Below, piece by piece: positions 1 to 40,052 of a stretch of DNA of 40,052 nt; the first letter of the stretch is position 1, and the number at the start of each line of letters is the position of its first letter. Source of the stretch: a virus; IMG/VR virus record IMGVR_UViG_3300034073_002465, positions 1-40,052 of that record. One strand, 5' to 3'. Both the position numbers and the translations under genes were made by a program. Under the pieces are notes generated by a model. That model did not search any database and was not told where the DNA came from. It worked only from the letters and a program-made list of their open reading frames with translations.

Positions 1-21
1 TCGTTTGAGGTTGTCAGGGCT

Positions 22-47
22 GCCGGGCTACCGGCTGATGCGGAAAA
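22..47 (-). repeat. GCTA-loop hairpin, copy 1
   Basis: Perfect 5-bp stem GCCGG/CCGGC with loop GCTA (27-30), followed on the plus strand by TGATGCGGAAAA. It shares stem, loop and flank with four other hairpins in the first 2.2 kb. Read on the minus strand it lies just after the stop of the small membrane gene at 54-182, so it could lead a gene beyond the left edge. It has no T-run, so it is not a typical terminator. Confidence 0.55.
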
Positions 48-53
48 GCTGCT

Positions 54-182
54 TCACCATGGGCGGTTCCATTCCTCGACGGAGCCCCACGCGAGCACGA
101 GGGCGACGAACGAGGCCACCATCAGGACGAGGAGGGCGAACTGGACAAGGGCGGCGGGTTCCTGGGGGTCTGGCGGGTTCAT
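54..182 (-). CDS. Small single-span membrane protein, 42 aa
   Basis: Short hypothetical protein with a proline-rich N-terminus (MNPPDPQEP) and one strong hydrophobic segment at about residues 10-31, followed by a short charged tail ending EEWNRPW. The ATG at 182 was chosen because the longer frame upstream of it is Arg/Pro-rich and looks non-coding. Family unknown; small one-helix membrane proteins of this type are common in phage accessory regions and can be holin-like or superinfection proteins, but nothing here shows a role. It lies downstream of, and in the same direction as, the gene at 280-765. Confidence 0.5.
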   Translation of the reverse strand: MNPPDPQEPAALVQFALLVLMVASFVALVLAWGSVEEWNRPW

Positions 183-221
183 GGGTGGGTGGCGTTGGAT
201 GTTTGTGCTCTGTCTCATCAG

Positions 222-244
222 TGGCGGGGGAGCAGTCCCGCCAG
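222..244 (-). other. Stem-loop in intergenic gap
   Basis: A 7-bp perfect stem TGGCGGG/CCCGCCA with an 8-base loop lies between the minus-strand genes at 280-765 and 54-182. No T-tract follows on either side, so it may be an mRNA-processing or translation-control hairpin rather than an intrinsic terminator. Confidence 0.35.
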
Positions 245-279
245 ACGCCCCACGCCTTGACGGCGCGGGAGCGTTTCGA

Positions 280-765
280 CTAGCGTTCCTGAAGGTCGCT
301 CCATGAGCGGGCGACTTCCTCGGCAGCGAACCATGCGAGCGCGTTGGCGGCTTGCGTGTCGTCATCCGTGATGCGTCCGCCATAGAGACAGCGGGAAACC
401 GAGGGCAGATACTCCGCCAGCTTTTCCCGCCGTTCGCGTTTCATGTTTCCCGCATAATCGAAGTCCCCGGATTTCGCGTGTCCGGACAGGCAGCCAAAAC
501 CGGCGACCATGTCGGCGGCGTTTTCGCCAAGGGCTGACGCTTGGGAGTTCACCAGTTCCACGATGGCCGCCCGGTTCTTTTTGAAGAACTTCACGGTGTC
601 TGCATAGTAGATGAAGCCGCAGAAACCACCACTCACACCATAGTTGGCGATGTCGAGCATGGATTCCTTGGCACTTTCCCACCCTCCAAGCTGGCGCACG
701 ACGGCACGTACTAACGAAGGGGAGGCGGAACTGTTTTCAATCAGGGTTTTCAGGGTGCGTTTCAT
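280..765 (-). CDS. Phage hypothetical protein, DUF7222-like, 161 aa
   Basis: Soluble protein of 161 residues. The core 'GFIYYADTVKFFKKNR' plus 'MVAGFGCL', and the C-terminal 'CLYGG...ANALAWFAAEEVAR', resemble a widespread family of small phage proteins of unknown function that I recall as DUF7222; that assignment is from memory. No enzyme motif is visible. It is transcribed leftward from a well-formed promoter (826-854) with a conserved hairpin leader (797-819). The gene facing it across the AT-rich spacer is a ribbon-helix-helix-like protein, so the two may share regulation. Confidence 0.7.
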   Translation of the reverse strand: MKRTLKTLIENSSASPSLVRAVVRQLGGWESAKESMLDIANYGVSGGFCGFIYYADTVKFFKKNRAAIVELVNSQASALGENAADMVAGFGCLSGHAKSGDFDYAGNMKRERREKLAEYLPSVSRCLYGGRITDDDTQAANALAWFAAEEVARSWSDLQER

Positions 766-796
766 ACTACTTCAGTTTTCTTGATGTTTAACGGTT

Positions 797-819
797 GCCG
801 GGCTTCCGGCTGTTAGCGT
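797..819 (-). promoter_or_regulatory. GCTA-loop hairpin copy 2: 5' leader of the 161-aa gene
   Basis: On the minus strand this reads ACGCTAACAGCCGG, a 4-base loop, then CCGGC. The predicted transcription start (6-7 bases after the -10 TAAACT) falls at its first A, so the hairpin would form the extreme 5' end of the mRNA, about 30 bases before the start codon. The copy at 2183-2207 sits in the same position relative to its own promoter and gene. Confidence 0.55.
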
Positions 820-825
820 GAGAGC

Positions 826-854
826 AGTTTACCGCGTGAGGGTCAGGGCGTCAA
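826..854 (-). promoter_or_regulatory. Sigma70-type promoter, leftward
   Basis: TTGACG (854-849), a 17-base spacer and TAAACT (831-826) on the minus strand, upstream of the 161-aa gene. The same box pair (TTGACA-17-TAAACT) occurs at 39949-39977. Confidence 0.55.
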
Positions 855-885
855 GGTGTTTATTTATATAAATGTCAACTGTAGT

Positions 886-1040
886 AAAAGCACACTCCAT
901 TCCACCAATGCCATTTTAACAACCCCCTAACACGAGAAAAAAGTGTTATATATTTAATTAGTTATAGATATAAATATATAATAGAAAAAAGAGAAATAGG
1001 GAAAGAACTTTTTGGCATTGGTGGAATGGAGTGTGCTTTT
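886..1040. repeat. Perfect 28-bp inverted repeat around an AT-rich core
   Basis: Left arm 886-913 and right arm 1013-1040 are exact reverse complements over 28 bp, separated by 99 bp of very AT-rich DNA with a nested AACAC/GTGTT hairpin and runs such as TATAAATATATAATAG. It lies in the 323-bp gene-free gap between divergent genes at 280-765 and 1089-1472. Sharp AT-richness in a GC-rich genome plus long symmetric arms suits a replication origin, a partition-like or operator region, or a large cruciform. There is no transposase and no obvious target duplication. Confidence 0.8.
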
Positions 1041-1051
1041 GAAAGTCGGGG

Positions 1052-1080
1052 TTGACGGGTGCCTTGATCGGGTTTTATTT
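1052..1080 (+). promoter_or_regulatory. Candidate promoter for the RHH-like gene
   Basis: TTGACG (1052-1057), a 17-base spacer and a poor -10 TTATTT (1075-1080), ending 8 bases before the ATG at 1089. The same close spacing to the start codon is seen at several other TTGAC boxes in this window. Confidence 0.4.
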
Positions 1081-1088
1081 ATACAACT

Positions 1089-1472
1089 ATGAGCTACCCC
1101 GAAGGCAAACACCAAATCCCGCTTCACGTCCCTTACACGCTCTTCACTGAGATCAGGTCTGCTGCGACTGCGTCGCACCGCAGCGTGACGGCTTGGATGC
1201 TGAACGCTGCGCGTGAAAAATTGGAGAGAGAGAAGACCGGAGGGCTTTCCGGCCCTTCCACCGAGTCAACGGAACCTTCTCTTGAGGCGCATTCATCCAT
1301 GGTCGTGAAGGCCAGCGCGGATGAATATTTCAGACTGAAGCGAGAATTCGAGGCCGCGACAACGGAAGAAGACCGGGACAGGCTGCTTGCGGCTCTTCTG
1401 GAGATCAAACCCGAAATGGAAGGCAAGCTGCGGATGTGGCGCAAGAACAAGCCGCTTGCGGAGTTTGTGTGA
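1089..1472 (+). CDS. Ribbon-helix-helix-like DNA-binding protein, 127 aa
   Basis: The N-terminal 50 residues have the pattern of an Arc/CopG-type ribbon-helix-helix domain: a short beta strand (HQIPLHVP), helix A (YTLFTEIRSAATAS), a turn (HRS) and helix B (VTAWMLNAAREKLER). A Ser/Thr/Glu linker follows (about 52-75), then an acidic helical C-terminal region (about 76-127) that could be a coiled coil or protein-binding part. RHH dimers bind short palindromes; the inverted-repeat spacer and GCTA-loop elements next to this gene are natural candidate targets. Regulator role is inferred from fold pattern and position. Confidence 0.6.
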   Translation: MSYPEGKHQIPLHVPYTLFTEIRSAATASHRSVTAWMLNAAREKLEREKTGGLSGPSTESTEPSLEAHSSMVVKASADEYFRLKREFEAATTEEDRDRLLAALLEIKPEMEGKLRMWRKNKPLAEFV

Positions 1473-1473
1473 T

Positions 1474-1501
1474 GCCGGTGCTACACGGCTGAAGCAGAAA
1501 A
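1474..1501 (-). repeat. GCTA-loop hairpin, copy 3
   Basis: GCCG/CGGC stem (or GCC/GGC plus GTG/CAC with one bulge) whose loop carries GCTA, followed on the plus strand by TGAAGCAGAAAAA. It begins two bases after the stop of the RHH-like gene. Loop and GC-GAAAA flank match copies 1 and 4. Confidence 0.45.
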
Positions 1502-1530
1502 AGGTCAAGTCGTCACGGGGGCGGTGTTGG

Positions 1531-1605
1531 TCAGGTGGCGGGTAGCCAAACCCAAGCCCGGAAGGAGGTTTTCCCTTGGTGCTCAGTCTCGGAGAGTGTC
1601 ACCAT
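1531..1605 (-). CDS. Possible 24-aa peptide
   Basis: A short frame starting ATG at 1605 encodes a 24-residue peptide (MVTLSETEHQGKTSF...WLPAT) 17 bases downstream of hairpin copy 4 on the minus strand. It is listed only because its position relative to the hairpin resembles that of the genes led by copies 2 and 5. There is no clear ribosome binding site and it may be chance. Confidence 0.15.
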   Translation of the reverse strand: MVTLSETEHQGKTSFRAWVWLPAT

Positions 1606-1621
1606 TTTCCGGGTGCGCCGA

Positions 1622-1649
1622 GCCGTTGCTACACGGCGGATGCGGAAAA
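1622..1649 (-). repeat. GCTA-loop hairpin, copy 4
   Basis: Perfect GCCGT/ACGGC stem with loop TGCTAC, followed on the plus strand by GGATGCGGAAAA, nearly the same tail as copy 1. On the minus strand a weak TTGTCC-17-GAGATT pair lies upstream of it, at a distance similar to copies 2 and 5. The rest of the 1473-1702 gap shows no convincing gene. Confidence 0.45.
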
Positions 1650-1702
1650 TCTCGCTGGTTTCGTCCCGGGGGACAAGGAGATCCAGCTTCCTTATGTGGG
1701 GG

Positions 1703-2152
1703 TTACTGGCGAGCTGCGGCAATCACGGCCTTTGCCGCTTCGATCTCTGCCAGCTTCACTGAATCGAAGATGAGCGATGCCAGCTCATCAAGAACCCGCT
1801 CGGTCATGTCCGGCTCATAACCTGAGATTGTGGGATTGCTTTCTTCTGGGCTAACAGGCGGTTGAACTGGCGCATTCCCGGCAGAATCCTGCGCTTTTGG
1901 GGCTTCTGCGGTCGGCGTCAATGCGGCAAGGCGCTCTTTGGCTCGGCGCAAACCTTCCTCGCCCTTGAATCCAATGGTGCCAGCAAGAGAGGCATTTGTG
2001 ATTCCGGCTCGCCACACCTTGAATGATCCATTTGGCTCCTGTGTGATATAGTTACCAGCAGCATCCATTTCAAGAATGCCGTCCTTTGGCGTTTTCTTTG
2101 TGGCTTCTGCGGTCGGGTTCGCGATGGCTTTCTGGAGTTCTGTCTTTCTCAT
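1703..2152 (-). CDS. Hypothetical protein, 149 aa
   Basis: Not recognised. The N-terminal half (about 1-80) is compact and mixed charge, with 'KDGILEMDAAGNYITQ' and 'FKVWRAGITNASLAGTIGFKGEEGLRRAKERLAAL'. A Pro/Ala/Gln linker follows (about 82-105), then a C-terminal helix rich in Leu, Glu and Ala (about 112-149). No catalytic or membrane motif is seen. It is transcribed leftward from a good promoter (2213-2241) with the hairpin leader 2183-2207, back to back with the HTH gene at 2284. A regulatory or anti-host role is possible but unsupported. Confidence 0.6.
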   Translation of the reverse strand: MRKTELQKAIANPTAEATKKTPKDGILEMDAAGNYITQEPNGSFKVWRAGITNASLAGTIGFKGEEGLRRAKERLAALTPTAEAPKAQDSAGNAPVQPPVSPEESNPTISGYEPDMTERVLDELASLIFDSVKLAEIEAAKAVIAAARQ

Positions 2153-2182
2153 ACTTTGGTCCGGTTAACTTATTGATCTGGT

Positions 2183-2207
2183 GCCGGGGCTACCCGGCTT
2201 TTAGCGT
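2183..2207 (-). promoter_or_regulatory. GCTA-loop hairpin copy 5: 5' leader of the 149-aa gene
   Basis: On the minus strand: ACGCTAAAA, then a perfect 6-bp stem GCCGGG/CCCGGC with loop TAGC. The predicted start of transcription is at the leading A. The loop TAGC is complementary to the GCTA just 5' of the stem, so a short H-type pseudoknot is possible. Stem, loop and position match copy 2. Confidence 0.6.
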
Positions 2208-2212
2208 GTATA

Positions 2213-2241
2213 AATATACACCAGAAAACCACAGGGTGCAA
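2213..2241 (-). promoter_or_regulatory. Sigma70-type promoter, leftward
   Basis: TTGCAC (2241-2236), a 17-base spacer and TATATT (2218-2213) on the minus strand, driving the 149-aa gene. Confidence 0.6.
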
Positions 2242-2249
2242 GCGTAACC

Positions 2250-2278
2250 TTGACAACTTGGTGGTGGGAAAAGAAGTT
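2250..2278 (+). promoter_or_regulatory. Candidate promoter for the HTH gene
   Basis: Perfect -35 TTGACA (2250-2255), a 17-base spacer and GAAGTT (2273-2278), with the ATG only five bases further on. The -10 is weak but nearly the same hexamer (GAAGCT) occurs in the same setting at 3839-3844. Confidence 0.4.
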
Positions 2279-2283
2279 GGGGG

Positions 2284-2841
2284 ATGGTGAAAACACGCGG
2301 CAGAAAACCCGGATCGAAACCCGTGAAGTACAAACACGGGAAAAAGCTCACGGCTGAAGAATGGCAAGACATCAAAATTGCGAACATCGCTGGCGCAGAA
2401 GATCGCGTTCTTGCGGCTAAATATGGGATTCCAGTCGGCACTTTGCGCACTCGGAGATGTCTGGACAAGTTATGGGCGGCAGCTATTCAGACACAGAAAA
2501 AAGTTATAGTCTCTAAGCCTGTTGAGACGCCATCTCGGTTAATCGCGCAGGAATCTATATATGAGAGCGCATCATCTCTTTCCGAGACAAACCGCCTCTT
2601 AGCCCTCCGCATCGCCGGAAAGGGCCTCGCCGCCGCACTGGACAAGCGCGGCGAACTGCGCCCCCATCTCAAGCCGAACGAGATCAAGGACCTAAAGGAC
2701 CTCACTGACATCGCGGCTAAGGCGGGATCGTGGTCAAGTGAACAGCAAGTTACCGTGAACTGCCAGGCCTTCGCAGGGGCCGCAGTCTCAATAAGCAATG
2801 GCAGCGAGCAGGACAATATGCAGATCATTGATAATGAATGA
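2284..2841 (+). CDS. HTH protein, possible small terminase subunit, 185 aa
   Basis: A basic N-terminal tail (MVKTRGRKPGSKPVKYKHGKK) precedes a helix-turn-helix at about residues 23-60, with 'LTAEEWQDIKIANI' and 'RVLAAKYGIPVGTLRTRR'. The recognition-helix pattern G-I/V-x-x-G-T-L/V-R is also seen in the HTH repeats of the protein next to TerL (35390-35836). A long helical region with 'LLALRIAGKGLAAAL' and 'EIKDLKDLTDIAAKAGSW' follows, and then a short acidic tail. HTH plus helical oligomerisation region fits a small terminase subunit or a transcription regulator. It is far from TerL, so the terminase reading is tentative. Confidence 0.5.
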   Translation: MVKTRGRKPGSKPVKYKHGKKLTAEEWQDIKIANIAGAEDRVLAAKYGIPVGTLRTRRCLDKLWAAAIQTQKKVIVSKPVETPSRLIAQESIYESASSLSETNRLLALRIAGKGLAAALDKRGELRPHLKPNEIKDLKDLTDIAAKAGSWSSEQQVTVNCQAFAGAAVSISNGSEQDNMQIIDNE

Positions 2842-2860
2842 GTTACGCGAGGGCCGTACT

Positions 2861-2889
2861 TTGAATTAGCGATGTTGGTGGTATATATG
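2861..2889 (+). promoter_or_regulatory. Promoter ahead of the HNH gene
   Basis: TTGAAT (2861-2866), a 17-base spacer and TATATG (2884-2889). Transcription would begin just before or within the tandem GTTAAC repeats at 2899-2926, which is a good operator position. Confidence 0.45.
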
Positions 2890-2898
2890 CACTTGCTA

Positions 2899-2926
2899 TG
2901 AGTTAACGTGCCTGAGTTAACGTGCC
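2899..2926. repeat. Tandem 14-bp repeat with GTTAACGTG core
   Basis: TGAGTTAACGTGCC occurs twice with no gap (2899-2912, 2913-2926). A third GTTAACGTG (3053-3061) overlaps the GTG start of the next gene. GTTAAC is palindromic. The copies lie just downstream of a promoter, so they may be repressor sites. The rest of the 2842-3060 gap is C-rich then AT-rich and shows no gene. Confidence 0.5.
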
Positions 2927-3060
2927 TCGTGGTGATCTGACCCCCACCACGCCCCCATCCCCCCGGCCCCCGGTCAGCGAACGCCCGGTACGTACTACCC
3001 CCACAAAAATTTTTCTTCCAAAAAGTTGAATTTGAGATTTTACACCCACCGTGTTAACGT

Positions 3061-3804
3061 GTGAGTCGTATGGCTAACTTCATCGACCTCACCGGGAAAA
3101 AGTTTGGCAGGTGGACCGTGTTGGCACGGTTTCCGACCATCAAGGGCTCCACGCGTTGGAGGTGCCGTTGCGTTTGTGGCAAAGAAAAACAGGGTGTCCT
3201 CTACACGTCCCTTGTGCGCGGACACAGCCAGTCGTGCGGGTGTCTGCGCAAGGAGATGATGACGAAACCTGATTTGACGGTCCACAGTCAGAGAAACCCG
3301 ATGTACCGCATCTGGATGGCCATGCGGACGAGGTGTGACAACCCTGGACACGCGTCGTGGAAGGGCTACGGCGCACGTGGCATCAAAATCTGCCCCCGTT
3401 GGAAAAAATTCGACCTTTTCCTCAAGGACATGGGACCGAGGCCGACACCAGACCACCAGCTTGAGCGCAAGGACAACGATGGAGACTACTCGCCTGAGAA
3501 CTGCTGCTGGCACAGCCGCGTTGGTCAGGCCAACAACCGTCGCAGCAACCTCAAGGTCATCTGGAAAGGCAAGGAGATGACGATGACCATGGTGGCACGC
3601 CAGGAGGATGTGGATTACCCGATTCTGTGCCATCGTGTGGTGCGTAAAGGGCTCCCGCTTGAGGAGGTGGTTGAGGCGATGAGGCAAAACCCGGATGAGA
3701 GGTTTGTCGAAAGGGCTGTGGCGTTTGGCGGCGCAGGAAGGGGCACACGCAAAACAAGCCACAAACGAAAGCGCCGGACCACAGTTGAAAAAACCTGGGT
3801 CTAG
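3061..3804 (+). CDS. HNH-like homing endonuclease, 247 aa
   Basis: Probable free-standing phage nuclease. The N-terminus has a cysteine cluster likely to bind zinc (C35, C37, C39, then C59 and C61 in 'SCGCL'). The central part carries the pattern of phage HNH/treble-clef endonucleases: 'YRIWMAMRTRCDNP', 'WKGYGARGIKICPRW', 'F..FLKDMGPRP', then 'HQLERKDNDGDYSPENCCW' with the candidate catalytic His/Asn set near 132-151 and 'ANNRRSN'. The C-terminus (about 175-247) is basic and may bind DNA. The start is GTG 3061 or ATG 3070. Such genes spread by homing or aid phage DNA processing. The assignment rests on motif recognition. Confidence 0.75.
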   Translation: MSRMANFIDLTGKKFGRWTVLARFPTIKGSTRWRCRCVCGKEKQGVLYTSLVRGHSQSCGCLRKEMMTKPDLTVHSQRNPMYRIWMAMRTRCDNPGHASWKGYGARGIKICPRWKKFDLFLKDMGPRPTPDHQLERKDNDGDYSPENCCWHSRVGQANNRRSNLKVIWKGKEMTMTMVARQEDVDYPILCHRVVRKGLPLEEVVEAMRQNPDERFVERAVAFGGAGRGTRKTSHKRKRRTTVEKTWV

Positions 3805-3815
3805 TGTAAATATGG

Positions 3816-3844
3816 TTGACACCTGACGGCTGGTGTGCGAAGCT
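3816..3844 (+). promoter_or_regulatory. Candidate promoter of the small-gene operon
   Basis: TTGACA (3816-3821), a 17-base spacer and GAAGCT (3839-3844), ending six bases before the ATG at 3851. Same geometry as the pair at 2250-2278. Confidence 0.4.
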
Positions 3845-3850
3845 CATGTC

Positions 3851-4006
3851 ATGAAACGCACCCCGCAGACCAGACGGTTCTTCCCCCTGCGCAGGAGGCA
3901 CGTCCCCGCTGCATCACTTGGACCAGCGGACCAACTACGCGGACGACGCACGCAGGTTGTTTGGTGTCGGGCCAGGAACCAGATGGGGGCACATCCAGGC
4001 GTCTGA
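3851..4006 (+). CDS. Possible 51-aa basic leader peptide
   Basis: An ATG frame right after the candidate promoter encodes a very basic 51-residue peptide (MKRTPQTRRFF...). It overlaps the 67-aa frame that follows in the +1 frame. It is included because promoter spacing to this ATG matches other genes here; the composition (Arg-rich, low complexity) argues against it being a folded protein. It may be a leader, the 5' part of the next gene through a frameshift, or noise. Confidence 0.25.
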   Translation: MKRTPQTRRFFPLRRRHVPAASLGPADQLRGRRTQVVWCRARNQMGAHPGV

Positions 4007-4121
4007 CCTGTTGAGCCACGCCCGGAGACAGCCTGACTGCCGGGTGGTCATGCACCCGGACGGCACCGCCACGATCACAATCACCCGCACACCCAGAATC
4101 TCAGCCAAGCAGAAAATATGA
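3918..4121 (+). CDS. Hypothetical small protein, about 67 aa
   Basis: The frame is supported by its composition ('NYADDARRLFGVGPGTRWGHIQASDLLSHARRQPDCRVVMHPDGTATITITR') and by its ATGA overlap with the next gene (stop 4119-4121, next ATG 4118). The start is unclear: there is no ATG, and TTG 3918 or CTG 3909 are the candidates. AGGAGG at 3893-3898 is spaced well for 3909. No family recognised. It opens a seven-gene operon. Confidence 0.5.
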   Translation: MDQRTNYADDARRLFGVGPGTRWGHIQASDLLSHARRQPDCRVVMHPDGTATITITRTPRISAKQKI

Positions 4122-4387
4122 GCACACCAATCAACGACGGCGGACCGGCGTTTCCGTATTTTAACCCCGACACGGAAGTAGCTTATTCCGGCATGTCCCT
4201 TCGCGACTGGTTCGCGGGGCAGGCAAATGAGCAAGACATCAAGCACCACCAGCAATTCGTCCAGTATGAACGGGCTTACGGAGAGAATCCAAAACCTGCG
4301 GAACCTAAATTCACCCGAGAGCAAGCTCGCTACCGCTATGCCGACACCATGCTTGCCGAGCGAAACACCAACACCGCCAACCAATGA
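4118..4387 (+). CDS. Conserved phage protein, 'DGGPAFP...LRDWFAGQA' type, 89 aa
   Basis: Contains two hallmarks of a common family of small phage proteins of unknown function: 'INDGGPAFP' near the N-terminus (residues 5-13) and 'GMSLRDWFAGQA' at about 25-36, with 'YRYADTMLAERN' near the C-terminus. No catalytic motif is seen. It is joined to both neighbours by 4-base ATGA overlaps, so translation is probably coupled. It begins ATGAGCACA, exactly as the next two genes do. Confidence 0.8.
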   Translation: MSTPINDGGPAFPYFNPDTEVAYSGMSLRDWFAGQANEQDIKHHQQFVQYERAYGENPKPAEPKFTREQARYRYADTMLAERNTNTANQ

Positions 4388-4770
4388 GCACACTCACATC
4401 TGAAATCAACCAGTTCCAGGACGAAGTCCGCGAGGGCTACGTGCCGGAGAAAAAGACAGCGCCGGACTACGGGGAGCCGTGGAAACCAGCGTATTCATTC
4501 TACATCTCAGACCGTGATGATGACGTTGCTGTCGATGACTCAACGGTCAGGGGATTTCACGAATGGAAACAACGTGACCGCGCCATCGAATGCGTCAACG
4601 CCTGCGCGGGAATGACTGATCCGTCTGCCGAGATTCAGGCGATGCGGGAGGCGATCAAAGAAATCTACGCCGAAGCCGACGCCTACGCGGACGGCGCTTC
4701 AGATGCCTCCGCACATGATAAGTTCTGCAACGAGATTGCCGCCAAACTGAAGCCCTTCATCAAGCCATGA
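4384..4770 (+). CDS. Conserved phage hypothetical protein, 128 aa
   Basis: Residues about 30-95 contain the pattern 'GEPWKPAYSFYISD...RDRAIECVNACAGMTDPSAEIQAMREAI'. The 'R.ECVNACAG(M/I)' phrase recurs in many short phage proteins of unknown function. The C-terminal part is Ala-rich helix. It overlaps upstream and downstream genes by ATGA. No enzyme residues identified. Confidence 0.75.
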   Translation: MSTLTSEINQFQDEVREGYVPEKKTAPDYGEPWKPAYSFYISDRDDDVAVDDSTVRGFHEWKQRDRAIECVNACAGMTDPSAEIQAMREAIKEIYAEADAYADGASDASAHDKFCNEIAAKLKPFIKP

Positions 4771-5249
4771 GCACAACACCACGACCAACACCGGAGACCG
4801 ATGCAGCAACCTTTGATATTCCACACCACGGGGCAGACGGCACCGGATCGCGGGTTGCTGTTGTTCATTATCAAGTCGCCCGTCGCCTCGAACGCGAGCG
4901 CGACGAGGCGAGAGAATACGCCGAACGCTGCAAGCAAGGCTGCATCAAGCTGTCTTATGCCATCGACCGCATCGACTACGCGTGCGGAGAACCAAATGAG
5001 ATGGAAGTCTCAGACTATGCCATACATCAAAACGAGGATCGCGTCGTTCAGCGTGTGAAGGAAAAGCTCGAAGCTCTCCACCATCTCACCTGGACTCCCA
5101 TCTCCGAGCGCAAGCCGACTATCGAAGACGCCAACGAGTTTGAAGATGTCGAATGGAGCGATGGGAAAGACATCTGGCAGAGCTCATACTATCTGCCAAA
5201 CAGCAACCAGCACTACGCAACCCATTGGAGAAGGATCACATTGCCATGA
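4767..5249 (+). CDS. Phage protein with a DUF551-like C-terminus, 160 aa
   Basis: It has three parts. An N-terminal 'TPRPTPETDAATF' start leads into a charged helix ('ARRLERERDEAREYAERCKQGC', about 38-60). A middle linker follows. The C-terminal domain (about 108-160) opens 'TWTPISERKPT' and closes 'ATHWRRITLP', the pattern of DUF551 domains ('W.P..ERLP...THW...P'), whose function is unknown. ATGA overlaps join it to both neighbours. Confidence 0.75.
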   Translation: MSTTPRPTPETDAATFDIPHHGADGTGSRVAVVHYQVARRLERERDEAREYAERCKQGCIKLSYAIDRIDYACGEPNEMEVSDYAIHQNEDRVVQRVKEKLEALHHLTWTPISERKPTIEDANEFEDVEWSDGKDIWQSSYYLPNSNQHYATHWRRITLP

Positions 5250-5587
5250 AACTCACAGACCACGAGAAACGAATCAAGATCGCGGAGGCATGCGGGTGGA
5301 TGTTTTGCGCGCCAAATCCAAGCTGGCCCACTCCATATTGGACAAATCCAGTCACAAAGGAGCTTTCGGTTTTTGCTCAGCTTCCAGACTACCTCAACGA
5401 CCTCAACGCGATGCACGAGGCGGAGAAAGGTCTGACAGATGAACAACATCTGACTTTTAGAGTGCGCTTATGGGAAATTTCTGTCGCAGATGCCCCCGAC
5501 GATCTCTGGGATAGGCGCTATGTTTCGCCCACCGCCGCAGAACGCTTTGAAGCCTTCGGCAGAACCCTCAATCTTTGGACAGAATAA
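5246..5587 (+). CDS. Conserved phage hypothetical protein, 113 aa
   Basis: The ATG at 5246 overlaps the previous stop as ATGA and was chosen over longer upstream frames. Family-like phrases: 'AEACGWMFC' near the N-terminus, 'LPDYLNDLNAMHEAEKGLTDEQ' in the middle, and 'SPTAAERFEAFGRTLNLW' at the end. I recognise this as a widespread small phage protein type without known function. No metal, membrane or catalytic motif is seen. Confidence 0.75.
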   Translation: MKLTDHEKRIKIAEACGWMFCAPNPSWPTPYWTNPVTKELSVFAQLPDYLNDLNAMHEAEKGLTDEQHLTFRVRLWEISVADAPDDLWDRRYVSPTAAERFEAFGRTLNLWTE

Positions 5588-5594
5588 CAACACC

Positions 5595-6008
5595 ATGAAC
5601 ACAGAACAAACCGCACAACAGCTCCGCCTCGCCGCCACGATCCTCGAAACCGGGCACCCGTGGGAGTATCAACCAGACCACTACAACTGGAAACTCAGCC
5701 AAGGGCACTGCCCACTGTTCGCTATTGAGCAAAGATTTCCTATCCGCCTCGCCCTCGCAGTTCCACCAGACGGTCGCGATCTTCGCAACCCGGACGATCT
5801 CACCGCCGATCAGGTGGGTGTTGGGTGGAGGCTGACATTGGCGGGTGAGGAGCCGCACGATGAGGCTGAGAGATGGAGCCTTATGCCTGCTCATGGAAAA
5901 AACGTGAGTCTGCCGTTGGTTTGCCTTACAACCATCAAGACACCTATCGCGTCCCGCTCTCCGCCCCATGGCCTGAGTCTCCAAAGCCAGACCCATACGC
6001 TGAGCTGA
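5595..6008 (+). CDS. Phage hypothetical protein, frame 0 of a -1 frameshifted gene
   Basis: The 137-residue zero-frame product starts at ATG 5595. It opens 'MNTEQTAQQLRLAATILETGHPWEYQ' and includes 'GVGWRLTLAGEEP' near residue 75. At residues 102-103 (Lys-Asn) it reads the heptamer A AAA AAC (5897-5903). Beyond that, frame 0 loses family-like character (Ser/Pro/Thr-rich) and ends at 6008. A -1 slip would continue into the 5873-6820 frame, giving a 408-residue protein whose join ('...TYRVPLSAPWPE') fits the phage family I recall. Confidence 0.65.
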   Translation: MNTEQTAQQLRLAATILETGHPWEYQPDHYNWKLSQGHCPLFAIEQRFPIRLALAVPPDGRDLRNPDDLTADQVGVGWRLTLAGEEPHDEAERWSLMPAHGKNVSLPLVCLTTIKTPIASRSPPHGLSLQSQTHTLS

Positions 6009-6820
6009 AGGCGGCGCAGGCGGAGGGGAAGATGATACAAGTCCGCCCCAAAAACCGCACCGAAGACTGGCATGAGGAGTGGCAAGATTGCGTCCCAGAA
6101 TGGCTCGACGGCTACGAATACCGCATCAAGCCCGAACCCACCTTCCAGCTCCCTCCAGCGCCTCCAGGCATGCGCTGGCACCGCGAGGACGGATGGCAAG
6201 AGGGCGATCTGCCGCAGGGGTGGAGGCCATTGGTGGATGGTGAAAGAGGTCCTCCGACAGGCGAGATAAAGAGGCGCGGCAAATGGGAAACGCTGGATGC
6301 ACCAAACGATATTCCTGGATTGCCTGCGAGAATTAGAACCTGTCATTGCCGCACCCGTCGCCCCCTGGCCTTCGAGCACGCTGGCAAGACTTGGACATGG
6401 CACCGCCCGGGCGATCCGATGCCGTGTGATGGGGATGCGCGGATTCACTATTTGACGAAAGAAGTAGAACACTCTGGAGTTTACAGCGTTGCCTTTGCGC
6501 AAAGAGCCGATTCCCGCAACTGGGACTCCACTTCTTCTATCATCGGCTGGCGCTACGCAGACGAAAAGAAAACCGTCCCGCTCGGACCTGAGGACGTGCC
6601 TCCGGGGAGTGTGTTTCGCTATTCAGACTCAGACGACAAAGCAGCGTGGCAAGAGCCTCACGAGATAGACTATGAAGGCGCGGCGTTTCACAACGGAGGC
6701 GGCAGCGTTATGTGGAAAAAATGGGACTACTTAGCCAAGGATTTTCAAATCAACCGCTCCATCCCGCTCACCGGCAAATGGGACGCCAGCGCCTGGGAAC
6801 CTTGCAGCAAACAAATCTGA
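5873..6820 (+). CDS. Phage hypothetical protein, -1 frame part of the frameshifted gene
   Basis: The frame opens at ATG 5873, but sense-looking sequence starts at about 5903. It contains 'TYRVPLSAPWPESPKPDPYAELKAAQAEGKMIQ', then 'WLDGYEYRIKPEP', 'GMRWHREDGWQEGDLP' and several Trp-rich segments to residue 315. These short blocks ('...W....RYRIKP') recur in phage hypothetical proteins. It may be translated alone from 5873, but its N-terminal residues before the slip site look non-native. The likelier product is the 408-aa fusion with the frame starting at 5595. Function unknown. Confidence 0.65.
   Translation: MEPYACSWKKRESAVGLPYNHQDTYRVPLSAPWPESPKPDPYAELKAAQAEGKMIQVRPKNRTEDWHEEWQDCVPEWLDGYEYRIKPEPTFQLPPAPPGMRWHREDGWQEGDLPQGWRPLVDGERGPPTGEIKRRGKWETLDAPNDIPGLPARIRTCHCRTRRPLAFEHAGKTWTWHRPGDPMPCDGDARIHYLTKEVEHSGVYSVAFAQRADSRNWDSTSSIIGWRYADEKKTVPLGPEDVPPGSVFRYSDSDDKAAWQEPHEIDYEGAAFHNGGGSVMWKKWDYLAKDFQINRSIPLTGKWDASAWEPCSKQI
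5897..5903 (+). promoter_or_regulatory. A AAA AAC slippery heptamer (-1 frameshift site)
   Basis: The zero frame reads GGA AAA AAC, exactly X XXY YYZ. Slipping one base back gives AAA AAA then CGT, the frame of 5873-6820. Only a weak downstream stem (GGTT/AACC) is visible. A one-base homopolymer error in the assembly would produce the same picture. Confidence 0.55.
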
Positions 6821-6828
6821 TCAACGCC

Positions 6829-7077
6829 ATGGACACATCAATAGTCAAACCAGGAACCCGTTGGTCCATCCAGTTCACTTCGGAGCGTTGCATCGAAGTT
6901 CACATTGACACCGTCTTCGAGGACCGCGTGCGGTGGCGCTACAAGCGCAGTTATCACAACGAGATGTTGCAGGATTTTTGTTCCGACTTCCGGTGCGCCG
7001 TTCTCCTTCCTCCAAAACCGAAGCCGTGGTGGCGTAGAGTTCGGGACCTCTGGTTAGGACAAGGCTGGTGGGCGTGA
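6829..7077 (+). CDS. Hypothetical protein, 82 aa
   Basis: Start ATG 6829, eight bases after the previous stop. A compact beta-rich part ('KPGTRWSIQFTSERCIEVHIDTVFEDRVRWRYK', about 7-40) is followed by a basic, Trp-rich tail ('PKPKPWWRRVRDLWLGQGWW'). The first part resembles short phage proteins of unknown role. It is the last gene of the small-gene operon; a gap of about 70 bp follows before the structural genes. Confidence 0.6.
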   Translation: MDTSIVKPGTRWSIQFTSERCIEVHIDTVFEDRVRWRYKRSYHNEMLQDFCSDFRCAVLLPPKPKPWWRRVRDLWLGQGWWA

Positions 7078-7146
7078 CAAGGCCCGTTTCTACCATCTTA
7101 CAATCAGCTTGAACTTTGACGACGCCAAAGCACCATCTGGGTCCAA

Positions 7147-7782
7147 ATGGACATCTGGATCACGCTACGCGACGGCCGCACGGCACCCATGACGGGTGTC
7201 ACCGGAGTCACCTCCGTTGACACAGTCGGCACGGCCACGGAGTTCACGGGGGCGTCGATCACCAGTGGCAGCCCCAACGTCACGGTTGCCAGCACCGCAG
7301 GCATCCGACCGGGCTCCAACGTCTATGGATCGGGCATCCCCACGGGAGCCACGGTCCTGTCGATCACCAGCGCCACGGTGTTCGTTCTTTCGGCCAACGC
7401 GACGGACACCATCGGCTCGCAGACGATCACGGTCACGACAGTGACTGACGCCGACCTCAAGCTGTTGACGGTCAACTCGGGGTGGTATCGGGACATCTTC
7501 ACACCGGACGGCATCCGGCTGGGGGCGCTCACGTCCGCCACGCTGGACACCATGACCGCCGCCCTCGTCTCGGACGTGTCCATCACGTCGCTGGAGCCGC
7601 CTACCGTGGAAGGCACGATCTCCACCTCCAACTCGGACGAGATCGGTCATGCCGCGCTGCGTCAGGCCACGTGGCTGGAGTCACTGTGGTGTTTCAGTTG
7701 CACTGTGGAAAGCGACACTCTTTCCTGCTACTACCGCAAGATCGACGTGATCGGCTGGTGCAACGTGGCACCGTCCCTCTGA
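7147..7782 (+). CDS. Putative virion protein with beta-rich repeat-type domain, 211 aa
   Basis: Ser/Thr/Val/Gly-rich. Residues about 35-100 ('SITSGSPNVTVASTAGIRPGSNVYGSGIPTGATVLSIT', 'VFVLSANATDTIGSQTITV') have the spacing of a small beta domain often found in phage tail and fibre proteins ('G..V.G.GIP.GATV..I..T...LS'). The C-terminal half has several Cys and Trp residues. The rest is not recognised. It is first in the plus-strand structural block and is followed after 12 bases by another structural-looking gene. Tail or head decoration protein is the best guess. Confidence 0.55.
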   Translation: MDIWITLRDGRTAPMTGVTGVTSVDTVGTATEFTGASITSGSPNVTVASTAGIRPGSNVYGSGIPTGATVLSITSATVFVLSANATDTIGSQTITVTTVTDADLKLLTVNSGWYRDIFTPDGIRLGALTSATLDTMTAALVSDVSITSLEPPTVEGTISTSNSDEIGHAALRQATWLESLWCFSCTVESDTLSCYYRKIDVIGWCNVAPSL

Positions 7783-7794
7783 CCAACGTGACCC

Positions 7795-8595
7795 ATGGGA
7801 ACGCCGATTGATTTCTACACGGTCAGCACGCCTAACCCGGCTGAGATCGCGTTCTACATCACGGTGGACGCCAACCAGCTCAACCCGGGCAACGTGCCTG
7901 CGGTGGGAACTCCTTACAAACGGATCAACAACTCGTTCGTCAACCCGAGGGTCAATGAGTGCGGTTTCGGTGACTACGTGTACACCTACATGGCCCCCTC
8001 AGGCGACTCGTTGCAGTTGTTCTTCGGCAAGCCCAAGACCCAGGTCGAGAAGAACACGCCGTTTCGCACGGTGTACTCGACCAGGTATTACCCGTGGCCC
8101 CCGGTGCTGGAGGACCTGCGCATCCTCAAGACGACGGCCTTCCCGCAGTCGGTCTGGAACGGCACTGCCACGGTCACAGCGCCGCGCTACTTCCCGCGCT
8201 ACCGCTACCGCCCGACGCCGAGCATCAACTCGGTCATCAAGATCGAGCAGTTCCTTGCGCCCACGCCCTACGACGGCCAGGCGTTGATCCACCCGCAGCC
8301 GACGCCCACGGAGGTCAGCGGCTACTATCTCGGCATGTCGGTCAGCTTCCCCAAGTGCCTGCACCCCAAGATCGTGCTCGATGAGAACATCCCGGGCGCG
8401 GTCGTGGTGGAGGGCCAGGGCACCGTGGACGTGCCGCGCACCAACAGCTCCACCAAGCAGGTGTTCCCGGCGACCAACTTCCTCGACTGGGCTCCTTTCA
8501 TCCTGGAGGATCAGGTGCAGCCGGTCAGCGGCTTGTTCCTGCGCGAACGTGTCACCATCTACCCGCCGTTCCGGCCGCAGCCGATTGAGAGATGA
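7795..8595 (+). CDS. Putative virion structural protein, 266 aa
   Basis: Not recognised by family. The composition is that of a soluble beta-rich structural protein: many Pro, Tyr, Asn and Thr residues, few Lys, and no signal peptide or membrane helix. Aromatic-rich stretches occur at about 95-130 ('STRYYPWPPVLEDLR', 'PRYFPRYRYRP'). It sits between the beta-domain protein and a 57-aa gene of similar style. Its stop overlaps the first unit of the tandem repeat at 8591-8685. Confidence 0.55.
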   Translation: MGTPIDFYTVSTPNPAEIAFYITVDANQLNPGNVPAVGTPYKRINNSFVNPRVNECGFGDYVYTYMAPSGDSLQLFFGKPKTQVEKNTPFRTVYSTRYYPWPPVLEDLRILKTTAFPQSVWNGTATVTAPRYFPRYRYRPTPSINSVIKIEQFLAPTPYDGQALIHPQPTPTEVSGYYLGMSVSFPKCLHPKIVLDENIPGAVVVEGQGTVDVPRTNSSTKQVFPATNFLDWAPFILEDQVQPVSGLFLRERVTIYPPFRPQPIER

Positions 8596-8685
8596 AACCC
8601 GCTCGCCACGGCTCCTCGCTTCGCTCGATGAAACCCGCTCGCCACGGCTCCTCGCTTCGCTCGATGAAACCCGCTCGCTTCGCTC
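8591..8685. repeat. 36-bp tandem repeat (two full units plus a shortened third)
   Basis: Units 8591-8626 and 8627-8662 are identical. The third (8663-8685) lacks 13 internal bases. Each begins GATGAAACCCGCTCG and ends CGCTTCGCTC, with an internal GAGCGAAGCGAGG half-palindrome on the other strand. The block starts on the stop codon of one structural gene and ends at the ATG of the next. Confidence 0.85.
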
Positions 8686-8686
8686 G

Positions 8687-8860
8687 ATGATCACAACTCA
8701 AAACGGCTCATACGAAGGCGACACCCCGTTTTTCAACCGCCCGTGGTTGTGGGGCCAGGATGGCATCCAGACCTACCGTGACCCCAACACCGGGAGCACC
8801 ATGCTGAACGTCCCCACCGACCCCGTGGTCAGGTTCGACAATTTTACCTACATCGGATAA
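8687..8860 (+). CDS. Small structural-type protein, 57 aa
   Basis: Starts at the ATG directly after the tandem repeat. Short, aromatic-rich and uncharged overall ('NGSYEGDTPFFNRPWLWGQDGIQTYRDPNTGSTMLNV'), in the style of its upstream neighbours. No family is recognised. The repeat unit replaces the usual ribosome-binding region, so either the repeat carries the initiation signal or translation is coupled through the overlapping GATGA frames. Possibly a small virion protein. Confidence 0.5.
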   Translation: MITTQNGSYEGDTPFFNRPWLWGQDGIQTYRDPNTGSTMLNVPTDPVVRFDNFTYIG

Positions 8861-8861
8861 T

Positions 8862-8890
8862 TTGACAATGGAACGTCAAGGTGTTAGGGT
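8862..8890 (+). promoter_or_regulatory. Promoter of the glycosyltransferase pair
   Basis: TTGACA (8862-8867), a 17-base spacer and TAGGGT (8885-8890), ending six bases before the ATG at 8897. GTCAA in the spacer forms an inverted repeat with the -35 (TTGAC-N8-GTCAA). Confidence 0.5.
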
Positions 8891-8896
8891 TGGTCA

Positions 8897-9613
8897 ATGC
8901 TAGCAGTCACCATCGTCACCCCGGCCTACCGTCACCTTGAGAAGGAGGCGGTCAGGCGGTTCAAGAAACACACCGGACTGCCGGTCAAGGTCCTCCGGTG
9001 CAAGGACCAGGACGGGTTCATGACCAAGCTGGAGCTGGACCGCCACTGCCCCCAGGCCCGTGTGGTCTTCTTCGACGTGGACTTGTGGTTGCTGCGTGAC
9101 ATGAACCCGGAACGCTGGGATTCCTTTGGCTGGTCAGCCGTGCATGACAGCGCGGTCTTCAACCCGCATGCCTTTCCGCATACCGATTGTGGTTCGCACG
9201 GGATGAACCCTCTGCGCTACTTCAACAGCGGCCTGATGGCGTTCAATCTCGGTCTCCCCCATCACCGCAAGGTGTTTCAGGAGGCACGCAAGATGCGCAA
9301 GCAGGTGCTTGCCGGGCGCATGCCGGTGCCCAAGGATGTCACCGACCAGTTCTACCTCAACATGGCGGTGCAGCGCCTGAACGTGTCACAGGTGATGCTC
9401 CCCACCAAGTTCAACTTCTACAAGAAGGCGTCCGACTGGGGGCAGCTTGCCTTCATCCCGCGATGCATCATCGGGTTGCACGCGGCGGGGGAACCCGTCC
9501 GCAGCAAGCACCACGCCCTCAAGGTCCAGTCCGAGGTGTTCGGGAACGACACGTGCCCCGTGTGGCGGGACGCGGCGATCCACAACCAGAATGCTATTTT
9601 TGATCTGCGATGA
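8897..9613 (+). CDS. Glycosyltransferase, GT8-like, 238 aa
   Basis: Likely transfers a sugar from a nucleotide-sugar donor. The N-terminal beta-alpha start (MLAVTIVTPAYRHLEKEAVRRF) leads to a DxD metal/donor motif, D60-V-D62, in 'VVFFDVDLWLLRDM'. A second GT8-like signature, 'YFNSGLMAFNLGL', lies near 110-123, and the C-terminal 'GLHAAGEP' resembles the H-x-x-G metal site. Soluble, no membrane segment. The next gene overlaps by ATGA and has DxD at the same residue numbers, so the two look like tandem paralogues. The acceptor cannot be inferred. Confidence 0.75.
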   Translation: MLAVTIVTPAYRHLEKEAVRRFKKHTGLPVKVLRCKDQDGFMTKLELDRHCPQARVVFFDVDLWLLRDMNPERWDSFGWSAVHDSAVFNPHAFPHTDCGSHGMNPLRYFNSGLMAFNLGLPHHRKVFQEARKMRKQVLAGRMPVPKDVTDQFYLNMAVQRLNVSQVMLPTKFNFYKKASDWGQLAFIPRCIIGLHAAGEPVRSKHHALKVQSEVFGNDTCPVWRDAAIHNQNAIFDLR

Positions 9614-10257
9614 AAGCCCTCATCATCCACACCCCGGACATCGTCGAGATGGCGCGTGAGTGCGCCACCCGCGTGGCTCATTTCACCAACCTCAGGCCGG
9701 AATTGGTCGAGGCGGACAGTCGTTTCACGGCCCACCGGCTCAAGCTGGAGGCGTTCCAGTGGCAAAGCGAGCCTGTGTGGCTGGTTGATGCCGACCTGTG
9801 GTTCATCGCGCCCTGCGTGCTGCCGGTGCTTTCAGGTCCTGTGATCTACGGCAACCCTGACAACTCCATCCTCAATCGGGAACGCTACGCATTCACCAAG
9901 GTCGAGATCAGTCACGCGTTCAACACGTCCTTGATCGGACTGGACCCGACGTGTCGCGAGGTGCGTGAGGCGCTGGAGGACGCGTCAGCCATGCAAGCTG
10001 AGCGGTACGGCCCTGAACCCGTCGAGGACGAGAAGTTCTTCAACATTGCCGTCTCGCGTCCAGGTCTCACCCTGTGCCGCCTGAGCACGCGTTTCAACTG
10101 GTGCGGCATCGATCCACCGGCCAGCACGGTCGCCGTGCATGCGGCGTCCCGCCGCGACAAGATGGCGTGGCTGCGGGAGGTGGTGGACGATCAAGCTCTG
10201 CCAGCAAGCCCTGGCGGAGCGCAACAACGAAGCGAAGGAGATTCAAGCCATGAGTGA
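9610..10257 (+). CDS. Glycosyltransferase, GT8-like paralogue, 215 aa
   Basis: Paralogue of the upstream gene: DxD at D60-A-D62 in 'VWLVDADLWFIAPC', 'HAFNTSLIGLD' in place of the FNSG motif, 'EDEKFFNIAV' and a C-terminal 'VAVHAASRRDKM' His. The first 45 residues are shortened relative to some GT8 enzymes but keep the opening strand (MKALIIHTPD). The last 25 residues are low-complexity and run into the next gene, which overlaps by eight bases. Translation is coupled to the first glycosyltransferase through ATGA. Confidence 0.7.
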   Translation: MKALIIHTPDIVEMARECATRVAHFTNLRPELVEADSRFTAHRLKLEAFQWQSEPVWLVDADLWFIAPCVLPVLSGPVIYGNPDNSILNRERYAFTKVEISHAFNTSLIGLDPTCREVREALEDASAMQAERYGPEPVEDEKFFNIAVSRPGLTLCRLSTRFNWCGIDPPASTVAVHAASRRDKMAWLREVVDDQALPASPGGAQQRSEGDSSHE

Positions 10258-10621
10258 CATTGATACGACAACAAGCGGGGCGCAGCTTGGCGGCAGCGTT
10301 TTTGTTCGCCTTGGTCCCGGCTGTGGACTCAGTTACGCCGATCAAGCTAAATCCCTCGGTCTAAGAGTTGGGGACACTATCGTCGGGAAAGAGCATTACG
10401 GCGGCGGATCGTGGAGTGAGGCTGAGCTAACATTGCTGTGGATGGGATCGCAAATCTGCGTCTGGCGGCATCGCTGGCGCAACTCGCGCTTTCCTAACAT
10501 CTGGAATGGTGGAGGCGAGGCCGCGAACTGGAGCCTGACCGACCGCGACTGGCATAAGGCGAACGCACAAGGTCTGGCGCAGATGCCAGCGCCGAAAGAC
10601 TCCGAATCCATAACCGACTAA
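10250..10621 (+). CDS. Conserved phage hypothetical protein, DUF7241-like, 123 aa
   Basis: The pattern 'LGLRVGDTIVGKEHYGGGSWSEAELTLLWMGSQICVWR...GEAANWSLTDRDW' matches a family of small phage proteins I recall as DUF7241 (number from memory). It is beta-rich, Trp-rich and soluble, with no catalytic motif. ATG 10250 was chosen; the upstream part of this frame lies inside the glycosyltransferase gene. It sits between the glycosyltransferases and the DNA methylase. Confidence 0.65.
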   Translation: MSDIDTTTSGAQLGGSVFVRLGPGCGLSYADQAKSLGLRVGDTIVGKEHYGGGSWSEAELTLLWMGSQICVWRHRWRNSRFPNIWNGGGEAANWSLTDRDWHKANAQGLAQMPAPKDSESITD

Positions 10622-10659
10622 CCCGCTGGCATCTGTTGCCAGCACCGACTTTGTTCGCC

Positions 10660-11133
10660 ATGTTGAATGACTCGCTATACAGCTCCGAAAAAATGGATTG
10701 GGAAACGCCCGATCACCTCTTCCTTGGCCTTGATGCCGAGTTCGCGTTCACGCTCGACGTGGCCGCGAGCAAAGAAAACGCCAAGTGCCGCCGATACTTC
10801 ACGGCGGAGGATGACGGACTGAGCCAACCGTGGGAGGGAACCTGCTGGATGAATCCACCATACGGGCGGGAAGTGGGCGATTGGATGCGCAAAGCCGTAG
10901 AGGAGTCCAAGCGCGGCGTTCTCACCGTGGCCTTGGTGCCAGCACGAACGGATACGCGCTGGTGGCATGAGACGGCGATGAAGCATGAAATCCGATTCCT
11001 CGCACGCCGCCTGTCCTTCAAGGGATCTGGCAACAAGGCTCCTTTCCCGTGTGCCGTCGTGGTGATTCGCCCGCCGCACGCCGCAATCCTTTCTCTGGCG
11101 AACACGGATTATCCCGACCAAAATTCCAGGTAG
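10660..11133 (+). CDS. dam: Phage DNA N6-adenine methyltransferase, 157 aa
   Basis: Small phage Dam-type enzyme expected to methylate adenine in DNA using S-adenosylmethionine. It opens 'SEKMDWETPDHLFLGL', typical of the phage DNA_N6A family, then 'FTLDVAAS', 'KCRRYFT', and the catalytic NPPYG motif at 65-69. The length fits this compact family, which lacks a separate target-recognition domain. ATG 10660 is preferred over the upstream TTG. It could protect phage DNA from host restriction. The methylated sequence cannot be read from the protein. Confidence 0.85.
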   Translation: MLNDSLYSSEKMDWETPDHLFLGLDAEFAFTLDVAASKENAKCRRYFTAEDDGLSQPWEGTCWMNPPYGREVGDWMRKAVEESKRGVLTVALVPARTDTRWWHETAMKHEIRFLARRLSFKGSGNKAPFPCAVVVIRPPHAAILSLANTDYPDQNSR

Positions 11134-11158
11134 CACCCCCCCCAAACCGGAACAACCT

Positions 11159-11716
11159 ATGAATGACCAACCCATCTGGACCAACGACTGGGCCACTTAC
11201 CACTACACCAACTGGAAAAAGTTCCTTGGCAAGTTCCGGGATGTCCCGGCAATCGGCCTGGAGATCGGGTCATGCGAGGGCAGGTCATCCTGCTTCTTTG
11301 TCCAGAACATTCTCACGCACGCGGAGTCCAGGCTGATCTGCGTTGATCCGTGGGTGATGCCGGGGACTGAGGAGAGGTTCCAGCACAACATCGACGTGCT
11401 TGGGTGTCGCCCCAAGATGGAGGTCCACAAGACGTTCAGCGACAGGTTCGACCTGAGCAACCACGCCAAGGTCGATTTTGTTTATGTTGATGGCTGCCAC
11501 ACGGCCCCGGCCACCCTCAAGGATGGAGTCCGTGCATGGATCGCGCTCAAGACGGGAGGGATCATGATCTTCGATGACGTGATGTGGCGGATCAACGAGC
11601 TTCCCCGGGTGGCATGCCCCAAGCTGGCGATTGACGCGTTTCTCACCGTGTTTGAGAAGGAAATGAGGGTTTTGCACGTCGGCAGTCAGGCAATCGTTGA
11701 AAAGATTTCGCCTTGA
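11159..11716 (+). CDS. Class I SAM methyltransferase, Methyltransf_24-like, 185 aa
   Basis: Rossmann-type methyltransferase. Motif I is 'GLEIGSCEGRSSCFF' (about 33-47), the acidic loop is 'LICVDPWVMPG', and motifs IV-V are 'VDFVYVDGCHTAPATLKDGVRAWIALKTGGIMIFDDVMW' (about 104-142). The VDG.H..A pattern is typical of sugar-modifying or small-molecule Methyltransf_24 proteins. The minus-strand gene at 30884-31606 has the same layout and is a likely distant paralogue. Its place just after two glycosyltransferases suggests sugar methylation; the substrate is inferred only. Confidence 0.75.
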   Translation: MNDQPIWTNDWATYHYTNWKKFLGKFRDVPAIGLEIGSCEGRSSCFFVQNILTHAESRLICVDPWVMPGTEERFQHNIDVLGCRPKMEVHKTFSDRFDLSNHAKVDFVYVDGCHTAPATLKDGVRAWIALKTGGIMIFDDVMWRINELPRVACPKLAIDAFLTVFEKEMRVLHVGSQAIVEKISP

Positions 11717-11770
11717 CGCTGCCCCACTTTTCTATTGTCAACCTGATTCCCGGGGAGGATTATCGCGGTC

Positions 11771-12850
11771 ATGGCTATCACCTCTGTTAGCGCGGGGCTA
11801 AACCCAAACAGATTAACGCGTGGCAACGGCGAGCACCCGGGTGTCGCGTTGATGCGTGCAAGCGGGGGAAACTACGGAGGCTTCTCGTTTCCAAGGACCA
11901 CCTCGAACAAGCGCATTCAAGGATACTCGCAAAAGCAGGGACCTCCTCCTCGCGGTTTTGGTGGCCTGAACGAGTATTACATGAAGCAGCAGTTCAAAGA
12001 CGCCTCCCCGCAGGCGATTGACGCCGCAGCACAAGAAGCCCGCAAAGCCGGGGTTTTGGTCAATCAGCAGGGCCAGCGAACGGCTGACACATGGTCCAAC
12101 CGAGGCATGACCTCGTCCCGGGCGGCGGCAGCCAACCCATATCAGAAGACCGTGACACCGACTTCAGGCCCCACGGATGCTCAGCGCCGATGGTTCAATG
12201 TGGCCTCCAGCCAAGGCTCCCCGGCATCAGAGGTTCCTTCGGGCGCTGCCGCAGGTTCCTTGGGGTCGGCAATGGGCGGCAGCGGTCTCTCGCTTCCGTC
12301 CCGGGCGTCTGCCGCCAACCCGTACACCCGGGCAGGCAACATCGCCAACGCCAAAGCGGCGGGTGAGTTCGGTGACGTTCGTGCGGCCTACAACCGTGAC
12401 AACGCCGCCCAAGGCTATAACATGGATGAGGCAGGCAACATCTCCGAGGACATGGCGCAGAAGCAGGCGTTCGCCCGCAGTCAGCTTGCTCCTATCGCCG
12501 AGGACATCGCGGCACGGCGTGACTTCGCCCGTGGTGAGGCTCCGGTACGTTTCAGCGGCCCGGACATGAGCGATCCCAACGCCGACGAGATGTCACCAGG
12601 GTTGCGCCGGGCGGAGAAGATCAATCCGTACGGCACAGCCACGGCGACCTATGGTGCCCCGTCATCCGTGGCAACTACCCGTGATGCCATGGGCCGCACG
12701 GTCCCGTTGGCCGAGTTCCTGCGCACGCAGCGGGCGATTCAGGACACCAAGTTCAACGCGGGTGAAGACCAGCCTCTTGGGCAGGCCAACGCCGAGCAGT
12801 TCCGCAAGATTGCCCGTGGCGGCAGCATCAACACCAGCCGTCGCACATGA
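11771..12850 (+). CDS. Low-complexity putative virion protein, 359 aa
   Basis: Rich in Ala, Gly, Ser, Gln, Asn and Arg throughout, with repeated 'AANPY' phrases at about 119, 182 and 287 and long disordered-looking linkers ('GQRTADTWSNRGMTSSRAAAANPY'). There is no membrane segment or enzyme motif. A GGGGAGGA sequence lies about 15 bases before the ATG, and the gene overlaps the next by ATGA. Position and composition suggest an internal or minor virion protein of the type found beside giant podovirus internal proteins; this is context inference. Confidence 0.6.
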   Translation: MAITSVSAGLNPNRLTRGNGEHPGVALMRASGGNYGGFSFPRTTSNKRIQGYSQKQGPPPRGFGGLNEYYMKQQFKDASPQAIDAAAQEARKAGVLVNQQGQRTADTWSNRGMTSSRAAAANPYQKTVTPTSGPTDAQRRWFNVASSQGSPASEVPSGAAAGSLGSAMGGSGLSLPSRASAANPYTRAGNIANAKAAGEFGDVRAAYNRDNAAQGYNMDEAGNISEDMAQKQAFARSQLAPIAEDIAARRDFARGEAPVRFSGPDMSDPNADEMSPGLRRAEKINPYGTATATYGAPSSVATTRDAMGRTVPLAEFLRTQRAIQDTKFNAGEDQPLGQANAEQFRKIARGGSINTSRRT

Positions 12851-13824
12851 ACACCAGACTGACGGTAGCCGACGTGCGGGCGCAACTCTGGCAACTGGCC
12901 GACCCCAACGACCAGAACAGCGTCACGTTCCTCAACATGCTCAACGAGGTGTGCGAGAAACTCACCCTGAGCGGCAAGTGGAAAGGGTCCGTCATCTACG
13001 TCACGTTTGACTCATCAACCGGCTATATCAGCCTGCCTCCCGAGGCGTACTCGGTGCTCTCCATGAGCTACAACCGGGTCCCCGCGATGACCTTCACGCA
13101 GTTTCACGGATTCCAGGAAAACGGTCCCGGAAACTTGGAGGAGACACTCAACTGGCCCGGCATCCTGATCGAGCAAGGAGACGGGTTTGTGACGCAGGAA
13201 GACATCCCCGCCAACACCACGGCCAACCTGCGGGTGACGCTCTCCAATGCAGCCGACGCAGGTAAGACTTTCCGGTTCTACGGCCTCAATGGTGACGGCA
13301 ACCCGATCTACGATCTGACCACGGGCGTCGAAGGCATCGACCTGACCAGCGCCTACCCGTCTGCCGACACGCCGGTCACCACCAGCCAGCTTTTTACGGC
13401 TGTCACAGGCATCCAGGCTCCGGCTGACCTCAAAGGCTCATGGACTCTGTCCTATCTGGTGAGCGGCACCGCGACGGTGATCGGGCAATACATGCCATGG
13501 GAGACGCGCCCGATGTACGCCCGGTATCAGACCGGCACGGCGGAGAAGACCATCCGCATCCTCTGCCAGCGTCGGTTCCGGCTGCTGCGTAACGAGACCG
13601 ACTGGGTGATACCCGGCAACCTGGGGGCGCTGCGGGAAGGCTTCTGGCACCTGAAATATCTCAACGCCTCCGACGACGAGAAGGCCAACGCCAAGTTCGA
13701 GCGGGCGCTCTACTGGCTCAACAATGAAGCCCGGTCAGCCCGTGGCGGGGCGACGGCCTCGACCAACTTCCAGAACTGGGGTGTGTCGTCCTACTATGGC
13801 TGTGACGCCATGCCCAACTACTGA
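12847..13824 (+). CDS. Putative head-tail adaptor or tubular structural protein, 325 aa
   Basis: The helical N-terminus 'LTVADVRAQLWQLADPNDQNSVTFLNMLNEVCEKLTLSGKWKG' is followed by a long beta-rich middle ('VIYVTFDSSTGYISLPPEAYSVLSM', 'NTTANLRVTLSNAADAGKTFRFYGLNGDGNPIYDL') and a helical C-terminus ('LLRNETDWVIPGNLGALREGFWHLKYLNASDDEKAN'). This order resembles podovirus adaptor or tail-tubular-type proteins, where an N-terminal helical bundle contacts the portal. I cannot name a family. ATGA links it to the upstream gene. Confidence 0.5.
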   Translation: MNTRLTVADVRAQLWQLADPNDQNSVTFLNMLNEVCEKLTLSGKWKGSVIYVTFDSSTGYISLPPEAYSVLSMSYNRVPAMTFTQFHGFQENGPGNLEETLNWPGILIEQGDGFVTQEDIPANTTANLRVTLSNAADAGKTFRFYGLNGDGNPIYDLTTGVEGIDLTSAYPSADTPVTTSQLFTAVTGIQAPADLKGSWTLSYLVSGTATVIGQYMPWETRPMYARYQTGTAEKTIRILCQRRFRLLRNETDWVIPGNLGALREGFWHLKYLNASDDEKANAKFERALYWLNNEARSARGGATASTNFQNWGVSSYYGCDAMPNY

Positions 13825-13829
13825 CCACC

Positions 13830-14750
13830 ATGCCGCCCCCTTCAGTCACCCCAGCGATGCGTGAGTTCGGTTTTGGAGCCAAGCGCGTGCTCCAGCCTTA
13901 CCAGAACCCGGAGGCCAAGGACTTCTTCCGTGCTTTCCGCCCCTCGCAGGAAGAACTGGACAACCCGTTCCTGTCGTCCCCCTATGCCCGGCAGCAAGAC
14001 GCCCTGGTGGCGCAGGAGGACGTGGTCAACCAGCAGCTTGCGGCCGAGCAGGCGCAGATGATGGCGGACCAGCGCAAGGCCAGCCGTCTGGAGCAAGTCT
14101 ATGAGGCTGAAGACCTCGCCAACGAGGCGCTGGCCTCCGGTGTGCCGCCCGACGAGGTGATCCAGCGGTTTCCCCGGCTGGCGCAGTCTCCGAGTTTCAG
14201 CAATTACATGCAGCAGGCACGCGAGGTGCGCCCGGCGCAGAAGACGCTGGCTCCGCATTTTCGTCAAAGCCTCAAGAGCCCGACGGCACGAACCTACTTT
14301 GACCGTCATTTTCAAACCACAGGAGACGCCACGCAGGCTTACGATTTGGCGCAGGCGGACGAAGAGCAGGACGACATCCGGCTCGAACTCGTAAAGAACG
14401 GAGTCCCCGTTGAGATAGCTGAGGCCAAAGTCTGGACCCCATTGGCGGCACAAGCGGCCATTCAGCAGTTCAGCCGAAAAACGGAGGACGACCCGAACGA
14501 ACTGGCCTACAAGAAGACGGTGGACAAGTATTTCGCCGATCTGGCGAACTCTGCTGCCATGGCTATTGATGGAGAAGAAAAGAGCACGGAGCAGATCAAG
14601 GCGGACCTTGACCGCATCCGCAGTATTTTCTATCCGCAGGCCGCGCCAGCGCCGGTCTCAACGGTCAAGCCACCCACTGCCACTAAAGCCACGTCCAAGG
14701 TCAAATCCCTGGCGGAACGCTACGGCATCCTCAAACCTAAACAGCCATGA
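13830..14750 (+). CDS. Helical internal-virion-like protein, 306 aa
   Basis: Mostly charged alpha-helix: Gln/Glu/Ala-rich heptads at about 60-105 ('VVNQQLAAEQAQMMADQRKASRLEQVYEAEDLANEAL') and further helices to about 260, then a Pro/Ala/Thr linker and a basic end. No membrane or catalytic motif. It starts five bases after the previous stop and overlaps the giant gene by ATGA, so it is probably co-translated with it. Internal core or ejection protein is a reasonable guess from context. Confidence 0.55.
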   Translation: MPPPSVTPAMREFGFGAKRVLQPYQNPEAKDFFRAFRPSQEELDNPFLSSPYARQQDALVAQEDVVNQQLAAEQAQMMADQRKASRLEQVYEAEDLANEALASGVPPDEVIQRFPRLAQSPSFSNYMQQAREVRPAQKTLAPHFRQSLKSPTARTYFDRHFQTTGDATQAYDLAQADEEQDDIRLELVKNGVPVEIAEAKVWTPLAAQAAIQQFSRKTEDDPNELAYKKTVDKYFADLANSAAMAIDGEEKSTEQIKADLDRIRSIFYPQAAPAPVSTVKPPTATKATSKVKSLAERYGILKPKQP

Positions 14751-17700
14751 GCCCTTGGGAAGACATCGAGGCTGATCCCGAGTTTGGCACGCTGACTCCT
14801 CAGGAGAAGGTGTCCCTGTTCGACGATTGGCACAAGAACACCGTCAACAGCTTTGCTGAGATCGACCCGGAAGAAGTGGACCTTCAAGGTCTCAAAGGAT
14901 TCATGGCGTCAGGTCAGGTTAAGCGCCGGGAGCTTCTTGGGGAACCTGTGGACCCGGACCAGATCACCCAGCAGTACCTGACGGGGTTGACGGAGCGCAA
15001 CAAATCCCAGAAGCAGATGCTGGCGGATTACGACGCTTTGGAGAAGGCCCGGTTTAACTTGCAAGACGCAACTCTCCAGAAAGGGGTTACCTCCGCAGGA
15101 GATCGGGGCATGATCATCAGCCCCAAAGTTCAAGAGATTCTCGGTAAACCAAAGCAACAAGCGGAAAAGGAGTTTGAAATCGCTCGCAGCAAGTTCACCC
15201 CCGAACTGGAGCAGCAGGCCCGGGAGGCACGTGAGGCCATGCGTGGAGAACGCCCGGTGGCAGTTCTCGGCAGCGACATCTACACCGACCCGTCGCTGAC
15301 ACTGGACAAAGAGGAGTACCGCAGAGCGGTAAACGGAACCTCAGCTTCGCCAGAAGCCAAGATGCTCGCGTTGGCGGATTTCTCTTCTCGCCGGGACGAG
15401 TTCGCGAAAAACGCTCTTCGTGCGTTTCGAGTTGCGGGTGAGGCACCGATTCCAGGCATGGAGTCTTTCGCGTCGTGGGAGGCGAAGCAACCTGAAGAGA
15501 CACGTGTCAAATCTCCAGAAAGCAAAGCCCTCGAATACCTCCGTCAGATGCGTGGACGAGAAGGTTACCGTAAACTGATCAGCGCCATTGGCACCGGGGC
15601 TGTTCAAGGTGGGGCGGACGTGGCATCTCAGGCCGTTGGCACGGCTGCCATGATCACCGGAGACCGAGGGCTTGCTCAAAAAGCGGGGGAAGTTCAAAAA
15701 GGCGCGGAAGCGTTGTCTGAAGTCCAAAAGCTCGAAGGAGACATGTCTGCCACAGGTGCCACCACGGCTGGCGGCGTGGCACGTCTCGGAGTTGGCATGG
15801 CTCCCGCAATCGGAGCAGGCCTTCTCACCGGAGGCAGTCTTCCGGCTGCCGCGTTGGCGGCTGGAGCACAGACCGCAGGCGCTCAATTCCCATCGACGTA
15901 CAACGCGATGCTGGAACAGGGGAAAAGTGAAGAGGAGGCACTACGTGCCTCTCGCGGAGCCGCCCTCATGTCCGGGGCCGTGACTTCAGCATTGACCGCA
16001 CTTGGGGGAACGTCTGGCGTGGAAGCGTTGATCCGCCGCAGCGGTGAAGGGTTTGCCCGTGGGCGCGTTGCCTCCATCCTGCTTGGGTCAATCAAAGAAA
16101 TACCCGAAGAATTGGCTGATGAGGCTGCCAGTCAGGTTATTGAGTCGAGCCTGACCAACCCGGACAAGCCGGTGTCCCAAGTGGTCGATGAGTTTCTTGG
16201 GCAGGCCCCCGACCTTGCCTTGCAAGTCGGACTCCTTGGAGGAGCTGGTGAAGCCTTCTCTTCTGGAGGAAAGACACCGCCCACATCCCAGCCCACGGAA
16301 GAAACCGAAGAGCCGGTGGTTCTTGGGCGCACGGTGCAGCAGGTGCTCGACGAAGCCGACGCCGTCAGCGCCCGGGCAGTCGTGCAAGCTGAGGAGGCAG
16401 GGTCGCCTTTGCTGGCGCAGGCCATCGCAGAACAGACGGCTGCCACGGTTCCCGAGGCTCAAGCGGAAACCGCAGAGCCAAGCGGACAGACGGAACCAGA
16501 GGTAGCCGCCGAAATCCTTCCCGAAAAATCTCCCGCAGTCAACGCCGTTACCACAGAAGAACAAGAAACCCTCCCCCTGTTGCCACAGGAGGAGGGTCAG
16601 GCCGGTGAGTCGCGAACTCCGGCAGAAGGGTCGATTCCTGCCGTTACCGCAGAGAAAATGCCTGATACTTCAGAAGTGTCAAGTGTTGCCCCTTCTGCCG
16701 GAGTTGAGCGTAATCGGGCGTTGATCGCTCAAGCCGCAACCACAAACGCCGGACGTGCCCAGGTGTCAGCCAACGAGTACATCCAGAAAGCGGCAGCAGC
16801 ACCGCAGCCGAACCTTCCTCCAATCACCACGCAAGGTGGAGAGGTGGAAGTCCAAGCCGCGCCTGAGCGTACGGTCGAACAGAATCCGATTGCCGCGATG
16901 GCCGCACAAGCCGCCGCCAAAGCCCGAGGAGAGGTCAAGGAAGTCAGCGCCCCTCTGGCACGGATGTTACAGCCTTCTCCGCCGTCGCCGTCAGCTCCGT
17001 CTGGCTTGGGCGCAGGTGCCGCTACAACTCCGCAAGGAGCCATTGAAAGTCCCACAGCACCAGCGACGGCGGAGGACATCGCCGACCGCATCAACGCGTC
17101 GTCCTTGTCTCCTGCGACGACCTATCCATCTCTGGTGCAGGACATCAAGAGTCTCACGGAAGGCAGGCCAGCACGGTTGCAGGAAGTCGCCGACGCCCTG
17201 TTCGAGCAACCCATGCAGCGCCCGACTGCCGAGAAAATCGCACGCCGCCTGCTCGACGAAAATGCCGCCGAACGCGAGGTCACGGCTTCGCGTGATCGCC
17301 GGGTCGCCCGTGAGATGATCGGCGAGGAAGAGAACCAGCGTGGCGGCGAAGCGCCGGTCAGCGATGACAAGGCCCCCTTGGAAAAGGGCGAGTTCGTCGC
17401 GTGGCAGGACGAGAACGGCGCGATGCAGGAAGGCGTTCTCACCAAGATCAGCGCCGGTCGAAACAACCTTGGCGAACCGATGTCGGAGGTTACCTTGGAA
17501 ACCAGCGAGGTCGTGCAGGTGCCACGGCGAGAACTGAGGCCTATGGCGTCCATGAGGCCGGATGCGCGTGATGCCGAATACCTCGCCGCCGTTGAAGCTG
17601 GCGACATGGCGAAGGCGCAGCGGATGGTGGATGAGGCGGCGAAGGCGGCGGGGTATAACGTGGGGCCGGTGTATCATCACGGTGGGTTCGACATCCAGGA

Positions 17701-20700
17701 AAACGCCGTCCCAGACACATCTCGTGGCTTTCACATGGGCACCCGGCAAGCCGCTGAAGAGAGGGCTTTTGGCAAACCTGTCGATGATTTTATAGCGGAG
17801 GCCGAAGTAACGTACGATGAAGGCCTTGGTGCCTGGTTTTGGTCATCACAAGGAGTGGACAGTTACGACGTGGTCGATGAGGACGGGTTCAGTAGCGAAG
17901 AGAGGGCTCGCCGCAGCTTAGAAGAATATGCCTCCCAAGAGGATTTCAGTGGTTCTGACATCGAAGACCTTGGTAAACTGACCGCTGCGTATTTGAGGGT
18001 GTCTAACCCGTTGGTAGTGGCTGACCAAAAAGCGGACTGGGACGGCGTGATTAAGCGAGCGGTGTCTGGCGGCTATGACACCGTGCAGTATCGCAATGAC
18101 TTCGAGGATAAAGGGTCAACTTCATACATAGCCCTGCAAGAAGGGCAGATCAAATCCGCCGATCCAGTCACCTACGACGACGCGGGGAACGTGATCCCGC
18201 TCTCACAGCGTTTCCAGACGACCTCGCCGGACATCCGTTTCAGCAAGAAACCGACGAACCCAGTTCGCGACGCCCGTGCCGCAGCGATCAAGTCACTGCG
18301 CGGTCACCTCGGAGAAGAAGTCTCGGTCGGTGTGTCCGCCGTGGACGGCATCAACGCGATGACCAGCCTTCAAGGTGCCGTGCCTGGAGTGCAGAAGGCA
18401 TGGATCGGCACGCGTGAGGATTTTCTTGCGGATGAATCCCTCGGCCGTGCCTTCCCCGGCATCCGCCGCGAACTGGAGAGCCCGCGAGGAGATCAACTGG
18501 AAGGTCTGTTCGACGGCGGCCGGGCGTTCGTGTTCATCAACAACGTCGGCGTTTACGAAGGCGATGTCCGTGTCGCCAAGGAACAGTCCGAACTGACTGG
18601 AGAAGAGGTTACTCCGCAACAGGCAGCGGTGCAGCGCGTCATCACTCATGAAGGGCTGGTGCATCGCGGGTTCTATGCTCTCGACAAGGACACCCGGCGT
18701 GCGCTGTTCCAGTGGGGCGCTCAGAACATCTACGAAGCCGAGATGGACGCGATGGCCGAGGAATACGGCTACGCTGACGACTGGCGCACCAACGAACGGT
18801 CCCGCGAGTGGATCATGGAGGAGATTCTGGCGAAGAAGATCGAGCGCCTCAAGGCCCCGCCGAAGTCAGGCCCGCTCAAGGCCCTGTGGGACATCCTTGT
18901 CTCGTTGTGGCGAAAGCTCACGGGCAGCGTGCAGGAGGTCACCCTCAAGGACATCCAGGATGTCGCCAAGGTGCTGCGCACCGCGTTGGAGCTGTCCGAG
19001 AACAACGTCGAGACGCGCAACGGGATGCCGATCCGGGTGGAGGTAGCCAAAGGTTCCCTCCGCCCCCGTTTCACCAGCCCGCTTGACGCCACGCTCTCGG
19101 ACACTGCGAAGGCCCTGCGCCTCATGCGCGACGGCCCACCCGCAACCCCTGTGGACCTGCAACAAGCCTACGCCACGGCCGTGCGTGGCAAGTCCTCGGC
19201 CATGGTGTCGCTCGACGACCTGTTCGCCGCCGCCAAGGCATCCGCTCCGTCCCTGACCGAGGCTGAATTCGGACAGCAGGTGCAGAACCTCTACAACGAC
19301 AACGGAGCCTACGTGGAGTCCGCCGAGTCGCCTGCTGTGATGAAGCAGTCCGCCGACCGCTACAACGTCCGCTCGTCTCAAGGGATTCCGGCGAGTTACG
19401 TGATGATCCTGGAGACCGGACGCCCGATGGCGTCCATGAGGCCGGAGACACCCTTCTACTCGAAACTGTCCCGCGTCGTATCGGATAAGATGCCGAATCG
19501 CGCCGATGTCGCGACCATCAAGGGCATCATCACGAACCCGCAGACAGGCATCAAGGCAGAGGAACTGAAGTGGAGCGGGATCGTGCCGTGGCTTGATGCT
19601 CAAGAGGGCATGGTCACGAAACAGGCCGTGCTCGACTACCTCGCCAGCGACGGCGCGGTGAGGCTGGAGGAGGTGCGGATGGGTGGACAAGATCGAACCA
19701 TCAAACCGGGCGCTGTTTTTGGTGATTACCGCGTGATTGATGATGCTGGCGACTTGGCTCTTGAAAGAGTGGACGATGGTTCTTTTGTTCGTTCTGGCAC
19801 CGCTGAACAACTAGCGGATTACTTGGAAATAGGCACTGGCGAAAGTGGAGCAGGAACCAAATACGCCCAATACCAACTACCCGGCAGCGAGAACTATCGC
19901 GAGGTGGTGCTGGCGATGCCGGTTGAAAGACGTTCGATGACAGAAGCAGCGGCTGTTTATTACAACACTTTTGTTCGTCGTGGGGGCGAGCCTCAATGGG
20001 CTGAATTGCCAGAAAGTCGGCGCTTGCAGATCATCACGGAAACGCCCGCAGAAGCATTCAACGAACCACCTGAATACACCTCCAGCCACTTCCCCGACGT
20101 GCCGAACTACGTCGCGCACATGCGGCTGAACGACCGCACGGACGCCGAGGGGCAGCCGGGGACGTTCATCGAGGAAATCCAGTCCGATCGCCATCAGCAG
20201 GGACGGGAGAAGGGGTATCAGGGACAACGTGACCGCTCTCTAAGCGTGAAATGGGATGCCAATCTTCAAACCTGGAAAGTTCTCAACGAAGAGGGTCGAA
20301 TGGTTGGGGGATTCCAAACCGAAGAAGCGGCAAAAGCCGCCGCTAATAAGTTTGCGTCAGGCATCCCCGACGCCCCTTTCCGAACAACCTGGCCGCTGCA
20401 AATGTTCAAGCGCGCCCTCGCGGACGCGGTGGCGGCGGGCAAGCAGTGGATCGGCTGGACGACCGGCGAGACGCAGGCGGAGCGGTATGATTTGAGCAGG
20501 CAGGTGGACAAGATCGAAGTTTACCCTTTGGAAAAATCACCGGGCATGGTGGCTATCACAGCCTACAAAGATGGCCGCCAAGCCATTCGGCAGGATGTCG
20601 CACGTGGTAGCATGGCGGATTTGATCGGCAAAGAAGCTGCTCAAAAAGCCGAGCAACAGATTCAACAGAACAACTTTGCCACCCTCGAAGGAGACGGCCT

Positions 20701-23700
20701 CAAAGTCGGCGGCGAGGGCATGAAGGGCTTTTACGACACCATCCTGCCGAAGGAAATCGGCAAGTATGTGAAACAGTGGGGAGCTGGCGTGGTGAAGGGG
20801 GAAGCAGTGACTCGAAAGGAATCGTTTGAAGAGTCTCCTATTTCTTTTGATGATTCCCCTGTTCTTGTGCGCCAACAAACCACCCCCATCTGGCGCGTGG
20901 ACATCACGCCGTCGATGCGCGAGTCGATCCAGAAGGAGGGCCAGCCTAAATTCAGCCTCCGTCCTGACGCCGCACGACGCCTCAACCGTGCCGTCTGGGA
21001 GGCTCAGGAAGCCTCCGGCCCGATCAAGGATTCCGAGCAGACGCCACTCAAGGACTACCCGGTGCATTCGTTCGCGCAACAGTCCGGTAAGAGCCGCACG
21101 GACGTGGCCATTCAGGTCGTGGACGAGCTGCTCAAGTCTGGTGTGCCCGTCAACGGACTTGTCGATGCCATCAACAGCTACGAGCTGCACCGCCAGCTTG
21201 GCATCGAGCGCGATCCTGACATGCTCGGCATCTTGCTGGCCGAGGCCATGCTCCGGGGCGACCCCAACGCGTTCAAGGCGCATCAAGATATTCGTTCCCG
21301 CATTGGACGTGCTCAAGGGACTGGAGCCATCCTGCACAAGGACCCGAGGTACCAACACCTGTTCTTGCTCGAAGGCATGAAGGACGAGCAAATGCAGCAG
21401 GCCCGCGACATCCTCAACGCCAACGCGCCGATGAACGCGGACGAGGTGAGCCGGTTGGACGCGGAGGCGGGGCGGACGGCTGCGGCAGAGGATGCCGGGG
21501 CAGTCCAAGATGCCCTGGAAGAAGACCTTCTGGAGATCGGTGAGAAAGGACTTTCTCCCAAAGAGCGCACGCTGTGGGAGAAGGCAAAGTATCTTGTTGC
21601 CCGTATCGGTTACCTCCTAAAACTCGGATCAGGAGATGCCAAGCCATCACTACGTTTTGAGTTTCCTGACTCCGAGAAGCAGGCCCTCTCAAAACTCTCG
21701 GCGGACGAGAGGCAGAAAGAGTTGCAGAGGACGCGTGCAGAACTTCGCGCCACTTTGGGCGAATTGCTCGGGCAGCGCAAGCCACGTAAAGTGGCTGGCG
21801 GTGTCGAGACCATCGAAGGTGACCTTACCACCCGTGCGGTTGCTGACATGGTCCAACGCATGCAGGAACGCCTCAACATCCCGGTGGACACTGCCACGGC
21901 GATTGACGCCTTGACGACCACAGGAAACCTCAAAGGTCAGTTTGAAAACTTCATCTCCGACTCGCTGATCTCAAAAGTGAAGTCGGCCATGACGCCGAAG
22001 CAGGCCCCGGTCAAAAACCTGAACAGCGTCATCAGGCAGATCACCAGCATCCTTGCGGACAACCTCAACTTGCCAAAGGCGCAGACGGCCAAAGAGTCTT
22101 TGGGGGAACGTGCTCTTGACACCTTCGGACGTGTCCGGTCCAATGAACAGATGATCCGGGAAGCGTGGGAACGTTCCCGTGAAGGCATCCGGCAGTATCT
22201 TGCCGAACGCGCCGTCGAGGGCAAGGAAGGTCTGACCGAGGAAGAGGCCGCAGAGATTGAAGAGGCGGTTGATGCACAGCTTGACGCCATCGCGTCCTCG
22301 GTGCCAGCTCGCATGTGGGCGCGTGGCCAGGCTTACAGCCTGATCCGGGACGCTCTGGAAGGCTCCAAATTTGGCACCAACGAGGACATCTTGCGTGACC
22401 CGCAAGCTGCTTTGAAAACAGTCCAGGACCTCCTCAACTCCGAGGTGGGCAAGATCGGCAACGTGGACCCGGCACGCTGGGACAGTGACCAAGCCTACAT
22501 TGTGGCGGCGTTCAATTCGTTGGTGGCCGATCTCAAGGAGCGCAAGGCCAAAGCGGAGGCACGTCGGGCAGGCAAGACCCGCTCAGGGTTGATGACTGGA
22601 TCGGATAAAAAGACTCTGACATCGCTTATCGAGCAGGCTCGCAAACGCTCTGGGGACAAGGCTCCGCTCCTGCCTGACAGCGCCACCTGGACGAAGATTT
22701 TCAGCGGGTCGCCGCAGTCGCAGGAGGCGAAGGCGAGAGAGATGCTGGACTACATGAAGGCGGACCCGCTGCTCGCGAATCTCACGGCTGCCGAGCAACA
22801 GCAGCTTGCGGACATGTTCGCACGTCGCTGGGAGAAGAAGCGCAAAGAACTCCTGGAGGCCAAAGTCGCTTCCATCCTCAAAGCGCGAAACGCCACCCCC
22901 AAAGGCAAGAACGCCGCCAAGGACGCGGTGCCGAAGTTCATCCAGGCGATCAACCGTGGTGAGCTGACCAACGATGTCATTGCCGAGGAGATCGCAGAAA
23001 AGTTTGGTTTCGAGAAACTCACCGAGGGCGAGAAGAAAACGCTCGAACGGTTGTCCCGGGAACTCCAGGAACCCAACCTTCCGCAGCACGAGAAAACCGC
23101 CAAGATCGACGAGATGGCGAAGATCATCGCGAAGAAGACCCGCATGTCGATGGCTGAGATTTTGTCAGCGTGGTGGGTGACCTCCGTGCTCTCCGGGCCG
23201 CGCACAGCCTTCACCATCGGGCTTGCCGCCTCCAACGGTGCCTTCGAGGTGCTGGGGCACGCGGTGTCCACGGTGCTCAACGCCAACTGGAACGGTCGTC
23301 GTGCGGAGGGTCTCGCCGCCACAGGTCAGGCGCTCACCAACTACTTCAAGTCGTGGCCGCGTGCCATCCAGCTCGCGTGGCAGTACGTCCTGACAGGTGA
23401 CAAGAAATTGCTCTCCGCAATGGACCCGGCCTACTCGCAGTTCTTTGAGACAGGTCGCAACAACCCGCTGTCGGTGGGATGGAGACTGTCGCAGTCCAAA
23501 AACCCCGTGGCTCGTGCCACCGGCCGGTTCATGCATTTCTTCGAGAAATTGCTCTCCGCGCTCGACTTGTTCACGGCGACCACCACGCGTCACGGCATGC
23601 TTCCGATCTCCTACTACCTGAACCAGAAGGTGTACGACAAGGCACGTGCCGCGAGTGAGACCGATCTGGCAAACTACCGGAAGAAGGTGATCGACTTGTG

Positions 23701-25105
23701 GTGGGGAGGCAAAGAGCCGACGACCGGAGCCGAGCAGGCCTTGGTGACACGCCAGTCTATCAACATGATGGAGGAGCAGCTCGCCAAGTACGCCAACGTT
23801 CTTGAAGACGCCGGGTTCGCTGCCGCACAGGCTGCCATGACACTGACGCCGGAAGGCCTTGGGGGTCAGTTCTATCAGGCGGTGCGCAGCGTCGCCAACA
23901 AGGCGGAAAGGTCAGCAGAGAAGGCGGTTCGTGAAGCTGAAAGGCTGGACGGCAAGGACCACGGCCCCATTGAACGCAACACGCGCAAGGCACTGGCCTA
24001 TCTGTACCGTTTCCTCGCCTACCAGATGCTCAACGTCGCAGGTCTGCGCTTCGCCCGGTTCGCGGGCAACAAACTCAACCAGTCCCTCGGGTTCATTCCA
24101 GGCCTCGGACTGTTGCGCAAGTTCGAGAAAGACTACGCGGGTCCGATGAAGAACCAGGCGATCATGCGCAACCAAGCCATCGGAGCCATGATGGCGATGG
24201 TCGGATACAACGTCCTCAAGGCCATCGGCGATGAACCTGACGACGACAAGCGTGGCTGGGGCATCGAAGGCTCATGGAAGAACCTCACGCCAGACCAGAT
24301 CAAGCAGCTTCAGGCCGCAGGTCGCAAGCAGTACACCATCCACATCGGCGAACAGTCCTACAACTATGCCAACTGGCCGGTGTCCTCGGTGCTCGCCGCC
24401 ATCGGCACCATGGCTGACCGCATCAAATACTCCCCGGACAAGTGGAAGGAAACCTCGACCCTCGACAAGATCGCAACGGGCGCGTGGGCGGCTTCCACAG
24501 CCACCATGGACGCCTCCTCGCTGTCACAACTGGCGGAGGTGTTCGGCAGCAACATTCACACCCGTGACCCGGTCGAGGCCAGCGCAAAATGGGCGTCCCG
24601 GGTGTTCGGCAACTACGCTGGCGGCATGATCCCACGCGTCTTCAAGGACGCCGACATGATCCTGGACGGCAAGATGGGCAAGTACGACGGCTGGGAAAAC
24701 TTCGGGAAGGAGATTCCCGTCTATCGTCGCTACGTCGGTGGTCCGTTGCTCGACATCTTCGGCAAACAGGTCGAAGTGTCACGCACCCCGTGGAGCCGTG
24801 AGTTTCAGGTGCAGCCGCCCGAGCGTGAATATCGCCTGCTGGGCCAGCTCAACAGCAACGACTTGTGGCTGACACCCGCCAATCCAGGCGGACGCCGCGT
24901 AGGCCGTGGCAAACGGTCCCGCGAGATGACCGACGCCGAGCAGAAGCGTTACGTGACCCTCGTGGGCGACGGCTACCGTAAAGTTGTGTTGAAGTTTGGC
25001 GACCGTCTCGCCAAGATGGACCGCGAAGGGGCCAAAGATTTACTCGGCAAGCTGACCGCGCAGGTCCGTGACCGTGCCGAACGACAAGCCGTGACACAAC
25101 AATGA
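14747..25105 (+). CDS. Giant polyvalent virion protein, 3452 aa
   Basis: Probably an internal protein carried in the particle and delivered to the host. Regions by residue: 275-430, Gly/Ala-rich hydrophobic segments that could insert in membrane; 510-770, Pro/Glu/Ala linker; 973-1168, ADP-ribosyltransferase-like domain ('VYHHGGFD', 'GYDTVQYRNDF', 'YIALQEGQIKSADPVT', 'SPDIRFSKK'); 1301-1306, HExxxH metallopeptidase-like motif with Glu 1358/1359; 1566-2073, a large polyvalent module ('AQYQLPGSENYREV', 'IEEIQSDRHQQGREKG', 'GEGMKGFYD'); 2100-2800, helical; 2807-2841 and 3083-3231, hydrophobic C-terminal part. Domain names come from recalled phage polyvalent proteins. No T7-type RNA polymerase motif is seen. 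It is far longer than most phage proteins. Confidence 0.85.
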   Translation: MSPWEDIEADPEFGTLTPQEKVSLFDDWHKNTVNSFAEIDPEEVDLQGLKGFMASGQVKRRELLGEPVDPDQITQQYLTGLTERNKSQKQMLADYDALEKARFNLQDATLQKGVTSAGDRGMIISPKVQEILGKPKQQAEKEFEIARSKFTPELEQQAREAREAMRGERPVAVLGSDIYTDPSLTLDKEEYRRAVNGTSASPEAKMLALADFSSRRDEFAKNALRAFRVAGEAPIPGMESFASWEAKQPEETRVKSPESKALEYLRQMRGREGYRKLISAIGTGAVQGGADVASQAVGTAAMITGDRGLAQKAGEVQKGAEALSEVQKLEGDMSATGATTAGGVARLGVGMAPAIGAGLLTGGSLPAAALAAGAQTAGAQFPSTYNAMLEQGKSEEEALRASRGAALMSGAVTSALTALGGTSGVEALIRRSGEGFARGRVASILLGSIKEIPEELADEAASQVIESSLTNPDKPVSQVVDEFLGQAPDLALQVGLLGGAGEAFSSGGKTPPTSQPTEETEEPVVLGRTVQQVLDEADAVSARAVVQAEEAGSPLLAQAIAEQTAATVPEAQAETAEPSGQTEPEVAAEILPEKSPAVNAVTTEEQETLPLLPQEEGQAGESRTPAEGSIPAVTAEKMPDTSEVSSVAPSAGVERNRALIAQAATTNAGRAQVSANEYIQKAAAAPQPNLPPITTQGGEVEVQAAPERTVEQNPIAAMAAQAAAKARGEVKEVSAPLARMLQPSPPSPSAPSGLGAGAATTPQGAIESPTAPATAEDIADRINASSLSPATTYPSLVQDIKSLTEGRPARLQEVADALFEQPMQRPTAEKIARRLLDENAAEREVTASRDRRVAREMIGEEENQRGGEAPVSDDKAPLEKGEFVAWQDENGAMQEGVLTKISAGRNNLGEPMSEVTLETSEVVQVPRRELRPMASMRPDARDAEYLAAVEAGDMAKAQRMVDEAAKAAGYNVGPVYHHGGFDIQENAVPDTSRGFHMGTRQAAEERAFGKPVDDFIAEAEVTYDEGLGAWFWSSQGVDSYDVVDEDGFSSEERARRSLEEYASQEDFSGSDIEDLGKLTAAYLRVSNPLVVADQKADWDGVIKRAVSGGYDTVQYRNDFEDKGSTSYIALQEGQIKSADPVTYDDAGNVIPLSQRFQTTSPDIRFSKKPTNPVRDARAAAIKSLRGHLGEEVSVGVSAVDGINAMTSLQGAVPGVQKAWIGTREDFLADESLGRAFPGIRRELESPRGDQLEGLFDGGRAFVFINNVGVYEGDVRVAKEQSELTGEEVTPQQAAVQRVITHEGLVHRGFYALDKDTRRALFQWGAQNIYEAEMDAMAEEYGYADDWRTNERSREWIMEEILAKKIERLKAPPKSGPLKALWDILVSLWRKLTGSVQEVTLKDIQDVAKVLRTALELSENNVETRNGMPIRVEVAKGSLRPRFTSPLDATLSDTAKALRLMRDGPPATPVDLQQAYATAVRGKSSAMVSLDDLFAAAKASAPSLTEAEFGQQVQNLYNDNGAYVESAESPAVMKQSADRYNVRSSQGIPASYVMILETGRPMASMRPETPFYSKLSRVVSDKMPNRADVATIKGIITNPQTGIKAEELKWSGIVPWLDAQEGMVTKQAVLDYLASDGAVRLEEVRMGGQDRTIKPGAVFGDYRVIDDAGDLALERVDDGSFVRSGTAEQLADYLEIGTGESGAGTKYAQYQLPGSENYREVVLAMPVERRSMTEAAAVYYNTFVRRGGEPQWAELPESRRLQIITETPAEAFNEPPEYTSSHFPDVPNYVAHMRLNDRTDAEGQPGTFIEEIQSDRHQQGREKGYQGQRDRSLSVKWDANLQTWKVLNEEGRMVGGFQTEEAAKAAANKFASGIPDAPFRTTWPLQMFKRALADAVAAGKQWIGWTTGETQAERYDLSRQVDKIEVYPLEKSPGMVAITAYKDGRQAIRQDVARGSMADLIGKEAAQKAEQQIQQNNFATLEGDGLKVGGEGMKGFYDTILPKEIGKYVKQWGAGVVKGEAVTRKESFEESPISFDDSPVLVRQQTTPIWRVDITPSMRESIQKEGQPKFSLRPDAARRLNRAVWEAQEASGPIKDSEQTPLKDYPVHSFAQQSGKSRTDVAIQVVDELLKSGVPVNGLVDAINSYELHRQLGIERDPDMLGILLAEAMLRGDPNAFKAHQDIRSRIGRAQGTGAILHKDPRYQHLFLLEGMKDEQMQQARDILNANAPMNADEVSRLDAEAGRTAAAEDAGAVQDALEEDLLEIGEKGLSPKERTLWEKAKYLVARIGYLLKLGSGDAKPSLRFEFPDSEKQALSKLSADERQKELQRTRAELRATLGELLGQRKPRKVAGGVETIEGDLTTRAVADMVQRMQERLNIPVDTATAIDALTTTGNLKGQFENFISDSLISKVKSAMTPKQAPVKNLNSVIRQITSILADNLNLPKAQTAKESLGERALDTFGRVRSNEQMIREAWERSREGIRQYLAERAVEGKEGLTEEEAAEIEEAVDAQLDAIASSVPARMWARGQAYSLIRDALEGSKFGTNEDILRDPQAALKTVQDLLNSEVGKIGNVDPARWDSDQAYIVAAFNSLVADLKERKAKAEARRAGKTRSGLMTGSDKKTLTSLIEQARKRSGDKAPLLPDSATWTKIFSGSPQSQEAKAREMLDYMKADPLLANLTAAEQQQLADMFARRWEKKRKELLEAKVASILKARNATPKGKNAAKDAVPKFIQAINRGELTNDVIAEEIAEKFGFEKLTEGEKKTLERLSRELQEPNLPQHEKTAKIDEMAKIIAKKTRMSMAEILSAWWVTSVLSGPRTAFTIGLAASNGAFEVLGHAVSTVLNANWNGRRAEGLAATGQALTNYFKSWPRAIQLAWQYVLTGDKKLLSAMDPAYSQFFETGRNNPLSVGWRLSQSKNPVARATGRFMHFFEKLLSALDLFTATTTRHGMLPISYYLNQKVYDKARAASETDLANYRKKVIDLWWGGKEPTTGAEQALVTRQSINMMEEQLAKYANVLEDAGFAAAQAAMTLTPEGLGGQFYQAVRSVANKAERSAEKAVREAERLDGKDHGPIERNTRKALAYLYRFLAYQMLNVAGLRFARFAGNKLNQSLGFIPGLGLLRKFEKDYAGPMKNQAIMRNQAIGAMMAMVGYNVLKAIGDEPDDDKRGWGIEGSWKNLTPDQIKQLQAAGRKQYTIHIGEQSYNYANWPVSSVLAAIGTMADRIKYSPDKWKETSTLDKIATGAWAASTATMDASSLSQLAEVFGSNIHTRDPVEASAKWASRVFGNYAGGMIPRVFKDADMILDGKMGKYDGWENFGKEIPVYRRYVGGPLLDIFGKQVEVSRTPWSREFQVQPPEREYRLLGQLNSNDLWLTPANPGGRRVGRGKRSREMTDAEQKRYVTLVGDGYRKVVLKFGDRLAKMDREGAKDLLGKLTAQVRDRAERQAVTQQ
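17543..17562 (+). repeat. 20-bp repeat at a domain boundary in the giant gene, copy 1
   Basis: Encodes MASMRP between residues about 933 and 938, just before the ART-like region. The identical 20 bases recur at 19427-19446 before the next module. Confidence 0.75.
19427..19446 (+). repeat. 20-bp repeat at a domain boundary in the giant gene, copy 2
   Basis: Identical to 17543-17562 and in the same reading frame (MASMRP), directly before the module that begins 'ETPFYSKLSR'. It suggests the linker was duplicated when domains were added. Confidence 0.75.
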
Positions 25106-25668
25106 AACGACCACGCTATGAGAACGTGATGCCTCGCGGGGGCTGGAAATACACGGACCCGCTGACAGGTGTACGCATTGAGGACAATCATCTTGGGGCC
25201 GTGCTGGAGCGCGTGCGCCGTGCCTGGGCAGCCAACGAAGTCGAGCCGCCTCCGTCGTGGGAGGAAGAGATCATGGACTCCATGTGCCAGCAGAACCCTG
25301 ACTTGGACTGTTTCGAGGTGGGCGAGGTCGAGCGCACGATCACCATGGACGACATCTGGCGCTTTGCCAAGACCGCACAGAAATGGCTCGAAGGTGGCGG
25401 CAAGTGGGTGGACGCTGAAGAGTCAGACCGTCGTGCGGCCATCTGTGCGCAGTGTCCCATGAACGTCGTGGTTCACGGATGCTGGGGGTGCCGTGGTGCG
25501 ATCAAATGGCTGGCCGAGAGAGCCGGGATGCCGCCAGCCACTCAAAGTGAGGACAAGCTACAAAGCTGCAAGGTGTGCGGATGCTACAACAAGGTGGCGG
25601 TCCACATGCCTCTCGACGCAATGGATGTCACGGGTCTGGAGTTTCCAGAGGGGTGCTGGAAGAAGTAG
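25102..25668 (+). CDS. Cys-rich zinc-binding phage protein, 188 aa
   Basis: ATGA overlap with the giant gene. The N-terminal 'YTDPLTGVRIEDNHLGAVLERVRRAWAANEVEPPPSWEEEIMDSMCQQNPDLDC' leads to two cysteine groups likely to bind zinc: 'RRAAICAQCPMNVVVHGCWGCRGA' (about 111-134) and 'LQSCKVCGCYNKVAVHMPLD' (about 152-171). Similar Cys-rich proteins occur beside phage structural genes, but I know of no role. It is the last gene on the plus strand before the convergent accessory operon. Confidence 0.65.
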   Translation: MKRPRYENVMPRGGWKYTDPLTGVRIEDNHLGAVLERVRRAWAANEVEPPPSWEEEIMDSMCQQNPDLDCFEVGEVERTITMDDIWRFAKTAQKWLEGGGKWVDAEESDRRAAICAQCPMNVVVHGCWGCRGAIKWLAERAGMPPATQSEDKLQSCKVCGCYNKVAVHMPLDAMDVTGLEFPEGCWKK

Positions 25669-25770
25669 GAAAGGCCGGAATTGCACCGGCTACTTGGCAC
25701 CACTCGTAACTGACCTTGCCACAGGTATGTTTACGTTGAGGTTGCGTGTCACTGTCCACGCCGCTTTCCT
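25667..25770. other. Cloverleaf-like multi-hairpin region between convergent genes
   Basis: Closed by AGGAAAG (25667-25673) and CTTTCCT (25764-25770). Inside are GCCGG/CCGGC with a 7-base loop (25674-25690), TGGCA/TGCCA (25695-25721) and GCGTG/CACGC (25744-25761). On the minus strand the 5-bp/7-base arm abuts the 7-bp closing stem as a tRNA T-arm does, but total length is 104 and no anticodon arm is clear. It overlaps the ends of both genes and may act as a two-way terminator. Confidence 0.4.
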
Positions 25771-25907
25771 GTTTTCTTCTTTGGTTTCTTGCCGGTCTTC
25801 AGGGACATCCCGGTGATGCTCTGCGCGATGCGTGCCGCCGAGGCTTTGTTTTTGCCTTGGCGGAGCATCTCCTGATACACGTTATCGACTTCGGTTCCTT
25901 TGGGCAT
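25749..25907 (-). CDS. Small basic phage protein, 52 aa
   Basis: ATG 25907 starts 'MPKGTEVDNVYQEMLRQGKNKASAARIAQSITGMSLKTGK' and ends in a Lys/Arg-rich tail. The pattern 'V...YR.MLR.GK.KA.AARIA....TG.SL.TGK' recurs in small basic phage and prophage proteins of unknown role, possibly DNA-binding. It is the last gene of the long minus-strand operon, 13 bases after the previous stop. The longer upstream frame is not convincing. Confidence 0.6.
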   Translation of the reverse strand: MPKGTEVDNVYQEMLRQGKNKASAARIAQSITGMSLKTGKKPKKKTGKRRGQ

Positions 25908-25920
25908 ATGGTTGGGAGGG

Positions 25921-27165
25921 TTAGATGTCCACGTCGTCTGCGGCGGCATCGGCGGCATCCGCAGGAACTTCGACCGTCTCAGGCTCAGGTTCTCCGACGC
26001 TGTCACCACGGCTGATCCAGCCCGGGGTGGACACCTTGAAGCCGAAGCCAAGGACTTCCTCTTTCAGTTTGGCAAGCTGGTTCGGGCCACGCACGCCGAT
26101 GTCTTTGGCGAGTTCGTTCATGCGGTAGGAACCGACCCGCAGCTTGCGCTCGATCATGTCCACGAGGAAAGGTTTTTCCTGCGGTGGTTGAGGCTTGGGT
26201 GGGATGACTTCGGTCTGGACAACAGGCGGTTCGGACTCAGGTGCCGGGGCAACGGTTTCCACGGGTTCGAGGGGCTCAGGTGCCGGGGCTGACTCAATCA
26301 CGGGTTCGAGGGGCTCAGGTGCCGGGGCTGACTCAATCACGGGTTCCGGTGTCTTCTCAACGACCTGCGTTTTCGCCACGGCCTTCACTTCCCCCATCAC
26401 GATCTGGCGCAGGGAGTCGTCCTTGCACCCGTGGACAAGCACGGCAGTGGCAGGCACGAGTCCACCACGACAGCGCACCAGTTTGTCAGTGGGCCGCGCC
26501 GAGCACTTGATCCCTTCCGGGGTGGCTTCGTAACAGCCAGTATTCCACATGTCGGCGATCAGGTTGCTGTTGGCCCAGCCAAGGGTTTTGACACCGCCAC
26601 GGATGTAAGTATCGAAGTTCTCCTTCGGGTTGCTGTGAGGCGGCATGCCGAGGTCCTGGATCAACGGACGGATGGCTTCATCCGTGTGCATGGTCGGCGG
26701 GTACACGCCCACGGCCATCATGTATTCCTCCCCGGCCCGGTATTCGAGCTTGCCGTTCACGATGAAAGGCAGCGGCACGATGTTGCCGTAGCAGAGACGC
26801 CCCTTGGCAAAGTAGTCGTGCTGGATCAGGTTGAGCCAGTCAGGCTTGATCGGCAGTGAGTCCAGTTCCAGCCACAAGAACGGTTCCTTGTTCTGTAAAC
26901 GTCCAAGGTTGAACACCGCGCCGAAGAACAGGATGCCGCCGTCCATGGGCATGCCGAACTCAGGTTCGTAGAGCGCCTGGGCCACCGTGACCTCGCGCAT
27001 GTGCGGCTTCAGCCGTGCAGACTGCTCGGTGACCTCGACGATGGTGGCCGGGGTGGCGAAGAAGAAGGCCGAGTGATCGGTCAACCCGCCAAAGTGGATC
27101 AGGGTGTCGATGAAGGACGGCAGGCGGGACACGTCGTGTCGGGAGACGGGGATGGTGAGTTTCAT
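25921..27165 (-). CDS. Glycosyltransferase-like protein with Pro-rich linker and C-terminal helical domain, 414 aa
   Basis: The N-terminal 255 residues look like a phage glycosyltransferase: 'MKLTIPVSRHDVSRLPSFIDTLIHFGG', and 'FLWLELDSLPIKPDWLN' with E100-L-D102 where DxD would lie. A Pro/Glu/Ala linker follows (about 265-330) with an exact duplicated 13-residue unit (DNA 26262-26339). The C-terminal domain (about 333-395, 'FLVDMIERKLRVGSYRMNELAKDIGVRG') resembles a winged-helix or SAP-like fold, unusual for a sugar transferase. The loss of the first Asp of DxD makes activity uncertain. Probably in the same transcript as upstream genes. Confidence 0.55.
   Translation of the reverse strand: MKLTIPVSRHDVSRLPSFIDTLIHFGGLTDHSAFFFATPATIVEVTEQSARLKPHMREVTVAQALYEPEFGMPMDGGILFFGAVFNLGRLQNKEPFLWLELDSLPIKPDWLNLIQHDYFAKGRLCYGNIVPLPFIVNGKLEYRAGEEYMMAVGVYPPTMHTDEAIRPLIQDLGMPPHSNPKENFDTYIRGGVKTLGWANSNLIADMWNTGCYEATPEGIKCSARPTDKLVRCRGGLVPATAVLVHGCKDDSLRQIVMGEVKAVAKTQVVEKTPEPVIESAPAPEPLEPVIESAPAPEPLEPVETVAPAPESEPPVVQTEVIPPKPQPPQEKPFLVDMIERKLRVGSYRMNELAKDIGVRGPNQLAKLKEEVLGFGFKVSTPGWISRGDSVGEPEPETVEVPADAADAAADDVDI
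26262..26339 (-). repeat. Exact 39-bp tandem duplication in the Pro-rich linker
   Basis: Units 26262-26300 and 26301-26339 are identical and in frame, each coding 13 residues (PVIESAPAPEPLE). Flanking partial matches suggest slippage-driven length change. Confidence 0.9.
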
Positions 27166-27174
27166 GTGGAGATT

Positions 27175-28194
27175 TCAGAATCCAGCGGATTGCATGGCAA
27201 GTCTATACCTTGACGCCCCGGTGTCAACATTTTGGAAGAACTCCGGGGTGCGGTCGGCGTTGAATTGAAGGATTGCCACGCGGGCGTGTTCGTGTGTCTC
27301 GAAGGTTTCTCGCTGGTTTCGCCACAGCATGGTGACCGCCGCGTCGATGTGCTGTTGCGACGGCATGCCGGGATACTGCCAGCCTCCGGGAGGCATGGTG
27401 GACGGGTTGATCTGGGACACGTTGGTGACAAACTTCATCTTGCGAGTTCCCGAGCCGTCGATGTCAGGCAGTTCGCAATCTCCTTTGGCGCAGAAGATAC
27501 CGTTCTCACGGCCGAAGATGCAGTCTGGTATGTTGAGGTCAGTCTCCTGGATCGAGCGGTGCTTGAGGCCCTCGTTGACCGCGTTGGCGCAGGACTGGTT
27601 GCCGATGAAGAGTTCGCTGCCAGCGATCAACTCAGCCACTTCCAGCATGTTGCTGGTAGGGTGGAAATCGACGTAGCCAAAGGTCCCGACGAACTCACGC
27701 CACTCGTGATGCAGCCCGACGAACAGCAATCTGTGACGGTAGTGATCGACCACGTCACTCCACATGAAGAACGGGTTCCGATAGCGGTTGGTGCGGTTGA
27801 TGACGATGCGTCCCTTGGATCGTGGGGAAGGATCGACGTTGAAGAGCCACGGGTCTCTGCTGGTGAAGTCTTTGCCGATGCCGTGAATCTTGATCAAGTT
27901 GTTCAGGTGGGCCTGCATCAACGTCTCACCCGGGGTGTAAAACTTCTCGCGGAATTTCTCGCTGGCCCAGTCAACCTTGTCCTCCGGCCCGATGATTTTG
28001 ACCTCAGCAATGTATGGCTGCTTCAGTGCCAGCGGGGCGATCAGATCATGCAACTTTTGCAGGTCGGCGGGGGTGCGATATTTCGTGCCGCCACCGGGAC
28101 GCAGGCAGAGCGTGTGAGGGCCATTCGGGATTTGGCGGATCAGGTTGAGGAGGTACAGGGCATCCCCGCAGTCGCCTTGGGTGGAGATCAGCAT
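27175..28194 (-). CDS. Heptosyltransferase-like (GT9/GT-B) glycosyltransferase, 339 aa
   Basis: The N-terminus 'MLISTQGDCGDALYLLNLIRQIP' resembles the GD.GD start of GT9 enzymes. Near the C-terminal half, 'VDFHPTSNMLEVAELIAGSELFIGNQSCANAVNEGLKHRSI' matches their donor-site pattern ('..ELIA.A.LFIGNQS....IAEGL'). Sugar transfer onto a surface glycan is the family role; substrate unknown. ATG 28194 was chosen over an upstream ATG because GGAGGA lies ten bases before it. It follows the 52-aa gene by one base. Confidence 0.65.
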   Translation of the reverse strand: MLISTQGDCGDALYLLNLIRQIPNGPHTLCLRPGGGTKYRTPADLQKLHDLIAPLALKQPYIAEVKIIGPEDKVDWASEKFREKFYTPGETLMQAHLNNLIKIHGIGKDFTSRDPWLFNVDPSPRSKGRIVINRTNRYRNPFFMWSDVVDHYRHRLLFVGLHHEWREFVGTFGYVDFHPTSNMLEVAELIAGSELFIGNQSCANAVNEGLKHRSIQETDLNIPDCIFGRENGIFCAKGDCELPDIDGSGTRKMKFVTNVSQINPSTMPPGGWQYPGMPSQQHIDAAVTMLWRNQRETFETHEHARVAILQFNADRTPEFFQNVDTGASRYRLAMQSAGF

Positions 28195-28195
28195 T

Positions 28196-28354
28196 TTAGT
28201 TTGTCCTCCGCGCTGGGTGTGATAAATCAAGCGCAAACCTGAGCACGCTTGCTACCGATTTACGCAAACGACGCCGCAGCGAACAAATCGCGGCAGGATC
28301 AACCGCCTTGGCGGTCTGGACTTCGGCGGCTTCTGTCTTCGATGGAGGCGGCAT
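28196..28354 (-). CDS. Small basic protein, 52 aa
   Basis: ATG 28354 to TAA 28196. The sequence starts 'MPPPSKTEAAEVQTAKAVDP' and continues with a basic amphipathic helix ('CSLRRRLRKSVASVLRFAL'). Its stop lies two bases from the start of the glycosyltransferase gene, whose ribosome binding site lies inside its 3' end, consistent with coupling. Not recognised. It could be a small structural, regulatory or precursor-type peptide. The coding call rests on position and composition only. Confidence 0.35.
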   Translation of the reverse strand: MPPPSKTEAAEVQTAKAVDPAAICSLRRRLRKSVASVLRFALDLSHPARRTN

Positions 28355-28376
28355 GGTTGACGTGGGGTAATTGTGG

Positions 28377-28622
28377 TTATTCGGCGGTGCCTGCGCTTGG
28401 GTCGTTCGGCGTAGCTCGACATGCCTTCCACGAATCCCACCACCAAAAGAGCGGGTCGATCAGCCTGTGAATTGGATCAGTTGAATCATCCACGCAGAGC
28501 GCAGCCGGACTCACAAACAGCAGCACGATCAGGTATGGAGGTCCTGCGATGAGAAGCAGCGCAAGCAGCCCAACACGCCGAACAAAACGGATGCAGGCGA
28601 CGGCTCGAAAAGGATTTGTCAT
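28377..28622 (-). CDS. Small membrane protein, 81 aa
   Basis: A basic start (MTNPFRAVACIRFVRR) precedes a strong hydrophobic stretch 'VGLLALLLIAGPPYLIVLLFV' (about 17-37), then a Trp-rich soluble tail ('PLFWWWDSWKAC'). One membrane helix, or a hairpin kinked at the GPP. No SD is clear. It lies between the radical SAM gene and the glycosyltransferase. It may anchor or partner a modification enzyme, but no family is recognised. Confidence 0.4.
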   Translation of the reverse strand: MTNPFRAVACIRFVRRVGLLALLLIAGPPYLIVLLFVSPAALCVDDSTDPIHRLIDPLFWWWDSWKACRATPNDPSAGTAE

Positions 28623-28691
28623 GGTGTCGAAAGTTTGTTGCTCGCCGTCGCCTGATCCGAGTCGTTCGGTGTGCCATATAGTGAATCGCCA

Positions 28692-28707
28692 AACGTGGAA
28701 GCACGTT
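28692..28707. other. Palindromic hairpin at the radical SAM stop codon
   Basis: AACGTG-GAAG-CACGTT, a perfect 6-bp stem overlapping the stop codon of the radical SAM gene. Its CACGTT half resembles the GTTAACGTG repeats at 2899-2926 and 3053-3061. It could be a weak transcription stop or protein site. Confidence 0.35.
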
Positions 28708-29905
28708 AAATGAAGTTCACGTGTTTCGGCAAGCTCCCCACAGGCTGTGGGTCAGCCCCTTTCCAAATGGCATCCAGCGCACGGTTCTGTGCCCCGAAGA
28801 CGCATTTTTGACAGTGGACTAAGGGGTCAATGAGAGAGCGGACAGGCCTCCCATAAAGTTCATGAATCGTGTCCCAACGGCCAATGACGTACACTTGGCC
28901 TCCTTGTGAGCGGTTGGCTTGGTCAAGCAGCGTGACCGAGTCGCAGGGCGTTACGTCACCCGAAGGCCACAACACGGGGTGCGAGTAGCCAAGCAGGCAG
29001 CAGGTGTGCGGTGAAGGCGGTTTGTACTGCACCATGATGCGCGGGTCAACCTCCAACGCCATCTGTTCTAGCTCGGTGCAACGCTCAGGGATTTTCTGAA
29101 CTTCATAGCAGTTGGGTAACGCCCGGATGTATGTGAAGGGTTTGGTGCTGAGCAGTTCCTTCAACTTCTGTTTGATGAATGGCAGGCGGTCTCTGCCCCA
29201 GATGACCCGGGTTTCTTCTTCACCTGCGAGCAACGGAGTTTGCAAGTCTTCTGGGCGGCTGACTTTGCCATGTCGGTCTTTGGGGTCTAGGTACTGATCG
29301 TGGTAAACCCAACTTCCCCCTAAAGCCGTTAGGTCTGGATTGATGTCAGGCACCTCCACTTCTTCCCCATGGTCCCAAGCACTCAGGGAGATTCGCAGCC
29401 ACGTCAGTTTGTCCAAGGTTTCAGGACTGACGGTTTTCCACGATTTGCGCCCGCAAGGGTACTCCACCATGTTTTTGAGACCATTGCTGATCAGGCCAAT
29501 CTGCAACCCTTTACCATGAAGTAGGCTGACCAAGTCGTTGAAATCAGCGCCACAGGATTTGTCCCGAAAGAGGATCGGATTTCCACCACCGCTCAGGATG
29601 ACCGCTTTCAAACCAAGAGGGATTAACTGGTCAACATACACTTCGATCTGGTGCATGGTGAGTGAGTCTCCTTGACGGTTGGCTGTAGAGCAGAAGGCAC
29701 ATTTATGCTGGCAGGTGTCTGAAACAAATATGCCGCTCACTTTTGGAACACCGCGACCTTGATGGAGCCCGTCGATGATGTCACGGTGCCATGGTATTTT
29801 TGATGAAGTGCTGGTGAACTCGTTCAAGAGTTCTTTCATGGATTCGGGGGTCTCGTGATTACACGAGGCATTTCCACCGGGAAGCGGTTCAAGAGAAGGG
29901 TTCAT
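28706..29905 (-). CDS. Radical SAM enzyme with C-terminal Cys cluster, 399 aa
   Basis: C65-x3-C69-x2-C72 in 'SDTCQHKCAFCS' binds the 4Fe-4S cluster that cleaves S-adenosylmethionine. 'AVILSGGGNP' corresponds to the GGE motif, and strands 'GLQIGLISNG' and 'LTWLRISLSAW' fit the partial TIM barrel. C-terminal cysteines ('HTCCLLGYSHPVLWPSGDVTPCDS', later 'CQKCVFG') resemble a SPASM/Twitch auxiliary cluster used by peptide- or sugar-modifying enzymes. ATG 29905 overlaps the upstream stop as ATGA. The gene looks less GC-rich than its neighbours, suggesting separate acquisition. The substrate is unknown; not QueE by length or context. Confidence 0.8.
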   Translation of the reverse strand: MNPSLEPLPGGNASCNHETPESMKELLNEFTSTSSKIPWHRDIIDGLHQGRGVPKVSGIFVSDTCQHKCAFCSTANRQGDSLTMHQIEVYVDQLIPLGLKAVILSGGGNPILFRDKSCGADFNDLVSLLHGKGLQIGLISNGLKNMVEYPCGRKSWKTVSPETLDKLTWLRISLSAWDHGEEVEVPDINPDLTALGGSWVYHDQYLDPKDRHGKVSRPEDLQTPLLAGEEETRVIWGRDRLPFIKQKLKELLSTKPFTYIRALPNCYEVQKIPERCTELEQMALEVDPRIMVQYKPPSPHTCCLLGYSHPVLWPSGDVTPCDSVTLLDQANRSQGGQVYVIGRWDTIHELYGRPVRSLIDPLVHCQKCVFGAQNRALDAIWKGADPQPVGSLPKHVNFI

Positions 29906-30489
29906 AGTGCTTTCTGTGCCCACATTTCGAGTGAGAATTTGCGACGGTTGAGGTGCTGGGCCATCTCCCAGAAAGAAGGGACGCCGTAGTCACCGACGTT
30001 TCCCTTTCCGACGTTGTGGACGAGGTGGGAAGGAAACCCCGCACGGACGAAGTGCGCCCACAAGGAGTCTTCCGTGAATATCTGGGCGTGCTGATCGAAC
30101 CAGAGGGCGGCCTCGAACCACGTCGGGATCGGGTTCGGCGGGTCACTCACCTCAAAGAGTTCCGGCCAGTTTTCATTGCGGTCGTCCGGGTACACGCTGC
30201 GGAAGTAGCTGGCGTCGGGAACGCTGACCAGGAAAACGCCCCCAGGCTTGAGCACACGCAGCACTTCGCGCATCACCTTCACGGCCTCACGGCAGTCCAT
30301 GTGCTCCAGGACGTGGCTGCACAGACACCCGTCGAAAGTGTTGTCGTCGAACGGCAGTCTCTGTCGCAGGTCGTGACGGACAAAATTGGGCTCGTTGATC
30401 TCGTGACCACCACCTTCCCAGTTGTCCACGTTGATCCACTTGGAATCTTGGGGCCTTGTGCCTCCGCAGCCTAGGTTGATGATTTTCAC
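29902..30489 (-). CDS. SAM-dependent methyltransferase, Methyltransf_11-like, 195 aa
   Basis: GTG start at 30489, overlapping the upstream stop as GTGA, gives motif I directly at the N-terminus: 'KIINLGCGG' (residues 2-10). Then 'WINVDNWEGG', 'LPFDDNTFDGCLCSHVLEHM' and 'VLRVLKPGGVFLVSVPD', a standard Methyltransf_11 order. Upstream in-frame codons look non-native, supporting the short start. It is one of three methyltransferases in this operon; sugar or small-molecule methylation is likely. Confidence 0.8.
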   Translation of the reverse strand: MKIINLGCGGTRPQDSKWINVDNWEGGGHEINEPNFVRHDLRQRLPFDDNTFDGCLCSHVLEHMDCREAVKVMREVLRVLKPGGVFLVSVPDASYFRSVYPDDRNENWPELFEVSDPPNPIPTWFEAALWFDQHAQIFTEDSLWAHFVRAGFPSHLVHNVGKGNVGDYGVPSFWEMAQHLNRRKFSLEMWAQKAL

Positions 30490-30887
30490 GACAACGTCCT
30501 CTGTTTGAGTTTGTACTGGCGCACCTCGGACTCGTCGGCGATCCCGGCAAGCAGGTTCTGCGTTCCCACCGAAGCCTTGGGCGACCCAATCTTGATGAGC
30601 TTGCACAAGGTGACCTCACAACCATACAGGCGCTCCATCAGTTTGACTGCGATAGTGTCTTTCACCTGAACTGCCGTTTCAGCAGCTTCCAAGGTGATCG
30701 CGTTGAGGTCCAGCTGCTCACCGAGGCCCTTCATGCGCTCGACCACGGCGTCGTAGGCGGATTGATAGTCTTCGTAGGCTTTCCCAAGGAACTTGTGGTC
30801 CTCGAAGAACGTGGACCCATGCGTTTCAATGTGCGCACGGTGCGCGATGAACTGCATGGTGCGGAGATAAACGGCGATGGCTTTCAT
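30486..30887 (-). CDS. Dps/ferritin-like protein, 133 aa
   Basis: Helical protein with the ferroxidase ligands of Dps in exact spacing: H19, H31 (12 apart), D46 (15 further) and E50 (4 further), with Gly at H+5 and Phe at H+8 as in Dps ('HIETHGSTFFEDH', 'AYDAVVERM'). Dps cages oxidise and store iron and protect DNA. At 133 residues it is shorter than usual (about 165), and its C-terminal helix is atypical ('KLIKIGSPKASVGTQNLLAGIADESEVRQYKLKQR'), so cage assembly is unsure. It sits between methyltransferase genes with 4-base overlaps and next but one to an Fe-S enzyme. Confidence 0.75.
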   Translation of the reverse strand: MKAIAVYLRTMQFIAHRAHIETHGSTFFEDHKFLGKAYEDYQSAYDAVVERMKGLGEQLDLNAITLEAAETAVQVKDTIAVKLMERLYGCEVTLCKLIKIGSPKASVGTQNLLAGIADESEVRQYKLKQRTLS

Positions 30888-31606
30888 ACGTGCTCAGTGT
30901 GGTCGAGAAGCGGGGAGTAGTCCAGCCCGGTGATGGCGCTGGCCTCGTCAAAGTGGGCTTTCTGCTGCTCCAGCGTCAGCGGGCGCAGGTCAACGCCGGG
31001 GTTGGGGTAAGGCAGTTCCTGGGAGAACGTGACAAGCCTTCTCGCCTTCTTCCGGATGAAGATGGTGAGTCCGTTGTCGGAGTGCAGGTCGAGGCGCTGC
31101 CAGTCCCTCTCCTTGAACAGGTTGGGCTGGTCCACGAACAACCGGGGTCCGACGCAGTTCTCGACATCGTCAAACGCGACGAACGTGGCTCCGCGCTCCA
31201 CGGCTTTCCAGGTGTCGTTGAGGCATGCCTCATGGCTGTGCCAAGCATCAATGTAAGCAAAGTCCACTGTTTCGGGCCACACTGCGCCATCGTGCGTGTC
31301 GCCATCGTGGAACCGGACCCACTCGCGCACACCGAGGACGGTGAGATTTTCCTCAGCGTGCTGCTTTGGGGTCTTGTCGCCGAGGATTTGCGCATGCTCC
31401 AGGAGAGACCAGTTGTCGATGGCGTGAACGACGCCAAAGTTGTTCTCCTGACACGCCTTCGCCATCCACGCCGCAGACAAGCCCCGGTAGGTGCCGCAAT
31501 CGACAAGGTGGTTCGGCTTGAGGGCGCGGGCGAAACTGTACAGGATTCGCGGAGAGTCGTAGTTCCAGGTGGCGTAAACCTTGTTGACGTTGTCGAAGAA
31601 ACTCAT
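30884..31606 (-). CDS. Class I methyltransferase, Methyltransf_24-like, 240 aa
   Basis: Motif I is 'HLVDCGTYRGLSAAWMA' (about 33-49), the acidic loop 'VVHAIDNWSLLEH', and 'VDFAYIDAWHSHEACLNDTWKAVERGATFVAFDDVENC' (about 114-151) gives the D.WHS and DDV motifs of the family. The C-terminal 60 residues are an extra charged region. Layout matches the plus-strand gene at 11159-11716. ATGA overlaps join it to both neighbours. Substrate unknown; glycan context suggests sugar modification. Confidence 0.75.
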   Translation of the reverse strand: MSFFDNVNKVYATWNYDSPRILYSFARALKPNHLVDCGTYRGLSAAWMAKACQENNFGVVHAIDNWSLLEHAQILGDKTPKQHAEENLTVLGVREWVRFHDGDTHDGAVWPETVDFAYIDAWHSHEACLNDTWKAVERGATFVAFDDVENCVGPRLFVDQPNLFKERDWQRLDLHSDNGLTIFIRKKARRLVTFSQELPYPNPGVDLRPLTLEQQKAHFDEASAITGLDYSPLLDHTEHV

Positions 31607-31839
31607 GCTTGGTGGTCTTGAATCGCTTTCTTGAGCGCCCGCCTTTCCTTCTTGGACATGCGGGTGCGTTTGAGGATGTTGCCGTCAGGCCCCAGTTTGC
31701 GCAAGCTGCGAGTCCGGGGATCGAAGACGTAGGGCGTGCCGTCCGCCGAGACGCCTCCGATGCCGGAGATCGTCTTGATGGGGCGTGGTGAGTCGATGAC
31801 GATGACGATGTCGTTGAGTTCAGAATAATTGGCGGTCAT
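31603..31839 (-). CDS. Hypothetical protein, 78 aa
   Basis: ATG 31839 overlaps the upstream stop as ATGA. The first half is beta-like ('DIVIVIDSPRPIKTISGIGGVSADGTPYVFDPRTRS'). The second half is a strongly basic helix ('LKRTRMSKKERRALKKAIQ'). Not recognised. The basic tail may bind nucleic acid or the next enzyme. Coding status is supported by overlaps on both sides. Confidence 0.6.
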   Translation of the reverse strand: MTANYSELNDIVIVIDSPRPIKTISGIGGVSADGTPYVFDPRTRSLRKLGPDGNILKRTRMSKKERRALKKAIQDHQA

Positions 31840-32615
31840 ATCCTTGGCTGGTGTGAAATCCACATGTCTTTGGTGACACCGGGTTCCAAGGCCTCGTAAA
31901 TGGCGATGTCCTCGGTGTTCTGCTCCGGCTCCTTGGCCCGGTAAAAGTGTGAGTAGTGGTCAATGAACGGACCCGTGTCCAGGTTGGCCCGGTTGAACTT
32001 GGGCTCGGACCACGTGCGGGTGTCCTTCAGCAGCTCGTGCATCTTCCGTTCAGGGTCGTAGCACAGCCACTTGGACTGCTTGAGGCACCGGAGCTGCCAG
32101 TCAGGCTCCCCGACGCCTTCGTTCCAGTTCTGGCACGGGCGGTCCCATTCACCAGGAGCACCGAACCAGTGACGACGCGAGAGACACAACGCCAGTGAGC
32201 CCTCGCGGTCGGCCTTGGCGATCTGCTCACGCAACGTCGCGTGTTGGTCAATCACCCCATGCTGCGTGACCGTGAGGTCCGGGGTCAGCGTGTCGGGGAA
32301 CTTGCCAGTGCCTGTCACCGAGAGGTGCGGAACCGTGGGCCACAGGCGTTCATCCGCGTCGGCGAGGACCAGCCAGTCACACTTGGAGTAGCTGATGCAG
32401 CGGGTGCGCAGGACACCGAAACCACGGGAGATGGTGTCGAAGATCAGCCGGTGCCCGGACTTCCTCGCGATCTCAATGGTCTGTTCGTCAGGTGGGGTGC
32501 CGTCAGGCGGTGACGAGACGAGCACGACCTCGTCGAACATCTTCTCAGCGCATTCGATGAAGCCGGGGAGCGCGTGAGGCTCGGCGTGGAAGTGACAGAC
32601 GGTGCCGAGGGTCAT
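31836..32615 (-). CDS. Family 2-like glycosyltransferase, 259 aa
   Basis: GT2-type fold pattern: the N-terminus 'TVCHFHAEPHALPGFIECAEKMFDEVVLVSSPPDG' (acceptor-side strand and helix), and the DxD motif D86-A-D88 in 'DWLVLADADERLWP'. The later 'WQLRCLKQSKWLCYDPERKMHELL' resembles the C-terminal part of small GT2 enzymes that read 'R.FR......W...VHE'. Soluble, no membrane helices. It overlaps the methyltransferase before it and the 78-aa gene after it by four bases each. Confidence 0.7.
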   Translation of the reverse strand: MTLGTVCHFHAEPHALPGFIECAEKMFDEVVLVSSPPDGTPPDEQTIEIARKSGHRLIFDTISRGFGVLRTRCISYSKCDWLVLADADERLWPTVPHLSVTGTGKFPDTLTPDLTVTQHGVIDQHATLREQIAKADREGSLALCLSRRHWFGAPGEWDRPCQNWNEGVGEPDWQLRCLKQSKWLCYDPERKMHELLKDTRTWSEPKFNRANLDTGPFIDHYSHFYRAKEPEQNTEDIAIYEALEPGVTKDMWISHQPRI

Positions 32616-33286
32616 ACCCGGGTAAACTGAATGAACCCGCAGGACTTATGCACGATCTCGGACGCAGGTTTGATTCCGGGGTAGTGCCACGACCCTGTGA
32701 TGGGGCCTTCTTTGAGAGGTGTGACAGAGCGCAGCAGGTCCATCCACCATTCGAGCGGCTGGGCGTTCACATGGCTGGGGTCCGCGTTGTCCTCATCACG
32801 GAGATATGGACCGTTCGGGTGCCACGTGAGGGGGACGATCAACAGAAGGTTTTTGCGGGTGGCTACGACCAGTTTTTCAAGCAGCGCGGTCAGCTCCGCG
32901 AGAGGGATGTGCTCGGCAACATCCTTCAGGAGCACGTGGTCCCAATGTTCCACGAGCACCTTGGGGTCACTGCTCACGTATCCGCGAACAGCCTCGTCAC
33001 AGTGTGAGACGGCGTAGGTACTCACGTCATACCCGTGGGCGTTGACGCCGCGCATGCGGAGGGCTTTGACCAGGAATCCTTTCGCACAGCCCACGTCGAG
33101 AAATGTGTCGCCGTCCTTGATGTGAAGCAGGCGCTTGAGCCAGTCCGCCATCGGGAGGGTCAGGTCCGGCAGCCAACGGTAGTCCCGGTAGTTCGACTTG
33201 CCGGTGGCCGGGCCGTTCTCGTAATAGTCCTGATCGTAAAACGAGCCTGACGGACGCGTCAGGATTTCGGTGGGAGGTTCGTCCAT
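32612..33286 (-). CDS. SAM-dependent methyltransferase, 224 aa
   Basis: First gene of the accessory operon. ATG 33286 (MDEPPTEILTRPSGSFYDQDYYENG) is chosen because a TTGACC/TATATG promoter lies eight bases upstream. Motif I is 'FLDVGCAKGFLVKALRMRGVNAHGYDVS' (about 63-90), then 'HVLLKDVAEHIPLAELTALLEKL' and 'LLLIVPLT', typical of Methyltransf_11/23 proteins. The N-terminal 'YDQDYYENGPATGK..Y..Y' resembles sugar-modifying methyltransferases found in glycan clusters. The target is inferred only. Confidence 0.75.
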   Translation of the reverse strand: MDEPPTEILTRPSGSFYDQDYYENGPATGKSNYRDYRWLPDLTLPMADWLKRLLHIKDGDTFLDVGCAKGFLVKALRMRGVNAHGYDVSTYAVSHCDEAVRGYVSSDPKVLVEHWDHVLLKDVAEHIPLAELTALLEKLVVATRKNLLLIVPLTWHPNGPYLRDEDNADPSHVNAQPLEWWMDLLRSVTPLKEGPITGSWHYPGIKPASEIVHKSCGFIQFTRV

Positions 33287-33294
33287 TTCCGTGA

Positions 33295-33324
33295 CATATA
33301 GCCTTGACGGGCCGCCGTGGTCAA
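33295..33324 (-). promoter_or_regulatory. Promoter of the accessory operon, leftward
   Basis: TTGACC (33324-33319), an 18-base spacer and TATATG (33300-33295), ending eight bases before ATG 33286. It overlaps the rightward promoter 33304-33331; the two -35 boxes form a TTGAC-N11-GTCAA inverted repeat. Confidence 0.55.
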
Positions 33325-33331
33325 GCATAAT
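33304..33331 (+). promoter_or_regulatory. Promoter of the 60-aa zinc-finger gene, rightward
   Basis: TTGACG (33304-33309), a 16-base spacer and CATAAT (33326-33331), ending five bases before ATG 33337, so the mRNA would start at or next to the start codon. Confidence 0.55.
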
Positions 33332-33336
33332 TCGGC

Positions 33337-33519
33337 ATGGCAAAGAAAAAGACACTCTCCCGGCAACGACGCTGGCAGATCAGAATGCGCGAGGAAGGGC
33401 GCTGCCCGATGTGCGGCAGTCCGTCCGAGGAAGGTTACAAGAGCGGGCTGTGCAAGAAACACCGTCTGGTCAACCGCAACCGTCAGCGTGAACGGAAACT
33501 CAAGGACGTGGAGATTTAA
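33337..33519 (+). CDS. Small zinc-finger protein, 60 aa
   Basis: Single zinc-ribbon-like module: C23-x2-C26-x12-C39-x2-H42, flanked by 'LSRQRRWQIRMREEG' and a very basic tail. The N-terminal part of the protein at 35390-35836 has the same 'SRQRRWQ' lead and C-x2-C-x10-C-x2-H finger, so the two are paralogues on opposite strands either side of TerL. Its stop (33517-33519) overlaps the TerL stop in a shared TTAA. Nucleic-acid binding or packaging control is likely but unproven. Confidence 0.65.
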   Translation: MAKKKTLSRQRRWQIRMREEGRCPMCGSPSEEGYKSGLCKKHRLVNRNRQRERKLKDVEI

Positions 33520-35393
33520 CCATAACCCCACCCGCCCGCGTCACTGATGGTCTCGACCGGCATCAGTGACGTGCTGCGGCGGGCGTTCAGGTCAACGGCA
33601 GGGAACAGAGACTGGCTCCGTTGCGGTGTTGACCGCTTGGCCGCAGACTCAGTACTGCTGAGGTTGTGGCGCATGCGGGCGACGTGAAGGCACAGAAACA
33701 CCGAGTCCGCGATGTCCGGTGACTTCTTGGTGCGCAGTTTCATGTCGTCCTTGCTCTCGACTTTCACCACGCCGGAGGTTTCCTCATACGTGCGGGCCAC
33801 CATTTCCGTCACGATGTCAGGTTGAATCCCTTTGAACTGCCCGGAGCGGATCAACTCTTTGCCGACGTACCACAATTCGCTGACCATGTTCTTGAACCGT
33901 TCACGGCCTTTGCGTGTGTCCGTTTTGGAGACGGGGCGGTCGGACGCTTTCCCGGCAAACTGGACGTTCAGAAACCCGATGCCGAGATCACGTGCAACCA
34001 GGGCGCTGAAGGGTTCGCCACCACCCGTGGCGTCAATGGCTAGGTTGCGCACGTCAACGCCGTGTTCCTTCATCTTCTCCTTGGCGAGCTTCACCACCCA
34101 CTCCGTCTTGGACATGGCGGTGTTGGTCATGTCGAGATCAAGCACATAGAACTTCTGCACCTCGAACACTTTCTGCGTGACCCCCGTGTCCACGGACTGC
34201 GCCCACCCGACCTTCCCGATGGTCAGCACCGCCCGGTCACCACCATGAGTGAACGCGGGGTCGAGACCTGCCACAAGCACGGGTGCCTCGGTCCAGGTGC
34301 GGACCTTGGAATCAGCCCGATATTGAATGACCTCGGCTTCCGAGTAGATCGAGTCCACGCTGCCGGTGGCGCTCCACCAGCCGCGCACCATCGAATAGTA
34401 GGTTGGCGTGGTGCAACCGAGACCACCGTACTGCTTGATCTCGTCGATAGAGAGAAGGCCCTTCCACTTCTTGTAACCGGCAACGACGTTGGGAGATTTC
34501 TCGCCGTCAAAACGGATGCAGTAACCTTTCTTGCCGAATGGCTCAATGATCGTCTCCCACTCCGTGTCGGACTCCGTGACGGAATGCCAGCCGTTGGCGG
34601 GTTTGGAGATGACACCCCCTGGAGAATAGTAGCTCGTCGGGTTGAACGACGCCAGCAGGTAAACGGTGTTGTTGGAGGACAAATTGCCGAAGATGGTGTT
34701 GACGAGGCTGTGCTCCAACGTGTCAAACTCATCGCCGACCACCACCATGATCGGGGCCTTGGTTCCTTGCACCTTGTCCGACGACTCTTTTGAGCTGGAC
34801 TTCTCCCCCGGCACCAACGCGAGCCCACGAAGCTCGTGCTTCACTCCATTGTTCTCGTAGCGGATGATGTTCTTGGAGTCCATCAATCTGCCCGGCAATC
34901 GCTCTTCTCCGCCGAAAAACCTCGCAAGATGTTGCCATATCAGCTTCACTTTGCCCCACACTTTTTGTTGTGCGGCGGCAATGGTGGTGGAGGTGACGAT
35001 CACTTTCACGTCTTCCGGGAACAGCCAGAACATCATGACCCCGATCATGGCTATGGTCTCCGTTTTGGACGACGAAGCGTGTCCCGCGATGGAGAGAATC
35101 CTTTTCTCACGGAATTTCTTGAGGATGCGGATGGCGTTGGGGTTCCACTCGAAATGGTAGATGCCGTCTGGGTTGCCGAAGATGGCCCTCACCAGACGGG
35201 CGAAGTGCTCGGCCCACGGCATCATCTTGAAGTCCGGCCGCTGTTTTTCGAGCTGCTCTTTGAACTCGTCATATTTTATGCACATGTTGCGCTCAATGTA
35301 CCAGTCCGGCGCTGGCACGAGACGGCCCTGCATGTCCGGGACCGGGTTCCACGACAGGCCATATTTATCGACTTTCAGATTCTTGGGACTCAT
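33516..35393 (-). CDS. terL: Terminase large subunit, 625 aa
   Basis: DNA-packaging motor and headful or site-specific nuclease. The ATPase domain has a Walker A variant GHASSSKT (104-111), Walker B IMVVVGDE (215-222) and coupling motif SFNPT (249-253). The C-terminal RNase H-like nuclease has 'VLVAGLDPAFTHGGDRAVLTIG', 'NLAIDATGGGEPFSALVARDLG' and a late 'KSPDIADSVFLCLHV' Asp. ATG 35393 is chosen because it overlaps the upstream stop as ATGA. It is on the minus strand although portal is on the plus strand, an uncommon split. The HTH/zinc-finger gene upstream is the natural partner. Confidence 0.9.
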   Translation of the reverse strand: MSPKNLKVDKYGLSWNPVPDMQGRLVPAPDWYIERNMCIKYDEFKEQLEKQRPDFKMMPWAEHFARLVRAIFGNPDGIYHFEWNPNAIRILKKFREKRILSIAGHASSSKTETIAMIGVMMFWLFPEDVKVIVTSTTIAAAQQKVWGKVKLIWQHLARFFGGEERLPGRLMDSKNIIRYENNGVKHELRGLALVPGEKSSSKESSDKVQGTKAPIMVVVGDEFDTLEHSLVNTIFGNLSSNNTVYLLASFNPTSYYSPGGVISKPANGWHSVTESDTEWETIIEPFGKKGYCIRFDGEKSPNVVAGYKKWKGLLSIDEIKQYGGLGCTTPTYYSMVRGWWSATGSVDSIYSEAEVIQYRADSKVRTWTEAPVLVAGLDPAFTHGGDRAVLTIGKVGWAQSVDTGVTQKVFEVQKFYVLDLDMTNTAMSKTEWVVKLAKEKMKEHGVDVRNLAIDATGGGEPFSALVARDLGIGFLNVQFAGKASDRPVSKTDTRKGRERFKNMVSELWYVGKELIRSGQFKGIQPDIVTEMVARTYEETSGVVKVESKDDMKLRTKKSPDIADSVFLCLHVARMRHNLSSTESAAKRSTPQRSQSLFPAVDLNARRSTSLMPVETISDAGGWGYG

Positions 35394-35836
35394 GCCTTTC
35401 GGTGTTTCTTCCAGTAGCGCCACCTCACCGTGCGCAGGGTGACTTTCATCTCAGCCGCGATGTCCTTGTGCGGCCTTGTCCAGTCCATCGCCGCCCACGC
35501 CTCCTCCTTGCTGACTCGCGGAGGTTTGCCGACCGTGCGACGACGCCACCTCACGGTGCCCGGTTCGACGCCCATCTGGTCGGCGATCACTTGCACAGGG
35601 AGGGACCAGTCGATGTTTTTCCAGTCCTCCGCCGACGTGTAATGCTTGACCGTGCCGTCCCGCCGTCTCCGGTTCTCCTTGGCCTTGGCGCGGTGCTCTT
35701 TGCAGAGCGGGGAGCCATCCGGCACCGGTTTGGCGCACTTGATGCATTTCCTCATGGCAAACTGCCGGAGCTGCCACCGACGCTGCCGGGAGACTCCGAC
35801 ACGGGGTTTGGCCTGTGGCTTTTTGCGTTGATCCAT
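35390..35836 (-). CDS. Zinc-finger plus double-HTH protein, candidate small terminase subunit, 148 aa
   Basis: A basic start, then a finger C31-x2-C34-x10-C45-x2-H48, then two helix-turn-helix repeats: 'EDWKNIDWSLPVQVIADQMGVEPGTVRWRR' (about 73-102) and 'EEAWAAMDWTRPHKDIAAEMKVTLRTVRWRY' (about 112-142). Immediately upstream of, and overlapping, TerL, so a DNA-recognising small terminase or packaging regulator is the best reading. The finger is paralogous to the 60-aa gene at 33337. ATG 35836 is preferred over TTG 35875, which precedes the promoter. Confidence 0.65.
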   Translation of the reverse strand: MDQRKKPQAKPRVGVSRQRRWQLRQFAMRKCIKCAKPVPDGSPLCKEHRAKAKENRRRRDGTVKHYTSAEDWKNIDWSLPVQVIADQMGVEPGTVRWRRRTVGKPPRVSKEEAWAAMDWTRPHKDIAAEMKVTLRTVRWRYWKKHRKA

Positions 35837-35845
35837 GAATTTGCG

Positions 35846-35875
35846 ACTATATAGAAATACTTCTTGACGGTGCAA
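35846..35875 (-). promoter_or_regulatory. Promoter of the HTH-TerL pair, leftward
   Basis: TTGCAC (35875-35870), an 18-base spacer and TATAGT (35851-35846), nine bases before ATG 35836. A divergent TTGACG (35864-35869) on the plus strand may belong to a portal promoter, with a poor -10 at 35887-35892. Confidence 0.5.
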
Positions 35876-35921
35876 CTAACAACAGCATTGATCTTTATTC
35901 CAGAAAATCTTACTGTCGGGA

Positions 35922-38183
35922 ATGATCTCCTCCGCAAGCGCATCACCCACTCTTCCCGCTTCCCTCCCTTCCGTTGTCGATGAGGAGGGCGAAATCATCG
36001 AACGTGGCCGGGTCAAGTCGGCTGCCGCCCTTGCGGGGCTTTACCAGTATCTCTTCACCTCGGACCTCGGCTCCAGTCGTGCCCGTGCGAAGGTGCAGAG
36101 TCAGGTGGACGGTGACCCTCCTTTCAACTCAGACCAGGATCGCCTGCTAGGCCTGGGTGGGCGCACCAACGCCAACTGGGGCTATGCCAGCCAGTCGCAA
36201 CAGGACATCGAGCGCCCCTACAACGACGTGTTCGATTCGATTGACGTGTTCGGCACCACGCCGCTCAAGGCGGATTACGCCGACGAACTGGCACGCCAAC
36301 AGTGGGCACCGATCATCGCGGAAGAGATCAGCCGCATGATCCGCAACTGGCCTGAGTTCACGTTCAACCGGCAGATGTGCGTCCACCTGTTCACCATGTT
36401 CGGCGTGGCTTTCACCTACCGTGAGGACAAATACGACTGGCGCTGGAAAGTCACGTCGCTCCAATGGCTGAAGGTGCCGCGAAGGACACGGGCTTCCATC
36501 GAGGCGCAGGACTTCTTCTGCGCCCGAGACTACATGTCGCCGGTCGAGCTGGAGAAAAAGATCAGGAACCCCGAGGCGGCGGAGAAAGCAGGTTGGAACG
36601 TCAGGGCCGTGAGGGAAGCTATCCGCAGTGCTCAACCGACCGTCATCGACACGTCAAACCCGGAAACCCTGCAAGAGTCGGTCAAGGACCAGGACTATTT
36701 CAGCGGTGCGGGAGCCATCACAGTGGACATCGTCCACGGCTGGGTCAAGGAGATGGACGGCTCCATCACTCACGTTATCGGGCGTTACGACGGTCAGGGG
36801 GACTTTCTATATAAGTGCGAGGGTCTTTATGAGAACATGTCGCAGTTCGTCACGGCCTACACGGACGGGGTCGGCAGCAACGGTGACTTCTACAGCATCC
36901 GGGGCAACGCATGGCGTGGGTTCAACGGGTCTCTCTACCTGAACCTGCTCACCTGCAAGTTCGTGGACATGGCTTGCTGGTCGGCCACCCCCCACCTGAA
37001 GGCGGACTCCGAGGACACCTTGATCGACCAGATGGTCCGGCCTATCGGGCCTTACAACCGCATCGGGTCCAACGTGGAGTTCGTGGAGCTGAACCACATC
37101 CCGTTCCAGAACAACCTGATCCCGGCGATCCAACAGGTGCAGAACATCTTCCAGATGCGCTCGCGCCAAGCAGGTGGAGCCTATCGCTACACCAACAACG
37201 CCCCCAAGACCGCCGAAGAAATCAAGACCAACACGGCCATTGACGGTCAACTGACCACGGCTGGCATGGACCTGTATTTCGAGTCGTGGAAGAACGACTT
37301 CAAGGAAGTGGTCCGCCGTGCGACCTGCCGTGAACTCTCTGCCGCGCATCCCGGGGGCGCTGAAGCCTTCAAGATGCGCAAACGGTGTGTCGCTCGTGGC
37401 GTGCCCCTCGAAGCCCTCTACAACATCGACATCGACGCCATCGAGATCAACCGTGGCGTCGGCAAAGGGTCTGCTCAGGAACGTCGGGCATCTTTTGATG
37501 CTCTCATGCCAAACATCGGCATGTACGACCCTAAAGGGCAGCAACTTCTGCTGCGTCAGTACACCGCCTCCTACGCCGGGATCAGCTTCGCCAACCTCCT
37601 TGTTCCCGCCGAACCGGGGTCACGGCCACCCATTGACGTGCAAGTTGCCAACATGGAGAACTCCCTCATGGAGCTTGGGCAGCCTGCGGTCATTGAGCCG
37701 AATCAGGATCACACGGTCCACGTGGCGACCCATCTCGCCAAGCTCTCGGAAATCAATGGTCAGCTCAGCCAGTTTCAAATCGAGTTTGCCCGGGCCATCG
37801 AACTCATGGGGCCGATCTGGCGTCACGCAGTGGAGCACATGGCTTACATCAGTCCGGAGAACCCGCTCTCCAAGACCTTCAAGGAGGCCCTTTCCGAGAT
37901 CGAGGAAGTCGTCGTCAACGGGGAGAAAAAACTTGCCGCCGAGGCCCGACGCGCCGAGGAGCAGGCCGGTCAACAGGCCCCGGGCAGTGACGTTCCTCTC
38001 GGCATCCTGCGCCAGTCGGCTGACGCCGGGGCACGTCTGGAGATGCTCGACGTTCAGGCCAAGAGACAGCAGCTCGGGTTCGAGGCCGAGAAACAGCGCC
38101 TTGAACTGGCGAAGAAGCAGCAGGACCTCGCTTTCAACGACGCCAAGATGGCGAACGAGATCAGGAAACAGACCGCAGGTTGA
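35922..38183 (+). CDS. Portal protein, 753 aa
   Basis: Likely forms the ring at the capsid vertex through which DNA is packaged. Long, soluble and mixed alpha/beta, with 'QQWAPIIAEEISRMIRNWPEFTFN', 'FGTTPLKADYADELA' and 'GRYDGQGDFLYKCEGLYENMSQFVTAY', then a middle part with 'ELNHIPFQNNLIPAIQQVQNIFQMRSRQAG' (about 390-420), as in wing/stem regions of podovirus portals. The C-terminal 90 residues are coiled coil ('RRAEEQAGQQ', 'KRQQLGFEAEKQRLELAKKQQDLAF'), which may be the barrel or scaffold contact. Size and position before the scaffold-like gene support the call; no invariant motif exists. Confidence 0.75.
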   Translation: MISSASASPTLPASLPSVVDEEGEIIERGRVKSAAALAGLYQYLFTSDLGSSRARAKVQSQVDGDPPFNSDQDRLLGLGGRTNANWGYASQSQQDIERPYNDVFDSIDVFGTTPLKADYADELARQQWAPIIAEEISRMIRNWPEFTFNRQMCVHLFTMFGVAFTYREDKYDWRWKVTSLQWLKVPRRTRASIEAQDFFCARDYMSPVELEKKIRNPEAAEKAGWNVRAVREAIRSAQPTVIDTSNPETLQESVKDQDYFSGAGAITVDIVHGWVKEMDGSITHVIGRYDGQGDFLYKCEGLYENMSQFVTAYTDGVGSNGDFYSIRGNAWRGFNGSLYLNLLTCKFVDMACWSATPHLKADSEDTLIDQMVRPIGPYNRIGSNVEFVELNHIPFQNNLIPAIQQVQNIFQMRSRQAGGAYRYTNNAPKTAEEIKTNTAIDGQLTTAGMDLYFESWKNDFKEVVRRATCRELSAAHPGGAEAFKMRKRCVARGVPLEALYNIDIDAIEINRGVGKGSAQERRASFDALMPNIGMYDPKGQQLLLRQYTASYAGISFANLLVPAEPGSRPPIDVQVANMENSLMELGQPAVIEPNQDHTVHVATHLAKLSEINGQLSQFQIEFARAIELMGPIWRHAVEHMAYISPENPLSKTFKEALSEIEEVVVNGEKKLAAEARRAEEQAGQQAPGSDVPLGILRQSADAGARLEMLDVQAKRQQLGFEAEKQRLELAKKQQDLAFNDAKMANEIRKQTAG

Positions 38184-38189
38184 TTTTAC

Positions 38190-38525
38190 ATGACCCACAC
38201 CACCACTGAAGAAATCCAGGCTTTTCGGCAATCCGCCGAGCATCGCCAAAAACTGGCCGCGTTGCTGGCTGACCCGACTCTGCAACTGGCGTTGTCCATC
38301 ATTCGCAAGTCAGCAGTGCCCAAGCCTCCAACCGATACGGAGACCAATCAACTCGCCGACATCTGTCTGGCTCGCCGCTACCTGCTCATGTCTGGCGTGA
38401 ACCAGGGGCTCGACAAGCTCAACCTACTCACCCACCCCGTGCAGGCCAACGAGAACCTCGACTTGCTCATGGACAACGCCTACGACCACACCCTTCCCGC
38501 CCACCTTCGCACCCCAGCCAAATAA
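38190..38525 (+). CDS. Hypothetical protein, 111 aa
   Basis: Helical, Leu/Ala/Thr-rich protein six bases after portal: 'EIQAFRQSAEHRQKLAALLADPTLQLALSIIRKSA' (about 8-42) and 'NQLADICLARRYLLMSGVNQGLDKLNLLTH' (about 53-82). It has no membrane segment and no known motif. Small proteins between portal and scaffold are often head accessory or chaperone-like, but this is only context. Confidence 0.6.
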   Translation: MTHTTTEEIQAFRQSAEHRQKLAALLADPTLQLALSIIRKSAVPKPPTDTETNQLADICLARRYLLMSGVNQGLDKLNLLTHPVQANENLDLLMDNAYDHTLPAHLRTPAK

Positions 38526-38531
38526 CACGCC

Positions 38532-39740
38532 ATGTTCCTGCGCCATCTCCCCTTGTTCAACGAAGCCCCTGCCGCCGAAGCCGCCCCGGTCCTGACCGAC
38601 CATGGTGGTGACGCCGAGGTGCCCGGCGAGTCCAGTTTTTTCGACAAGCTGCGTCAAGCCGACGATCATCCTGACAACGTCGCCCGCAAACAACAGGAAG
38701 CTCCGAAACCCGAGGTCAAGCCCTTGGAGAAAAAGGCCGATCCTGCGCAGAAGCCCGAGCCCAAGAAAGCCGCCGACAAGTTGGGCTCCGTTGAGGAAGA
38801 GGTCGTGGAGGAAGAAAAACCTGCGGACGAAGAGCCCCCGCCCGAGGGTACCAACGAGAAGGGCCTGAGCCGGTGGAAGCAGCTCAAGGCCAAAGAGAAG
38901 GTGGCTGACGAACTGACCAAGAAGGTCGAGGCCATGACCAAGGAGATGGAGGAGCTGCGCAAGTCTCCGGTGTCCAAGGAGGTTCAGGAAAAACTTGAGG
39001 AACTCCAGAAATTCCGTGACATCCACGATGTCAAGCGGTCCAAGGAATACCAGGAAAGTGTGATTGCTCCGTTGGCAAAGGCCGAGAAGGGCATCGAGGA
39101 AGTCTGCGGCGAATTCAAGATCGACATGGACAAGATGCTCCACGCCATGTCCGAAGTCAGCGAGTGGAAGCGATCCATCGCCATCGACAAGCTGGTGGAG
39201 GAAGCCGACGACGCGCCTGCGGCCATCAAGGCCAGCCTCTACAAGATGGCTGACCAGCTTCACGTTGCGTGGCAGAAAGGCGCGGAGATCGAGTCCAAGG
39301 CCAGCGAGTTGCGTGCAGCCCAAGAAGCCCTTGCCAACCAGGGGAACGAAAAACAGACCTACGAGCAGCAGCAGGCGTGGCAGAAAGCCCTGGCCGCAAG
39401 CAAGTCCTTGGTCGAGACCAAACTGGCTCCTGTGCTCAAAGGGATGACTGAAGACGAGCGCAAAGAGTTCACCTCGTCCATCGAGAACGCCACCATCAGC
39501 GACGACCCGGAAGAACGGGCTTTGCAGGCGCAGTCACCTCAGGTGGCTGCCGTGTTGATCCGCCGTCTCAACAACCTGACCAAGGAGTTTAACGCGCTCA
39601 AGAAGGAACGCGACACCCTGATCGCTGCGCGTCCCGGTGCCCGCGAGCGGCAAACGGACGACGGTGATCCGAATGTGCCTTCGTCCGACGAGGATTTCAT
39701 GGCCCGCGTTCGACAGGCTGACGACTACATGCGCCGATAA
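38532..39740 (+). CDS. Scaffold-like capsid assembly protein, 402 aa
   Basis: Composition and place fit a procapsid scaffold: an acidic Pro/Glu/Lys-rich N-terminal 110 residues ('KPEVKPLEKKADPAQKPEPKKAADK', 'VEEEVVEEEKPADEEPPPEG'), then long coiled coils at about 115-160 and 255-300 ('KAKEKVADELTKKVEAMTKEMEELRK', 'ELRAAQEALANQGNEKQTYEQQQAW'), and a C-terminal helix 'VLIRRLNNLTKEFNALKKERDTL' before a polar tail. It follows portal and probably precedes the major capsid gene. No protease motif is seen. Confidence 0.65.
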   Translation: MFLRHLPLFNEAPAAEAAPVLTDHGGDAEVPGESSFFDKLRQADDHPDNVARKQQEAPKPEVKPLEKKADPAQKPEPKKAADKLGSVEEEVVEEEKPADEEPPPEGTNEKGLSRWKQLKAKEKVADELTKKVEAMTKEMEELRKSPVSKEVQEKLEELQKFRDIHDVKRSKEYQESVIAPLAKAEKGIEEVCGEFKIDMDKMLHAMSEVSEWKRSIAIDKLVEEADDAPAAIKASLYKMADQLHVAWQKGAEIESKASELRAAQEALANQGNEKQTYEQQQAWQKALAASKSLVETKLAPVLKGMTEDERKEFTSSIENATISDDPEERALQAQSPQVAAVLIRRLNNLTKEFNALKKERDTLIAARPGARERQTDDGDPNVPSSDEDFMARVRQADDYMRR

Positions 39741-39794
39741 CAACCAAGCTAAGCTATCGGGCGTTTTGAAGTGTTCCCGGGCTGGAAAGTTGCG

Positions 39795-39855
39795 CCTGCC
39801 GGGTCAGGTCGTCGTATGATCCTCTCGAAAGAGGCCCGCACTCTCCAGTCGCGGG
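39795..39855 (+). other. Cluster of three hairpins after the scaffold gene
   Basis: CCTG/CAGG (39795-39808), CCTCT-CGAA-AGAGG (39821-39834) and CCCGC/GCGGG (39835-39855) follow each other in the 312-bp gap 39741-40052. There is no T-run, so the set may stabilise or process the head mRNA rather than stop it. The gap also holds the promoter at 39949 and shows no convincing gene. Confidence 0.4.
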
Positions 39856-39948
39856 ATATGTCACTGCCAATCAACGCCCATGGCGGGCACTGCGTGGAAA
39901 CAAACGCATACCCCACCTTCCAGGCATCGTCAACCATAAAACAGCACG

Positions 39949-39977
39949 TTGACATTATTTCCGTCGCTATATAAACT
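39949..39977 (+). promoter_or_regulatory. Promoter ahead of the presumed capsid gene
   Basis: Perfect TTGACA (39949-39954), a 17-base spacer and TAAACT (39972-39977) in an AT-rich patch. The transcript would have a leader of about 65 bases to the window end, where AAAAGGA (40046-40052) looks like a ribosome binding site for a gene starting just outside, most likely the major capsid protein. Confidence 0.6.
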
Positions 39978-40052
39978 TCGCACCGAGTTGAAATACCGTG
40001 TTTTCCGGGCTGCCTGCTCACCAGCGATGAAAGCGTCAACGAGTTAAAAGGA

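Follow-up and report, generated by a model that had tools for sequence, protein, structure and literature searches.

A canonical A AAA AAC heptamer in a frame-disrupted phage gene as the probable by-product of a small upstream indel

Considering that a perfect slippery heptamer lies where two halves of a phage gene overlap, the 40,052 nt stretch of viral DNA analyzed in the current work (IMG/VR record IMGVR_UViG_3300034073_002465, here named "the window") might be taken to encode a programmed frameshift. Our analysis points instead to an ordinary case: the accessory gene at 5595-6820 has probably undergone a recent, real insertion or deletion within approximately 5877-5893, and the heptamer located just 3' to that region is likely a by-product of the frame change.

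Layout of the two overlapping frames

Frame 0, read from the ATG at 5595, contains an A6 run (5897-5902) as GGA AAA AAC at 5895-5903, and a -1 slip at this position enters the frame of 5903-6820, so that the letters on which a preceding sequence-only reading was founded are confirmed. Frame 0 terminates at a stop codon ending at 6008, while the -1 frame, whose preceding stop ends at 5869, stays open between 5870 and a stop at 6820 and comprises 306 codons when entered at 5903. The corresponding features are as follows.

5595-6008, plus strand: ORF 1, frame 0, 137 amino acids, the N-terminal part of module A
5862-5865, plus strand: GAGG, 7 nt before ATG 5873, a possible start signal that is atypical for this phage
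5870-6008, plus strand: zone open in both frames, 139 nt; any -1 change there would join the ORFs
5873-6820, plus strand: ORF 2, -1 frame, 315 amino acids from ATG 5873, the end of module A and modules B, C and D
5877-5893, plus strand: likeliest frame-change zone, the turn between the conserved Trp codons at 5874-5876 (frame 0) and 5894-5896 (-1 frame), as placed by profile pieces, crossover scans and unguided MAFFT
5894-5905, plus strand: TGG AAA AAA CGT, Trp-Lys-Lys-Arg in the -1 frame; the homologue L014 has TGG AAA AAA CCT in its normal frame
5897-5903, plus strand: heptamer A AAA AAC as read in frame 0, regarded as a side effect of the frame change
5990-6142, plus strand: module B (DPYAELKAAQAEGKMIQ...YRIKP), with a weak phrog_21668 match
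6143-6574, plus strand: module C (PPGMRWHREDGW...WTWHRPGDPMPCDG...IIGWRYAD), bounds approximate
6575-6817, plus strand: module D (VPLGPEDVPPGSVFR...INRSIPLTGKW), bounds approximate

The homology of ORF 1 stops near 5879, its last ~43 codons representing an out-of-frame tail. An X XXY YYZ heptamer is thus present in the zero frame inside the ORF overlap, and its occurrence there is mildly unusual versus chance: canonical heptamers of this kind occur in frame 18 times in the 7547 codons of the genes of the window, so that the 46-codon overlap would be expected to hold ~0.11. There is one occurrence of A AAA AAC itself, and A6 runs are found nine times in the window, two of them within the 5595-6820 gene.

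Homologues covering the site

IMG/VR was searched with each half of the gene and then with small alignments, which allowed retrieval of six distinct homologues from other IMG/VR phages spanning the site (L014, L009, L003, L005, L040 and L043). All six consist of a single uninterrupted ORF across the site; among them, neither a split homologue nor an in-frame slippery heptamer at this position was found. The separate-gene arrangement considered by the sequence-only reading is therefore seen in none of these relatives, and its proposal that joining the ORFs leads into TYRVPLSAPWPE and reunites parts of one ancestral phage protein is borne out by them. Judging from sequence, ORF 1 and ORF 2 are the halves of one ancestral gene.

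L014 carries four modules in the A-B-C-D order of the window, namely module A (TAQQLRLAA..NPDNLTAEQVG..TYRLPLSTPWPE), module B (DPYAELK..YRIKP), module C (PPGMxWHREDGW..WTWHRPGDPMPC..GWRY) and module D (LGPEDVPPGSVFR..INRSIPLTGKW). Other relatives contain module subsets or other orders (A-C-D, A-B-HTH, C-B-D and C-B), which indicates a shuffled modular family. This phage protein family of at least four modules, whose orders and combinations vary, is represented by L014, L009, L003, L005, L015, L022, L025, L040, L043 and positions 5595-6820 of the window. A Pfam search returned no match for modules A-D, and Pfam and PHROGs gave weak matches or none for the window protein. Bacterial genomes and named phages yielded no homologues at the sensitivities used, and an AlphaFold model of L014 (pTM 0.37) had no Foldseek match in PDB or BFVD at E <= 0.001.

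Based on this modularity and on its place among small variable genes, the product is probably a phage accessory protein. Accessory proteins of the Ea22/DUF551 type of lambdoid phages consist of small modules recombined in different orders; the module reordering in the window family is similar, although modules A-D have no Pfam match. Further module shuffling is seen at L006:4001-4372, where the start of module A (MNTEQTAQQLRLAADIIET) is fused to another tail; the final part of this tail (EDANDFADVEWSDGK...ATHWKRI) is similar to that of the window ORF at 4767-5249. Separately, L005:2783-5086 is a terminase-like ORF which, by eye, has an apparent intein-like insert in its nucleotide-binding loop (GHKSC...HNSGKTE).

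Position of the frame change

Ahead of a TYR-PLS strand, the homologues possess a pair of Trp residues at a spacing of four to six positions; L009 lacks the first of these, while the second is present in six of six. In the window, the first Trp (5874-5876) is specified in frame 0 and the second (5894-5896), ahead of the A-run, in the -1 frame. Homology in the -1 frame begins upstream of the heptamer, as TGC TCA TGG AAA AAA (5888-5902), and the decamer TGGAAAAAAC is common to the window and L014, which reads it in frame as Trp-Lys-Lys. An unguided MAFFT alignment of both window ORFs with the homologues placed the -1-frame WKKRE under WKKPT of L014, and the A-runs came to lie opposite each other when the DNA was aligned pairwise with that of L014. 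A seven-sequence DNA alignment, too noisy in the loop, left the A-runs unaligned. When the sequence was shuffled with A6 kept intact, 103 of 5000 shuffles (2%) shared with L014 a word as long as TGGAAAAAAC; the chance of TGG at a given -1 codon is 1.4%.

Profile comparisons gave a similar placement. A profile of four homologues, from which the window was left out, matched the window in two pieces, 5742-5879 in frame 0 (model positions 1-49) and 5888-6040 in the -1 frame (model positions 51-100). When all joins were scanned with a six-homologue profile, nearly all joins at 5867-5894 scored 190-193 bits (lowest 188.5), versus 186-187 at the A-run, and in the six-homologue crossover scan joins upstream of the A-run were better by ~4-6 bits. 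A Trp-anchored profile, aligned by hand, gave upstream joins up to 45.6 versus 37.9 at the A-run (up to 8 bits), and 40.3 versus 36.6 without L014 (~2-4 bits). Overall, joins at 5876-5891 outscore heptamer joins by ~2-8 bits, differences that are modest in a poorly conserved turn.

The length of this turn differs by whole codons among homologues, and in the predicted L014 model (pTM 0.37) it lies within a beta-hairpin of module A. Taken individually these items are modest, but they agree, and they provide moderate support for the frame-0 and -1 homologies meeting at approximately 5877-5893, before the A-run. The assumption that the two frames meet at the heptamer is hence not upheld, the -1 homology having already started at 5888-5894 and the heptamer join scoring lower.

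A recent indel as the favoured explanation

We envisage a modular accessory protein (A-B-C-D), encoded in one frame by other phages, in which a small but real insertion or deletion would have occurred in the length-variable turn between the two Trp-bearing strands of module A, at approximately 5877-5893, so as to place everything downstream in the -1 frame. The A-run would represent an inherited Lys-Lys pair, which following the indel reads A AAA AAC in frame 0. The frame change is presumably a recent mutation, and the full protein would no longer be made in quantity; ORF 2, if translated, may be produced by weak internal initiation or rare slippage. Recent mutation had been listed in the sequence-only reading as an alternative and is favoured here, though its site is probably the upstream turn and not the homopolymer.

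Neither half diverges from the homologues faster than these diverge from each other, a comparison that involves distant relatives only. The -1 part contains no stop in 308 codons, for which the chance is ~4% if it had been neutral since the break at 7% divergence, implying that the break is recent or that the second part is still used. The intact downstream half also fits continued expression, and to that extent counts against an indel.

Alternative explanations

A length change of the A-run itself, arising in the phage population, would join the same frames, homopolymers being prone to indels and this run being situated inside the overlap zone. However, it would leave the second Trp out of frame and would require a chance TGG at the aligned position (at the per-codon and shuffle frequencies given above), and the run, of just 6 bases, is one of the nine A6 runs in the window; we consider this explanation unlikely.

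Gene fission, in which re-initiation or internal initiation at ATG 5873 would yield ORF 2 and the split protein may reassemble, draws on the location of this ATG within the frame-change zone and on GAGG lying 7 nt ahead of it, on the intact ORF 2 with its conserved motifs, and on the free shuffling of modules among relatives. It is nonetheless improbable in our estimation: Shine-Dalgarno (SD) motifs are present at 3 of 19 other listed starts of this phage versus 20% of all ATGs, and A/C-rich stretches precede most of its starts but not 5873. The stop codon of ORF 1 comes 135 nt after the point where ORF 2 begins, which precludes close stop/start coupling; the split would fall inside the predicted beta-hairpin of module A, and no homologue is split. 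Regarding initiation in this phage, the starts at 4118, 4384, 4767, 5595, 6829, 11159, 12847, 13830, 14747 and 25102 are without a Shine-Dalgarno sequence and often A/C-rich upstream (AACACC, CAACC), which suggests that initiation in the host is of a non-SD type.

Programmed -1 ribosomal frameshifting at A AAA AAC, as put forward by the sequence-only reading, would generate the full-length protein beside the short one from a canonical heptamer that sits in the overlap in the appropriate frame, and the downstream frame is intact. Use of A_AAA_AAC by an IS cluster is a proven case without an established stimulator, and the motif shifts at >0.10% in E. coli without stimulators (PMC4066793). Yet joining at the heptamer loses the conserved Trp, at a score 2-8 bits below that of upstream joins, and in L014 the A-run is AAA AAA in frame, which is not slippery in the canonical register. 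Some proven -1 frameshift sites are known that have no downstream hairpin or pseudoknot; here, pseudoknot-free folds 3' of the heptamer are no better than those of shuffles (z -0.41, -0.78 and 0.10). For SD-like stimulators a spacing of 6-17 nt is applied in PMC4066793, and none is found in that range upstream of the heptamer, the nearest such sequence, GGAG (5875-5878), being ~19 nt before the second base of the motif and GAGG (5862-5865) even farther away. Moreover, A_AA.A_AA.C shifts inefficiently in E. coli, yet it is used by IS1-type elements (PMC4066793), so that rare slippage could still occur. With homology switching frame before the A-run, no conserved in-frame slippery site and no stimulator found, the proposal of programmed frameshifting is not sustained, and we regard it as improbable too. 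The same low probability is assigned to "savior" frameshifting, in which a slip at a fortuitous A AAA AAC would restore enough full-length protein for the phage to tolerate the indel, the first half also being made alone. Transcriptional slippage is unlikely with a run of only six A.

A sequencing or assembly error is very unlikely, although the evidence consists of metagenome contigs: the inferred change lies outside a homopolymer, the A-run is of only six bases, and a second contig with different ends (IMGVR_UViG_3300035670_000246, 58,050 bases; probably the same population, possibly the same or pooled reads) is identical to window positions 794-40052, i.e. over 39,259 bases with zero mismatches and with the site included, which makes assembly error unlikely. 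A pattern scan of viral contigs for relatives with other A-run lengths retrieved only this identical contig. A self-match with the same contig also revealed a direct repeat at 8591-8678 (36-base spacing, 52 bases identical). Elsewhere in the window, 14747-25105 is a single ORF of 3452 amino acids covering a quarter of the window, and a minus-strand cluster at 28706-33355 encodes three methyltransferase-like proteins alongside one of the radical SAM type, as well as a product weakly matching glycosyltransferases.

Comparison with known systems and implications

The window resembles X_XX.Z_ZZ.N -1 frameshifting systems (IS1 with A_AA.A_AA.C, dnaX and phage tail assembly genes) in having overlapping ORFs, the second in the -1 frame, and a heptamer in the overlap. 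It differs from them in that its homology switches frame before the heptamer, with no conserved site, significant structure or correctly spaced SD-like element. A frameshift without a conserved site, in one copy among continuous homologues, is taken to be an indel or error, and GeneTack singleton frame-disrupted classes are attributed to indel mutation, pseudogene or sequencing error (PMC3711429). The gene analyzed here is like these singletons, being one disrupted copy among continuous homologues with a transition site that is not conserved; unlike them, its downstream part is without decay, and the second contig argues against sequencing error.

For scans aimed at recoding, the present case is a caution, in that a slippery heptamer, even one that is perfect and correctly framed, may be the by-product of a nearby indel. 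By-product and recoding can be told apart by where homology switches frame, together with the use that relatives make of the same letters. The more useful lead is the protein itself, which belongs to a modular, shuffled phage protein family absent from Pfam.
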